The notes beneath the pieces are model-generated. The model did not search any database and was not told the DNA's origin. It saw only the letters and a list, made by a program, of their open reading frames with translations. Positions 1 through 64,000 of a stretch of DNA of 64,000 bases are shown here, one piece after another; positions within the stretch are counted from its first letter, which is position 1; each line of letters opens with the position of its first letter. Source of the DNA: Chamaelirium japonicum (Eukaryota > Streptophyta > Magnoliopsida > Liliales > Melanthiaceae). The stretch is taken from contig OX393555.1 in assembly GCA_947650365.1 (NCBI GenBank), forward strand, positions 80,233,995 to 80,297,994, in the 5' to 3' direction. Position numbers and translations under genes: made by a program.

Positions 1-411
1 TATAGGTGTGAAGTAAGAAAGAATCTAAATTCGAAAACTCCACTACTCAATAATATAATTAAATCTCTCCATTCTCTTCTCTATTCTCCCATGGATTTGG
101 GTTTCCTATATATTAGTTAGGCCCTAAATAAGCTAATCCTATAAATAATATACGACCCTTTTAGGGTGGGGTATATTTGACGGCTCTTACTTTCTCCCTT
201 CTCACAACACGTTATCAGCACGAACATGCTAAGGCCAACCGACCACTTACAAGAAAACAGAGAGAGAAATGAAGACAAAAGTGGGAAAAAAAGAGAGAAG
301 AGAACGGAGAAATAAACGAAGTGAGAAGAGAGAAGAAGTCCTGCTCTAGTCCATTGGCCACGAGTATAAGTATGAAATAAGAAGGAATCTAAATTTCAAA
401 ACATCACTTCG
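1..411. repeat. Monomer-family block A (reverse orientation)
   Basis: This block holds one long-form monomer of the abundant repeat family in reverse orientation. It reads through the ATGGATTTGGGTTT region, a TATA-like segment (CCTATAAATAATATACGACC), the ACAACACGTTATCAGCACGA motif, a polypurine tract and the GTGAAGTAAGAAGGAATCTA end. It mirrors about 34,264-34,674. No coding potential is supported: the open frames reflect strand base-composition bias. Confidence 0.75.
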
Positions 412-1027
412 CACTAGTATTATCTCAATGTTATTATGATTATCATAGTAATGTTACTATAAATTTTTTAATTAAATTAATCACTTATTTAACTATTAAA
501 TAATTTAAATAATTTAATAATTAAGTTTTTACTAAAATAATTAATTAAATATAATTATTATAGTATAAATAGATATTGAATTATTTAAATAAAATGAACT
601 ATTGCGAAGTGAAGTTTTTGGAATTTAGATTCCTTCTTACTTCACATATATACCCGTGGCCAATAGATTGGAGCAGGACTTCTTCTCTCTTCATTTATCT
701 CTCTGTTCTATTCTCTCTTATTCTTTCTCTTCCGTGGAGTTTCGGAATTTAGATTCCTTCTTACTTCATACCTATACCCGTGATGAATGGACTGGTACAC
801 GACTTCTTCTCTCTTCTTTCTCAATATTTATTTAATTAGTTTACTTTTTATTATTAATATTAAAAAAATAATTTAATAACTAGATAATTAAATAATTTAA
901 TTAATTAATTATTTTACTAAATACTTAATTAATAAACTATTTAAATTATTAAATTATTTAAAAATTAAATAAATGATTATACTAACATTACTATGATAAT
1001 CATAATAATGTTAAGAAGATACTATTG
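412..1027. repeat. AT-rich terminal-inverted module (copy 1) interrupted by monomer fragments
   Basis: The module opens with a sequence like CAATAGTATCATCTCAACG and closes with its reverse complement. Just inside both ends is the ATTATGATTATCATAGTAAT segment. The interior is almost pure A and T. Positions about 604-815 are two monomer fragments set inside it, so the module is composite. Flanking monomers point in opposite directions (CACTTC on the left, GAAGTGG on the right), so the whole unit is a local palindrome. It matches 33,625-34,263 inverted, and 60,855-61,469. Confidence 0.7.
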
Positions 1028-3852
1028 AGAAGTGGAGTTTTGGAATTTATATTCCTTCTTACTTCACACCTATACCCATGGAGAATTGATTGGAGCAGGA
1101 CTTCTTCTCTCTTTATTTATCTCTCCGTTCTCTTTCCCATAGATTACTTAGGCCCTAAGTTAGTTTACCCTATAAAAAATATATGATATTTTTTAGGGTG
1201 GGGAATGTTTGATGGCTCTCTCTTTCTCCTATCTCAAAATATGTTATAAGCACGAACATATCGAGCCCAGCCAACCAGTCACAAGAAAACGAAGAGAGAA
1301 ACAAAGATAGAAGAGAGAGAATAAAAGAGAAGAGAATGAAGAGATAAATAAAGAGAGAAGCCAGAAGAAGAGCGAAGAGAATAGAGAAATAAACGAAGAG
1401 AGAAGAGAACAGAGAGATAAACAAAGAGAGAAAAGAGAAGAAGTCCTGCTCCGGTCCATTGGCCATGGGTATAGGTATCAAGTAAAAACTAATCTAAATT
1501 CCAAAACTCCACTTCTTAATATTTATACGACCCCTTTAGGGTGGGGCACATTTGACGTCTCTCTCTTTCTCCCATTTCACAACACATTATCAGTATAAAC
1601 ATATCGAGCACAGCCGACCAATCGTAAGAAAATGAAGAGAGAAACGAAGACAGAAGTGGAGTTTTGGAATTTAGATTTTTTCTTACTTCACACCTATACC
1701 CATGGCTAATGGACAAGAGCATGACTTCTTCTCTCTTCTCTTTTCATTTATCTCTCCATTCTCTTCTCTCTCTTTTGTCTTCATTTCTCTCTCCATTTTC
1801 TTATTACTGGTTTGCTGGGCTCGACATGTTCGTGCTGATAACGTTTTGTGAGATGGGAAAAAGAGAGCCGTTTAACATGCCCCACCCTAAAAGAGTCTTA
1901 TATTATTTATAGGGTAAGTGTTGTGAGAGAAAGAGAGAGCTGTCAAACGTTCCCCACCCTAAGGGGGTCGTATAAATTTTGAGAAGTGCAGATTAGTAAT
2001 TTAGATTCCTTCTTACTTCATACCTATATCTGTAGCGAATGGACTGCAGCAGGACTTCTTTGCTCTTCTCTTCTTTTGTTTCTCTCTGTTCTCTTCTCAC
2101 TTCTTCTCTCTCTTTTGTCTTTATTTCCCTCTCCATTTTCTTCACGAACATATATTAGTTAAATAACATGGAGCAGGATTTCTTCTCTCTTATCTCTTCA
2201 TTTATCTCTCTATTCTCTTCTCTCTTATTCTCTCTTCTCACAACACGTTATCAGCATGAATATGTCAAGCCCAGCTGACCAGTCATAAGAAAACAGAGAA
2301 AGAAATGAAGATAGAAGAGAGAGAACAAGTGAAAAGAGAATAAAGAGATAAACAAAGAGAGAAGAGAGAAAAAGTTCTGCTCCAGTGCATTGGCCATGGG
2401 TATAGCTATGGAGTAAGAAGTAATCTAAATTCTAAAACTCTACTTCTCAATATTTATACGACCCCTTTAGGGTGCGAGATGTTTGACAGCTCTCTCTTTC
2501 TCACATCTCAAAACACGTTATCAGCACGAAGACAGAAGAGAGAAAAGAAGAAAGAAGAGAACGGAGAGATAAACGAAGATAAAAGAGAGAAGAAGTCATG
2601 CTCCAGTCCACTGGCCAAGTGTATATGTTTAAAGTAAGAAAGAATCTAAATTCTAAAACTCTACATAAGAGAGAGAAGAAGAAAGAGGAGAACGAAAAGA
2701 TAAATAAAAAGAGAAGAGAGAAGTAAAGAAGTCATGCTTCTGTCTTCGTTTTCTTGCGACTGGTCTGGTGGGCTTGACATGTTCTTGCTGATAACGTGTT
2801 GTGAGATGAAAGAAATAGAGTCATTAAACATCCCCTACCAAAGAGGGGTCGTATAAATATTAAGAAGTAGAGTTTTGGAATTTAGATTCCTTCTTACTTC
2901 ACACCTATACCTGTGGCCAATGGACTAGAGCAGGGCTTCTTCTCTCTTCATTTATCTCTCTGTTCTCTCTTTATTCTCTTCTCTTTTCTTCTCTCTCTTT
3001 TATCTTTGTTTCTCTCCCTGTTTTCTTGCGATTGGTCTATTGGGTTCGACATGTTCGTGCTGATAACGTGTTGTAAGAAGAGAGAAGAGAACGGAGAAAT
3101 AAACAAAAAGAGAGAGAGAAGAAGTCATGCTCTAGTCCATTAGCCATGGGTATAGGTGTGAAGTAAGAAGAAATCTAAATTCCAAAACTCCACTTCTTAA
3201 TAATTTAATTAAATCTCTCCATTCTCTTCTCTTTTCTCCTATAGATTAGGGTTTCTTATAGATTGCTTATGCCTTAAGTAAGCTTACCCTATAAATAATA
3301 TACGACCCCTTTAGGGTGGGACATGTTTGACGACTTTCCCTTTCTCCTATCTCATAACACGTTATCAGCACGAACATGTGGAGCTCAGCGGACCAGTCGC
3401 ATGAAAACGGAGAGAGAAACGAAGACAGAGAAGAGAAAATAAGAGAGAAGAGAATGAAGAGATAAACAAAGATAGAAGACAAAAGAAGTCCTCCAATCCA
3501 TTAGCCACGGGTATAGGTGTGAAGTAAGAAGGAATCTAAATTCCAAAACTCCACTTCTTAATAAAATAATTAAATCTCTCCATTCTTTTCTCTCTTCACC
3601 CATGGATTAGGGTTTTCCATAGATTGCTTAGTCCCTAAGTAAGCTTACCCTATAAATATTATACTACCCCTTTAGGGTAGGGCACGTTTGACGGCTCTCA
3701 CTTTCTCCCATCTTACAATACGTTATCAATACGAACATGTGAAGCCTAACCGAACAGTCACACGAAAACAAAGAGAGAAATGAAGACAGAAGAGAGAAGA
3801 GAACGAAGATATAAACAAAGAGAGATGAGAGAAGAAGTCTTGCTCCAGTCCA
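1028..3852. repeat. Monomer-family block B, mixed orientations
   Basis: Several monomers of the family alternate in orientation. Forward segments (GGAATTTAGATTCC, then GGACTGGAGCAGG, polypyrimidine, GACTGGTCGG and GTGCTGATAACG) occur near 1,030, 1,660, 2,000 and 2,760-3,070. Reverse segments occur near 1,150-1,500, 2,220-2,430, 2,450-2,660 and 3,080-3,850. It mirrors about 30,750-33,624. No gene is seen. The longest open frames lie in polypyrimidine tracts and encode Ser/Leu/Phe-rich strings only. Confidence 0.75.
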
Positions 3853-3857
3853 TTGGC

Positions 3858-4735
3858 TGTGGGTGCAAATTTTGGCCGAAAGCCTCACAAATAGTGGGAT
3901 CCACTAGCCTTGCCTGTGGGGTCCACAAAGATGACAACGGGACCCACTAGCCCTGCCTGTAGGATCCATAAAGATGATAGCGGGACCCACCAACCCTGCC
4001 GGTGGGGTCCATCGAGGTAACGGCAGGACCCACCGGCCCTGCCTGTGGGGTCCATCGAGACGACGGTGGGACCCACCAGTCCTGCCTGTGGGGTCTATCG
4101 AGATGATGGCGGGACCCATCAACCCCACCGGGATTCAGGCGACAGCTACAAAAATTACCCTTTACTCTGGTTTCCCTTTAAGAAAAATCTATAAATTGCA
4201 GACCCAACGAGTGTACTAGAAAAAATCGGATCTCTGATTTCTGAATTAGACTTTTAAAAAACCTAGAGCTCTCACATCCTAACTCTTCGATCTTCTTTTC
4301 AAAGAGATCAGTGACACTCGGCCTGTCGACGTCACTTTGAGAAAAGTGTTAGTGAATTTAGGTTGCACCATATAGCACGGAGACGTAGGTTTTAGTTGAA
4401 CTCTAATATCATATCTTGTGTCAATCTCCTCTCTCTTCTTATTCAAAGTTTGAATTCGAAGGCAATAACAAGCAACATCCGAATCAACAATCAAGACTAA
4501 AGTTCGATCAGCCCTTCGACTCGACTTGATTGGCTGGTTGTGTGGAGTCTTTGGGTCTAGTGGGTCCCGCTGCCGTCTTTGTGGACCCCACAAACAGGGC
4601 TGGTGGGTACCACCGTCATCTTTATAGATTCCACAGGCAGTGCTAGTGGGTCTCGCTATCGTCTTTGTGGACCCCACTGGTAGGGCTGGTGGGTCCCGCT
4701 ATTTATGATGCTTCCGGCTAAAATTTACACCCACA
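3858..4735. mobile_element. 878-bp insertion element with long minisatellite inverted ends (copy 1)
   Basis: The element begins TGTGGGTGCAAATTTTGGCC and ends with the near reverse complement (GGCTAAAATTTACACCCACA). It is flanked by a 5-bp target duplication TTGGC (3,853-3,857 and 4,736-4,740) that interrupts the monomer motif CCATTGGCCACGGG. Both ends hold a 43-bp minisatellite (core GGGACCCACCAGCCCTGCC) in opposite orientation: about 3,885-4,130 and 4,555-4,710. The middle is ordinary sequence with a TATA-like CTATAAATTGC. It has no coding capacity. Long inverted ends built of tandem repeats recall foldback elements, whereas TG...CA ends with a 5-bp duplication recall LTR-type insertion. The class is left open. 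Confidence 0.75.
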
Positions 4736-4740
4736 TTGGC

Positions 4741-6945
4741 CACGGGTATAGGTGTGAAGTAAGAAGGAATCTAAATTTCAAAACTCCACAAAAAGGAGAG
4801 AAGAAGATATATCGAAGATAATGGAGAGATAAATAAAGAGAGAAAAGAGAAGGTGTCCTACTCCAGTCCATTGGCCACGAGTATAGGTGTGAAGTAAGAA
4901 GGAATTTAAATTCCAAAACTCTACTTTAGTCTATGTTTCTCTCTCCGTTTTCTTGCGACTAGTCGGCTGGGCTCGACATATTCGTGCTGAAAATATGTTA
5001 TAAGATGTGAGAAAGAGAGAGCCGTTAAACGTGCCCTATCCTAAAGGGGTCGTATATTATTTGTAGGGTAAGCTTACTTAGAGCCTAAACAATCTATGAG
5101 AAATCCTAATCCATGGGAGAAGAGAAAAGAGAACAGAGAGATAAACGAAGAGAGAAGAGAGAAGAATTTCTGCTCTAGTCCATTGGCCACGGGTATAGGT
5201 GTAAAGTTAGAAGGAATCTAAATTCCAAAACTCCACTTCTGTCTTCATTTCTCTCTCCATTTTCTTGCGACTGGTCAGCTGGGCTTGACATGTTCGTGCT
5301 GATAACGTGTTGTGAGATGAGAGAAAGAAAAAACCGTCAAATATGCCCCACTCTAAAAGGGTCGTATATTATTTATAAGGTAAGCTTACTTTGGGCCTAA
5401 ACAATCTATAGGAAATACTAATCCATAAGAGTGATCAAGAAGAGCACGAAGAGATTTAATTATATTATTGAGAAATGGAATTTTGGAATTTAGATTCCTT
5501 TTTACTTTCTACCTATATCCGTGGCGAATGGATTGGAGCAGGACTTTCTCTTTTCTCGCTTCGTTTATCTCTCCGTTCTCTTCTCTCTTCTTCTCTCTTT
5601 TCACAACGTATTATCAGCATGAACATATCGAGCCCAACTGACTAGTCCCAAAAAAATAGAGAGGGGAACTAAGACAGAAGAGAGAGAAGAAGAGAGAAGA
5701 GAATGGAGACATAAATAAAAAGAGAAGACCTGCTCCATTGCATTGACCACGGGTATAGGTGTGAAGTAAGAAGGAATCTAATTCCAAAACTCTAGTTTTC
5801 AATATTTATTTGACCCATTTAGGGTAGGGCATGTTTGACAGCCCTCTCTTTCTTCCATCTCACAATACGTTATCAGCACGAACATGTCGAGCCCAACCAA
5901 CCAGTCACAAGAAAACGGAGAGAGAAACGAAGACAGAAAAGAGAGAAGAAGAGAGAAGAGAACGGAGAGATAAACAAGAGAGAAGAAGTCCTACTCCAGT
6001 CTATTAGCCACGGGTATAGATGTGAAGTAAGAAGGAAACTAAATTCCAAAACTCAATAGAAGTGAGAGAAGAAGAGAGAAGAGAACGGAGAGATAAATAA
6101 AGAGAGAAAAGAGAAGAAGTCATGCTCTATTTCATTATCCACTATCGGATTTCTTCTATGGATTAGGATTTCCCATAGATTGCTTAGGCCCTAAGTAATC
6201 TTACCCTATAAATAATATACGAACCCTTTAGGTTGTGGCATATTTGATGGCTCTCTCTTTCTCCTATCTTACAATACGTTATCAGTACGAATATATCGAG
6301 CATAGCCGTTAAATAATTCATTTATCTCTCCGTTCTCTTCTCTCTTCTTCTCTCTTCTCACAATACGTTATCAACATGAACATATCGAGGCCAGCCGACC
6401 AGTTACAAGAAAACATAGAGAGAAACGAAGACAGAAGAGAAAGAAGAAGAGAGAAAATAACAGAGAGAAACAAAGAGAGAAGAGAGAAGAAGTCATGTTT
6501 GAGTCCATTCGCCACGGGTTTAGGTGTGAAGTAAGAAGGAATATAAATTTCAAAACTCTACTTTTGTCTTCATTTCTCTCCCCATTTTCTTTTGACTGGT
6601 CGGTTGGGCTCAATATATTTGTGCTGATAACATATTGTGAGATAGACGAAAGAGTGAGCTATCAAATGTGCCCCACTGAAAAGGGGTCGTAAATTATTTA
6701 TAGGGTAAGATTACTTAGGGCCTAAGCAATCTATGGGAAACCTTAATCCATAGGAGTAGAGAATGAAGGGATTTAATTATATTTTTGAGAATTAGACTTT
6801 TCGAATTTAGATTCTTTCTTACTTCACACCTATACTACTGATAACATGTTATGAGATGGGAGAAGAAGAGAGAAAAGAATGGAGAGTTAAACTAAGAGAG
6901 AAGAGACAAAAAATCATGCTCCAGTCCATTTGCCATGGTATAGAT
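4741..6945. repeat. Monomer-family block C, including a segment missing from the other arm
   Basis: Monomers lie in both orientations: reverse near 4,741-4,925, 5,590-6,060 and 6,180-6,550, forward near 4,930-5,100, 5,230-5,590 and 6,560-6,760. About 5,515-6,745 has no counterpart in the right arm. Its presence in related form at about 62,620-63,010 (matching 6,360-6,770) suggests it is ancestral and was lost at about 29,080. The motif GCCGTTAAATAATTCATTTA at about 6,305 also recurs, inverted, at 36,107 and 55,761. No gene is seen. Confidence 0.7.
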
Positions 6946-7030
6946 ATGAAGTAAAATAATTAAATTAAAATAACTAATTAATTATTTAATAACTAATTGG
7001 AGCCGACCAGTATTTATTTTTTATAATCCA
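6946..7030. repeat. Short AT-rich insert, mirrored in the right arm
   Basis: An A/T stretch of about 85 bp is followed by TATTTATTTTTTATAATCCATGG-like sequence. It is reproduced inverted at about 28,803-28,885 and is a useful fine-scale anchor of the palindrome. No function is visible. Confidence 0.6.
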
Positions 7031-10000
7031 TGGGTGAAGAGAGAAGAGAATAAAGAGATTTAATTATATTATAGACAAGTGAAGTTTTGAAATTTAGATT
7101 CCTTCTTACTTTATACATATACCTGTGGCGAATAGACTGGAGCAGGACTTCTTCTCTCTTCTCTCTTCGTTTATCTCTTCGTTCTCTTCTCTCTTCTTCT
7201 CTCTCTTCTTTCTTCGTTTATCTCTTTGTTCTCTTTTCTCCTGCTCCAGTCCATTCACCATAGGTATAGGTGTGAAGTAAGAAGGAATTTAAGTTCCAAA
7301 ACTCCACTTTTGACTTTATTTCTTTCACTATTTTCTTACGACTGGTCGGCTGGCCTCGACATGTTCGTGCTGATAATGTGTTGTGAGATGGGAGAAAGAG
7401 AGAAAAGAACAGAGGGATAAACGAAGAGAGAAGAGATAAAAGAAAAAAAGTCCTTCTCTAGTCTATTCGCCATGGGTATAGGTGTGAAGTAAAAAGAAAT
7501 TTAAATTTCAAAACTCCATAGTAGAGAGAGAAGAAGAGAGAAAAGAATAGAGAGATTTAATTATATTATTAAGAAGTGAAATTTTGGAATTTAGATTCTT
7601 TCTTACTTCACACCTATACCCGTGGTAAATAGATTGGAGAAGGACTTCTTCTCTCTTCTCTCTTCTCTTTTTATTTATCTCTCTGTTCTCTTATTTCTTC
7701 TTCTCTCTTCTTATAACATGTTATCAGCACGAACATGTCGAGCCCAGCCGACCAGTCATAATAAAACAAAGAGAGAAATAAAGACAGAAGAGAGCAAAGA
7801 AGAGAGAAGAGAACAGAAAGATAAACAAAGTAAAACGAGAGAAGAAGTCCTGCTCAAGTCCATTGGCCACGGGTATAGGTGTGAAGTAAGAAGGAATCTA
7901 AATTCTAAAACTCCACAGAAAAGAGCGAAGAAGTGAACAGAGAGAAGAAGTTCTTCTTTTTCTATTTTCTTATGATTGGTCGGTTGGGATCGACATGCTC
8001 ATGCTGATAACCTGTTGTGAGAAGAAAAAAGAAGAGAAAAGAGAATAGAGAGATAAACAAAGAAAGAAGGGAGAAGAAGTCCTGCTCCAGTCCATTCACC
8101 ACGGGTATAGGTGTGAAGTAAGAATGAATCTAAATTCCAAAACTCCACTTCTCAATAATGTAATTACATCTCTCCGTTATCTTTTTTCTTCTCCTATGGA
8201 TTAGATTTCCTAAGTAAGCTTACACTGTAAGTCATATAGGACCATTTTAGGGTGGGGCACATTTGATGGCTCTTTCTTTCTCCCATCTCACAACACGTTA
8301 TCAGCACGAACATGTCGAGCCCAGCCGACCGGTCACCAAAAAACGGAGAGAGAAATGAAGGCAAAATTAAAGTTTTCAAATATAGATTCCTTCTTACTTC
8401 ACACCTATACCCGTAGCCTATGGATTAGAGCATAACGTCTTCTCTCTTTATTTATCTCTCTATTCTCTTCTCTCTTTTTCCCTCTTCTATTTTTGTTTCT
8501 CTCTTTATTTTCTTACGACTGGTCAGCTGGGCTTGACATGTTCGTGTTGTTAACGTATTGTAAGATAAGAGAAAAAGAGAGCCGTCTAACGTGCCTCACC
8601 CTAAAGGGGTTGTATATTATTTATAGGGTAAGAATGGAAAGAGAAACGAAGATAGAAGAGAGAAGATGAGAGAAAAGAATGAAGAGATAAATAAAGAGTG
8701 AAGAGAGAAGAAGTCCTGCTCCAGTCCATTGGACATGTTTGATGGCTCTCTCTCTTTCTCCCATCTCACAACACATTATCAGCACGAACATGTCGAACCC
8801 AATCGATCAGTTACAAAAAACGGAGAGAAACAAATATAGAAGTGAAAATTTGTAATTTAGATTCCTTCTTATTTCACACCTATACCTGTGGCGAATAGAT
8901 TGGAGCAGGACTTCTTCTCTCTTCTATCTTCATTTATATCTTCGTTCTCATCTCTCTTCTTCTCTCTTCTCACAACAGGTTATCAGCATGAATATGTCGA
9001 ACCCTGTCGACCTGTCATAAGTAAATAGAGGGAGAAACAAAGGCAAAAGTGGAGTTTTGGAATTTAGATAACTTCTTACTTCATATATATACCCATGCCA
9101 ATGGACTAGAGCAGGTCTTCTTTCTTCTCTTTTCGTTTATCTTTTCGTTATTTTCTCACTTTTTCTCTCTCTTCTCTCTTCATTTCTTTCTTCGTTTTCT
9201 TGTGACTGGTTGGCCGGGCTTGACATATTCATGCTGATAACATGTTGTGAGATGGGAGAAAGAGAGAGCCATCAAATATGCCCTACCCTAAAGGGGTCAT
9301 ATATTATTTATAGGGTAAACTTACTTAAGGCCAAAGCAATCTATGTGAAAACTTTATCCATAGGAGAAGAGAGAAGAGAATGGAGAGATTTAATAATATT
9401 ACTGAGAAGTGGAGTTATGGAATTTAGATTCTTTTTTACTTTACACCTATACTCATTGCAAATTGACTGGAGCATAACTTCTTCTCTCTTCTCTCTTTAT
9501 TTATCTCACTGTTCTCTTCTCTCTTGTTCTTTCTCTTCTATGGAGTTTTAGAATTTAGATTCCTTCTTACTTCACAAGCTTACCCTATAAATAATACATT
9601 ATCAGAATGAATATATCAAGCCCAACTGACCATGTCGAGCCTAGCCGACCTGTCACAAGAAAATGAAAAGATAAATGAAGATAGAAGAGAGAGAAGAAGA
9701 GAGAAGTAAACGAAGAGATAAACAAAAAGAGAAGAGAGAAGATGTCCTGCTCCAGTCCATTGGCCACGGGTATAGGTGTGAAGTAAGAATGAATTTAAAT
9801 TCAAAAACTCCATAGAAGAGAGAGAAAAGAGAAGAGAATGGAGAGATAAATAAAAAGAGAAGAGAGAAGAAGTCTTGCTCCAGTCTATTAGCCATGGGTA
9901 TAGGTCAGAGGTAAGAAGGAATCTAAATTCCAAAACTCCACTTCTGTCTTTGTTTCTCTCTTTGTTTTCTTACATCTGGTCGGTTGGGCTCGATATATTC

Positions 10001-10665
10001 GTACTGTTAATGTATTATGAGATGGAAGAAAGAGAGAGTCGTCAAATGTTCTCCACATTAAAGGGTTCGTATAAATATTGAGAAGTGAAGTTTTGGAATT
10101 TAGATTCCTTCTTACTTTACACCTATACTCGTGGCCAATAGATTGTAATAGAACTTTTTCTCTCTTCTCTGTTCGTTTATCTCCCTATTCTTTTCTCTCT
10201 TCTTCTGTCTTCGTTTCACTCTTCGTTTTCTTGTGACTAGCCGGCTGGGCTTAATATGTTCGTGCTGATAACGTGTTATGAGATAAGAGAAAGAGAGATC
10301 CGTCAAACATGCCCCACCTTAATGGGGTCGTATAAATATTGAGAAGTAGAGTTTTAGAATTTAGATTCCTTCTTACTTTATACCTATACCCGTGGTCAAT
10401 GGACTAGAGCATGACTTCTTCTCTCTTCTATCTTCTTTTATCTTTCCATTCTCTTCTTCCTTCTTCTCTTTCTTCTATCTTCGTTTCTCTCTCTCTTTTC
10501 TTGTGCCTAGCCGGTTGGGCTCGATATGTTCGTGCTGATAATGTATTGTAAGATGGGAGAAAGAGAGAGCCGTCAAGCGTGCCCCATCTTAAAAGGGTCG
10601 TATATTATTTATAGGGTAAACTTACTTAGGGCCTAAGCAACCTATAAGATACCCTAATCCATATG
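7031..10665. repeat. Monomer-family block D, mixed orientations
   Basis: About ten monomers or fragments in both orientations, with long forms (TATTTATAGGGTAA segment present) and short forms (that segment absent, giving GTCGTATAAATATTGAGAAG). It mirrors 25,161-28,802. It holds several reverse-to-forward switches at the recurrent junction GAAGACAGAAGTGGAGTTTT or close variants. No gene is seen. Confidence 0.7.
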
Positions 10666-11551
10666 AGAGATCCGATAGTGGACAGCCATCCGATCGAACG
10701 ATCACATAACAAATGTAATGTTTCCAAGTTTTTTAAAGAAAAATATATATTATTTTTAAAGCAAAAAATTTGGGTATGCCTCATCTTCCTTCTTTACTTC
10801 CTATTATTTAATAAATTAAATAGGTAAATAGATAAATAATTAAATAAATATTTAACTATCTATATAATTAAATAATTAATTATTTTAATAATATATATAT
10901 TATATAAATATTAAAATAAATAAATATTTATTTAATTATTTAAAAAATTTATTAAGTTATTTAAAAAAATATTTTACTACTTATATATTAAAATAATTAA
11001 CTAATTATTTAAATAATAAATAAATAGTTATTGAATTACTGTTTTATTTTATTACATAATTAAATAGTAAGTTCTTTAATTATTTCAATTAATATTTTAT
11101 AATATATTTTAATTATTTTTTATTTAACTATAAAATAATTTAATAATTAAATTATTTATTTGTTTAAGTAAATAATCTATTTAATATAATTCTTCAGTAA
11201 ATAATTTTTATATATTTAAATATTTATCTAATTATTTAATTATTTAAAAAATAAAATAATAATTAAATAAATAACTAATAAAATGAATTAATAAATTAAT
11301 TATATAATTAAATTATTATTTCTTTATTTAATAATTTAAATAGTTACTTAATTTAATTATTTAATAATATAATAATAAATAAATAAATAGAATAATAAAT
11401 TTAATTAAATAAATTATTTATTTTACTAAAAACTTAATTATTAATTTATTTAAATTATTAGATTATTTAAATTATTTATTAATTAATTTAATTAAAAATA
11501 TTATAATAATATTACTATGATAATCATAGTAATGTTGAGATGATACTATTG
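10666..11551. repeat. Large AT-rich module (copy 1)
   Basis: The module starts with a boundary motif (GAGATCCGATAGTGGACAGC, then CATCCGATCGAAC), passes a unique stretch (TGCCTCATCTTCC), and continues as about 700 bp of nearly pure A/T. It ends with the inverted-end motif CTATGATAATCATAGTAATG and GATGATACTATTG. The reverse complement lies at 24,282-25,160. No open reading frame of interest is present. Confidence 0.75.
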
Positions 11552-14134
11552 AGAAGTGGAGTTTTGGAATATAGATTACTTCTTACTTCACACTTATACC
11601 CGTGGTGGATGGATTGGAGCATGACTTCTTCTCTCTTCTCTCTTTGTTTATCTCTCCATTCTTTTCTATCTTCTTCTCTCTTCTCATAACATATTATCAG
11701 CTTGAACATGTCGAGCCCAACCGACCAGTCACAAGAAAACAGAGAGTGAAACAATAATAGAAGTAGAGTTTCGGAATTTAGATTCGTTCTTACTTCACAC
11801 CTATACCCGTGGCCAATGGACTGGAGTATGACTTCTTCTCTCTTCTCTCTTCTCTCTTCTCTTTTCGTTTATCTCATCGTTTTCTTCTCTCTTCTTCTCT
11901 TTTTTATGTCTTCGTTTCTTTCTCCATTTTCTTGTGACTGGTCGGCTGGGCACGAATATCCGTGCTGATAACGTATTATGAGATGGGAAAATGAGAGAGA
12001 CATCAAATGTGTCCCACTCTAAAGGGGTCGTATATTATTTATAGGGTAATCTTACTTAGGGCCTAAGCAATCTATAGGAAACCCTAATCCATAGGAGAAG
12101 TGAGATAAGAATGGAGAATTTTAATAATATTATTGAGAAGTAGAGTTTAGGCTAGGCTCGATATTCTCTTCTCTCTTTTTCTCTTTCTTCTATCTTCGTT
12201 TCTTTCTCTATTTTCTTGTGACTGGTCGGCTGGGCTCGACATGTTCGTATTGATAATGTATGGTAGAAAGAGAGAGCCATCAAACGGGCCCCACCCAAAA
12301 GAGATGTATATTATTTATAGGGTAAACTAATGAAGTAAGAAGGAATCTAAATTCTAAACCTCCGCAGAAGAGAAAGACGAAGAGAGAAGAGAACTGAGAG
12401 ATAAATAAAGAGAGAAGAGAGAAGAAGTCCTGCTCTAGTCCATTAGCCACGGGTATAGATGTGAAGTAAGAAAGAATCTAAATTTCAAAACTCCAAAAAA
12501 GAGATAGAATGTGAGAGAAGAGAACGGAAAGATAAATAAAGAGAGAAGAGAGAAGAAGTCTTGCTCGAGTCCATTCGCCACGGGTATAGGTGTAAAGTAA
12601 GAAGGAATATAAATTCCAAAACTCCACTTCTGCTTCGTTTCTCACTCCATTTTCTTACGACTAGTCGGCTGGGCTTGACATGTTTGTGTTGATAAAGTGT
12701 TGTGAGATAGGAGAAAGAGAGAGCCATTAAACGTGCCCTATAATAAAGGGGTTATATAAATATTAAGAAGTGGAGTTTTGAAATTTAGATTCCTTCTTAC
12801 TTCACACCTATACTCGTGGCTAATGGACTGGAGCAAGACTTCTTCTCTCTTCTCTCTTTATTTATCTCTTTGTTCTCTTCTTTCTACTTTTTTCTCTTCT
12901 ATCTTTGTTTCTCTCTCCGTTTTCTATTGATTGGTCGGATGGGCTCAACATGTTCATGCTGATAATGTGTTGTGAGATGGAAGAAAGAGAAAGCCGTCAA
13001 ATATGCCCCACCCTAAAGGGGTCGTATAAATATTGAGAAGTGAAGTTTTGGAATTTAGATTCCTTCTTACTTCACACCTATACCCGTGGCCAATGGACTG
13101 GAGCATGACTTCTTCTCTCTTCTCTCTTTGTTTATTTCTTCATTTTCTTGTGACTGATCGGCTGGGCTCGATATGTTCATACTGATAACGTATTGTGAGA
13201 TAGGAAAAAGAGAGAGCTGTCAAATGTGCCCTACTCTAAAGGGGTGGTATATTATTTATAGGGTAAGCTTGCTTAGGGCCTAAGCAATCTATGGGAAACT
13301 CTAATCCATGGGAGAAGAGAGAAGAGAACAGAGAGATTTAATTATATTATTGAGAAGTGGAGTTTTGGAATTAAGAATCTTTCTTACTTCACGCCTATAC
13401 CCGCGGCCAACGGACTGGAGCAAGGCTTCCTCTCTCTTCTTTCTTTGTTTATCTTTCCGTTCTCTTCTCTCTTCGTTTCTTTCTCCGTTTTCTTGTAACT
13501 GGTAGGATGGGCTCGATATGTTCGTGCTAATAACGTATTATGAGATGGGAGAAAAAGAGAGCCGTTAAACTTGCCCCACCCTAATTAGATTCCTTCTTAC
13601 TTTACACCTATACCCGTGGCCAATGGACTGGAGCAAGACTTCTTCTCTCTTCGTTTATCTCTCTGTTCTCTTCTCTCTTCTGTCTTTGTTTCTCTTTCTA
13701 ATTTCTTATGACTGGCCGGCTGGGCTCAACATATTCGTGCTGATAACGTGTTAGGAGATGGGAGAAAGAAAGAGCCGTCAAACATGGCCCACCCTAAAGG
13801 TGTCGTATAAATATTGAGAAGAGGAGTTTTGGAATTTAGATTCCTTCTTACTTCACACCTATACTCATGGTGAATGGACTGGAGCAGGGTTTCTTCTCTC
13901 TTCTCTTTTTGTTTATCTCTTCATTATCTTTTTCCTTCTTTTCTCTCTTCTATCTTCGTTTCTCTCTCCGTATTCTTGTGACTGGACGGCTGGGCTCGAC
14001 ATGTTCATGCTGATAATGTGTGATGGGAAAAAGAGAGAGACGTCAAACGTACCCCACCTTAAATGGGTCGTATATTATTTATAGGGTAAACTTACTTAGG
14101 GCCTATGCAATCTATGGCAAACCCTAATCTATTG
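11552..14134. repeat. Monomer-family block E, mixed orientations
   Basis: Forward monomers dominate (11,760-12,300, 12,770-14,100) with reverse ones at 11,560-11,750 and 12,340-12,720. This is the cleanest run of short-form tandem monomers in the left arm, repeating with GTCGTATAAATATTGAGAAG at each junction. It mirrors 21,585-24,281. No gene is seen. Confidence 0.7.
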
Positions 14135-14310
14135 GAGGGATCTGATGATGGATAGCCATCCGATCGAATAATTTCATAATAGTTGTAATATTTTATAATT
14201 AAATATTTAAATTATAACATTAAGATAATATTATTTTAATATTTAAAGAAACTATATACTTTATAATATTTAAAAAATATTACCTGAAATAAATAAAATA
14301 AATAAGCAAT
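14135..14310. repeat. AT-rich boundary module (copy 1)
   Basis: It begins with the boundary motif GATCTGATGATGGATAGCC and CATCCGATCGAA, then an AT-rich stretch ending ACCTGAAATAAATAAAATAA. The reverse complement is at 21,409-21,584, and a partial relative begins at 63,855. No coding content. Confidence 0.65.
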
Positions 14311-14964
14311 CTTCTAACTCACAACACGTTATCAGCATGAACATATCGAGCCCAGCCGACCAGTAACAAGAAAACGGAGAGAAAAACGAAGACAGAAGAG
14401 AGAGAAGAAGAAAGAAGAGAACAGAAAGATAAACGAAGAGAGAAGAGAGAAGAAGTCTTGCTCTAGTCCATTCGCTATGGTTGTATGTGTGAAGTAAGAA
14501 GGAATCTATATTGCAAAACTCCAATTCTCAATAATATAACTAAATCTCTCCGTTCTCTCCTCTCTTCTCCCATGGATTAGGGATTCCCATAGATTTCTAA
14601 GAGAAGAAGTCCTGCTCTAGTCAATTTTCAATGAGTATAGATGTAAAGTAAGAAGGAATCTAAATTCCAATACTTCACTTCTATCTTCGTTTCTCTCTTC
14701 ATTTTCTTACAACTGGTCTGCTGGGCTCGACATGTTCGTGCTGATAACGTGTTGTGAGATGGAAGAAAGAAGGAGCCGTCAAACTTGCCCCACCCTACTT
14801 AGGGTCGTATAAATATTGAGAAGTGGAGTTTTGGAATTTAGATTCCTTGTTACTTCACACCTATACCCGTGGCCAATGGACCGGAGCAGGACTTCTCTCT
14901 TCTTTTATCTCCCTGTTCTCTTTTTTCTTCATCTCTCTCTTCTGTCTTCATTTCTCTCTCCGTT
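14311..14964. repeat. Monomer-family block F
   Basis: One reverse monomer (ACAACACGTTATCAGCATGA onward), a broken fragment near 14,600, and forward short-form pieces. The mirror is 20,756-21,408. No gene is seen. Confidence 0.65.
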
Positions 14965-15165
14965 TTATTATTTATATATTCAAATAATTAACTAATTATT
15001 TAAATATTAAGTAAATAGTTATTGAATTATTATTTTATTTTATTACTTAATTAAATAATTAAATTTTTTATTTATTGTAATTAATATTTAATAAATTAAA
15101 AAAATAATTTTTTAATTATTTAATTAAATAATAATTTAATTAAATAAATAATATACGATCCTTTT
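14965..15165. repeat. AT-rich module fragment (copy 1)
   Basis: Nearly pure A/T. It shares AATAATTAACTAATTATTTA and TAGTTATTGAATTA segments with 10,980-11,090, so it is probably a fragment of the large AT module. The inverted partner is 20,561-20,755. Confidence 0.6.
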
Positions 15166-15792
15166 AAGGTGGGGCATGTTTGATGGCTCTCTCTTTTCTT
15201 TCATCTCACAACATGTTATCTACATAAACATCTCGAGCCCAGCCGACCAGTCGTAAGAAAACAGAGAAAGAAACGAAACTAGAAGAGAGAGAAGAAAAGA
15301 GAAAAGAATGGAGAGATAAACAAAAAAAGAAGAGAGAAGAAGTCTTGCTCCAGTCCATTGGCCACGTGTATAGGTGTGAAGTAAGAAGGAATTTAAATTC
15401 CAAAACTCTACTTTTGTATTCATTTCTCTCTTCGTTTTCTTACGACTGGTCGACTGGGCTCGGTATGTTCGTGCTGCTAACGTGTTGTGAGATGGGAAAA
15501 AGAGAGAGTCATCAAACATGCCCCACCCTAAAGGGGTCGTATATTATTTATAAGGTAAGCTTACTTAGGGCCTAAGCAATCTATATAAAACCCTAATCCA
15601 TAGGAGAGATCAAGAAGAGAACAGAGAGATTTAATTATATAATTAAGAAATGGAGTTTTGGAATTTAGATTCATTTTTCCTTAACACCTATACCCATCGC
15701 GAATGGACTAGAGCAGGACTTCGTCTCTTTTCTCTCTTCGTTTATCTCTCCGTTCTCTTCTCTTTTCTTCTCTCTTCTCACATGTTATCATC
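15166..15792. repeat. Monomer-family block G, abutting the retroelement
   Basis: A reverse monomer (15,166-15,410) is followed by forward pieces. It ends in the polypyrimidine tract and CACATGTTATCATCAAGGTT, at which point retroelement sequence starts. The mirror copy reads TTGCTGATAACGTGTT at the same point. The family motif ACACGTTATCAGCA therefore abuts the retroelement interior on both sides. Confidence 0.65.
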
Positions 15793-18107
15793 AAGGTTCA
15801 TAGAGTTAAAGAGTCGGATCAAAGCCGGGGCTTAAATCGAAATCCGGTTCTAATCCCACCTCAGAACCAAAACCAATCCTTACCTTATAATCAAAACTGA
15901 TACCAACGACATGAGCGAAATTGGGCTGACAATTTTGATTCACCCCCTGAGTCTGAAGCTGAGTTGGACGAGTCTGACATAAACTTTAAATAGGAGAATA
16001 TTCAGTTCGATCGTCCCAGAAACCCTAGAGAGCGATATGCGGATGATCAGCACGGTATGGAAGAACACCTTGTGCGAGCCTTTGAGAGATCATAAAGTTA
16101 TGGAGTCCGAGTTGACATCGATGACTTTAGGGGAAGCCATGATGCTGATGTATTGCTTGACATGATAGAAAGCATCCAGTACTTTTTTGAATGGAAAGAT
16201 CTCCCTGACGATAGAAAAGTCAAACTCGTGGCAACTAAACTAAAAGGAGCCGCTTTGGTTTAGTGGCGAGAGTTGCAAGCGAATCGCCTCAGGAAAGGGA
16301 AACAAAAGGTCGCAACGTGGACCAAGATGAGTGACAAGATGCGACTGAAGTACCTTCCTCCTGACTATCGTACCTCTCTGTACCAGAGGTTGCTTAGCCT
16401 GAAACAAGGCAATAGAAGTGTACAGGAGTATACTGAAGAGTTTGACATCTTGACCATTCGAAACACCATCCCGGAAGATGAAAAACAGAAGGCTGCACGC
16501 TACGTCTAAGGATTGCGCTATTAAATTCAGAATGCGTTAACAATGCAAACCATTCTCACTGTGATGGAAGCATCTAGGCAAGCTCTCAAGGCCGAGAAGA
16601 TTCAATAACGGGCCTTTAGGAGAGAAGTTGCCCCTAGAGTACCCCCATATGCCCCTTCAACTAGAAGAGGAGCGCCTCCTACCAGAGTCACCCCACCTGT
16701 TCCCACTCCGACTACAACTCCAGCAAGAACCAATCAACCCCTGGGTCGGGTTGAACAACCAAGTCGTGAGCGAGGTGCGATAGGGAGTCGACCACCCGAA
16801 GCGACTTACAAATGCTTCGAGTGTGGAGAAGTAGGACATCTCATTGCTCAATGCCCAAAAAGGAGACCTCAGACTCATCTGACAGAAAGTAAAGAGCCGA
16901 CTGAGGAAACCCTAAACAACATGGCTGAAGAAGAGCATGATGATGATCCTAGAGATACTGACTATCAGGAGTATGTATGATGAAACACATAATGTCGTCG
17001 CTGAAGCTGACGAGGCAACGCATGCACTAGTCATGCATCGTGTTTTGTCAACACCTAAAGCCCTGAACCAGATTGGTGGCTTAAAAGGAATATCTTCCAC
17101 CCCACTTGTACATCAAAAGGGAGACATTGTGTCCTCATCAAAGACAGTGGTAGTACCGAAAACTTAGTCGCCCAGATTATGGTTGACAAGTTAGGACTCA
17201 AGGCGGAGAAGCTAGTCAAGCCATACAATTTATCTTGGTTTAATAAAGGATCAGATGTCTCTATTAAAGAGCGATGCCTAGTCGAGTACACCATTGGCAA
17301 AATGTATAAGGAAGCCGTTTGGTATGATGTGGCATTTATCACGTTCTGTTGGGCCGCCAGTGGCAATACAACAGAAAGATAAAGCATGATGGGGAAAAGA
17401 ACACTTGCTCATTCTGTAAAGATGACTATAACATCACCTTAGTGCCTTATAGGGAGCCACTGAAGCTACTTTCTAGTGAGCCGAAACCCCCACATATTAC
17501 CCCAAAATTACCAAAAGAGAAACCAAAGGCCCTACCAGCATTGCTGACGCAAGCTTGCTTCGAGGACGAGCCTAGAGAATCTCGCTTAATCGTATTCCTC
17601 GTAGCAAAGGAGGCCCGAGAGGGCCCTAGCATTCCTTATAAGATTTGAGTCCTACTTGAAGACTTCAATGATCTTATTCCAGAGGAACTACCTAAAGGAC
17701 TTCCACCTCTTAGGGATATTCAACATTGCATTGATTTAGTCTCGGAAGCGACGCTACCTTGTTTTTCTCACTACCGAATGAGTCCGTTTGAATATGAGGA
17801 GATGCGTCGACAGATTATCGAGTTACTGCAAAAGGGACTAATCCAAAAGAGCATGAGTCACTGCACAGTACCTGTACTCCTAACGCCCAAGAAGGATAGG
17901 ACATGGAGAATGTGCATAGACTATCGTGCCATCAATCGAATAACGATCAAGTATAGGTTTTCATTTCCCGATAAGATGATATGCTTGATATGCTACATGG
18001 TGCAAAAAATTTTCAAAAATTGATCTTCGTAGTGGTTATCCTTAGATCCGCGTACGACCCGGTGACGAATAGATCGAACACTGCATTTAAAACCCGGGAT
18101 GGACTGT
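15793..18107 (+). mobile_element. Ty3/gypsy gag-protease-RT fragment, decayed (plus-strand copy)
   Basis: Translated pieces in several frames give, in order, a retrotransposon gag domain (about 16,150-16,520, with ESIQYFFEW and LYQRLLSLKQGNRSVQEYTE), a CCHC zinc knuckle (16,813-16,854, CFECGEVGHLIAQC), a retropepsin active site DSG (17,143-17,151), and the start of reverse transcriptase ([24 protein letters not shown] and [11 protein letters not shown], about 17,770-17,960). RT breaks off just after the KTRDGL region near 18,107. RNase H, integrase and LTRs are absent. Several tryptophan or glutamine codons have become TAG or TAA and there are frameshifts. It is a non-functional relic. The lineage within Ty3/gypsy is not assigned. 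Confidence 0.9.
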
Positions 18108-18143
18108 CCTCGAAAATTGATCTTCGTAGTGGTTATCCTTAGA
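17580..18143. other. Spacer (loop) of the giant palindrome
   Basis: This 564-bp single-copy stretch lies between the two arms. Positions 17,580-18,107 continue the plus-strand Ty3/gypsy fragment from the protease-RT linker into the start of reverse transcriptase. A 32-bp segment at 18,113-18,144 then repeats 18,016-18,047 exactly, and it joins directly to the inverted copy of the 17,579 region. The breakpoint of the inverted duplication therefore lies inside the retroelement and carries a short templated insertion. Confidence 0.85.
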
Positions 18144-18144
18144 T

Positions 18145-19935
18145 TCTCTGGGCTCGTCCTCGAAGCAAGCTTGCATCAGCAATACTGGTAGGGCCTTTGG
18201 TTTCTCTTTTGGCAATTTTGGGGTAACGTGTGGCGGTTTTGGCTCACTAGAAAGTAGCTTCAGTGGCTCCCTATGAGGCACTAAGGTGATGTTATAGTCA
18301 TCTTTACAGAATGAGTAAGTGTTCTTTTCCCCATCATGTTTTGTCTTTCTATCGTATTGCCACGGGCGGCCCAACAGAACATGACAAATGCCACGTCAGA
18401 CCAAACGACTTCCTTATACATTTTGCCAATGGTGTACTCGACTAGGCATCGCTCTTTAATAGAGACATCTGATCCTTTATTAAACCAAGATAAATTGTAT
18501 GGCTTGACTAGCTTCTCCGTCTTGAGTCCTAACTTGTCAACCATAATCTGGGGGACTAAGTTTTCGGTACTACCACTGTCTATGATGAGGACACAATGTC
18601 TCCCTTTTGATGTACAAGTGGGGTGGAAGATATTCCTTCTAAGCCACCAATCTGGTTCAGAGGCTTTAGGTATTGACAAAACACGATGCATGACTAGTGC
18701 ATGCATTGCCTCATCAGCTTCAACGACGACATCATATATTTTATCAAACATACTCCTGATAGTCAGCATCTCTAAGATCATCATCATGCTCTTCTTCAGC
18801 CATGTTGTTTAAGGTTTCCTCAGTCGGCTCTTCACTTTCTGTCAGATGAGTCTGAGGTCTCCTTTTTGGGCATTGACCAATGAGATGTCCTACTTCTCCA
18901 CACTCGAAGCATTTGTAAGTCACTTTCGGGTAGTCGACTCCCTATCGCACCTCGCTCACGACTTAGTTGTTCAACCCGACCCAGGAGTTGATTGGTTCTT
19001 ATTGGAGTTATAGTCAGAGTGGGAACAGGTGGGGTGACTGTGGTAGGAGGTGCTCCTCTTCCAGTTGAAGGGGCACATGGGGGTACTATAGGGGAAACTT
19101 CTCTCCTAAAGGCCCGTTGTTGAAACTTTTCGGCCTTGAGAGCTTGCCTAGATGCTTCCATCACAGTGAGGATGGTTTGCATTGTTAACGCATCATGAAT
19201 TTGATAACGCAATCCCAAGACGTAGCATGCAACCTTTTGTTTTTTATCTTCCGGGATGGTGTTTCGAATGGTCAAGATGTCAAACTCTTCAGTATACTCC
19301 TATACACTTCTATTGCCTTGTTTCAGGCTAAGCAACCTCTGGTACAAAGAGGTACGATAGTCATGAGGAAGATACTTCAGTCGCATCTTGTCACGCATCT
19401 TGGTCCACGTTGCGACCTTTTATTTCCCTTTCCTGAGGCGATTTGCTTGCAACTCTCGCCACTAAACCAAATTGGCTCCTTTTAGTTTAGTTGCCACGAG
19501 TTTGACTTTTCTATCCTCAGGGAGATCTTTCCATTCAAAAAAGTGATGGATGCTTTCTATCATGTCAAGCTATGCATCAACATCATGGCTTCCCCTAAAG
19601 TCATCGATGTCAACTCGGACTCTATAACTTTGTGATCTCTCAAGGGCTCGCACAAGGCGTTCTTCCATGCCGTGCTAATCATGCGCATGTCGCCCTCCAG
19701 GGTTTTTGGGATGATTGAACTAAACGTTCTCCCGTTCAAAGTTTATGTCAGACTCGTCCAACTTAGTATCAGACTCAGGGCGTGAATCAAAATAGTTAGC
19801 CCGATTTCACTCTTGTGGTTGGTATCAGTTTTGATTATAAGGTAAGGATTGATTCTGGTTCTGAGGTGGGATTGGAACCGGATTTCGATTTAAGCCCCGG
19901 CTTTGATCCGACTCTTTAACTCTATGAACCTTGCT
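18145..19935 (-). mobile_element. Ty3/gypsy gag-protease fragment, decayed (inverted copy)
   Basis: This is the mirror image of 15,793-17,579. On the minus strand it encodes the gag C-terminal part (IRNTIPED, QALKAEKFQQRAF), a zinc-knuckle region disrupted by a frameshift, and a retropepsin segment with the active-site DSG preserved (18,572-18,580), followed by GRPWQYDRKTKHDGEKN. It lacks the RT portion carried by the other copy because the inversion breakpoint falls before it. The two copies are broken at different sites, so most decay came after the inverted duplication. It is not a functional gene. Confidence 0.88.
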
Positions 19936-20560
19936 GATAACGTGTTAAGAGAAGAGAAAAGAAAAGAGAAGAGAACGGAGAGATAAACGAAGAGAAAAAA
20001 GAGAAGAAGTCCTGCTCCAGTCCATTCGCCATGGGTATAGGTGTTAAGTAAAAAGGAATCTAAATTCCAAAACTCTATTTCTCAATTATATAATTAAATC
20101 TCTCCGTTCTCTTCTTGATCTCTCCTATGGATTAGGGTTTCGTATAGATTGCTTAGGCCCTAAGTAATCTTACCTTATAAATAATATACGACCCCTTTAG
20201 GGTGGAGCATATTTGATTACTCTCTCTTTCTCCCATCTCACAACACGTTAGCAGCACGAACATATCGAGCCCAATCGACCAGTCGTAAGAAAACGGAGAG
20301 AGCAACGAATACAAAAGTAGAGTTTTGGAATTTAAATTCCTTCTTACTTCACACCTATACATGTAGCCAATGGACTGGAGCAGGACTTCTTCTCTCTTCT
20401 TTTTTTGTTTATCTCTCCGTTCTTTTCTCTCTTCTAGCTTCGTTTCTTTCTTTGTTTTTTTGCGACTGGTCGGCTTGGCTCGAGATGTTTTTGTAGATAA
20501 CATGTTGTGAGATGAAAGAAAAGAAAGAACCGTTAAACGTGCCCCACCTTAAAGGGGTCG
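19936..20560. repeat. Monomer-family block G' (mirror of 15,166-15,792)
   Basis: This is the inverted counterpart of the block left of the retroelement. It contains the polypurine tract, TGCTCCAGTCCATTCGCC, a long-form TATA-like segment near 20,170 (TTATAAATAATATACGACC), and a reverse-to-forward switch near 20,310 (ACAAAAGTAGAGTTTTGG). No gene is seen. Confidence 0.65.
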
Positions 20561-20755
20561 TATATTATTTATTTAAATAAATTATTATTTAATTAAATAA
20601 TTAAAAAATTATTTTATTAAATTATTAAATATTAATTAAAATAATTAAAAATTTTAATTATTTAATTAAGTAATAAAATAAAACAATAATTCAATAACTA
20701 TTTACTTATTATTTAAATAATTAGTTAATTATTTGAATATATAAATAATAAAACG
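20561..20755. repeat. AT-rich module fragment (copy 2, inverted)
   Basis: Reverse complement of 14,965-15,165: nearly pure A/T ending TTATTTGAATATATAAATAA. No other content. Confidence 0.6.
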
Positions 20756-21408
20756 GAGAGAGAAATGAAGATAGAAGAGAGAGAAGAAGAAAGAAGAGAA
20801 CTAGGAGATAAAAGTAGAGAGAAGAAGTCCTGCTCCAGTCCATTGGCCACGGGTATAGGTGTGAAGTAACAAGGAATCTAAATTCCGAAACTTCACTTGT
20901 CAATATTTTTACGACCCTAAGTGGGGTGGGGCAAGTTTGACGGCTCTCTCTTTCTCCCATCTCACAACACGTTATCAGTACGAACATGTCGAGCCCAGCC
21001 GACCAGTCGTAAGAAAATGAAGAGAGAAACGAAGATAGAAGTGGAGTTTTGAAATTTAGATTCCTTCTTACTTCACACTTATACTCGTGGCAAATGGACT
21101 AGAGCAGGACTTCTTCTCTAAGAAATCTATGGGAAACCCTAATCCATGAGAGAAGAGAGAAGAGAATGGAGAGATTTAATTATATTATTGAGAATTGGAG
21201 TTTTTGAATTTAGATTCCTTCTTACTTCACACCTATACCCATGGTGAATGGACTGGAGCAAGACTTCTTCTCTCTTCTCTCTTCGTTTATCTCTCTGTTT
21301 TCTTCTTTCTTCTTATCTCTCTTCTGTCTTTGTTTTTCTCTCCGTTTTCTTGTGACTGGTCGGCTGGGCTCGATATGTTCATGCTGATAACGTGTTATGA
21401 GATAGAAG
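20756..21408. repeat. Monomer-family block F' (mirror of 14,311-14,964)
   Basis: A polypurine tract and a reverse short-form monomer are followed by a switch to forward at about 21,040 and a forward monomer at 21,200-21,400. No gene is seen. Confidence 0.65.
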
Positions 21409-21584
21409 ATTGCATATTTATTTTATTTATTTCAGGTAATATTTTTTAAAATATTATAAAGTATAAAGTTTCTATAAATATTCAAATAGTATTATCTTAA
21501 TATTATTATTTAAATATTTAATTATAAAATATTACAACTGTTATGAAATTATTCGATCGGATGGCTATCCATCGTCAGATCCCT
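21409..21584. repeat. AT-rich boundary module (copy 2, inverted)
   Basis: Reverse complement of 14,135-14,310, ending TTCGATCGGATGGCTATCC followed by ATCGTCAGATC. It serves as a palindrome anchor because its boundary motif is rare in the window. Confidence 0.65.
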
Positions 21585-24281
21585 CCCATGGATTAGGGTT
21601 TTTCATAGATTGCATAGGCCCTAAGTAAGCTCACCCTATAAATAATATACGACCCATTTAGGGTGGGGTACGTTTGACGTCTTTCTCTTTTTCCCATCGT
21701 ACAATATGTTATCAGCACGAACATATCGAGCCCAGTCGACCAGTCACAAAAAAACGAAGAGAGAAATGAAGATAGAAGAGAGAAAAGAAGGGGAAAGAAA
21801 ATAGAGAGATAAACAAAGAGAGAAGAGAGAAGAAGTCATGCTCCAGTCCATTCGCCATGGGTATAGGTGTGAAGTAAGAAGGAATCTAAATTCCAAAACT
21901 CCTCTTCTCAATATTTATACGACACCTTTAGGGTGGGGCATGTTTGGCGGCTCTTTCTTTCTCCCATCTCACAACACATTATCAGCACAAATATGTTGAG
22001 CCCAGTCGGCCAGTCACAAGAAATTAGAAAGAGAAATAAAGATAGAAGAGAGAATAGAATAGAGAGATAAACGAAGAGAGAAGAAGTCTTGCTTCAGTCC
22101 ATTGGCCACGGGTATAGGTATGAAGGAAGAAGGAATCTAATTAGGGTGGGGTAAGTTTAACAGCTCTCACTTTCTCCCATCTCACAATATGTTATCAGTA
22201 CAAATATATCGAGCCCAGCCTACCAGTTACAAGAAAACGGAGAAAGAGACGAAGATAGAAGAGAGAGAAGAAGAGAGAAGAGAACGGAAAGATAAACAAA
22301 GAGAGAAGAGAGAGGAAGTCCTGCTCCAGTCCATTGACCGTGGGTATAGGCGTGAAGTAAGAAAGATTATAAATTCTAAAACTCCACTTCTCAATATTAT
22401 AATTAAATCTCTTTGTTCTTTTCTTTCTTCTCCTATGGATTAGGGTTTCCCATAGATTGCTTAGGCTCTAAGCAAGCTTAACCTATAAATAATATACCAC
22501 CCCTTTAGAGTAGGGCACATTTGACAGCTGTCACTTTTTCCTATCTCACAATACATTATCAGTACGAACATATCGAGCCCAGTCAATCAGTCACAAGAAA
22601 ATGAAGAGAGAAACGAAAATAGAACAGAGAGAAGATAACGGAGAAATAAATGAAAAGAGAAGAGAGAAGAAGTCATGCTCCAGTCCATTGGCCACGGGTA
22701 TAGGTGTGAAGTAAGAAGGAATCTAATTCCAAAACTTTACTTCTTAATATTTATACGACACCTTTAGGGTGGGGCATATTTGACGGCTTTTTCTTTCTTC
22801 CCTCTTACAATCAGCACGCACATGTCGAGCCCAGCCGACCAATCACAAGAAAACGGAAAGAGAAACGAAGATAGAAGAGAAAGAAGAAGAAAGAAGAGAA
22901 CGAAGAGATACATAAAGAGAGAAGAGAGAAGAAGTTTTGCTCCAGTCCATTGGCCACGGGTATAGGTGTGAAGTAAGAAGGAATCTAAATTTCAAAACTC
23001 CACTTCTCAATATTTATATGACCCCTTTAGTATAGGGCACGTTTGATGGCTCTCTCTTTCTCCTATCTCACAACACATTATCGGTATAAACATGTCAAAC
23101 CCAGCCGACTAGTTGTAAGAAAACGGAGAGAGAAATAAAGCAAAAGTGGAGTTTTGGAATTTTTATTCCTTCTTACTTCACACCTATACCCGTAGCGAAT
23201 GGACTGGAGCATGACTTCTTCTCTCTTCTCTCTTTATTTATCTTTCCGTTCTCTTTTCTCTCCTTCTACCGCTTCTTTAGAGTTTTGAAATTTAGATTCC
23301 TTCTTACTTCAAATCTATACCCGTGGCTAATGGACTGGAGCAGAACTTGTTCTTTTTTCTATTATCTCTCCATTCTCTTCTCTCTTCTTCTCTCTCTTCT
23401 ATCTTCGTTTCTTTCTCTATTTTCTTGCGACTGGTCGCCTGGGCTCGACATGTTCGTATTGATAACGTAAGGTAGAAAGAGAGAGCCGTCAAATGTGCCC
23501 CACCTTAAAGGGTTCGTATATTATTTATAGGGTAAACTTTTAAAGTAAGAATGAATCTAAATTCTAAAACTCCGTAGAAGAGAAAGAAGAAGAGAGAAGA
23601 GAACGAAGAGATAAATAAAGAGAGAAGAGAGAAGAAGTCCTGCTCTAGTCCATTCGCCACGGGTATAGGTGTGAAGTATGAAGAAATCTAAATTCCTAAA
23701 CTCCACTTCTCAATAATATTATTAAAATACTCCATTCTTATCTCTCTTCTCATATGGATTAGGGTTTCCTATAGATTGCTTAGGCCCTAAGTATGCTTAC
23801 CCTATAAATAATTTACGACCCCTTTAGGGTGGGACACATTTGATGGCTCTCTTATTCTTCCATATTACAATACGTTATCAGCACAAACATATCGTGCCTA
23901 GCCGACTAGTCACAAGAAAACTGAGGGAGAAACGAAGGCAGAAGAGAGAGAAGAAGAGAGAAGAAAACGATGAGATAAACGAAGAGAGAAGAGGGAAGAA
24001 GTCCTACTCCAGTCCATTGGCCACGGGTATTGGTGTAACGTAAGAAGGAATCTAAATTCTGAAACTCTACTTCTATCGTTGTTTCACTCTCCGTTTTCTT
24101 GTGACTGGTCGGCTGGGCTCGATATGTTCAAGCTGATAACATGTTATGAGAAAAGAGAAGAAGATAGAAGAGAACAGAGAGATAAATAAAGAGAGAAGAG
24201 AGAAGAAGTCATGCTCCAATCCATTCGCCACGGGTATAGGTGTGAAGTAAGAAGGAATCTATATTCCAAAACTCCACTTCT
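21585..24281. repeat. Monomer-family block E' (mirror of 11,552-14,134)
   Basis: Mostly reverse-orientation monomers in short and long form, with forward pieces near 23,140-23,530 and 24,060-24,150. A truncated join at about 22,138 (GAATCTAATTAGGGTGGGG) mirrors the matching truncation in the left arm at about 13,580 (CCCTAATTAGATTCC), which shows that the deletion predates the inverted duplication. No gene is seen. Confidence 0.7.
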
Positions 24282-25160
24282 CAATAGTAACATCTCAACG
24301 TTATTATGATTATCATAGTAATATTACTATAATATTTTTAATTAAATTAATTAATTAATTATTAAATAATTTAAATAATTTAATAATTTAATAATTAAGA
24401 TTTTAGTAAAATAAATAAATTATTTAAATAAATTTATTATTATATTTATTTATTATTATATTATTAATTAATTAAATTAGGTAATTATTTAAATTATTAA
24501 ATAAAGAAATAATAATTTAATTATATAAGTAATTTATTAATTCATTTTATTAGTTATTTATTTAATTATTATTTTATTTTTAAATAATTAAATAATTAGA
24601 TAAATATTTAAATATATAAAAATTATTTACTAAAGAATTATATTAAATAGATTATTTATTTAAAAAAATAAATAACTTAATTATTAAATTATTTTATAGT
24701 TGAATAAAAATAATAAAAATATATTATAAAATATTAATTAAAATAATTAAAAAAGTTATTATTTAATTAAGTAATAAAATAAAACAGTAATTCAATAACT
24801 ATTTAATTATTATATAAATAATTTGTTAATTCTTTTAATATATAAATAATAAAATATTTTTTTCAATAACTTAATAAATTTTTTAAATAATTAAATAAAT
24901 ATTTAATTATTTTAATATTTACATAATATATAAATTATTTAAATAATTAATTATTTAGTTATATAGATAGTTAAATATTTATTTAATTATTTATCTATTT
25001 AACTATTTAATTTTTTAAATAATAAGAAGTAAAGAAGGAAGATGAGGCATACTCGAATTTTTTGTTTTAAAAATAATATATATTTTTCTTTAAAAAACTA
25101 GAAAACATTACACTTATTATATGATCGTTCGATCGGATGGTTGTCCACCGTCGAATCTCT
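24282..25160. repeat. Large AT-rich module (copy 2, inverted)
   Basis: Reverse complement of 10,666-11,551. It starts CAATAGTAACATCTCAACG and TTATGATTATCATAGTAA, continues as almost pure A/T, then the landmark GAAGGAAGATGAGGCAT and the boundary motif CGATCGGATGGTTGTCCACC. The length is nearly equal to copy 1 (879 versus 886 bp by these boundaries). Confidence 0.75.
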
Positions 25161-28100
25161 CCCATGGATTAGGGTATCTTTTAGATTGCTTAGGCCCTAA
25201 GTAAATTTACCCTATAAATAATATACGACCCTTTTAAGGTGGGGCACATTTGACGGCTCTCTCTTTCTCCCATCTCATAATACATTATCAGCACGAACAT
25301 GTCAAGCCCAGGCGACCAGGCACAAGAAAAGAGAGAGAGAAACGAAGACAGAAGAGAGAGAAGAAGAAAGAAGAGAACAGAGAGATAAAAGAAGAGAGAA
25401 AAGAGAAGAAGTCATGCTCTAGTCCATTCACCACGGGTATAGGTATAAAGTAAGAAGGAATCTAAATTCTAAAACTCTACTTCTCAATATTTATACGACC
25501 CCATTAGGGTAGGGCATGTTTGACGGATCTCTCTTTCTCCTATCTCATAACTAGTTATCAGCCTGAACATATTAAGCCCAGCCGACCAGTCACAAGAAAA
25601 CGAAGAGAGAAACGAAGACAGAAGAAGGGAGAAAAGAACATAAAGATAAATGAACAGAGAAGAGAGAAAAAGTCATATTCCAATCTATTGGCCATGAGTA
25701 TAGGTGTAAAGTAAGAAGGAATCTAAATTCCAAAACTCCACTTCTTAATATTTATACGAACCCTTTAATGTGGGGACCATTTGACGGCTCTCTCTTTCTT
25801 CCATCTCACAATACATTATCAGTACGAATATATCGAGCCCAACCGACCAGATGTAAGAAAACAGAGAGAGAAACAAAGACAGAAGTGGAGTTTTGGAATT
25901 TAGATTTCTTTTTACCTCTGACCTATACCCATGGCTAATAGACTGGAGCAAGACTTCTTCTCTCTTCTCTTTTTATTTATCTCTCTGTTCTCTTCTCTCT
26001 TCTCTCTTCTCTCTCTTCTATGGAGTTTTTGAATTTAGATTTATTCTTACTTCACACCTATACCCGTGGCCAATAGACTGGAGCAGGACATCTTCTCTAT
26101 TCTTTCTTTGTTTATCTCTTCGTTTACTTCTCTCTTCTTCTATCTCTTCCATATTCGTTTATCTTTCTATTTTCTTATGACTGGTTGGCTAGGCTCGATA
26201 TGGTCGGCTGGGCTTGACATATTCATGCTGATAACGTATTTTTTATAGGGTAAGCTTGTGAAGTAAGAAGGAATCTAAATTCTAAAATTCCATAGAAGAG
26301 AAAGAACAAGAGAGAAGAAAACGGTGAGATAAATAAAGAGAGAAGAAGTCATGCTCCAGTTAATTCGCCATGAGTATAGGTGTAAAGTAAGAAGGTATCT
26401 AAATTCCATAACTCCACTTCTTAATAATATTATTAAATCTCTCTATTCTCTTCTCTCTTCTCCTATGGATAAGGGTTTCACATAGATTGCTTTGGCCTTA
26501 AGTAAGCTTACCCTATAAATAATATATGACCCCTTTAGGGTGGGGCATGTTTGATAGCTCTTTCTTTCTCCCATCTCACAACATGTTATCAGCACGAATA
26601 TGTCGAGCCCGGCCGACCAGTCACAAGTAAACGGAGAAAGAAATAAAGATAGAAGAGAAAGAAGAAGTGAGAAAAGAAAGAAAAGATAAACGAAAAGAGA
26701 AAAGAGAAGAAGACCTGCTCTAGTCCATTGACATGGGTATATATGTGAAGTAAGAAGCTCTCTAAATTCCAAAACTCCACTTTTGCTTTCGTTTCTCCCT
26801 CTATTTTCTTGTGACAGGTCGATTGGGCTCGACATATTCATGCTGATAACGTGTTATAAGAAGAAAGAAGAAGAGAGATGAGAACGAAGATATAAACAAA
26901 GATAGAAGAGAGAAGAAGTCCTGCTCCAATCTATTCACCACAGGTATAGGTGTGAAATAAGAAGGAATCTAAATTCCAAATCTTTACTTCTATATTTGTT
27001 TCTCTCCATTTTTTGTGACTGATCGATTGGGTTCGACATGTTCGTGCTGATAATGTGTTGTAAGATGGGAGAAAGAAAGAGAGCCATCAAACATGTCCAA
27101 TGGACTGGAGCAGGACTTCTTCTCTCTTCACTCTTTATTTATCTCTTCATTATCTTCTCTCCTCTTCTCTCTTCTATCTTTGTTTCTCTTTCCTTTCTTA
27201 CCCTATAAAAAATATACAACCCTTTTAGGGTAGGGCACGTTTGATGGCTCTCTTTTTCTCCTATCTCATAATACGTTAACAACACGAGCATGTTAAGCCC
27301 AGCCGACCAGTCATAAGAAAATAGAGAGAGAAACAAAAACAGAAGAGAGAAAAAGAGAGAAGAGAATAGAGAGATAAATAAAGAGAAAAGAAGTTCTACT
27401 CCAATCCATAGGCTACGGGTATAGGTGTGAAGTAAGAAGGAATCTTTATTTGAAAGTTTTACTTCTGCCTTCATTTCTCTCTCTGTTTTTTGGTGACCGG
27501 TCGGCTAGGCACGACATGTTCGTGCTGATAACATGTTATGACATGGGAGAAAGAAAGAGCCAACAAATATGCCCCACCCTAAAAGGGTCGTATATGATTT
27601 ATAGTGTAAGCTTACTTAGGGCCTAAGTAATCTATAGGAAATCTAATCCAAAGGAGAAGAAAAAGAGAACGGATAGATTTAATTACATTATTGAGAAGTG
27701 GAGTTTTGGAATTTAGATTTCTTCTTACTTCACACCAATACTCGTGGTGAATGGACTGGAGCATGACTTCTTCTCTCTTTTCTTTTTGTTTATCTCTCTA
27801 TTCCCTTTTCTCATTTCTTTTCTCACAACAGGTTATCAGTATGAGCAAGTCGATCCCAACCGACTAGTCATAAGAAAACAGAGAGAGCACTTCTTCTCTC
27901 TGTTCTCTTTTTCGCTCTCTTTTGTGGAGTTTTAGAATTTAGATTCCTTCTTACTTCACATCTATACCCAAGGCTAATGGACTAGAGCAGGACTTCTTCT
28001 CTCTTTTTACTTCATTTATCTTTCTATTCTCTTCTCTTTTCTTTGCTCTCTTCTGTCTTTATTTCTCTCTTTGTTTTATTATGACTGGTTGGCTGGGCTC

Positions 28101-28802
28101 GACATGTTCGTGCTGATAACGTGTTATAAGAAGAGAGAAGAGAACGAAGAGATAAATAAAGAGAGAAGAAAGAAGAAGTCATCCAATCTATTCACCACGG
28201 GTATAGGTGTGAAGTAAGAAGGAATCTAAATTCCAAAATTTTACTTCTTAATAATATAATTAAATCTCTCTGTTCTTTTCTCTCTTCTTCTCTCTCTACT
28301 ATAGAGTTTTGAAATTTAGATTTCTTTTTACTTCACACCTATACCCATGGCAAATAGACTAGAGCAGGACTTCTTCTCTCTTCTCTCTTCTCTCTTCTCT
28401 CTTCGTTTATCTCTCTGTTCTTTTTTCTCTTTCTCCCATCTCACAACACATTATCAACATGAACATGTCGAGGCCAGCCGACCAGTCGTAAGAAAATAGT
28501 GAGAGAAACAAAGTCAAAAGTGGAGTTTTGGAACTTAGATTCCTTCTTACTTCACACCTATACCCATGGTGAATGGACTGAAGCAGAAGAAAAGAGAACA
28601 AAGAGATAAACGAAGATAGAAGAGAGAGACGAGAGAGAAGAAGAGAGAAGAGAACGAAGAGATAAACGAAGAGAGAAGAAGTCCTGCTCTAGTCTATTCG
28701 CTACAGGTATATGTGTGAAGTAAGAAGGAATCTGAATTTCATAACTCCACTTCTCTATAGTATAATTAAATTTCTTTATTCTCTTCTCTCTTCACCCATG
28801 GA
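25161..28802. repeat. Monomer-family block D' (mirror of 7,031-10,665)
   Basis: Mixed-orientation monomers. Long-form copies with CCTATAAATAATATACGACC lie near 25,210, and short-form copies near 25,490 and 25,760. Forward pieces lie at 25,880-26,250, 27,080-27,180 and 27,680-28,130. No gene is seen. Confidence 0.7.
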
Positions 28803-28885
28803 TTATAAAAAATGAATACTGGTCGCCTCTAATTAGTTATTAAATAATTAATTAGTTATTCTAATTTAATTATTTTATTTCACAT
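28803..28885. repeat. Short AT-rich insert (copy 2, inverted)
   Basis: Reverse complement of 6,946-7,030, containing GGTCGCCTCTAATTAGTTAT followed by A/T sequence. Confidence 0.6.
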
Positions 28886-29861
28886 CTATACCCGTGGCTA
28901 ATGGACTGGAGTATGACTTTTTGTCTCTTCTCTCTTAGTTTATCTCTCCATTATTTTCTCTCTTCTTCTCCCATCTTACAATATATTATCAGCAGTATAG
29001 GTGTGAAGTATGAAAGAATCTAAATTCAAAAACTCTAATTCTTAAAAATATAATTAAATCTCTTCATTCTCATCTCGAAGAGAACGAATATCGGTATAAA
29101 ATAAAAAGGAATCTAAATTCCAAAACTCTATTTCTCAATAATATAATTAAATCTCTCTGTTGTCTTCTTGATCACTCTTATGGATTAGTATTTCCTATAG
29201 ATTGCTTAGGCCCTAAGTAAGCTTACCTTATAAATAATATACGACCCTTTTAGGGTGGGGCACATATGACGGTTTTTTCTTTCTCCCATCTCACAACATG
29301 TTATCAGCACGAATATGTCAAGCCCAGCCGACCAGTCACAAGAAAATGGAGAGAGAAACGAAGACAGAAGTGGAGTTTTGGAATTTAGATTCCTTCTAAC
29401 TTCACACCTATACCCGTGGCCAATGGACTGGAGCAGGACTTCTTCTCTCTTCTCTCTTCGTTTATCTCTTCGTTCTCTTCTCTCTTCTCCCATGGATTAG
29501 GATTTCTCATAGATTGTTTAGGCTCTAAGTAAACTTACCCTATAAATAATATACGACCCCTTTAGGGTGGGCCACTTTTGACGGCTCTCTCTTTCTCACA
29601 TCTTATAACATATTATCAGCACGAACATATCAAGCCCAACCGACCAGTCGCAAGAAAACGGAGAGAGAAACAAAGACAAAAGTGGAGTTTTGGAATTTAG
29701 ATTCCTTCTTACTTCACACCTATAACCGTAGCCAATAGACTGGAGTAGGACACCTTCTCTTTTCTCTCTTTATTTATCTCTCCGTTTTCTTCTATCTTCT
29801 TCTCTCCTTTTTGTGGAGTTTTGAAATTTAGATTCCTTCTTACTTCACAATTATACCCGTG
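28886..29861. repeat. Monomer-family block C', shortened relative to the left arm
   Basis: Counterpart of 4,741-6,945 but about 1.2 kb shorter. Around 29,080 the sequence passes from material matching about 6,750 to material matching about 5,515 (join near ATCTCGAAGAGAACGAATAT). Long-form TATA-like segments lie near 29,230 and 29,540. A reverse-to-forward switch GAAGACAGAAGTGGAGTTTT lies near 29,360. No gene is seen. Confidence 0.7.
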
Positions 29862-29866
29862 GCTAA

Positions 29867-30744
29867 TGTGGGTATAAATTTTGGCCGGAAGCCTCACAAA
29901 TAGCGGGACCCACCAGCCCTGCCCGTGGGATCCACAAAGACGACAGCGGGACCCACTATCACTGCCTGTTGGATCTACAAAGATGACAGCGGGACCCACC
30001 AGCCCTGCTTGTGGGGTCCACAAAGACGACAGCGGGACCCACCAGACTCGAAGACTCTACACAACTAGTCAATCAAGTCGAGTCGAAAGGATGATCGAAC
30101 TTTAGTTTAGATTGTTGATTCGGATATTGCTTGTTAATGCCTTTGAATTCAAACTTTGAATAAGAAGAGAGAAGCGATTGACACAAAAGATGATATTAGA
30201 GTTCAGCCGAAACCTATGTCTCCGTGCTATAAGGTGCAATCTAAATTCACTGACACTTTTCTCAAAGTGACCTCGATAGGCCGAGTGTCACTGATCTCTT
30301 TGAAAAGTAGATCGAAGGGTTAGGATGTGAGAGCTCTAGGTTTTTTGAAAGTCTGATTCAGCAATCAGAGATCCGATTTTTTCTAGTACACTCATTGGGT
30401 CTGCTATTTATAGATTTTTCTTGAAGGGAAAGTAGACTAAAGGGTAGTTTTTGCAGCTGTCACCTGAATCCCAGCGGTGTTGATGGGTCTCGTCGTCATC
30501 TCGGTAGATCCCACAGGCAGGACTGGTGGGTCCCACCGTCGTCTCGGTGGACCCCACAGGCAGGGCTAGTAGGTCCTGTCGTTACCTCGATGGACCCCAC
30601 AGGCAGGGCTGGTGGGTCCCACTATCATCTTTGTGGATCCTACAGGCAGGGTTAGTGGGTCCCATTGTCGTCTTTGTGGACCCCACAGGCAGGGCTGGTG
30701 GGTCAAACTATTTATGAGGCTTTCGGTCAAAATTTGCACCCACA
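29867..30744. mobile_element. 878-bp insertion element (copy 2, inverted)
   Basis: It has the same length as copy 1 and sits at the mirrored site. Flanks are GCTAA (29,862-29,866) and GCCAA (30,745-30,749), the same 5-bp target duplication with one substitution. The 43-bp minisatellite lies at about 29,905-30,045 and 30,490-30,715 in opposite orientations. Hand comparison of the central 120 bp with copy 1 gives about 11 differences, a rough measure of divergence between the palindrome arms. No coding capacity: the Gly/Pro-rich open frames are minisatellite. Confidence 0.75.
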
Positions 30745-30749
30745 GCCAA

Positions 30750-33624
30750 TGGATTGGAGCAAGACTTCTTCTCTCATCTCTCTTTGTTTATCTCTTTGTT
30801 CTCTTCTCTCTTCTGTCTTCATTTCTCTCTTTGTTTTCTTGTGACTGGTCGGTTGGGCTTGACATGTTCGTATTGATAACGTGTTGTAAAATGGGAGAAA
30901 GTGAGAGCCGTTAAACGTGCCCTACCCTAAAGGGGTAGTATATTATTTATAGGGTAAGCTTACTTAGGGCCTAAGCAATCTATGGAAAACCCTTATCTAT
31001 AGGTGAAGAGAGATTTAAAAGAATGGAGAGATTTAATTATATTATTAAGAAGTGGAGTTTTGGAATTTAGATTCCTTCTTACTTCACACCTATACCCATG
31101 GCTAATGGATTGGAGAAGGACTTCTTTTCTCTTCTATCTTTGTTTATCTCCTCGTTCTCTTTTCTCTTATTTTGTCTTCTCTGTCTTCGTTTCTCTTTCT
31201 ATTTTCATACGACTGGTCGACTGAGCTCCACATGTTCGTGTTGATAACGTGTTATGAGATAGGAGAAAGGAAAAGTCGTTAAACGTGTCCCACCCTAAAG
31301 GGGTCATATATTATTTATAGGGTAAGCTTACTTAGGGCATAAGCAATTTATAAGAAACCCTAATCTATAGGAGAAGAGAGAAGAGAATGGGGAGATTTAA
31401 TTAAATTATTAAGAAGTGGAGTTTTGAAATTTAGATTCTTTCTTACTTCATACCTATGCCCATGGCGAATGGACTAGAGCATGACTTTTTCTCTCTTCTT
31501 TTTTTGTTTATCTCTCCGTTCTCTTCTCTCTTCTTACAACACATTATCAGCACGAACATACCAAACCCAGCCAACCAGTCGCAAGAAAATAAAGAGAGAA
31601 ACGAAGACAGAAGAGAGAGAAGAAAAGAGAAGAGAACGAAGAGAGAACAGAGAGATAAATGAAGAGAGACGAAGCTCTGCTCTAGTCCATTGGCCATAGG
31701 TATAGGTGTGAAGTAAGAAGGAATCTAAATTCCAAAACTCTACTTCTTAATATTTATACGGCCCCTTTATGGTAGGGCACGTTTAATGACTTTTTTTATT
31801 TTCATCTCACAACATGTTATCAGCACGAACATGCCAAGCCTACCAGACCAGTCGCAAAAAAACAAAGACAGAAGCATGACTGTTTTACTTCTCTCTTCTC
31901 TCTTTATTTATCTTTTCATTCTCTTCTTTCTTCTTCTCTCTCTTCTGTGGAGTTTTAGAATTTAGATTCTTTCTTACTTCATACCTATACCCTTGGCCAA
32001 TGGACTGGAGCATGACTTCTTCTCTCTTTTATCTTCGTTTATCTCTCCATTCTCTTCTTTCTTCTTTTCTCTCTTCTGTCTTCGTGCTGATAACGTGTTT
32101 TGAGATGGGAGAAAGAGAGAGTCATCAAACATACCGCACCCTAAAGGGGTCGTATAAACATTGAGAAGTGGAGTTTTGGAATTTAGATTACTTCTTACTC
32201 CACAGCTATACCCGTAGCCAATGCACTGGAGCGGAACTTCTTATCTCTTCTCTCTTCATTTATCTCTTTATTCTCTTTTCACTTCTTCTCTCTCTTCTAT
32301 CTTTATTTCTCTCTATTTTCTTATGACTGGTCAGCTAAGCTCGATATATTCATGTTGATAACGTGTTGTGAGAAGAGAGAATAAGAGAGAAGAGAATATA
32401 GAGATAAATAAAGAGATAAGAGAAGAAATCCTGCTCTATGTTATTTAACTAATATATGTTCGTGAAGAAAACGAAGAGGGAATTAAAGACAGAAGAAAGA
32501 GAAGAACTGAGAAGAGAATGGAAAGATAAACAAAAAGAGAGAAGAGCGAAGAAGTCTTGCTCCAGTCCATTCGCTACAGATATAGGTGTGAAGTAAGAAG
32601 GAATCTAAATTACTAATTTGCACTTCTCAAAATTTATATGACACTTACCTTATAAATAATATAAGACCCCTTTAGGGTGGGGCACATTAAACGGCTCTCT
32701 CTTTCTCCCATCTCACAAAATGTTATCAACACGAAAATATCGAGCCCATCCGACCAGTAATAAAAAAACAAAGAGAGAAATAAAGACAAAAGTGAGAGAA
32801 GAAAAGAGAAAAGAATGGAGAGATAAACGAAAAGAGAAGAGAGAAGAAGTCATGCTCTAGTCCATTGGCCATGGGTATAGGTGTGAAGTAAGAAAGAATC
32901 TAAATTCCAAAACTCCACTTCTGTCTTCGTTTCTCTCTCTATTTTCTTGCGATTGGTCGGCTGTACTCGACATGTTCTTACTGATAATGTGTTGTGAAAT
33001 GGGAGAAAGAAAGAGACGTCAAATGTGCCCCACCCTAAAGGGGTCGTATAAATATTGAGAAGTGGAGTTTTAGAATTTAGATTCCTTCTTACTTCACTCC
33101 TATACCCATGGCCAATGGACCGAAGTAGGACTTCTTCTCTCTTTTCTCTTCGTTTATCTCTCCGTTCTCTTCTGTCTTCGTTTATTTCTCTGTTCTCTTC
33201 GCTCTTCTACTGTCTTCTCTCTTCGTTTAACTCTCCGTTCTCTTCTCTTTTATTCTCTCTCTTCTATCTTCATTTCTCTCACCGTTTTATTGTGACTAGT
33301 CGGCTTGGCTCGATATGTTCGTGCTGATAACATATTTTGAGATGGGAAAAAGAGAGAGCCATCAAACATACCCCACCCTAAAAAATATCGTATATTATTT
33401 ATAGGGTAAACTAACTTAGGGCCTAAGTAATCTATGGAAAGGAGAAACGAAGACAGAAGAGAGAAGAAAATAGAAGAAAACAGAGAGAGAAACGTAGATA
33501 GAAGAGAAAGAAGAAGAGAGAAGAGAATGAAGAGATAAATGAAGAGAGAAGTCCTGCTTCAATCAATTCTCCATGGGTATAGGTGTGAAGTAAGAAGGAA
33601 TATAAATTCCAAAACTCCACTTCT
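30750..33624. repeat. Monomer-family block B' (mirror of 1,028-3,852; also duplicated at 57.9-60.85 kb)
   Basis: Mixed monomers with two distinctive points: a CCTTTATGGTAGGG variant at 31,764, and CTATGTTATTTAACTAATAT at about 32,438. Both recur in direct orientation at 58,929 and 59,651. The block therefore takes part in two duplications: the palindrome (inverted, with the left arm) and a direct repeat about 27.2 kb downstream. No gene is seen. Confidence 0.7.
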
Positions 33625-34263
33625 CAATAGTATCATCTTAACATTATTATGATTATCATAGTAATGTTACTATAATCATTTATTTAATTTTTAAATAATT
33701 TAATAATTAAAATAGTTTATTAATTAATTATTTAGTATAATAATTAATTAATTATATTATTTAAATATCTAGTTATTTAATTATTTTTTTAATATTAAAA
33801 ATAAAAAGTATACTAATTAAATAAATATTGAGAAAGAAGAGAGAAGAAGTCGTGCTCCAGTACATTCGTCACAGGTATAGGTGTGAAGTAAGAAGGAATC
33901 TAAATTCCAAACTCTCCGGAAGAGAAAGAATTAGAGAGAATATAATAGAGAGATAAATAAAGAGAGAAGAAGTCCTGCTCCAATCTATTGGCCACGGGTA
34001 TATATGTGAAGTAAGAAGGAATCTAAATCCCAAAAACTCCACTTTGCAATAGTTCATTTTATTTAAATAATTCAATATCTATTTATACTATAATAATTAT
34101 ATTTAATTAATTATTTTACTAAAAATTTAATTATTAAATTATTAAAATTATTAAATATTTAAATTATTAAATTATTTAATAATTAAATAAAGAATTAATT
34201 TAATTAAAAAATTTATAGTAACATTACTATGATAATCATAATAACGTTGAGATAATACTATTG
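33625..34263. repeat. AT-rich terminal-inverted module (copy 2)
   Basis: Inverted counterpart of 412-1,027 and direct counterpart of 60,855-61,469. The ends are CAATAGTATCATCTTAAC and GTTGAGATAATACTATTG, with TTATGATTATCATAGTAATG just inside the left end and its complement inside the right. Monomer fragments occupy about 33,836-34,045. Confidence 0.7.
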
Positions 34264-37200
34264 TGAAGTGGTGTTTTGAAATTTAGATTCCTTCTTACTT
34301 CACACCTATACTCGTGGCCAATGGACTGGAGCAGGACTTCTTCTTTCTTCTCACTTCGTTTATTTCTCTTTTCTCTTCTCTTTTCTTTTCTCTGTTTTGT
34401 CTTCATTTCTCTCTTCGTTTTCTTGTAACTGGTCGGTTGGCCTTGGCATGTTCGTGCTGATAACGTGTTGCGAGAAGGGAGAAAGTAAGAGCCGTCAAAT
34501 GTGCCCCACCCTAAAAGGGTCGTATATTATTTATAGGATTAGCTTATTTAGGGCCTATGTAATCTATAGGAAACCCAAATCCATGGGAGAATAGAGAAGA
34601 GAATGGAGAGATTTAATTATATTATTGAGAAGTGGAGTTTTGGAATATAGATTCTTTCTTACTTCACACCTATATCCGTGGCTAATGGACTGGAGCAGGA
34701 CTTCTTCTCTTTTCTAACTTTGTTTATTTCTCCATTCTCTTTCCTCTTCTTTTCTCTTCTCTGTCTTTATCTCTCTCTCTGTTTTCTTGCGACTGGTCGG
34801 CTGGGCTCGATATATTCGTACTGATAACATGTTGTGGGATGGAAGAAAGAGAGAGCCGTCAAATATACCCGACCCTAAAAGGGTCGTATATTATTTATAG
34901 GTTAAGCTTACTTAGGGCCTAGCAATCTATGGGAAACCTTAATCCATAGGATAAGAGAGAAAAGAATGGGGAAAGTTAATTATATTATTGAGAAGTGGGG
35001 TTTTGGAATTTAGATTCCTTCTTACTTCACACCTATACCCCTAGCGAATGGACTGGGGCGGGACTTCTTCTCTCTTCTTTCTTCATTTATCTCTCTGTTA
35101 TCTTCTCTCTTCTCACAATATATTATCAGTATGAACATGTCCAGCCCAGCCGACCAGTCGTAAGAAAACGGAGAGAGAAATAAAGACAAAAGAGAGAGAA
35201 AAAGAGAGAGAAAAAGAGAGAAAAGAACGAAGAGATAAATAAAGAGAAAAGAGAGAAGAAGCCTTGCTCAAGTGCATTGGCCATGGGTATAGGTGTAAAG
35301 TAAGAAGGAATCTAAATTTCAAAACTCCACTTCTTAATATTTATATGACCCCTTTATGGTGGGACACGTTTGACATCTCTCTTTTTCTCCCATCTTATAA
35401 CACATTATCAGCACGAACATGTCGAGCCCAGCCGACCAGTCGTAAGAAAATGAAGAGAGAAAGGAAGACAGAAGTGGAGTTTTGGATTTTAGATTCCTTC
35501 TTACTTCACACATATACTCGTGGTCAATGGACTAGAGCAGGACTTCTTCTCTCTTCACTCTTTATTTCTCTCTCCGTTCTTTTCTCTCTTCTTCTCTCTC
35601 TTCTATGGAGTTTTGGAATTTAGATTCCTTCTTACTGCACTCTTATACCCTTGGCCAATGGACTGCAGTATGACTTTTTCTATATTCTATCTTCGTTTAA
35701 CTCTCTGTTATCTTCTCTCTTCTTCTCTTTCTTTTGTCTTCGTTTCTCTCTCTGTTTTCTTGTGACTTGTCGACTGGGCTCGACTTGTTCGTGCTGATAA
35801 CGTGATATGAGATGGAAGAAAGAGAGAGCTATCAAACATGCCCCACCCTAAAGGGGTCGTATAAATATTAAGAAGTAGAGTTTTGGAATTTAGATTCCTT
35901 CTTACTTCACAGCTATACTTGTGGCCAATGGCCTGGAGTAGGACTTCTTCTCTCTTTGTTTATCTCTTTGTTCTCTTTCTTCTTTTTCTCTCTCTTTTGT
36001 CTTTATTTTTCTTTCTGTTTTTTTATGATTGGTCTGCAGCTCGACATATTCGTGCTAATAACGTGTTGTAAGAAGAGTGAAGAGAGAAGAGAACGGAGAG
36101 ATAAACGAATTATTTAACGGCTGGGCTTGACATGTTCGTGTTGATAACGTGTTATAAGATAGGAGAAAGTGAGAGCTGTTAAATTTGCCCCACCCATTAT
36201 ATTATTTATAGGGTAAGCTTACTTAGGGCCTAAGCAATCTATGGAAAACCCTATTCCAAGGAAGAGATCCGATGGTGGATAATGAACTAGAGTAGGACTT
36301 CTTCTCTCATCATTTATCTTTCTGTTCTCTTCTTTCTTCTTCTCAATCTTCTATAGAGCTTTGGAACTTAAATTCCGTCTTACTTCACACCTATACCCGT
36401 GGCCAATAGACTGGAGAAGGACTTCTTTTCTTTTTTTCCTTTATTTATCTCTCCGTTCTTTTCTCTCTTCTTCTCTCTCTTCTGTCTTTGTTTCTCTCTC
36501 TTTTTTATCTTCGTTTCTCTCTTTGTTTTCTTATGACTGGTCAGCTGGGCTCGACATGTTCATGCTAATAACGTGTTGTGAGAAGAGAGAAGAAGAGAAA
36601 AGAGAACAGAGAAATAAATACAGAGAGAAGAGAGAAAAAGTCCTGCTCCAATCTATTCCCCATGGGTATATGTATGAAGTAAGAAGGAATCTAAATTCCA
36701 AAACTCCACTTGTCAATAATATAACCATAATCTCTTCGTTCTCTTCTCTCTTCTCCCATGGATTAGGGTTGTCCATAGATTGCTTAGGCCCTAAGTAACC
36801 TTATACCATAAATAATATACGACCCCTTTTGGATAGGGCATGTTTGACGGCTCTTATTTTCTCCGATCTTACAACACGTTATCGGATTCTTTCTTACATC
36901 TCACCTATACCCGTAGCCAATGGAATAGAGCAGGACTTCATCTCTCTTCTCTCTTCGTTTATCTTTCCGGTCTCTTCTTTCTTCTTCTATCTCTTCTGTC
37001 TTTATTTATCTCTCCGTTTTCTTGTGACTGGTCGGTTGAGCTCGAAATATTCGTGCTGATAACGTGTTGTGAGATGGGAGAAAGAGAGAGTTGTCAAACG
37101 TGCCACACCTTAAAGGGGTCGTATAAAGTGAAGTTTTGGATTTTAGATTCCCTCTAACTTCATACCTATACCTGTGGCCAATGCACTGAAGCAGGTCTTC

Positions 37201-39198
37201 TTCTCTCTTTTCTCTTCATTTATCTCTCTGTTCTTTTTTCTCTTCTTTTCCCTTTTCTGTGTTCGTTTCTCTTCATTTTTGTGCGACTGGTCGGTTTGGA
37301 TCGACGTGTTTATGCTGAAAACGTGTTGTGAGAAGAGAGAAGAAGAGAGAAGAGAACGGAGAGATAAACGAAAAGAGAAGAAGTCTTGCTTACGTCCATT
37401 TACCATGGGTATAGGTATGAAGTAAGAAGGAACCAAAATTCCAAAACTCTATTTCTTAATAATATAATTAAATCTCTCCGTTATCTTTTTGATCTATCAT
37501 ATGGATTAGGGTTTCCTATAGATTGCTTAGGCCCTAAGTAAGCTAACCTTATAAATAAATTACGACCCCCTTACGGTGGGGAAAGTTTGATGGCTCTCTC
37601 TTTCTCCCATCTCACAACACATTATCAGCACGAATATGTCGAGCCCAGCCGACCAGTCGCAAAAAAACGGAGAGAGAAACAAAGACAGTAGTGGAGTTTT
37701 AAAATTTAGATTCCTTCTAACTTTACACCTATACCTGTGGCCAATGGACTGAAGCAGGACTTCTTATTTCTTCTCTCTTTATTTATTTCTCTGTTCTCTT
37801 CTATCTTCTCCTATAGATTAGGGTTTCTCATAGATTGCTTAGACCCTAAGTAAGCTTACTCTATAAATAATATACGACTCCTTTATGGTAGGGCATGTTT
37901 GACGACTTTCTTTTTCTCCTATCTCAAAACACGTTATCAGTAGGAAAATATCGAGCCCATCAGACCAGTCGTATGAAAATGGAAAGAGAAACGAAGACAA
38001 AAGTGAAGTTTTGGATTTGAGATTCCTTCTTACTTCACACCTATACCAGTGGCCAATGTACTGGAGTAGGACTTCTTCTCTTTTCTCTCTTTATTTATCT
38101 CTCTATTCTCTTCTCTATTCTGTGGAGTTTTGGAATTTAAATTCCTTCATACTTCACACCTATACTTGTGGCCAATGGACTGGAGCAGGACTTCTTTTCT
38201 CTTCTCTCTTTGTTTATCTATTTGTTCTCTTTTCTTTTCTTCTCTCTCTGTTTTCTTATAATTGGTCGGTTGGGCTCTACATGTTCATGCTGATAACGTA
38301 TTATGAGATAGAAGAAAGTGAGCACCGTCAAACATGCCCTACCCTAAATGGGTCATATATTATTTATATGGTAAGCTTACTTAGGGCCTAAGCAATCTAT
38401 GGGAAACCCTAATCCATAGGAGAAGAGAGAAAAAAATAGAGAGATTTAATTATATTATTAAGAAGTGGAGTTTTGGAATTTAGATTCCTTCTTACTTCAC
38501 ACCTATACCCGTGGCCAATGGACTAAAGTGGGTCTTCTTCTATCTTCTATCTTCGTTTATATTTTTATTCTCTTCTATCTTCTTCTCTCTCCTCTGCCTT
38601 CGTTTCTTTCTCCGTTTTCTTACGACTGGTCGGCTAGGCTCTACTTGTTCATACTGATAACGTATTATAAGATTGGAGAAAGAGAGAGCCGTCAAACGTG
38701 CCCCACCCTAAAGGGGTCCTATATTATTTATAGGGTAAGCTTACTTAGGGCCTAAGCAATCTATGGAAACCCTAATCCATGAGAGAATAGAGAAGAGAAC
38801 GGGGAGATTTAATTATATTATTGAGAAGTGGAGTTTTGAACTTAGATTTCTTCTTACTTCATACCTATACCCGTGACGAATAGACTGGAGCAGGAATTCT
38901 TCTCTATTCTCTCTTCGTTTATATCTCCGTTCTCTTCTTTCTTCTTTTCTCTTCTCACAACATATTATCAGTACGAACATGTCGAGCCCAACTGACCAGT
39001 CGTAAGAAAACGGAGAGAGAAACAAAGATAGATGAGAAAAGAAGAGAGAAGAGAATGGAGACATAAATAAAAGGAGAAGAACCCCTGCTCCAGTCCATTG
39101 GCCATGGGTATAGATGTGAAGTAAAAAGGAATCTAAATTCTAAAACTCCACTTCTTAATATTCATATGACCCCTTTATGGTGGGGCACGTATGACGGG
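34264..39198. repeat. Monomer array organised as a ~3.8-kb higher-order unit (unit 1 and start of unit 2)
   Basis: About 34,950-38,820 is repeated, in the same order, by 38,820-39,201 plus 55,181-58,550. Matching anchors are CCTTTATGGTGGG at 35,351 and 39,172, GAATTATTTAACGG at 36,107 and 55,761, GAGATCCGATGGTGGATAAT near 36,270 and its relative near 55,918, and CCCCCTTACGGTGGGG near 37,566 and its relative near 57,285. With the CACTA element removed the offsets are about 3.67-3.82 kb. The first 410 bases (34,264-34,674) also complete the palindrome. No gene is seen. Confidence 0.7.
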
Positions 39199-39201
39199 TC
39201 T
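39199..39201. other. Left target-site duplication of the CACTA element (TCT)
   Basis: TCT precedes the CACTA terminus and is repeated at 55,181-55,183. A 3-bp duplication is the norm for CACTA transposons. The uninterrupted paralogue near 58,954 reads GACGGGTCTCTCTTTG, with a single TCT. Confidence 0.85.
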
Positions 39202-39660
39202 CACTACAAAAAAAATAGTTATTACCAACGGATAATATCCGTCGATAATAGTAGTTTTTTGTCGGTAATAATTTATAACGACGGAAGAGATTTTCGTCGC
39301 TATTCTGTCGGGAAAAAAGGTGTCGGAAAAAAGATGCGACGGACTAAATACTTCCGTCAGTAATAATAATTAATACCGCCGGTAATATTAGAGCCGTTGA
39401 TAATATTTAAACAATTAATAATAAATATAATATATTATTGCCGACGAAAACTAATTATCCGTCGGCAATATATAAGAGTTTTACCGACAGTTATCATATA
39501 TACCGTCGGTAATTATATATATATTACCGACGGATCTATACCTTACTGTCGGTAATTATATATATATTACCGACGGATATATATTATCCGTCGGCAATTT
39601 ATTAATAATTTAAAAAAAATAAAAAGAGTATTACCGACGGAATATTTAATTTTCGTCTAT
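39202..39660. repeat. Left subterminal repeat region of the CACTA element
   Basis: About 450 bp dense in a motif of the form TTACCGACGGA and its complement TCCGTCGGTAA, often as closely spaced inverted pairs (for example TACCGACGGATATATATTAT followed by CCGTCGG near 39,568). In En/Spm-type elements such subterminal motifs are bound by the TNPA protein. That role here is inferred from position. Confidence 0.85.
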
Positions 39661-39936
39661 AAAAAGTATGTTTTTTTTTAATAAAATTACCTAAATAATG
39701 TTATTTAATTCCTGTGATTTACAACAATACCACAATATATTACCACAATTTATCTACTATTACCACAATTTATAAAATATTACCGCAAATTATCAAATAT
39801 TACCTAAATTTATAAAATATTACAGCAAATTATCAAATATTACCATAATACCCGACAATTATAGACAAGAATAAAAAAAAACCACATATTACAAAATAAT
39901 TTTTACACAATCCAAAACTGAGAGATGATGCATGCC
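39661..39936. repeat. Short AT-rich tandem repeats between subterminal region and last exon
   Basis: Positions about 39,735-39,850 repeat a unit of about 20 bp (ATTACCACAATTTATAAAAT and variants such as ATTACAGCAAATTATCAAAT). If the predicted last exon of the TNPA-like gene is right, this is 3' UTR or downstream sequence. No gene is seen. Confidence 0.5.
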
Positions 39937-40051
39937 CTATCTCAACCACCCCACACGGCCCACCACCAACGCTGGTGCTCTCATCCCCTGACGCCGCCCG
40001 GCTCCTGCAATAAACATGTTTTTGTTAAAAAAATGGTTTATATCTATAACT

Positions 40052-43000
40052 GAGTCTAAGCGTTAAAAAATCATAAGTTAACGTGTTTCGGATTTGAAAT
40101 AGGTTTGGATTCGATCGGATCGGCATCCGATCGAAGTTGCGAGTGAGTTCTAATTTGATATATTAATAATTTACGCTTCGATTGAGATAGGTTCGGATTT
40201 GAAATAGGTTTGGATTCGATCAGATCGTTATCGGATCGGCATTCGATAATTAGAACGTGCAATTATTCCATATTTCGGACTTGCGAGCGAGTTCTAATTG
40301 GATATTTGAACATTTTTCGCTCCGATTCACTGATTTAGAGTCTAAGTGTTAGAAAATAATAAGTTAGCGTGTTTTGGATATGAAATAGGTTTGGATTCGA
40401 TCGGATCGTCATCGGATCGGCATCCGATAATTCAAACTTGGAATTATTCCGTATTTCGGACATGCGAGCGAGTTCTAATTGGATATTTGAACAATTTACG
40501 CTCCGATTCATCGATTTAGAGTCAAAGTGTTGGAAAATCATAAGTTAGCGTGTTTCGGATTTGAAATAGGTTTGGATTCGATCGGATCGTCATCGTATCG
40601 GCATCCGATAATTCGAACTTGGAATTATTCTATATTTCGGACTTGCGAGCGAGTTCTAAATGGATATTTGAACAATTTACGCTCCGATTCACCAATTTAG
40701 AGTCCAAGTGTTAGAAAATCATAAGTTAGCGTATTTCGGATTTGAAATAGGTTTGGATTCGATCGGATAATCATCGGATCGGCATCCGATAATTTGTACT
40801 TAGAATTATTCCGTATTTCGGACTTGCGAGCGAGTTCTAATTGGATATTTGAACAATTTACGCTCCGATTGACCGATTTAGAATCTAAGTGTTGGAAAAT
40901 CATAAGTTAGCCTGCTTCGGATTTGAAATAGGTTTGGATTCGATCGGATCATCATCGGATCGGCATCCAATAATTCGTACTTGTAATTATTCCATATTTC
41001 GGAATTGCGAGCGAGTTCTAATTGGATATTTGAACAATTTACGCTCCGATTCACTGATTTAGAGTCTAAGTATTGGAAAACCATAAGTTAGCGTGTTTTG
41101 GATATGAAATAGGTTTGGATTCGATCAGATCATCATCGGATCGGCATCCGATAATTCAAACTTGGAATTATTCCGTATTTCGGACTTGCGAGCGAGTTCT
41201 AATTGGATATTTGAACAATTTACACTCTGATTCACCGATTTAGAGTCTAAGTGTTGGAAAATCATAAGTTAGCGTGTTTCGGATTTGAAATAGGTTTGGA
41301 TTCGATCGGATCATCATCGGATCGACATTCGATAATTAGAACTTGCAATTATTCCATATTACTGACTTGTGAGCGAGTTCTAATTGGATATTTTAACAAT
41401 TTACGCTCCGATTCACGGATTTAGAGTCTAAGTGTTGGAAAATCATAAGTTAGCGTGTTTCGAATATGAAATAGGTTTGGATTCGATCGGATCGTCATCG
41501 GATCGGCATCCGATAATTCGAACTTAGAATTATTCTGTATTTCGAACTTGCGAGCGAGTTCTAATTGGATATTTGAACAATTTACGCTCCGATTCACCGA
41601 TTTAGAGTCTAAGTGTTGGAAAATCATAAGTTAGCGTGTTTCGGATTTGAAAGAAGTTTTGATTCGATCGGATCGTCATCGGATCGGCATTCGATAATAA
41701 GAACTTGGAATTATTCCGTATTTCGGACTTGCGAGCGAGTTTTAATTGGACATTTGAACAATTTACGCTCCGATTCACCGATTTAGAGTCTAAGTGTTGG
41801 AAAATCATAAGTTAGAGTGTTTCGGATATGAAATAGGTTTGGATTCGATCGGATCATCATCGGATCGGCATCCAATAATTCGAACTTGGAATTATTCCAT
41901 ATTTCGGACTTGCGAGCGAGTTCTAATTGAATATTTGAACAATTTACGCTCCGATTCATCGATTTAGAGTCTAAGTGTTGGAAAATCATAAGTTACCGTA
42001 TTTCATATTTGAAATAGGTTTGGATTCGATCGGATCATCATCGGATCGGCATTCGATAATTAAAACTTGGAATTATTCCCTATTTCGGACTTGTGAGCGA
42101 GTTCTAATTGGATATTTGAACAATTTACGCTCTGATTCACTAATTTAGAGTCTTAGTGTTGGAAAATCATAAGTTAGCGTGTTTCGGATATGAAATAGGT
42201 TTGGATTCGATCGGATCGTCATCGGATCGGCATCCGATAATTCAAACTTAGAATTATTCCGTATTTCAGACTTGCGAGCAAGTTCTAATTGGATATTTTA
42301 ACAATTTACGCTCTGATTCACCGATTTAGAGTCTAAGTGTTGGAAAATCATAAGTTAGCGTGTTTTGGATTTGAAATAGGTTTGGATTCGATCGGATCGT
42401 CATCGAATCAGTATCCGATAATTCATACTTGGAATAATTCCGTATTTCGGACTTGCGAGTGAGTTCTATTTGGATATTTGAACAATTTATGCTCCGATTG
42501 GCCGATTTAGAATCTAAGTGTTGCAAAATCCTAAGTTACCGTGCTTCGGATTTGAAATAGGTTTGGATTCGATCGGATTGTCATCGGATCAGCATTCGAT
42601 AATTCATACTTGTAATTATTCCATATTTCGAACTTGCGAGCGAGTTCCAAATGGTTATTTGAACAATTTACGCTCCGATTCAACGATTTAGAGTTTAAAT
42701 GTTGGAAAATCATAAGTTACCGTGTTTCGGATTTGAAATAGGTTTGGATTCGATCGGATCGACCTCGGATCGGCATCCGATAATTCGTACTTGCAATTAT
42801 TCCGTATTTCGGACTTATGAGCGAGTTCTAATTGGATATTTGAACAATTTACGCTCCGATTCACCGATTTAGAGTCTAAGTGTTGGAAAATCATAAGTTA
42901 GCGTGTTTTGGATTTGAAATTGGTTTGGATTCGATCGGATCGGTCATCGGATCGGCATCCGATAATTCGTATTTGGAATTATTCCATATTTTGGACTTGC

Positions 43001-46000
43001 AAGCGAGTTGTAATTGGATATTTGAATAATTTACACTCCGATTGACCGATTTAGAATCTATGTGTTGGAAAATCATAAGTTAGCGTGCTTCGGATTTGAG
43101 ATAGGTTTGGATTCGATCGGATCGTCATCGGATCGGCATCCGATAATTCGTACTTACAATTATTCCGTATTTCGGACATGTGAGCATGTTCTAAATGGAT
43201 ATTTGAACAATTTACGCTCCGATTCACGGATTTAGAGTCTAAGTGTTGGAAAATCATAAGTTAGCGTGTTTCGGATATGAAATAGGTTTGGATTCGATCG
43301 GTTCATCATCGGATCGGCATCCGATAATTCGAACTTGGAATTATTCTGTATTTCGGACTTGCGAGAGAGTTCTAATTGGATATTTGAACAATTTATGCTC
43401 TGATTGACCGATTTAGAATCTAAGTGTTGGAAAATCATAAGTTAGCGTGTTTCGGATTTGACATAGGTTTGGATTCGATCGGATCATCATCGGATCGGCA
43501 TCCGATAATTCGTACTTGGAATTATTCCGTATTTCGAACTTGCGAGCGAATTCTAATTGAATATTTGAACAACTTACGCTCCGATTGACCGATTTAGATT
43601 CTAAGTTTTTGAAAATCGTAAGTTAGCGTGCTTCGATTTTGAAATAGGTTTGGATTCGATTAGATCGTCATCAGATCAGCATCCGATAATTCGTACTTGC
43701 AATTATTCCATATTTTGGACTTGCGAGCGAGTTCTAATTGGATATTAGAACAATTTACGCTCCGATTGACCGATTTAGAGTCTAAGTGTTGGAAAATCAT
43801 AAGTTAGTGTGCTTCTGATTTGAAATAGGTTTGGATTCGATCAGATCGTCATCGGATCGGCATTCGATAATTTGTACTTGCAATCATTCCGTATTTCGGA
43901 CTTCCGAGCGAGTTCTAATTGGATATTTGAACAATTTACGCTCTGATTCACCGATTTAGAGTCTAAGTATTGAAAAATCATAAGTTACCATGTTTCGGAT
44001 TTGAAATAGGTTTGGATTTGATCGGATCGTCATCGGATCAGCATTCGATAATTAAAACTTGGAATTATTCTGTATTTCGGACTTGCGAGCGAGTTCTAAT
44101 TGGATATTTAAACAATTTACGCTCCGATTCACCGATTTAGAGTCTAAGTGTTGGAAAATCATAAGTTAGCGTGTTTTGTATATGAAATAGGTTTGGATTC
44201 GATCGGATCGTCATCGGATCGGCATCCGATAATTAAACCTTGGAATTATTACGTATTTCGGACTTGCGAGCGAGTCCTAATTGGATATTTGAACAATTTA
44301 CGCTCTGATTCACCGATTTAGATTCTAAGTATTGGAAAATCATAAGTTATCGTGTTCCAGATTTGAAATAGGTTTAGATTTGATCGGATCGTCATCGGAT
44401 GAGCATTCGATAATTCGTACTTTCAATTATTTCGTATTTCGGACTTGCGAGCGAGTTCTATTTGGATATTTGAACAATTTACGCTCCGATTGCCCGATTT
44501 AGAATCTAAGTGTTGGAAAATAATAAGTTAGCATGCTTCGGATTTGAAATAGGTTTGGATTCGATCGGATCGTCATCGGATCGGCATTCGATAATTTGTA
44601 CTTACAATTATTCCATATTTCGGACTTGTGAGCGAGTTCTAAATGGTTATTTGAACAATTTATGCTCCGATTCAACGATTTAGAGTCTAAGTGTTGGAAA
44701 ATCATAAGTTACCGTGTTTCGGATTTGAAATAGGTTTGGATTCGATCGGATCGACATCGGATCGGCATCCAATAATTCGTACTTGCAATTATTCCATATT
44801 TCGGAGTTACGAGCGAGTTCTAATTGGATATTTGAACAATTTACGCTCCGATTCACCGATTTAGAGTCTAAGTGTTGGAAAATCATAAGTTAGCGTGTTT
44901 CGGATTTAAAATTGGTTTGGATTCGATCGGATCGTCATCGGATCGGTATCCGATAATTCGTACTTTGAATTATTCCATATTTCGAACTTGCGAGCGAGTT
45001 GTAATTGGATATTTGAACAATTTACACTCCGATTGACCGATTTAGAATCTAAGTGTTGGAAAATCATAAGTTAGCGTGCTTCGGATTTGAGATAGGTTTG
45101 GATTCGATCGGATCGTTATCGGATCGGCATCCGATAATTCATACTTGCAATTATTCCGTATTTCGGACTTGCGAGCAAGTTCTAAATAGATATTTAAACA
45201 ATTTAAACTTCGATTCACGGATTTAGAGTCTAAGTGTTGGAAAATCATAAGTTAGCATGTTTCAGATATGAAATAGGTTTGGATTCGATCGGATCATCAT
45301 CGGATCGGCATCCGATAATTCGAACTTGGAATTATTCCATATTTCGGACTTGCGAGCGAGTTCTAATTCGATATTTGAACAATTTATGCTCCGATTGACC
45401 GATTTAGAATCTAAGTGTTGGAAAATCATAAGTTAGCGTGTTTCGGATTTGTAATAGGTTTGGATTCGATCGGATCGTCATCGGATCGGCATCCGATAAT
45501 TCATACTTGGAATTTTTCAGTATTTCGGTCTTGCGAGCGAGTTCTAATTGGATATTTGAACAACTTACGCTCCGATTGACCGATTTAGAATCTAAGTGTT
45601 GGAAAATCATAAGTTAGCGTGCTTCAGATTTGAAATAGGTTTGGATTCGATCGGATCGTCATCGGATCGGCATCATATAATTCGTACTTGCAATTATTTC
45701 GTATTTGGGACTTGCGAGCGAGTTCTAATTGGATATTTGAACAATTTACACTCCGATTGACCGATTTAGAGCCTAAGTGTTGAAAAATAATAAGTTAGTG
45801 TGCTTCGGATTTGAAATAGGTTTCGATTCGATCGGATCATCATCGGATCGGCATCCGATAATTCGTACTTGCAATTATTCTGTATTTCGGACTTGCGAGC
45901 AAGTTCTAATTGGATATTTGAACAATTTACGCTTTGATTCACCGATTTAGAGTCTAAGTGTTGGAAAATAATAAGTTAGCGTGTTTCGGATTTGAAATAG

Positions 46001-47422
46001 GTTTAGATTTGGTTTGATCATCATCGAATCGGCATCCGATAATTCAAACTTGGAATTATTCTGTATTTCGGATTTGCGAGAGTTCTAATTGGATATTTGA
46101 ACAATTTACGCTCTGATTCACCGATTTAGAGTCTAAGTGTTGGAAAATCATAAGGTAGCATGTTTCGTATTTGAAATAGGTTTGGATTCGATCAGATCAT
46201 CATCGGATCAGCATTCGATAATTCGTACTTGGAATTATTCCATATTTCGGACTTGCGAGCGAGTTCTATTTGGATATTTGAACAATTTAAGCTCCGATTG
46301 ACTGATTTAGAATCTAAGTGTTGGAAAATCATAAGTTAGCGTGCTTCAGATTTGAAATAGGTTTGGATTCAATCGGATCGTCATCGGATCGGCATCCGAT
46401 AATTCGTACTTACAATTATTCCGTATTTCGGACTTGCGAGCGAGTTCTAAATGGATATTTGAACAATTTACGCTCCGATTCACAGATTTTTAGTCTAAGT
46501 GTTGGAAAATCATAAGTTTGTGTGTTTCGGATTTGAAATAGGTTTGGATTCGATCGAATCGTCATCGGATCGGCATCCGATAATTCGTACTTACAATTAT
46601 TCCGTATTTCGGACTTGCTAGCGAGTTCTAATTGGATATTTGAACAATTTACGCTCCGATTCACCGATTTAGAGTCTATGTATTGGAAAATCATAAGTTA
46701 GCTTGTTTCGGATATGAAATAGGTTTGGATTCGATCGGATCGTCATCGGATCGGCATTCGATAATTTGTAGTTACAATTATTCCATATTTAGGACTTGCG
46801 AGCGAGTTTTAATTGGATATTTGAACAATTTACGCTCCGATTCATCGATTTAGAGTCTAAGTGTTGGAAAATCATAAGTTAGCGTGTTTCGGATTTGAAA
46901 TAGGTTTGTATTTGATCGGATCGTCATCGGATCGGCATCCGATAATTCGTACTTGCAATTATTCCGTATTTCAAACTTGCGAGCGAGTTCTAAATGGATA
47001 TTTGAACAATTTACGCTCCGATTCACCGATTTAGAGTCTAAGTGTTGGAAAATCATAAGTTAGCGTGTTTCAGATTTGAAATAGGTTTAGATTCGATCGG
47101 ATCATCATCGGATCAGCATCCGATAATTCGTACTTGCAATTATTCTGTATTTTGGCCTTTCGAGCGAGTTCTTATTGGAAATTTGAATAATTTACGCTCC
47201 GATTCACTGATTTAGAGTCTAAGTATTGGAAAATCATAAGTTAGCATGTTTCGAATTTGAAATAGGTTTGGATTCGATCGAATCGTCATCGGATCGGCAT
47301 CCGATAATTTGTACTTGCAATTATTCCGTATTTCAGAATTGTAAGCGAGTTCTAATTAGATATTTGAACAATTTACGCTCTGATTTACCGATTTAGAGTC
47401 TAAGTGTTGGAAAATCATAAGT
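40052..47422. repeat. 181-bp satellite array, about 40 copies, inside the CACTA element
   Basis: The block GAGTCTAAGTGTTGGAAAAT recurs every 181 bp, with start points such as 40,338, 40,519, 40,700, 40,881 and so on to 47,396: 39 near-exact periods. A shortened, degenerate unit precedes them at 40,052-40,337. Monomer landmarks are ATAGGTTTGGATTCGATCGG, CATCGGATCGGCATCCGATA, CTTGCGAGCGAGTTCTAATT and GAACAATTTACGCTCCGATT. Copies differ by point changes and rare 1-3-bp indels. All units share one orientation. The frequent 68-codon minus-strand open frames recur only because the unit does. The array ends sharply on both sides within CACTA sequence (predicted intron of the TNPA-like gene). Confidence 0.95.
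41950..45935. repeat. Duplicated ~11-monomer block (period 1,991 bp) within the satellite
   Basis: Rare monomer variants recur at an offset of 1,991-1,992 bp: ATGGTTATTTGAAC at 42,651 and 44,643, AAATTGGTTTGG at 42,917 and 44,908, TTTGAGATAGG around 43,098 and 45,089, AACAACTTACGC near 43,568 and 45,560, AATTAAAACTTGG near 42,057 and 44,050. 1,991 is 11 x 181. The edges are approximate. A shorter third relative may follow (TTCTATTTGG near 46,264, about 10 monomers on). Confidence 0.75.
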
Positions 47423-47524
47423 GTGATAATATGATCTAAACTCAAATTAGTAAGATTCATATTTTTTACTAATATTATAAAGATTAGTAAGTACCTGATC
47501 ATGAGCATGAGCCACCGCTAGACC

Positions 47525-47725
47525 GGCTTATGAAGTCATTAAGCCGATGCTCTAGTTCCCTGCGAGCTTCTCTTTCCTCATCGAGGGCCTTCTTCTCCGC
47601 CTCAACCCTACGCTCGAGGGCCTGCCTCTCCGCCTCAACCCTCTGCTCAAGGGCCTGTCTTTACTCTCGCTCCGCCTCAAACCTCTGCTCGAGGGCCTGC
47701 CTCTTCTCTCGCTCCACATCTAGCG
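47525..47725 (-). repeat. Coding minisatellite in the TNPA-like gene (coiled-coil repeats)
   Basis: Units of about 30-45 bp (core GAGGGCCTGCCTCTCCGCCT) repeat in tandem within exon 6. On the minus strand they encode a repeated heptad-like string rich in Glu, Arg, Ala and Leu (RQALEQRVEAE). A coiled-coil tail suited to multimerisation is likely. One unit has mutated to a stop (47,661-47,663). Confidence 0.65.
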
Positions 47726-49486
47726 CAGACTGCAACTGAGTGATAGCACAGGTCTGGGTGTTCCGTGCCCTCGAGCGCATACCCTCTCGTCCAAAGTAGG
47801 AGGAGGGCATGACTCCAAGGCCCGTACAGAGGACACAGCCGTGCGCGGCAGGTCTGAGCACAGTTTCCATCGCTAAGTCGACAGATACTGAGCTGGAGGA
47901 GGAGCCGGCCTCGCCCGACGGGGTCACCAGAAGTCGCATCCTCTCCTATATGAAAACAACCAATGATATTTAATGATATTTTATGGCATACGTATAAGAA
48001 TATATTAACAATAATTTAATTACTTATCACTTGCGAGGCAACCCTGTCGTCTAGAAATGCCCCATCGGTACGCCGCCTCCTAGAGGCCTCAAAAAGGTCA
48101 ATCCGATTAGGCTCGTGGCCCAAGGACTGTGTCTGTTGGACATATAAAATAAATAGATGAGTTAATATAACATATATAGAGCTTTAAATAATAACAATGT
48201 TTGTATCATTTACCAGCTGCTGGGCAAGCTGTGGCATAGAGGTCCTCCCCTTCACTGGAGCAGGTGTCGTCGAGGCATTTCTATTCTGCTTGCCTTTACG
48301 TGAACTCGCCTGTATCAATCGATTAAATTTTGAAACATCAATACAAATTTTTAGTATAACATTAAAACAAGTACGAATCAATAAAATTATAATTATACCT
48401 GAAAGTGAGGGGTGGCCCAGTGAGCGACCAAAAACTTTAGAATGTGTAGCGGTGGGGCGTCTATCATCCCAGCCACAGCTCGCAACTCCTCAGCCGGCTG
48501 GCCGACCAAGTAACCGTAGAGCTGGTAGAGCTCATGATGAAAATCCCTGTACCGCTCACCCATCATCTTCCACAAGTCCTCTCGATGGGAGTCGGTTTCC
48601 ATGTTCTCCTATTTAAATTTCTCCTGTAAAATCAATTTAGAAACAAGTCATTTTATCAAATCAAATTATAAAGAAGTACGATATTATTCTAAAATGCTTT
48701 AATGAAACTAACGTACCAAAAACACCTGATACATCCTCTCCTTATAGGATGCATCAATATTCTTCCACCCCCTTAACCCCACAATCGGGGTATTCCTCTC
48801 CTCCCGTACTATCAACCGACCCACGTGGTGGTGTCAGAAGCGTGCTCGCCTACAAAGGTCCTGCCGCTCTATTGTAGGGCAAGCGGCTCGCGTAAGGTCG
48901 ACAAGCACCAGGCCGTCGTCATGCCCTGGTCGCCTACGTGCCTGGTGATCCTCGACCCTGCAAATAAAATATACATCAGTACTGAACAAGTATTTACAAC
49001 ATGTATAAAACTTTAGATCTAAACATTTCCTATAGGCGTAGACGCTGTAGCCGAGTGCTGAGCACTGCTCGAAGCTCCGGAGGCTACGACCACATCAGGA
49101 GCTGGAGTGGAGAGAGGTACAACACTACCAGATCCAGACAGCTCGGCCTCGGACCCTGGGGTGGCAGCCGGAGCGCTCCGAGTTACCCCACTCCTGCCTC
49201 TACGAACCCTCAACCGTGATGCCATCTGAAACAGTTTAATTTACATATGAAACAGTAAGATTTACATATGAAACAATATGAAACAGTTTGATTTACATAT
49301 AAAATAGTATAATTTATGAAACAATATGAAACGGTTGATTTATATATGAAACGGTATGATTTACATATGAAACAGTTTGATTTACATATGAAACAGTATA
49401 AAATAATATGATATATATATGAAACAATATGATTTATATATGAAACAATTTGATTTAAATATGAAACAATTTGATTTACATACGGT

Positions 49487-52400
49487 TTAGTCATTTTCTG
49501 TCTCATCTCTGTCACTCTCATCGCATCCCTCATCTATCATTTGATCTGCATTCGCTGTCCAGTTTATATTGTCGACCTCTTTATTTTCGTCGTGCACTGC
49601 GTCGATAATGATTATCTTATCATTCTGGTATGCATCCAAATCATCATCGACAACCCCCACATCCTTGTCTCCCATGTCATAAAAATCTCTGGGTGGTGAC
49701 CTGACTATAAGTTGCCAACCTGGAGAGGTATTATCCGGTGCATAAAATATCGGTTTCGCTTGAGAGGCAAAAATGAATGGATCTTGATATTGGGTATTCA
49801 ATCTCTTACCAGTGTTGATGCTGATAAAACCATATTTATCGACATTATAACCAGTCCCGTGATTATTAACATCATACCAATCGCATTTGAATAATATGAT
49901 CCGATTTTGGCCAAGGAATTTAATCTCGAGAATCTCATTGAGGACGCCGTAGAAGTTGATATTTCCTAATTCTTCTTGCTCACCGTTGACGACACCCCAC
50001 TATTTTGTGTTCTTCGTGATTTTTCACTATCTTTCGTCCGAAATCTATAACCGTTCATGATATAACCATCGAATGATATTGCATCTTGCAAAGGACTACA
50101 AGATAAGCGCCAAAGATCCTCATTCATCAGCGGATCGTGGTTGTCGTACAGCTCTTGTGCCTATAATAACCACATGACATTCATGATATGAACACATAAT
50201 TATTGTTCGGTAATGGATGTCAATAAACTTCAGTAATGATATGAATACTTACGTGTTTCTCGAACCACGATGGGAATTCACGATCATGAATTTGTGGAGC
50301 ATTTCGAGTACCCCGATTATTAATGATGGCTTTATGCATCCTATTTTAAAGGTTTGAATTATATTATAATTAGCACATATACTTAATGAATGGACTAAAA
50401 GAATGAGTAAATGATCGTAAAATGCTTACTCAATGAATGGCCACACTTCATCATATTGGCGCAATACATACATATGTGCCTGTTGAATCTCATGTACAGA
50501 CAATCGATGGGTTTTGCCTCCTCCTACCAGTCTACCCATTTCGGAAAATATAGACAGACCCCCATCGAAGTCTATTGGAACACCGTCATAGTTCCGCTCA
50601 AGTTGATTGAATCGCGTGTCTATACCATGTAGGTATCTTGAGTAGAATGTTAGACATTCTTCTGCTAGGTATCCTTCAGCAATTGATCCCTCCGGACGAC
50701 TTTTATTATGAACATATGATTTCAATATTCGCAAGTACCTAATTTGAGAAAAAGTAATTATGGATAAATACATCAAGAACGATCAAATACATTAAAAAAT
50801 AAGACAAGATGATTACCTCTCGATAAAATACATCTAGCGGTAATGAACTGGGCCGCCGAGTTTAGCCTCATTTGCCAAGTGAACGGTCAAATGCACCATG
50901 ACATCAAAGAAGGAAGGAGGAAATATCATCTCTAGCTTGCACAATGTGATCGTAATATCACTCTCCATCTGATCAAATTGGTCCAGTCTAAGTACCTTCG
51001 AGCACAACTATCTGAAAAAAGTGCTAAGCTCAATTAACGAACCGGACACCTGTTCGGTTAAATTCCCACGTATAGCAAGAGATAACAATTGCTGCATAAG
51101 AACATGACAATCGTGGCTCTTTAATCCAGATAACTTCCGACCGTTCTCTTGCACGCATCGTGCGATATTCGAAGAATAACCGTCTGGCATTTTCACAGAC
51201 CGTAGGAATGCACATAAGGCTGCCTTTTGCTGTGAGCTCATAGTGTAGCATGCAACTGACAACACATACTTATCCCCAATCTCTTAGGGATGAAGTGATT
51301 TTTGGATGCCCAACTCCTTAAGATCGAGACGAGATTTAAGATTATCCTTCGTCTTACCGTCAAGATTCAGCAGTGTTCCTATAATGTTGTCACATATATT
51401 TTTCTCGATATGCATGACATACAAGTTATACCGCAAGAGTAGGCTGCTCCAGTACGGTAGTTTAAATAAAATACTCTTCTTCTTCCAGTTATGCTCATGC
51501 GTAGAATCTTCATACGTTCTCTTCTTTTTACCTTTCCCAAGTGCCACGGCATCAAGCTGATCCAATTCGCACAAGACTTCTACCCCCGAAAGCTGCTCCG
51601 GGGCCTTTGCAAGTTCCTTCTTGCCGTTGAACGCTCTTTTGTTCTACCTCTACTTATGGCCATCAATAAGGAATCTTCGATGGCCCATATAACAGAACTT
51701 GCCTCTGTTCTTTAACGATAATGAATCTGTCTCCTTATTGCATGTAGGGCACGCCAATTTTCCTTTAGTACTCCACCCAGATAAGTTGGCATTTACATGA
51801 AAATCGTTGATGGTCCATAGAAGTGCCGCATGCATCCGAAAATTCTGGCGCAACGATGCATCATACGTATCGGCCCCAACTTTCCATAACTCGTTCAACT
51901 CCTCAATCAACGGCTGCAAGTAAACGTCAATATCATGACCAGGCGACCTGGGTCCGGGAATGAGCAAGGAGAGCATTATATATGGCTTTTTTAAGCACAT
52001 CCAGGTAGGCAAATTGTATGGAACTAGGACAACTGGCCAAATATTGTAAGACACACTCATATTCCCAAAGGGATTAAAACCATCGCTAGCAAACCCTAAC
52101 TTGACGTTGCGAACTTCACATGCGAACTCAGGATAGGTATGATCAAAATCTTTCCACGTCAGAGAGTCGGCCGGATGTCTCATAACCCGTCATCTGTACG
52201 TTCTCGTGCATGCCACCTCATGTGCTCAGCAGTCTTCGATGACATAAACAACCTCTGAAGCCTGTCCCTAAACGGAAAGTATATGAGAACCTTTGCAGAT
52301 ACATTTTTCTTTCTTCGAGTGGTACTAGACTCGGCATCCGTCTCTTTATATCTCATTGCTCCGCATATGTGGCATGACTGCGCATGTTCGTACTCTTTCC

Positions 52401-53085
52401 GGTACAACATACAATCGTTCACGCGTGTATCAATTTTCTCATAACCCAGACCGAGATCTTTAATTGTCTTCTTCACCTTGTAGAATGATTTCGGTACTGT
52501 CTCACCTATAGGAAAAGCCTCTTTCAGCAACTCTACCAATATATTAAATGACTTATTACTCCAACCATTGAGGCACTTCAAATGAAGAAGCTTTACAGTG
52601 AAAGAGAGTTTTGAAAACTTCTCACACCCCGGGTATGGAGGTTGTTCGGCATCCTTAAGCAATCTGTAGAACTTGTCCGCTTCAATATTGGGCTGATCAC
52701 CTGACTGAGTTACCATGCCTATTCCACCTTGCAAATCATGTATCATACCCTGCATGTCATCGTCATCGTCTATATTAATATTATCATCAGCGATCACTGT
52801 ATTTGCAATTTCACCATGAGCTGCCATGGGGACTGCATCTAGCTCCTCACCGTGTGAGAACCAACGGGTATAGCTAATGTCAATGCCACGCATTACCAGA
52901 TCAACCTCACATTCCTCTCGAACCTTCCTAGTCACCCTTTCGCAGTCTATACAGGGACACACAATTTTTTCATCAAGCGGTGCAAGACGCTCAAATGCAA
53001 AATCTAGAAATTTCCTGACTCCTTCTCTGTACTCTTGGCTCATACGATTTGAATTACGCATCCAACTCTTATCGATCGAAGACAT
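49487..53085 (-). pseudogene. TNP2: TNP2-type CACTA transposase, inactivated
   Basis: Catalytic transposase gene. Exons on the minus strand: 53,085-50,817, 50,738-50,430, 50,340-50,253 and 50,160-49,487, with clean GT...AG introns. Order of domains: transposase-associated N-terminus (KSWMRN... CPCIDC... YTRWFSHGE, residues about 6-80), the Tnp2 core (CHICG, MRWHARERT, LGFASDGFNPFGN, DIDVYLQPLIEEL, SGWSTKGKLACPTC), HNWKKKSILF and MHIEKNICDNIIGTLLN, a DUF4218-type part (KSHDCHVLMQQLLSLAIRG, MIFPPSFFDVMVHL, EGSIAEGYLAEECLTFYSRY), and a DUF4216-type C-terminus (FYGVLNEILE, ILFKCDWYD, DPFIFASQAK). Breaks: frameshifts near 52,184 and about 50,000; stops at 51,650-51,652, 51,644-51,646, 51,284-51,286, 51,008-51,010 and 50,834-50,836. 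Domain order is otherwise complete. The family identification is firm. Confidence 0.93.
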
Positions 53086-53110
53086 CTTCGTCTATCTGGC
53101 TATACAACAC

Positions 53111-54161
53111 CTGAAGTAATTTCAAACAATGTTATATGACTCCGTACAATTTCGGTTTCGGTTCCCGGGTATGGAACACCGAACCAAAACTTCTACAGGC
53201 CATCCATATCCCTAATGGATGGGTGTATTATGATGAGTAGACTAGTCATATAGTAAACCTAGGGTTGGTGGCCAGTATTTGAACTGCTGATAGTCCGAAT
53301 GCTAGGCATAGCACCGAAGTTATGCAACAGTAAGTCAACAAGTCAGGGAGCCTCGTCAAGTAAACACTTGGGGTCTAACGGTTCTCTCTGTCGCTCGAGT
53401 AGATTTATGGCTTTACCTCATATCACACCGAACCGACAAAAACCGACTATTTCGGTTTCGGTTTCGGTTTTGGTTTCGGTTTCGGTTTTGATTTTTCGTA
53501 AACCGAAAAAAATATAACCGACAAAACCCACACCAAAACCGACCGACAAAACCGACGCTCACCCTAGTCTAAAAACTACATTTTGCCCCCCATTCCCCCA
53601 TTCAATTCAGTTTTGATAGGATAAAAATTACCAAATGAGGGAATTAAGTAGATGACAAAACGGGTATTGTGCAAACTAGGACTCTCAATTGGGCCGGGCT
53701 AGCCCGATACCCGCCCGTCCGACCCGAAAAAATTTGGGCTGAGCCTTAAATGGGTTTGGGCTGGGCCGAGTTCGGACATAATTTTATACCCGAAAATCAA
53801 TTCGGATTGGGATCGGGCCAGGTTCAGCCCAGCCCATATTCAGCCCGAACCCGAATACATATATATTCAATTAAAAAACCCATACCCTTTCCCAATTTGG
53901 GATTCCCATTTCTCCCAGGTTCAGCCCAGCCCATATTCAGCCCGAACCCGAATGCATATATATTTAATTAAAAAACCCATACCCTTTCCCAATTTGGGAT
54001 TCCCATTCCCCCTATTCAATTCAGTTTTGATAAGATAAAAATTATCAAATAAGGGAATTCAGTAGATGACAAAAGGGGTATTATGCTAACATTTCAAACT
54101 TTAGTATGCAATTTGGAACAAATTAACCTAAGGGTGAAAGGGAGGAGGAGGAGGAGCTCAC
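53111..54161 (-). other. Probable 5' UTR intron of the transposase gene, with internal duplications
   Basis: On the minus strand a donor (CATCTCTG|GTGAGCTCC) at 54,161 and an acceptor (AATTACTTCAG|GTGTTG) at 53,111 would place a 1,051-bp intron in the leader, 25 bases before the ATG at 53,085. Inside are an ACCGAA/TTCGGTTTCGG-rich stretch (about 53,425-53,560), an 82-bp direct repeat (53,591-53,672 and 54,004-54,085), and a 97-bp tandem duplication between them (units starting 53,821 and 53,918). The splice call is by motif only. Confidence 0.4.
53591..54085. repeat. 82-bp direct repeats enclosing a 97-bp tandem duplication
   Basis: Positions 53,591-53,672 and 54,004-54,085 are near-identical (ATTCAATTCAGTTTTGATA, GTAGATGACAAAA). 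Between them GGTTCAGCCCAGCCCATATT starts at 53,821 and again at 53,918. The enclosed sequence is rich in GGGCC/CCCGA motifs. It could be a nested insertion flanked by duplicated sequence, or the product of repeated slippage. Confidence 0.7.
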
Positions 54162-54320
54162 CAGAGATGATCGGCAGGCCTCGAGGAGGAGGAGGAGCAC
54201 TGGCGTCGCAGTCGGTGGCGTGAGAGAGGGGAGGGGTGGCCGAAGGTGCACGGGAGGGGATGGGTGGCCGGCCGGAGGGGGGTTTAGATCGAGAGAGAGA
54301 GAGAGGGAAGGGGAGGAAGT

Positions 54321-54351
<31 letters not shown>

Positions 54352-54600
54352 TAGAGAGAGAGAGAGGGAAGGGAGGCCGGGGAAGGGGGGAGGAAATAGA
54401 GAGAGAGAGAGGGCCGGGAAGCCGGGGAGGGGCGGAGGTCAGGAGGGGGATGGGTGGCCGGAGGGGATCGCCAGGCTGCTGAAGGGGGATGGGGTTACCG
54501 GACGTGGGTTGGGTCGGTGAGAGAGAGAGAGATCGAGAGAGGGGCGCCAGAGGGGTTAGGTCAAAACAGAAAGAGAGAAACAGCTCGCTGGGGTGTATAA
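54162..54600 (-). promoter_or_regulatory. GC- and GA-rich leader/promoter region of the CACTA genes
   Basis: This region contrasts with its AT-rich surroundings: GAGGAGGAGGAGG runs, and a (GA)n microsatellite at about 54,291-54,412. It lies between the right subterminal repeats and the transposase gene, where the shared promoter and non-coding first exon of CACTA elements are expected. A weak TATA-like sequence (AATTATACACC, minus strand) lies near 54,590-54,605. The start site is not defined. Confidence 0.45.
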
Positions 54601-54610
54601 TTAAAGGATT

Positions 54611-55180
54611 TTTACCGACAGAGTTTATTATACCGTCGGTATAAAGTTATTATACCGACGGTAAAATAATGTCCGTCGGTAAAAATGTACGACGAAACAC
54701 AGGGTTCCATTTTTTCTAGAGAGCCGGAAAAAACCCTGAGTTTCGTCGTCGAGTTTTATTGACGGACATTATAATACCGTTGGTATAATAACTTTATACC
54801 GACGGTAAAATAATGTCCGTCGATAAAACTCAACGACGAACTCAGGGTTCTATTTTTTTCAGAGAGCCGGTAAAAACCCTGCGTTTTGTCGTTACATTGT
54901 ACCGACGGACATTATGTAACCGTCGGTATAAAGTCATTATACCGACGAAATTATATTTCTGTCGGTATAAAGTAATTATACCAACGGACATATTAGTTTC
55001 CGTCGGTAAAGATGACTTTACCGACGGATAGTATATCACCGTCGGTAATAAATATGCAAAAAAATTAAAAAATATCTTAGTTATAATACCGACGGAAACT
55101 ACTATTACCGTCGGTAAAATGTATATTATTACCGACGGAAATAGAAATTTCTGTCGGTAAATAACCTATTTCTTGTAGTG
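54611..55180. repeat. Right subterminal repeat region of the CACTA element
   Basis: It is dense in TATACCGACGGTAAAATAAT and TCCGTCGGTAAA motifs in both orientations. A unit of about 160 bp is duplicated (TACCGACGGTAAAATAATGT at about 54,650 and 54,795; AGAGAGCCGG at about 54,720 and 54,860). Within each unit GACGAAACACAGGG and CCCTGAGTTTCGTCGTC can pair as a hairpin. It ends CCTATTTCTTGTAGTG. Confidence 0.85.
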
Positions 55181-55183
55181 TCT
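55181..55183. other. Right target-site duplication of the CACTA element (TCT)
   Basis: TCT directly follows CTTGTAGTG. The sequence beyond it (CCCTTTTTCCTATCTCATAA) continues the monomer that was interrupted at 39,201, as the uninterrupted paralogue at about 58,954-58,980 shows. Confidence 0.85.
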
Positions 55184-58100
55184 CCCTTTTTCCTATCTCA
55201 TAACACGTTATCAGCATGAACATGTCGAGCTCAGCTGACCAGTCACAAGAAAACGGAGAGAGAAACGAAGACAGAAGTGGAGTTTTTGATTTTAGATTTC
55301 TTCTACTTCACACCTATACTCGGGCCAATAGACTAGAGCAGGACTTCTTCTCTATTCTCTCTTTATTTATCTCTCTGTTATCTTTTTTTTTCTTCTCTCT
55401 CTTCTATGGTATTTTCGACTGGAGCAGGACTTCTTCTCCCTTCTATCTTTGTTTATCTCTCTGTTCTCTTCTCTCTTTTGTCTTTGTTTCTTTCTCCATT
55501 TCTTATGACTGGTTGGCTGGGATCGATATGTTCATGCTGATAACATATTGTGAGATGGGAGAGAGCGAGAGCCGTCAAATATGCCCCACCCTAAAGGGGT
55601 CGTATAAATATTGGGTAGTGGAGTTTTGAAATTTTGATTCCTTCTTACTTCACAGCTATACTCTCTTTGTTTTCTTATGACTGGTCGAGTGGGCTTGACA
55701 TGTTCGTGCCAATAACGTGTTATGAAAAGAGAAAAGAGAGAACAGAAGGGAGAGATAAATGAATTATTTAACGGCTGGGCTCGACATGTTTATACTGATA
55801 ACGTGTTGTAAGATGGGAGAATAGGAGAGCCGTCAAATATGCCCTACCCTTTATATTATTTATAGGGTAAACTTACTTAGGGCCTAAATAATCTATGGGA
55901 AACCCTATTCCAAGGGAGAGATCCGACGGTGGATAATGAACTAGAATAAGACTTCTTCTCTCTTTATTTATCTTATTGTTTTCTTCTCTCTTCTTCATAA
56001 TCTTTTGTGGAGTTTTGGAATTTAGATTCCTTCCTACTTCGCACCTATACCCATGGCCAATAGACTGGAGCAGGACTTCTTCTCTTTTCTCTCTTCGTTT
56101 ATCTCCCCGTTCTTTTTCCTGTTCTTCTTTCTCTTCTGTCTTCGTTTCTTTCTTACTTCTATCTTTATTTTCTCTTTGTTTTTTTGTGACTAGTCAGCTG
56201 GGCTCGACATATTTGTGCTGATAACGTGTTATGAGAAGAGAAAAGAAGAGAAAAGAGAACAGAGAGATAAACAAAGAGAGAAGAGAGAAGAAGTCCTGCT
56301 CTAATCCATTCTCCATGGGTATTGGTATGAAGTAAGAAGGAATCTAAATTACAAAACTCCACTTCTTAATAATATAATTATAATCTCTCCATGCGCTTCT
56401 CTCTTCTTCAATGTATTAGGGTTTTCTATAGATTGCTTAGGCCCTAAGTAAGCTTACACCATAAATAATATATGACCCCTTTTGGATGGGGCACGTTTGA
56501 CGGCTCTCTCTTTCTCCCATCTTATAACACGTTATCAGATCCTTTCTTACTTCACACCTATACCGTGGCCAATGGAATAGAGCTGGACTTCTTCTCTCTT
56601 CTCTCTTTGTTTATCTCTCTGGTCTCTTCTCCCTTTTTCTATCTCTTCTGTCTTTGTTTATCTCTCCGTTTTCTTGTAACTGGTTGGTTAAGCTCGAAAT
56701 GTTCGTGCTGGTAACGTGTTGTGAGATGAGACAAAGAGAGAGCCATCAAACATGCCCTACCTTAAAAGGGTCGTATAAATATTAAAAAGTGAAGTTTTGG
56801 ATTTTAGATTCATTCTTACATCACACCTATACCCGTGGCTAATGCACTGGCTATACCCGTGGCCAATGCACTGGAACAAGCCTTCTTCTCTCTTCTCTCT
56901 TCTCTCTTCTCTCTTTATTTATCTCTCCGTTCTCTCCGTTCTTTTCTCTTTTCTTCTCTCTCTACTGTCTTCGTTTATCTTTTTATTTTTTTACGACTGG
57001 TCGGTTAGGGTTGATATGTTCATGCTGATAATGTGTTGTGAGAAAAGAGAAGAAGAGAGAAGAAAATAGAGAGATAAACGAAGAGATAAGAGAGAAGAAG
57101 TCATACTTATGTCCATTTACCATGGGTATAGGTACGAAGTAAGAAGGAACCTAAATTCCAAAATTTTATTTCTCAATAATATAATTAAATCTCTCCATTA
57201 TCTTCTTTATCTCTCATATGGATTAGGGTTTCCTATAGATTGCTTAGGCCCTAAGTCATCTTACCTTATAAATAATATACGACCCCCTTAGGATGGGGAA
57301 CGTTTGACGGCTCTCTCTTTCTCCCATCTTACAAGACATTATCAGCACGAACATGTCAAGCCCAGCTGACCAGTCACAAAAAAATAGAGATAAAATAAAG
57401 ACATAAGTGGAGTTTTGGAATTTAGATTGCTTCTAACTTTATACCTATACCCGTGGCCAATGGACTAGAGCAGGACTTCTTCTCTCTTCTGTCTTCTTTT
57501 ATTTCTCCGTTCTCTTCTATCTTCTCCCATGGATTTGGGTTTCTCATAGATTGCTTAGGCCCTAAGTAAGCTTACCCTATAAATAATATATGACCCCTTT
57601 AGGGTACGGCACGTTTGACTCTTTCTCTTTCTCCCATCTCATAATATGTTATCAGCACGAACATGTCGAGCCCATCCGACCAATCATAAGAAAATGGAGA
57701 GAGAAAAGAAGACAGAAGTGGAGTTTTGAAATTCAGATTCCTTCTTACTTCACACCTATATCCGTGACCAATTGACTAGAGCAGGACTTCTTCTCTTTTC
57801 TCTCTTTATTTATCTCTCTATTCTCTTCTCTCTTCTTCTCTCTCTTCTGTGGAGTTTCAGAATTAAGATTCCTTCTTACTTCACACCTATACCTGTGGCC
57901 AATGGACTGGAGCAGGACTTCTTCTCTCCTCTCTCTTTGTTTATCTCTTTATTCTTTTCTCTTTTCTTCTCTCTCTTTTGTTTTCATTTCTCTCTCTGTT
58001 TTCTTGTAATTGGTCGGTTGGGCTTGACATGTTCGTGCTGATAACGTATTATGAGATAGGAGAAAGTGAGCGCCGTCAAATGTGCCCCACCCTAAAGGGG

Positions 58101-60854
58101 TTGTATATTATTTATAAGGTACGCTTGCTTAGGGCCTAAGAAATCTATAGGAAGCCCTAATCCATGGGAGAAGAAAGAGGAGAATAGAAAGATTTAATTA
58201 TATTATTGAGAAGTGGAGTTTTGGAATTTTGATTTCTTCTTATTTTACACCTATACCCATGGTCAATAGACTCGAGCAGGACTTCTTCTCTCTTCTATCT
58301 TCGTTTATATATCCATTCTCTTCTCTCATCTTCTCTCTCTTTTGTCTTCATTTCTCTCTCCGTTTTCTTGCGACTGGTCGGCTAGGCTCGACATATTTGT
58401 ACTGATAACGTGTTATTGGATAGGAGAAAGAGAGAGCCGTCAAATATGCCCTACCCTAAAGGGGTCGTATATTATTTATAGGGTAAGCTTATTTAGGGCC
58501 TAAGCAATCTATAAGAAATCCTAATCCATGGGAGAAGAGAGAAGAAAACGTGGAGATTTAATTATAATATTAAGAAATAGAGTTTTGGAATTTAGATTCT
58601 TTCTTACTTCATACCTATACCCGTGATGAATGGACTAGAGCATGAGTTCTTCTCTATTCTCTCTTCGTTCTTATCTCTCTTCTTCTCTCTTCTCACAACA
58701 CGTTATCAGCACGAACATGTCGAGCCCAGCTGACCAGTCGCAAGAAAATGGAGAAAGAAACAAAGACAAAAGAGAGAAGAAGAGGGAGAAGAAAAAAGAA
58801 GAGAATGGAGAGATAAATGAAGAGAAAAGAAAGAATAAGCCCTACTCCAGTCCATTGGCTACGAGTATTGGTGTGAAGTAAGTAGGAATCAAAATTCTAA
58901 AACTCCACTTCTCAATACGTATACGACTCCTTTATGGTGGGGCACGTTTGACGGGTCTCTCTTTGTCCTATCTCACAACACATTATCCGCACGAATATGT
59001 TGAGCCCACCCGACCAGTCCTAAGAAAACGGAGAGAGAAACGACGACAGAAGTAAAGTTTTTGAATTTAGATTTCTTCTTACTTCACACCTATACCCGTG
59101 GCCAATGGACTGGAGCAGGACTTCTTCTCTCTTCATTTATCTCTCTGTTCTCTTCTCTTTTTTTTTCTATTTTCTACGCAGTTTTGGACTGGAGCAGGAA
59201 TTTTTCTCCCTTCTATCTTCGTTTATTTCTTCATTCTCTTCTCTCTTCTATCTTTGTTTCTTTCTCCGTTTTCTTGTGACTAGTCGATTGGGATTGATAT
59301 GTTCGTGCTGATAACATATTGGGAGATGGGAGAGAGAGAGAGCCATCAAATATGCCCTACCCTAAAATGGTCGTATAAATATTAAGAAGTGGAGTTTTGG
59401 AATTAATATTCCTTCTTACTTTACATCTATACCCATAGCCACTGGACTGGAATATGACTTCTTCTCTCTTCTCTCTTCGTTTAACTCTTTATTCTCTTTT
59501 CTCTTCTTCTCTCTCTTCTGTCTTCGTTTCTGTCTCTGTTTCGTTGTGACTGGTTAGCTTGGCTCGATATGTTCGTATTGATATCGTGTTATGAGAAGAG
59601 AGAAGAGAATAAAGAGATAAACAAAGAGAGAAGAGAGAAGAAGTCCTGCTCTATGTTATTTAACTAATATATTATTATGAAAAAAACAGAGAGAGAAACA
59701 AAGACAGAAGAAAGGGAAGTAGAGAGAAGATAACGAAGAGATAAATGAAAAGAGAAGAGAGAAGAAGTCCTACTCCTGTTCATTGGCCATGGGTATAGGT
59801 GTAAAGTAAGAAGTAATCTAAATTCTAAATCTCTACCTCTTAATATTTATGCGACCTCTTTAGGTTGGGGCATGTTTGACGGCTCTCTTATTCTCCCATC
59901 TCACAATACTTATCATATAAATAATATACGACACCTTTAGAGTGGGGCATGTTAGACAACTCTCTTTTTCTCCCATCTCACAATATGCTATCAGCATGAA
60001 TATGTCGAGCCCAACCGACTAGTCATAAGAAAATAAAGATAGAAACAAAGAAAAAAGAGAGAAGAAGAGAGAAGAGAATAGAGAGATAAACGAAGAGAGA
60101 AGAGAGATGAAGTCCTACTCTAGTCCATTGACCACGAGTATAGGTGTAAAGTAAGAAGAAATCTAAATTCCAAAACTCCACTTCTGTCTTCGTTTCTCTT
60201 TCCGTTTTCTTACGACTGGTCGGCTAGGCTCAATATGTTCGTGCTGATAACATATTGTGAGATGGGAGAAAGAGAGAGCCGTCAAACGAGCCCTACCCTA
60301 AAGGGGTCGAATAAATATTAAGAAGTAGAGTTTTGGAATTTAGATTTCTTCTTATTTCACACCTATACCCGTGGCCAATGGACTGGAGCAGGACTTCTTC
60401 TCTTTTCTCTCTTTATTTATCTCTCTGTTCTCTTCTATCTTCTTCTGTCTTCTCTTCATTTATCTCTCTGTTCTCTTCTCTCTTCTTCTCTCTTTTATCT
60501 TCGTTTCTCTCTCCGTTTTCTTGTGACTAGTCGGGTAGGCTCGATATATAAATATTGATAACGTATTTTGAGATAGGAGAAAAAGAGAGCCATCAAACAT
60601 GCCCTACCCTAAAAGGGCTGTATATTATTTATAGCGTAAGCTAACTTAGGGCCTAAGCAATCTATGAGAAAGAGAAACGAAGACAGAAGAGAGAAGAAAA
60701 CGCAGAGAGAAACGAAGATAGAATATAAAGAAGAAAAGAGAAAAGAACGAAGAGATAAACGAAGAGAGAAAAGAGAAGAAATCTTGCTCTAGTCCATTCG
60801 CCACGGGTATAGATGTGAAGTAAGAAAGAATCTAAATTCCAAAACTCCACTTCT
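55184..60854. repeat. Monomer array: remainder of higher-order unit 2, then a unit like 31-33.6 kb
   Basis: 55,184-58,550 repeats 35,370-38,820 in direct orientation. 57,900-60,854 repeats about 30,750-33,620 directly, including CTATGTTATTTAACTAATAT at 59,651. A small tandem duplication of about 27 bp (CCCGTGGCTAATGCACTGG then CCCGTGGCCAATGCACTGG) lies at about 56,830-56,875. Monomers occur in both orientations. No gene is seen. Confidence 0.7.
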
Positions 60855-61469
60855 CAATAGTATCATCTCAACGTTATTATGATTATCATAGTAATATTAC
60901 TATAATTATTTATTTAATTATTAAATAATTTAATAATTAGATAATTTAATAATTAAGTTCTTAGTAAAATAATTAATTATTTTAATTATTTAATTATCTA
61001 GTTATTTAATTATTTTTTTAATATTAAAAATATAAAGTAAAATAATTAAATAAATATTGAGAGAGAAGAGAGAATACGTCCTGCTCAAGTCCATTCGCCA
61101 TGGGTATAGGTATGAAGTAAGTAGGAATCTAAATTCCAAAACTCCACAGAAAATAAAGAAGAAAAAAGAAAAGAACAGAGGGATAAATGAAGATAGAAGA
61201 AGTCATGCTCTAGTCCATTGGCCACGGGTATAAGTATGAAGTAAGAAGGAATCTAAATTTCAAAAACTCCACTTCGCAATAGTTCATTTTATTTAGATAA
61301 TTCAATAACTATTTATACTATAATAATTATATTTAATTAATTATTTTACTAAAAACTTAATTATTAAATTATTTAAAATATTTAATAATTAAATATTTAA
61401 TTTAATTTAATTAAAAAAATTATTGTAATATTACTATGATAATCATAATAACGTCGAGATGATACTATT
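60855..61469. repeat. AT-rich terminal-inverted module (copy 3)
   Basis: Direct repeat of 33,625-34,263, with the same ends (CAATAGTATCATCTCAACG; CGAGATGATACTATT), AT-rich halves, and monomer fragments in the middle (about 61,060-61,285). It supports a segmental duplication of this part of the palindrome arm. Confidence 0.7.
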
Positions 61470-61849
61470 AGATTCCTTCTTACTTCACACCTATACCCAT
61501 GGCCAATGGACTGGAGCAGGACTTCTTCTTTCTTTTCTCTTCATTTATTTTTTCGTTCTCTCTTCTTCTCTCTCTTCTGTCTTTGTTTCTGTCTTTGTTT
61601 TTTTTTCTCTTCTTCTCTCTCTTCTGTGGACTTTTGGAATTTAGATTCCTTCCTACTTCATACCTATACCTATAGCGAATTGACTAGAGTAGGACTTTTT
61701 CTCTCTTCTCTCTTTATTTATCTCTCCAGTCTCTTCTCTCTTCTTCTCTCTCTTCTGTGGAGTTTTGCAATTTAGATTCCTTCTTACTTTACGCCTATAC
61801 ACGTGGCGAATGGACTGGAGCTGGATTTCATCTCTCTTCTCTCTCAATA
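61470..61849. repeat. Monomer-family pieces, forward orientation
   Basis: Three forward fragments joined at CTTCTGTGGA(C/G)TTTTGG. The last (61,760-61,850) resembles the left-arm sequence near 740-830. No gene is seen. Confidence 0.6.
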
Positions 61850-62013
61850 TTTATTTAATTAGTTTATTTTATATTGTTAATACTAAAAAAATAATTAAAT
61901 AACTTGTTAATTAATTTTTTAAATAAATTCAAATTATTTAAATATCTCTTATATTATTTATTAAATTAAATTATTAATAATGTGTTTAATAAATTTCATT
62001 TAATTTAAGCTTG
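61850..62013. repeat. AT-rich stretch related to 815-1,000
   Basis: It begins ATATTTATTTAATTAGTTTA like position about 827 in the left arm, so it is in left-arm orientation and opposite to 33,830 and 61,060. A smaller inverted repeat centred near 61,465 is therefore possible. Confidence 0.5.
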
Positions 62014-63300
62014 GCATATTTATGTCTCCGTTCTTTTCTCTTTTTCTTTCATCTCACAACACGTTAACAACACGAATATGTTGAGCCCAGCTGACCAGTC
62101 GTAAGAAAACAGAGAGAGAAATGAAGATAGAAGTGGACTTTTGGAATTTAGATTCCTTTTTACTTCATACCTATACCCGTGGCTAATGGAATAGAATAGG
62201 ACTTCTTCTCTCTTCTATCTTCGTTTATCTCTCGGTTCTCTTCTTTTTTCTTTTTTCTTTTTTCTTTTCTGTCTTTGTTTCTGTCTTCATTCTCTCTTCT
62301 CTCTTCTTCTCTCTCTTCTGCGGGTATTGGAATTTAGATTCCTTCTTACTTCATACCTATATACGTGTGAAGTATAGGTGTGAAGTAAGAAGGAATTTAA
62401 ATTCCAAAATTCCACTTTTGTCTTTATTTCTCTCTCTATTTTCTTATGACTAGTCTGCTAGGCTTGATATGTTAGTACTGATAACGTGTTGTAAGATGTG
62501 AGAAAGAGAGAGCCGTCAAACGTGTGCCACCATAAAGGGGTCATATAAATACTGAGGAGTGGAGTTTTAGAATTTTGATTCCTTCTTACTTCTTTCTTCT
62601 CTCTTCTTCTCTCTTCTCACAATATATTATCTGCACGAACATGTCGAGCCCAGCCGACCAGTCACAAGAAAACAGAGAGAGAAACGAAGATAGAAGAGAG
62701 AGAAGAGAACGGAGAGATAATCGAAGATAGAAGAGAGAAGAAGTCTTGTTCGAGTCCATTCTCTATGGGTTTAGGTGTGAAGTAAGAAAGAATATAAATT
62801 TCAAAACTCTACTTCTGTCTTCGTTTCTTTCCCTATTTTCTTTTGACTGGTCGACTCGGCTCAACATGTTTGTGCTGATAATATATTATGGGATGGGAGA
62901 AAGAGAGAGCTATCAAACGTGTCCAACTCTAAAGGAGTCATATATTATTTATAGGGTAAGATTACTTAGGACCTAAGTAATCTATAGGAAACCCTAATCC
63001 ATGAGAGAGATCCGACGATGGACATCCATCTTTCTTACTTCATACCTATACCCGTGGAGAATGGACTGGTTCAAAACTTCTTCTCTCTTCTATCTTTGTT
63101 TATCTCTCTATTCTCTTTTGTCTTCTTCTCTCTTTTCTGTCTTCGTTTATCTCTCCGTTCTCTTCACTCTTCTTCTTTCTCTTCTGTCTTTGTTTCTCTC
63201 TCTGTTTTCTTATGACTGGTCGGTTGGGCTCGATATATTCGTGCTAATAACATATTGTGAGGTGGGAGAAAGCGAGAAGAGAACAAAGATATAAACATAA
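62014..63300. repeat. Monomer array with a segment matching 6,360-6,770
   Basis: Monomers in both orientations. 62,620-63,010 matches 6,360-6,770 in direct orientation and shares unusual variants (GGGTTTAGGTGTGAAGTAAG, GAATATAAATTTCAAAACTC, TATTTTCTTTTGACTGGTCG). It then carries the boundary motif GAGATCCGACGATGGAC at about 63,007. No gene is seen. Confidence 0.65.
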
Positions 63301-63640
63301 AGAGAATTGTTAAATATTAAATTATCTTATAATACATCATCAACACGAACATATCGAAAGAGAAGAGAGAAGAAGTCCTACAATCAATTAATCGGAATTT
63401 AAATCTCTCTTATAAATAACGTTCATACCTAATCCATATTTAAATCTCTCCTACCTGTAATCAATTAAATATAGGTCTTTTTTCTTCCACTTTGGTTCGT
63501 TCACCTCAATGTTATAATTAGTTAAATAATCATATATTATAATAATGCTACTATAATTTTTTTAATTAAATTAATTATTATATTAAAACAAAGAGAGAAG
63601 AGAATTTAATATGATAATCATAATAACGTTGAGATGATAC
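63301..63640. repeat. Low-complexity and partly unique AT-rich interval
   Basis: Positions about 63,390-63,530 hold sequence not seen elsewhere in the window (ATAACGTTCATACCTAATCC; CCACTTTGGTTCGTTCACC), with two AATTTAAATCTCTC-like segments. The rest is AT-rich and ends in the inverted-end motif ATGATAATCATAATAACGTT. No gene is seen. Confidence 0.5.
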
Positions 63641-64000
63641 TATTGAGAAGTGGAGTTTTGGAATTTAGATTTCTTCTTACTTCACACTTATACCCGTGGC
63701 CAATGGACTGGAGCAGAACTTCTTCTTTCTTCTCTCTTCGTTTATCTCTCTGTTCTATTCTCTCTTCCTATCTCTTCTGTCTTCGTTTCTTTCTTCGTTT
63801 TCTTGTGGCTGGTCGGCTAGGCTCGACAAGTTCGTGCTGATAACGTATTGTGAGATAGAAGATTGCTTATTTATTTTAGTTATTTTATTTATTTTAATTA
63901 ATATTTTCTTAATAAAATTATATAATTAATTCTCTCAATTAGTAAGCTTACCCTATAAATAGACTGGAGTAGGACTTCTCTTCTCTTCTCTCTTCATTTA
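63641..64000. repeat. Forward monomer followed by a partial AT-rich boundary module
   Basis: A forward monomer (63,645-63,855) runs into GATAGAAGATTGCTTATTTA, the same join as at 21,401 (inverse of 14,310). It then continues with AT-rich sequence and a monomer fragment cut by the window end. Confidence 0.6.

What the first reader, a model, noticed from the sequence alone, without database searches (positions are those of the whole stretch)
40005..47494. A 7.4-kb satellite array lodged in an apparent intron of a CACTA transposon gene
About 40 head-to-tail 181-bp units lie wholly within one transposon with matching ends and target duplication. Good splice motifs surround the array (donor CAG|GTACTTACT at 47,494, acceptor TTTATTGCAG| at 40,005). 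The joined frame, apart from one TGA that differs from CGA by a transition, stays open into a short last exon. If real, the element could spread a satellite through the genome, or be the place where it was born. This is the strongest candidate for an undescribed system here.
Basis: partly seen in the sequence, partly recalled or inferred. Interest (0 to 1): 0.88.

Follow-up and report, generated by a model that had tools for sequence, protein, structure and literature searches.

The report
Jumping gene carrying its own satellite
A plant jumping gene that carries a long block of a 181-letter repeat has copied itself over a thousand times, so the repeat seems to be spread around the genome by the jumping gene rather than lying in blocks of its own.

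Summary
The array is real: about 41 head-to-tail 181-bp units (about 40,052-47,422) inside one CACTA element (39,202-55,180, target duplication TCT). It is a standing part of a large family, not a chance insertion. At least 1,210 right and 1,348 left array junctions exist genome-wide, a search for an empty site found none, and 9 of 10 siblings at other sites have perfect 3-bp target duplications. All ten satellite arrays checked for context lie in CACTA elements. The 32,690 satellite 22-mers fit the junction counts, so no large free reservoir is indicated.

The coding-intron reading fails: the 'mutant' TGA is the frame's conserved stop (35 of 35 copies). The array lies 3' of the open reading frame, perhaps in a 3'-UTR intron (untested).

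Junction spacing corresponds to roughly 8-54 units. Five of eight arrays other than the window's share an identical consensus and show no positional relatedness, so they were nearly uniform when inserted. Seventy places carry one edge of a second array between the two genes; in the copy examined it is inverted.

Quinoa CACTA elements already carry a 3' satellite array (unrelated 171-bp monomer). This is an unusually abundant, element-confined variant of a known kind. Origin and function remain open.

The parts
39202..55180 (-). CACTA element (genes on the minus strand), about 16 kb
   Evidence: CACTA ends, matching subterminal repeats, TCT target duplication; transposase domains
39199..39201 (.). 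target-site duplication TCT, left copy
55181..55183 (.). target-site duplication TCT, right copy
39202..40004 (.). 3' end region of the element with subterminal CCGACGG/CCGTCGG motifs (6 exact); would hold the proposed last exon at its inner edge
   Evidence: AG kept in 29 of 30 siblings
40052..47422 (+). satellite array, about 41 units of 181 bp; the same unit phase begins and ends the array
   Evidence: stop TGA 35 of 35, GT 35 of 35, AG 29 of 30; splicing not tested
47424..47494 (-). short AT-rich stretch between the array and the gene; its inner 38 bp were used as the right-junction probe (1,210 places at up to 1 mismatch)
47499..49225 (-). second (tnpA/ORF2-like, coiled-coil) gene in several exons, ending at TGA 47,499-47,501; the window copy has an in-frame TAA
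49241..49490 (.). spacer between the two genes; site of the second, inverted satellite array in some siblings (not in the window copy)
49490..53085 (-). tnpD-like transposase gene (TNP2)
   Evidence: PF13963, PF02992, PF13960; PF13952 below its cutoff
53101..55180 (.). 5' end region with subterminal repeats (12 exact CCGACGG/CCGTCGG)

Best explanation
A CACTA transposon family carries a 181-bp satellite array as a standing internal part, just 3' of its second gene. Shown: the array is inherited with the element through transposition into new sites, its unit number differs between insertions, and in the ten arrays checked the satellite was always inside this family. Shown by unit comparison: arrays of independent insertions started nearly uniform and have since gained mainly private mutations. 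Inferred: in the active lineage the array is repeatedly re-homogenised and re-sized, by unequal exchange or by slippage and template switching when excision gaps are repaired. After insertion a copy is silenced, gets fixed in number and decays, mostly at C and G sites. The window copy is an old insertion, since multiplied with its surroundings by segmental duplication rather than by transposition.
For: Both junctions are conserved: 40 of 40 scored left-junction places (of 3,181 candidates) match over the full 291 bp, which includes satellite, at 95% or more; 40 of 40 scored right-junction places (of 3,283) match at 92% or more. Counts at up to 1 mismatch are 1,210 right and 1,348 left, reversed-pattern controls 0. 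Satellite units adjoin the junction in 30 of 30 right loci, and 29 of 30 left loci hold at least two unit anchors. Distinct flanks with perfect 3-bp duplications in 9 of 10 siblings. Genome-wide 32,690 exact 22-mers, i.e. 24-27 per junction, against 17-24 in the four completely read arrays. 32 of 64 exact right junctions on C1 pair with an exact left junction in the right orientation, opposite-strand control 2 of 64. Same-site copies keep positional orthology (same position 2.1-3.0% different, other positions 7.7-8.5%). Among L069, L070, L071, L072 and the C1:4591 array, between-array distance exceeds the mean of the two within-array distances by at most 0.0035, and their consensuses are identical. 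L069 shows an 11-unit block period (lag-11 distance 0.020 against 0.058; 0.035 with other unit cuts). C/G sites mutate far more than A/T sites.
Against: Only about a dozen arrays were read to an edge and only a handful in full; junction counts do not prove that every copy holds a full array. L033 has only about 140 bp of satellite before unrelated sequence, and L034 and L038 about 0.85-0.9 kb. The C2:27 and E3297 middle arrays are closer within than the star expectation (excess 0.003-0.012) and the window array differs more (0.016-0.037), so lineages have their own array types. One of ten siblings lacked a recognisable right end. The listing is capped and omitted 13 hits that I know exist. Homogenisation in the active lineage is inferred, not observed.
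Confidence: 0.8

Rival explanations
1. Chance: a free satellite array was hit by one CACTA element, or one array inserted once into it, and this window merely shows it.
For: The window copy's closest relatives share its insertion site (17 of 30 loci including the window itself), so they alone would not show transposition with the array.
Against: Thirteen other loci have other flanks (11 sites, since three share one), 9 of 10 tested have perfect target duplications, and junctions number over a thousand. Ten of ten arrays checked for context are in CACTA elements.
Confidence: 0.02
2. Capture: the satellite existed as free arrays, was captured once by an ancestral CACTA element, and the free arrays were later lost. 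This is the account given for quinoa.
For: The family does capture sequence: a roughly 1.1-kb foreign stretch that looks like a gene fragment sits beside the array in the C2:27 copy, and parts of it edge the array in L071, L073, L082 and E3297. The monomer has no match (E up to 1) elsewhere in the window.
Against: No free array was met. The array begins and ends in the same unit phase, which local duplication also gives.
Confidence: 0.4
3. Birth in place: the 181-bp unit was ordinary sequence of this element's 3' region and was amplified there.
For: Confinement to the element; matching unit phase at both edges.
Against: No copy with 0 units was found (exact two-sided pattern, 0 matches); no single-copy ancestor is known. 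L033 is the nearest to one but is cut by foreign sequence.
Confidence: 0.4
4. The array does a job for the element, for example keeping a chromatin state, acting as an enhancer or buffer, or binding an element protein.
For: It is retained in every junction examined, has a nucleosome-like unit length, and a second inverted copy spread to 70 places.
Against: The array has no match, exact or with one mismatch, to the element's subterminal CCGACGG/CCGTCGG motif. Unit number varies several-fold and units decay freely after insertion. Retention also follows from descent.
Confidence: 0.12
5. Assembly artefact.
For: Tandem arrays are often mis-assembled, so exact unit numbers may be off.
Against: Junctions and gene sides recur in many separate contigs with different flanks.
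Confidence: 0.01

Closest known systems
Chenopodium quinoa CACTA-like element Jozin with captured satDNA (Belyayev et al. 2022, PMC8978399; passages seen)
   Same: A 16.5-kb CACTA with a 5.5-kb array of 32.5 x 171 bp between the coding part and the 3' end; found in several elements; evenly dispersed by FISH.
   Different: Monomer unrelated (score 15 against a shuffle mean of 17.8; 288 of 300 shuffles reach it). There the array is described as captured and a related free array exists in another species. Here over a thousand junctions, no free array met, and a second inverted array.
Chenopodium CficCl-61-40 satellite derived from Jozin tnp2 (PMC7320549; abstract and outline seen)
   Same: Satellite tied to a CACTA transposon.
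   Different: There a roughly 40-bp piece of the transposase gene seeds the satellite; here the unit matches no other part of the window.
Oyster Helentron elements carrying satellite-like repeats (PMC7492417; passages seen)
   Same: A DNA transposon disperses satellite-like arrays, units about 165-167 bp.
   Different: Non-autonomous Helentrons with mostly short arrays (56% of the surveyed arrays with 2-3 monomers); here arrays of tens of units in a TNP2-encoding CACTA.
Tetris foldback transposon of Drosophila virilis (PMC4079207; listing and start of abstract only)
   Same: Transposon-borne tandem repeats tied to a satellite.
   Different: Foldback element; there it supplied building blocks for a satellite.

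Membership tests
CACTA (En/Spm) transposon superfamily | Ends CACTA...TAGTG with 3-bp target duplication | tested here: met
   Window TCT/TCT; 9 of 10 siblings at other sites
CACTA (En/Spm) transposon superfamily | TNP2-type transposase gene plus a second gene | tested here: met
   PF02992 2e-84, PF13963, PF13960; second gene read as exons, without a Pfam match for its last exon
CACTA (En/Spm) transposon superfamily | Subterminal repeated motifs at both ends | tested here: met
   CCGACGG/CCGTCGG: 6 exact in the 3' end, 12 in the 5' end, 0 in the array
Satellite DNA | Long head-to-tail arrays of a unit over 100 bp | tested here: met
   37 of 40 spacings exactly 181 bp; full arrays of 20-31 analysed units in L070-L072
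Satellite DNA | Independent large arrays (heterochromatic or centromeric blocks) | tested here: inconclusive
   None among ten arrays checked for context; 22-mer count fits CACTA copies; no full genome annotation possible
CACTA with 3' satellite array (quinoa type) | Array between coding region and 3' end | tested here: met
   Array starts 77 bp 3' of the stop codon and ends about 850 bp before the 3' end
CACTA with 3' satellite array (quinoa type) | Related monomer | tested here: not met
   No similarity above shuffles
Spliceosomal intron | Splicing in transcripts | not testable with these tools
   No RNA data; GT 35 of 35, AG 29 of 30

The most novel reading that the evidence does not exclude
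The transposon is the satellite's only home and its homogeniser: each active copy rebuilds a near-uniform array during transposition and gap repair, so that nearly all of this satellite in a 1.5-Gb genome is produced and dispersed by the element, and the array has also copied itself, inverted, into a second place within the element.
Probability: 0.25. Interest if true: 0.75.

Novelty: new variant of a known kind. Interest (0 to 1): 0.5.

Why it matters
How satellites arise, stay uniform and spread is an open question. Here the same array sits in more than a thousand mobile copies of known boundaries, many with their own insertion site, so the state of the array at each insertion can be read off. 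Independent arrays look near-uniform at birth, which places homogenisation in the active lineage rather than in the dispersed copies. Array size did not prevent large copy number; passages of PMC7492417 cite a model in which more repeats mean less mobility.

Tried and rejected
Coding-sequence intron: rejected because the TGA is conserved. Array as a platform for the subterminal motif: no motif in the array. Origin of the monomer elsewhere in the window: no match. Kinship with the quinoa monomer: none. L084 first looked like an array-free sibling (noted); fetching 4 kb more showed an array beyond about 1.1 kb of foreign sequence, so that note is withdrawn. L083 is the same element as L056, so the five extra junction samples are four new elements. 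E3297, with the tnpD gene gone, looked like a subfamily; its deletion junction occurs once. Quantisation of C1 array lengths around the window's offset: 6 of 30 within 20 bp, 6.8 expected, so not shown; many residuals gather near +57 to +66 instead, which I ascribe to edge variants without test. Rfam: no match in 39,000-58,000. Papers: searches; 'CACTA' with '181 bp' and 'satellite' gave 0 papers; the search library holds only open-licence PMC papers. The organism was not identified.

Full report
What is there. The window holds a CACTA transposon from 39,202 to 55,180, with CACTA ends and a TCT duplication, a TNP2 transposase gene and a second gene, both on the minus strand. Between the end of the second gene and the 3' end lies an array of 181-bp units from about 40,052 to 47,422: 41 anchors, 37 of 40 spacings exactly 181 bp. 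The unit phase is the same at both edges. Within the array, units differ by about 9.7% on average with no dependence on distance.

The intron claim. The second gene's frame ends at TGA, four bases before the proposed donor. In 35 copies read, the codon is TGA in 35; 16 of these are same-site copies of the window element. The GT is present in 35 of 35 and the acceptor AG in 29 of 30. The array therefore lies 3' of the open reading frame. A 3'-UTR intron is possible but untested.

Siblings. Searching with the left junction gave 40 scored places of 3,181 candidates, every one full length at 95-100%. The right junction gave 40 of 3,283 at 92-100%. Exact-type patterns count 1,348 left and 1,210 right junctions at up to one mismatch, with reversed controls at 0. 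Satellite units adjoin the right junction in 30 of 30 loci. On the left, 29 of 30 loci hold at least two unit anchors; L033 has about 140 bp of satellite and then unrelated sequence, and L034 and L038 about 0.85-0.9 kb. A two-sided pattern for an empty site found nothing.

Transposition or duplication. Of 30 left loci, 17 (the window included) have the same flank: they are one insertion multiplied with its surroundings. Their spacings on C1, C2, C3, C7 and C10 run from 0.63 to 1.51 Mb. The other 13 loci lie at 11 sites. Of ten siblings tested at both ends, nine show perfect 3-bp duplications with different flanks; in one, C1:83052626, no right end was recognised. So the array moves with the element.

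Array size. Twenty-four of 40 left junctions pair with a scored right junction. Eight of those are at other sites, with inferred arrays of 4.1-9.9 kb. Among the 16 same-site copies, the lengths cluster at the window's value, one unit less, and in one case eight units more; two are 20.7 kb and were not examined. On C1, 32 of 64 exact right junctions pair with an exact left one: 29 inner distances of 1.4-7.7 kb and three of 13.5-18.9 kb. Distances may include inserts.

No free arrays met. Four satellite hits picked that belonged to no element all lie in CACTA elements with the same architecture. The six clusters in the capped list also lie in CACTA elements. One of those six is the second array of the same element as another; for the last, only one edge was seen. 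The list is incomplete: it omits 13 known hits. Genome-wide there are 32,690 exact 22-mers, 24-27 per junction; four fully read arrays hold 24, 24, 20 and 17. One array-chosen element, L071, has lost the right-junction probe, so right junctions are undercounted.

How arrays evolve. In same-site copies, the unit at the same position differs by 2.1-3.0% and units at other positions by 7.7-8.5%, as inheritance by duplication predicts. Independent insertions behave differently. For L069, L070, L071, L072 and C1:4591 the between-array distance exceeds the mean of the two within-array distances by at most 0.0035, and their consensuses are identical. The C2:27 and E3297 arrays differ by 2-3 consensus positions from these and the window's by 5, with larger excesses. 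Most variants inside arrays are singletons, for example 39 of 66 in L070. This fits arrays that were nearly uniform at insertion, and lineage-specific turnover before it. L069 shows an 11-unit block period. Mutations fall mainly on C and G: in L070-L072, CpG transitions 3.9-4.9% per site against 0.1-0.3% for A/T transitions. I read that as cytosine methylation and deamination (inference).

A second array. In the element at C1:422-433 kb a second array sits in the spacer between the two genes, in the opposite orientation. One edge of it recurs at 70 places, 58 of them exact. On C1, 9 of 13 such places lie 1.90-1.98 kb from an exact right junction in the same orientation. Only this element was read on both sides. 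E3297 lacks the transposase gene and has arrays on both sides of the second gene; its deletion junction occurs once.

Verdict. The closest known case is quinoa Jozin (PMC8978399, passages): the same architecture with an unrelated monomer. The finding is a new variant of a known kind, notable for abundance, confinement and readable array history. Bits of the argument that are inference: homogenisation in the active lineage, the mechanism of re-sizing, and silencing.

Noticed in passing
C1:428,500-430,200 of G000 (L076, L079); related site in the window 49,241-49,490: Second satellite array in the spacer between the two CACTA genes, inverted relative to the 3' array; one edge found at 70 places genome-wide.
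   Followed up: partly
L078+L074+L077 (C1:3,295,000-3,303,500): CACTA derivative without the transposase gene and with satellite arrays on both sides of the second gene; its deletion junction is unique.
   Followed up: partly
L086/L084 (C2:27,282,460-27,283,600), also edges in L071, L073, L082, L077: A roughly 1.1-kb foreign stretch that looks like a host gene fragment lies between the array and the second gene; remnants edge the array in other copies. Its count was asked for but not answered.
   Followed up: partly
window flanks 1-39,201 and 55,184-64,000: The window CACTA and at least 16 siblings share one insertion site and recur 0.63-1.51 Mb apart on C1, C2, C3, C7 and C10, which points to Mb-scale segmental duplications.
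   Followed up: no
L034 (C9:69,545,403-69,549,672): Short internal-deletion derivative: about five units of array run straight into the transposase gene, with a perfect CCA duplication.
   Followed up: no
L033 (C11:55,570,205): Only about 140 bp of satellite after the left edge, then unrelated sequence; not followed further.
   Followed up: no
window 3,894-4,700 and 29,902-30,704: G+C-rich 43-bp tandem repeats in the flanking repeat landscape.
   Followed up: no
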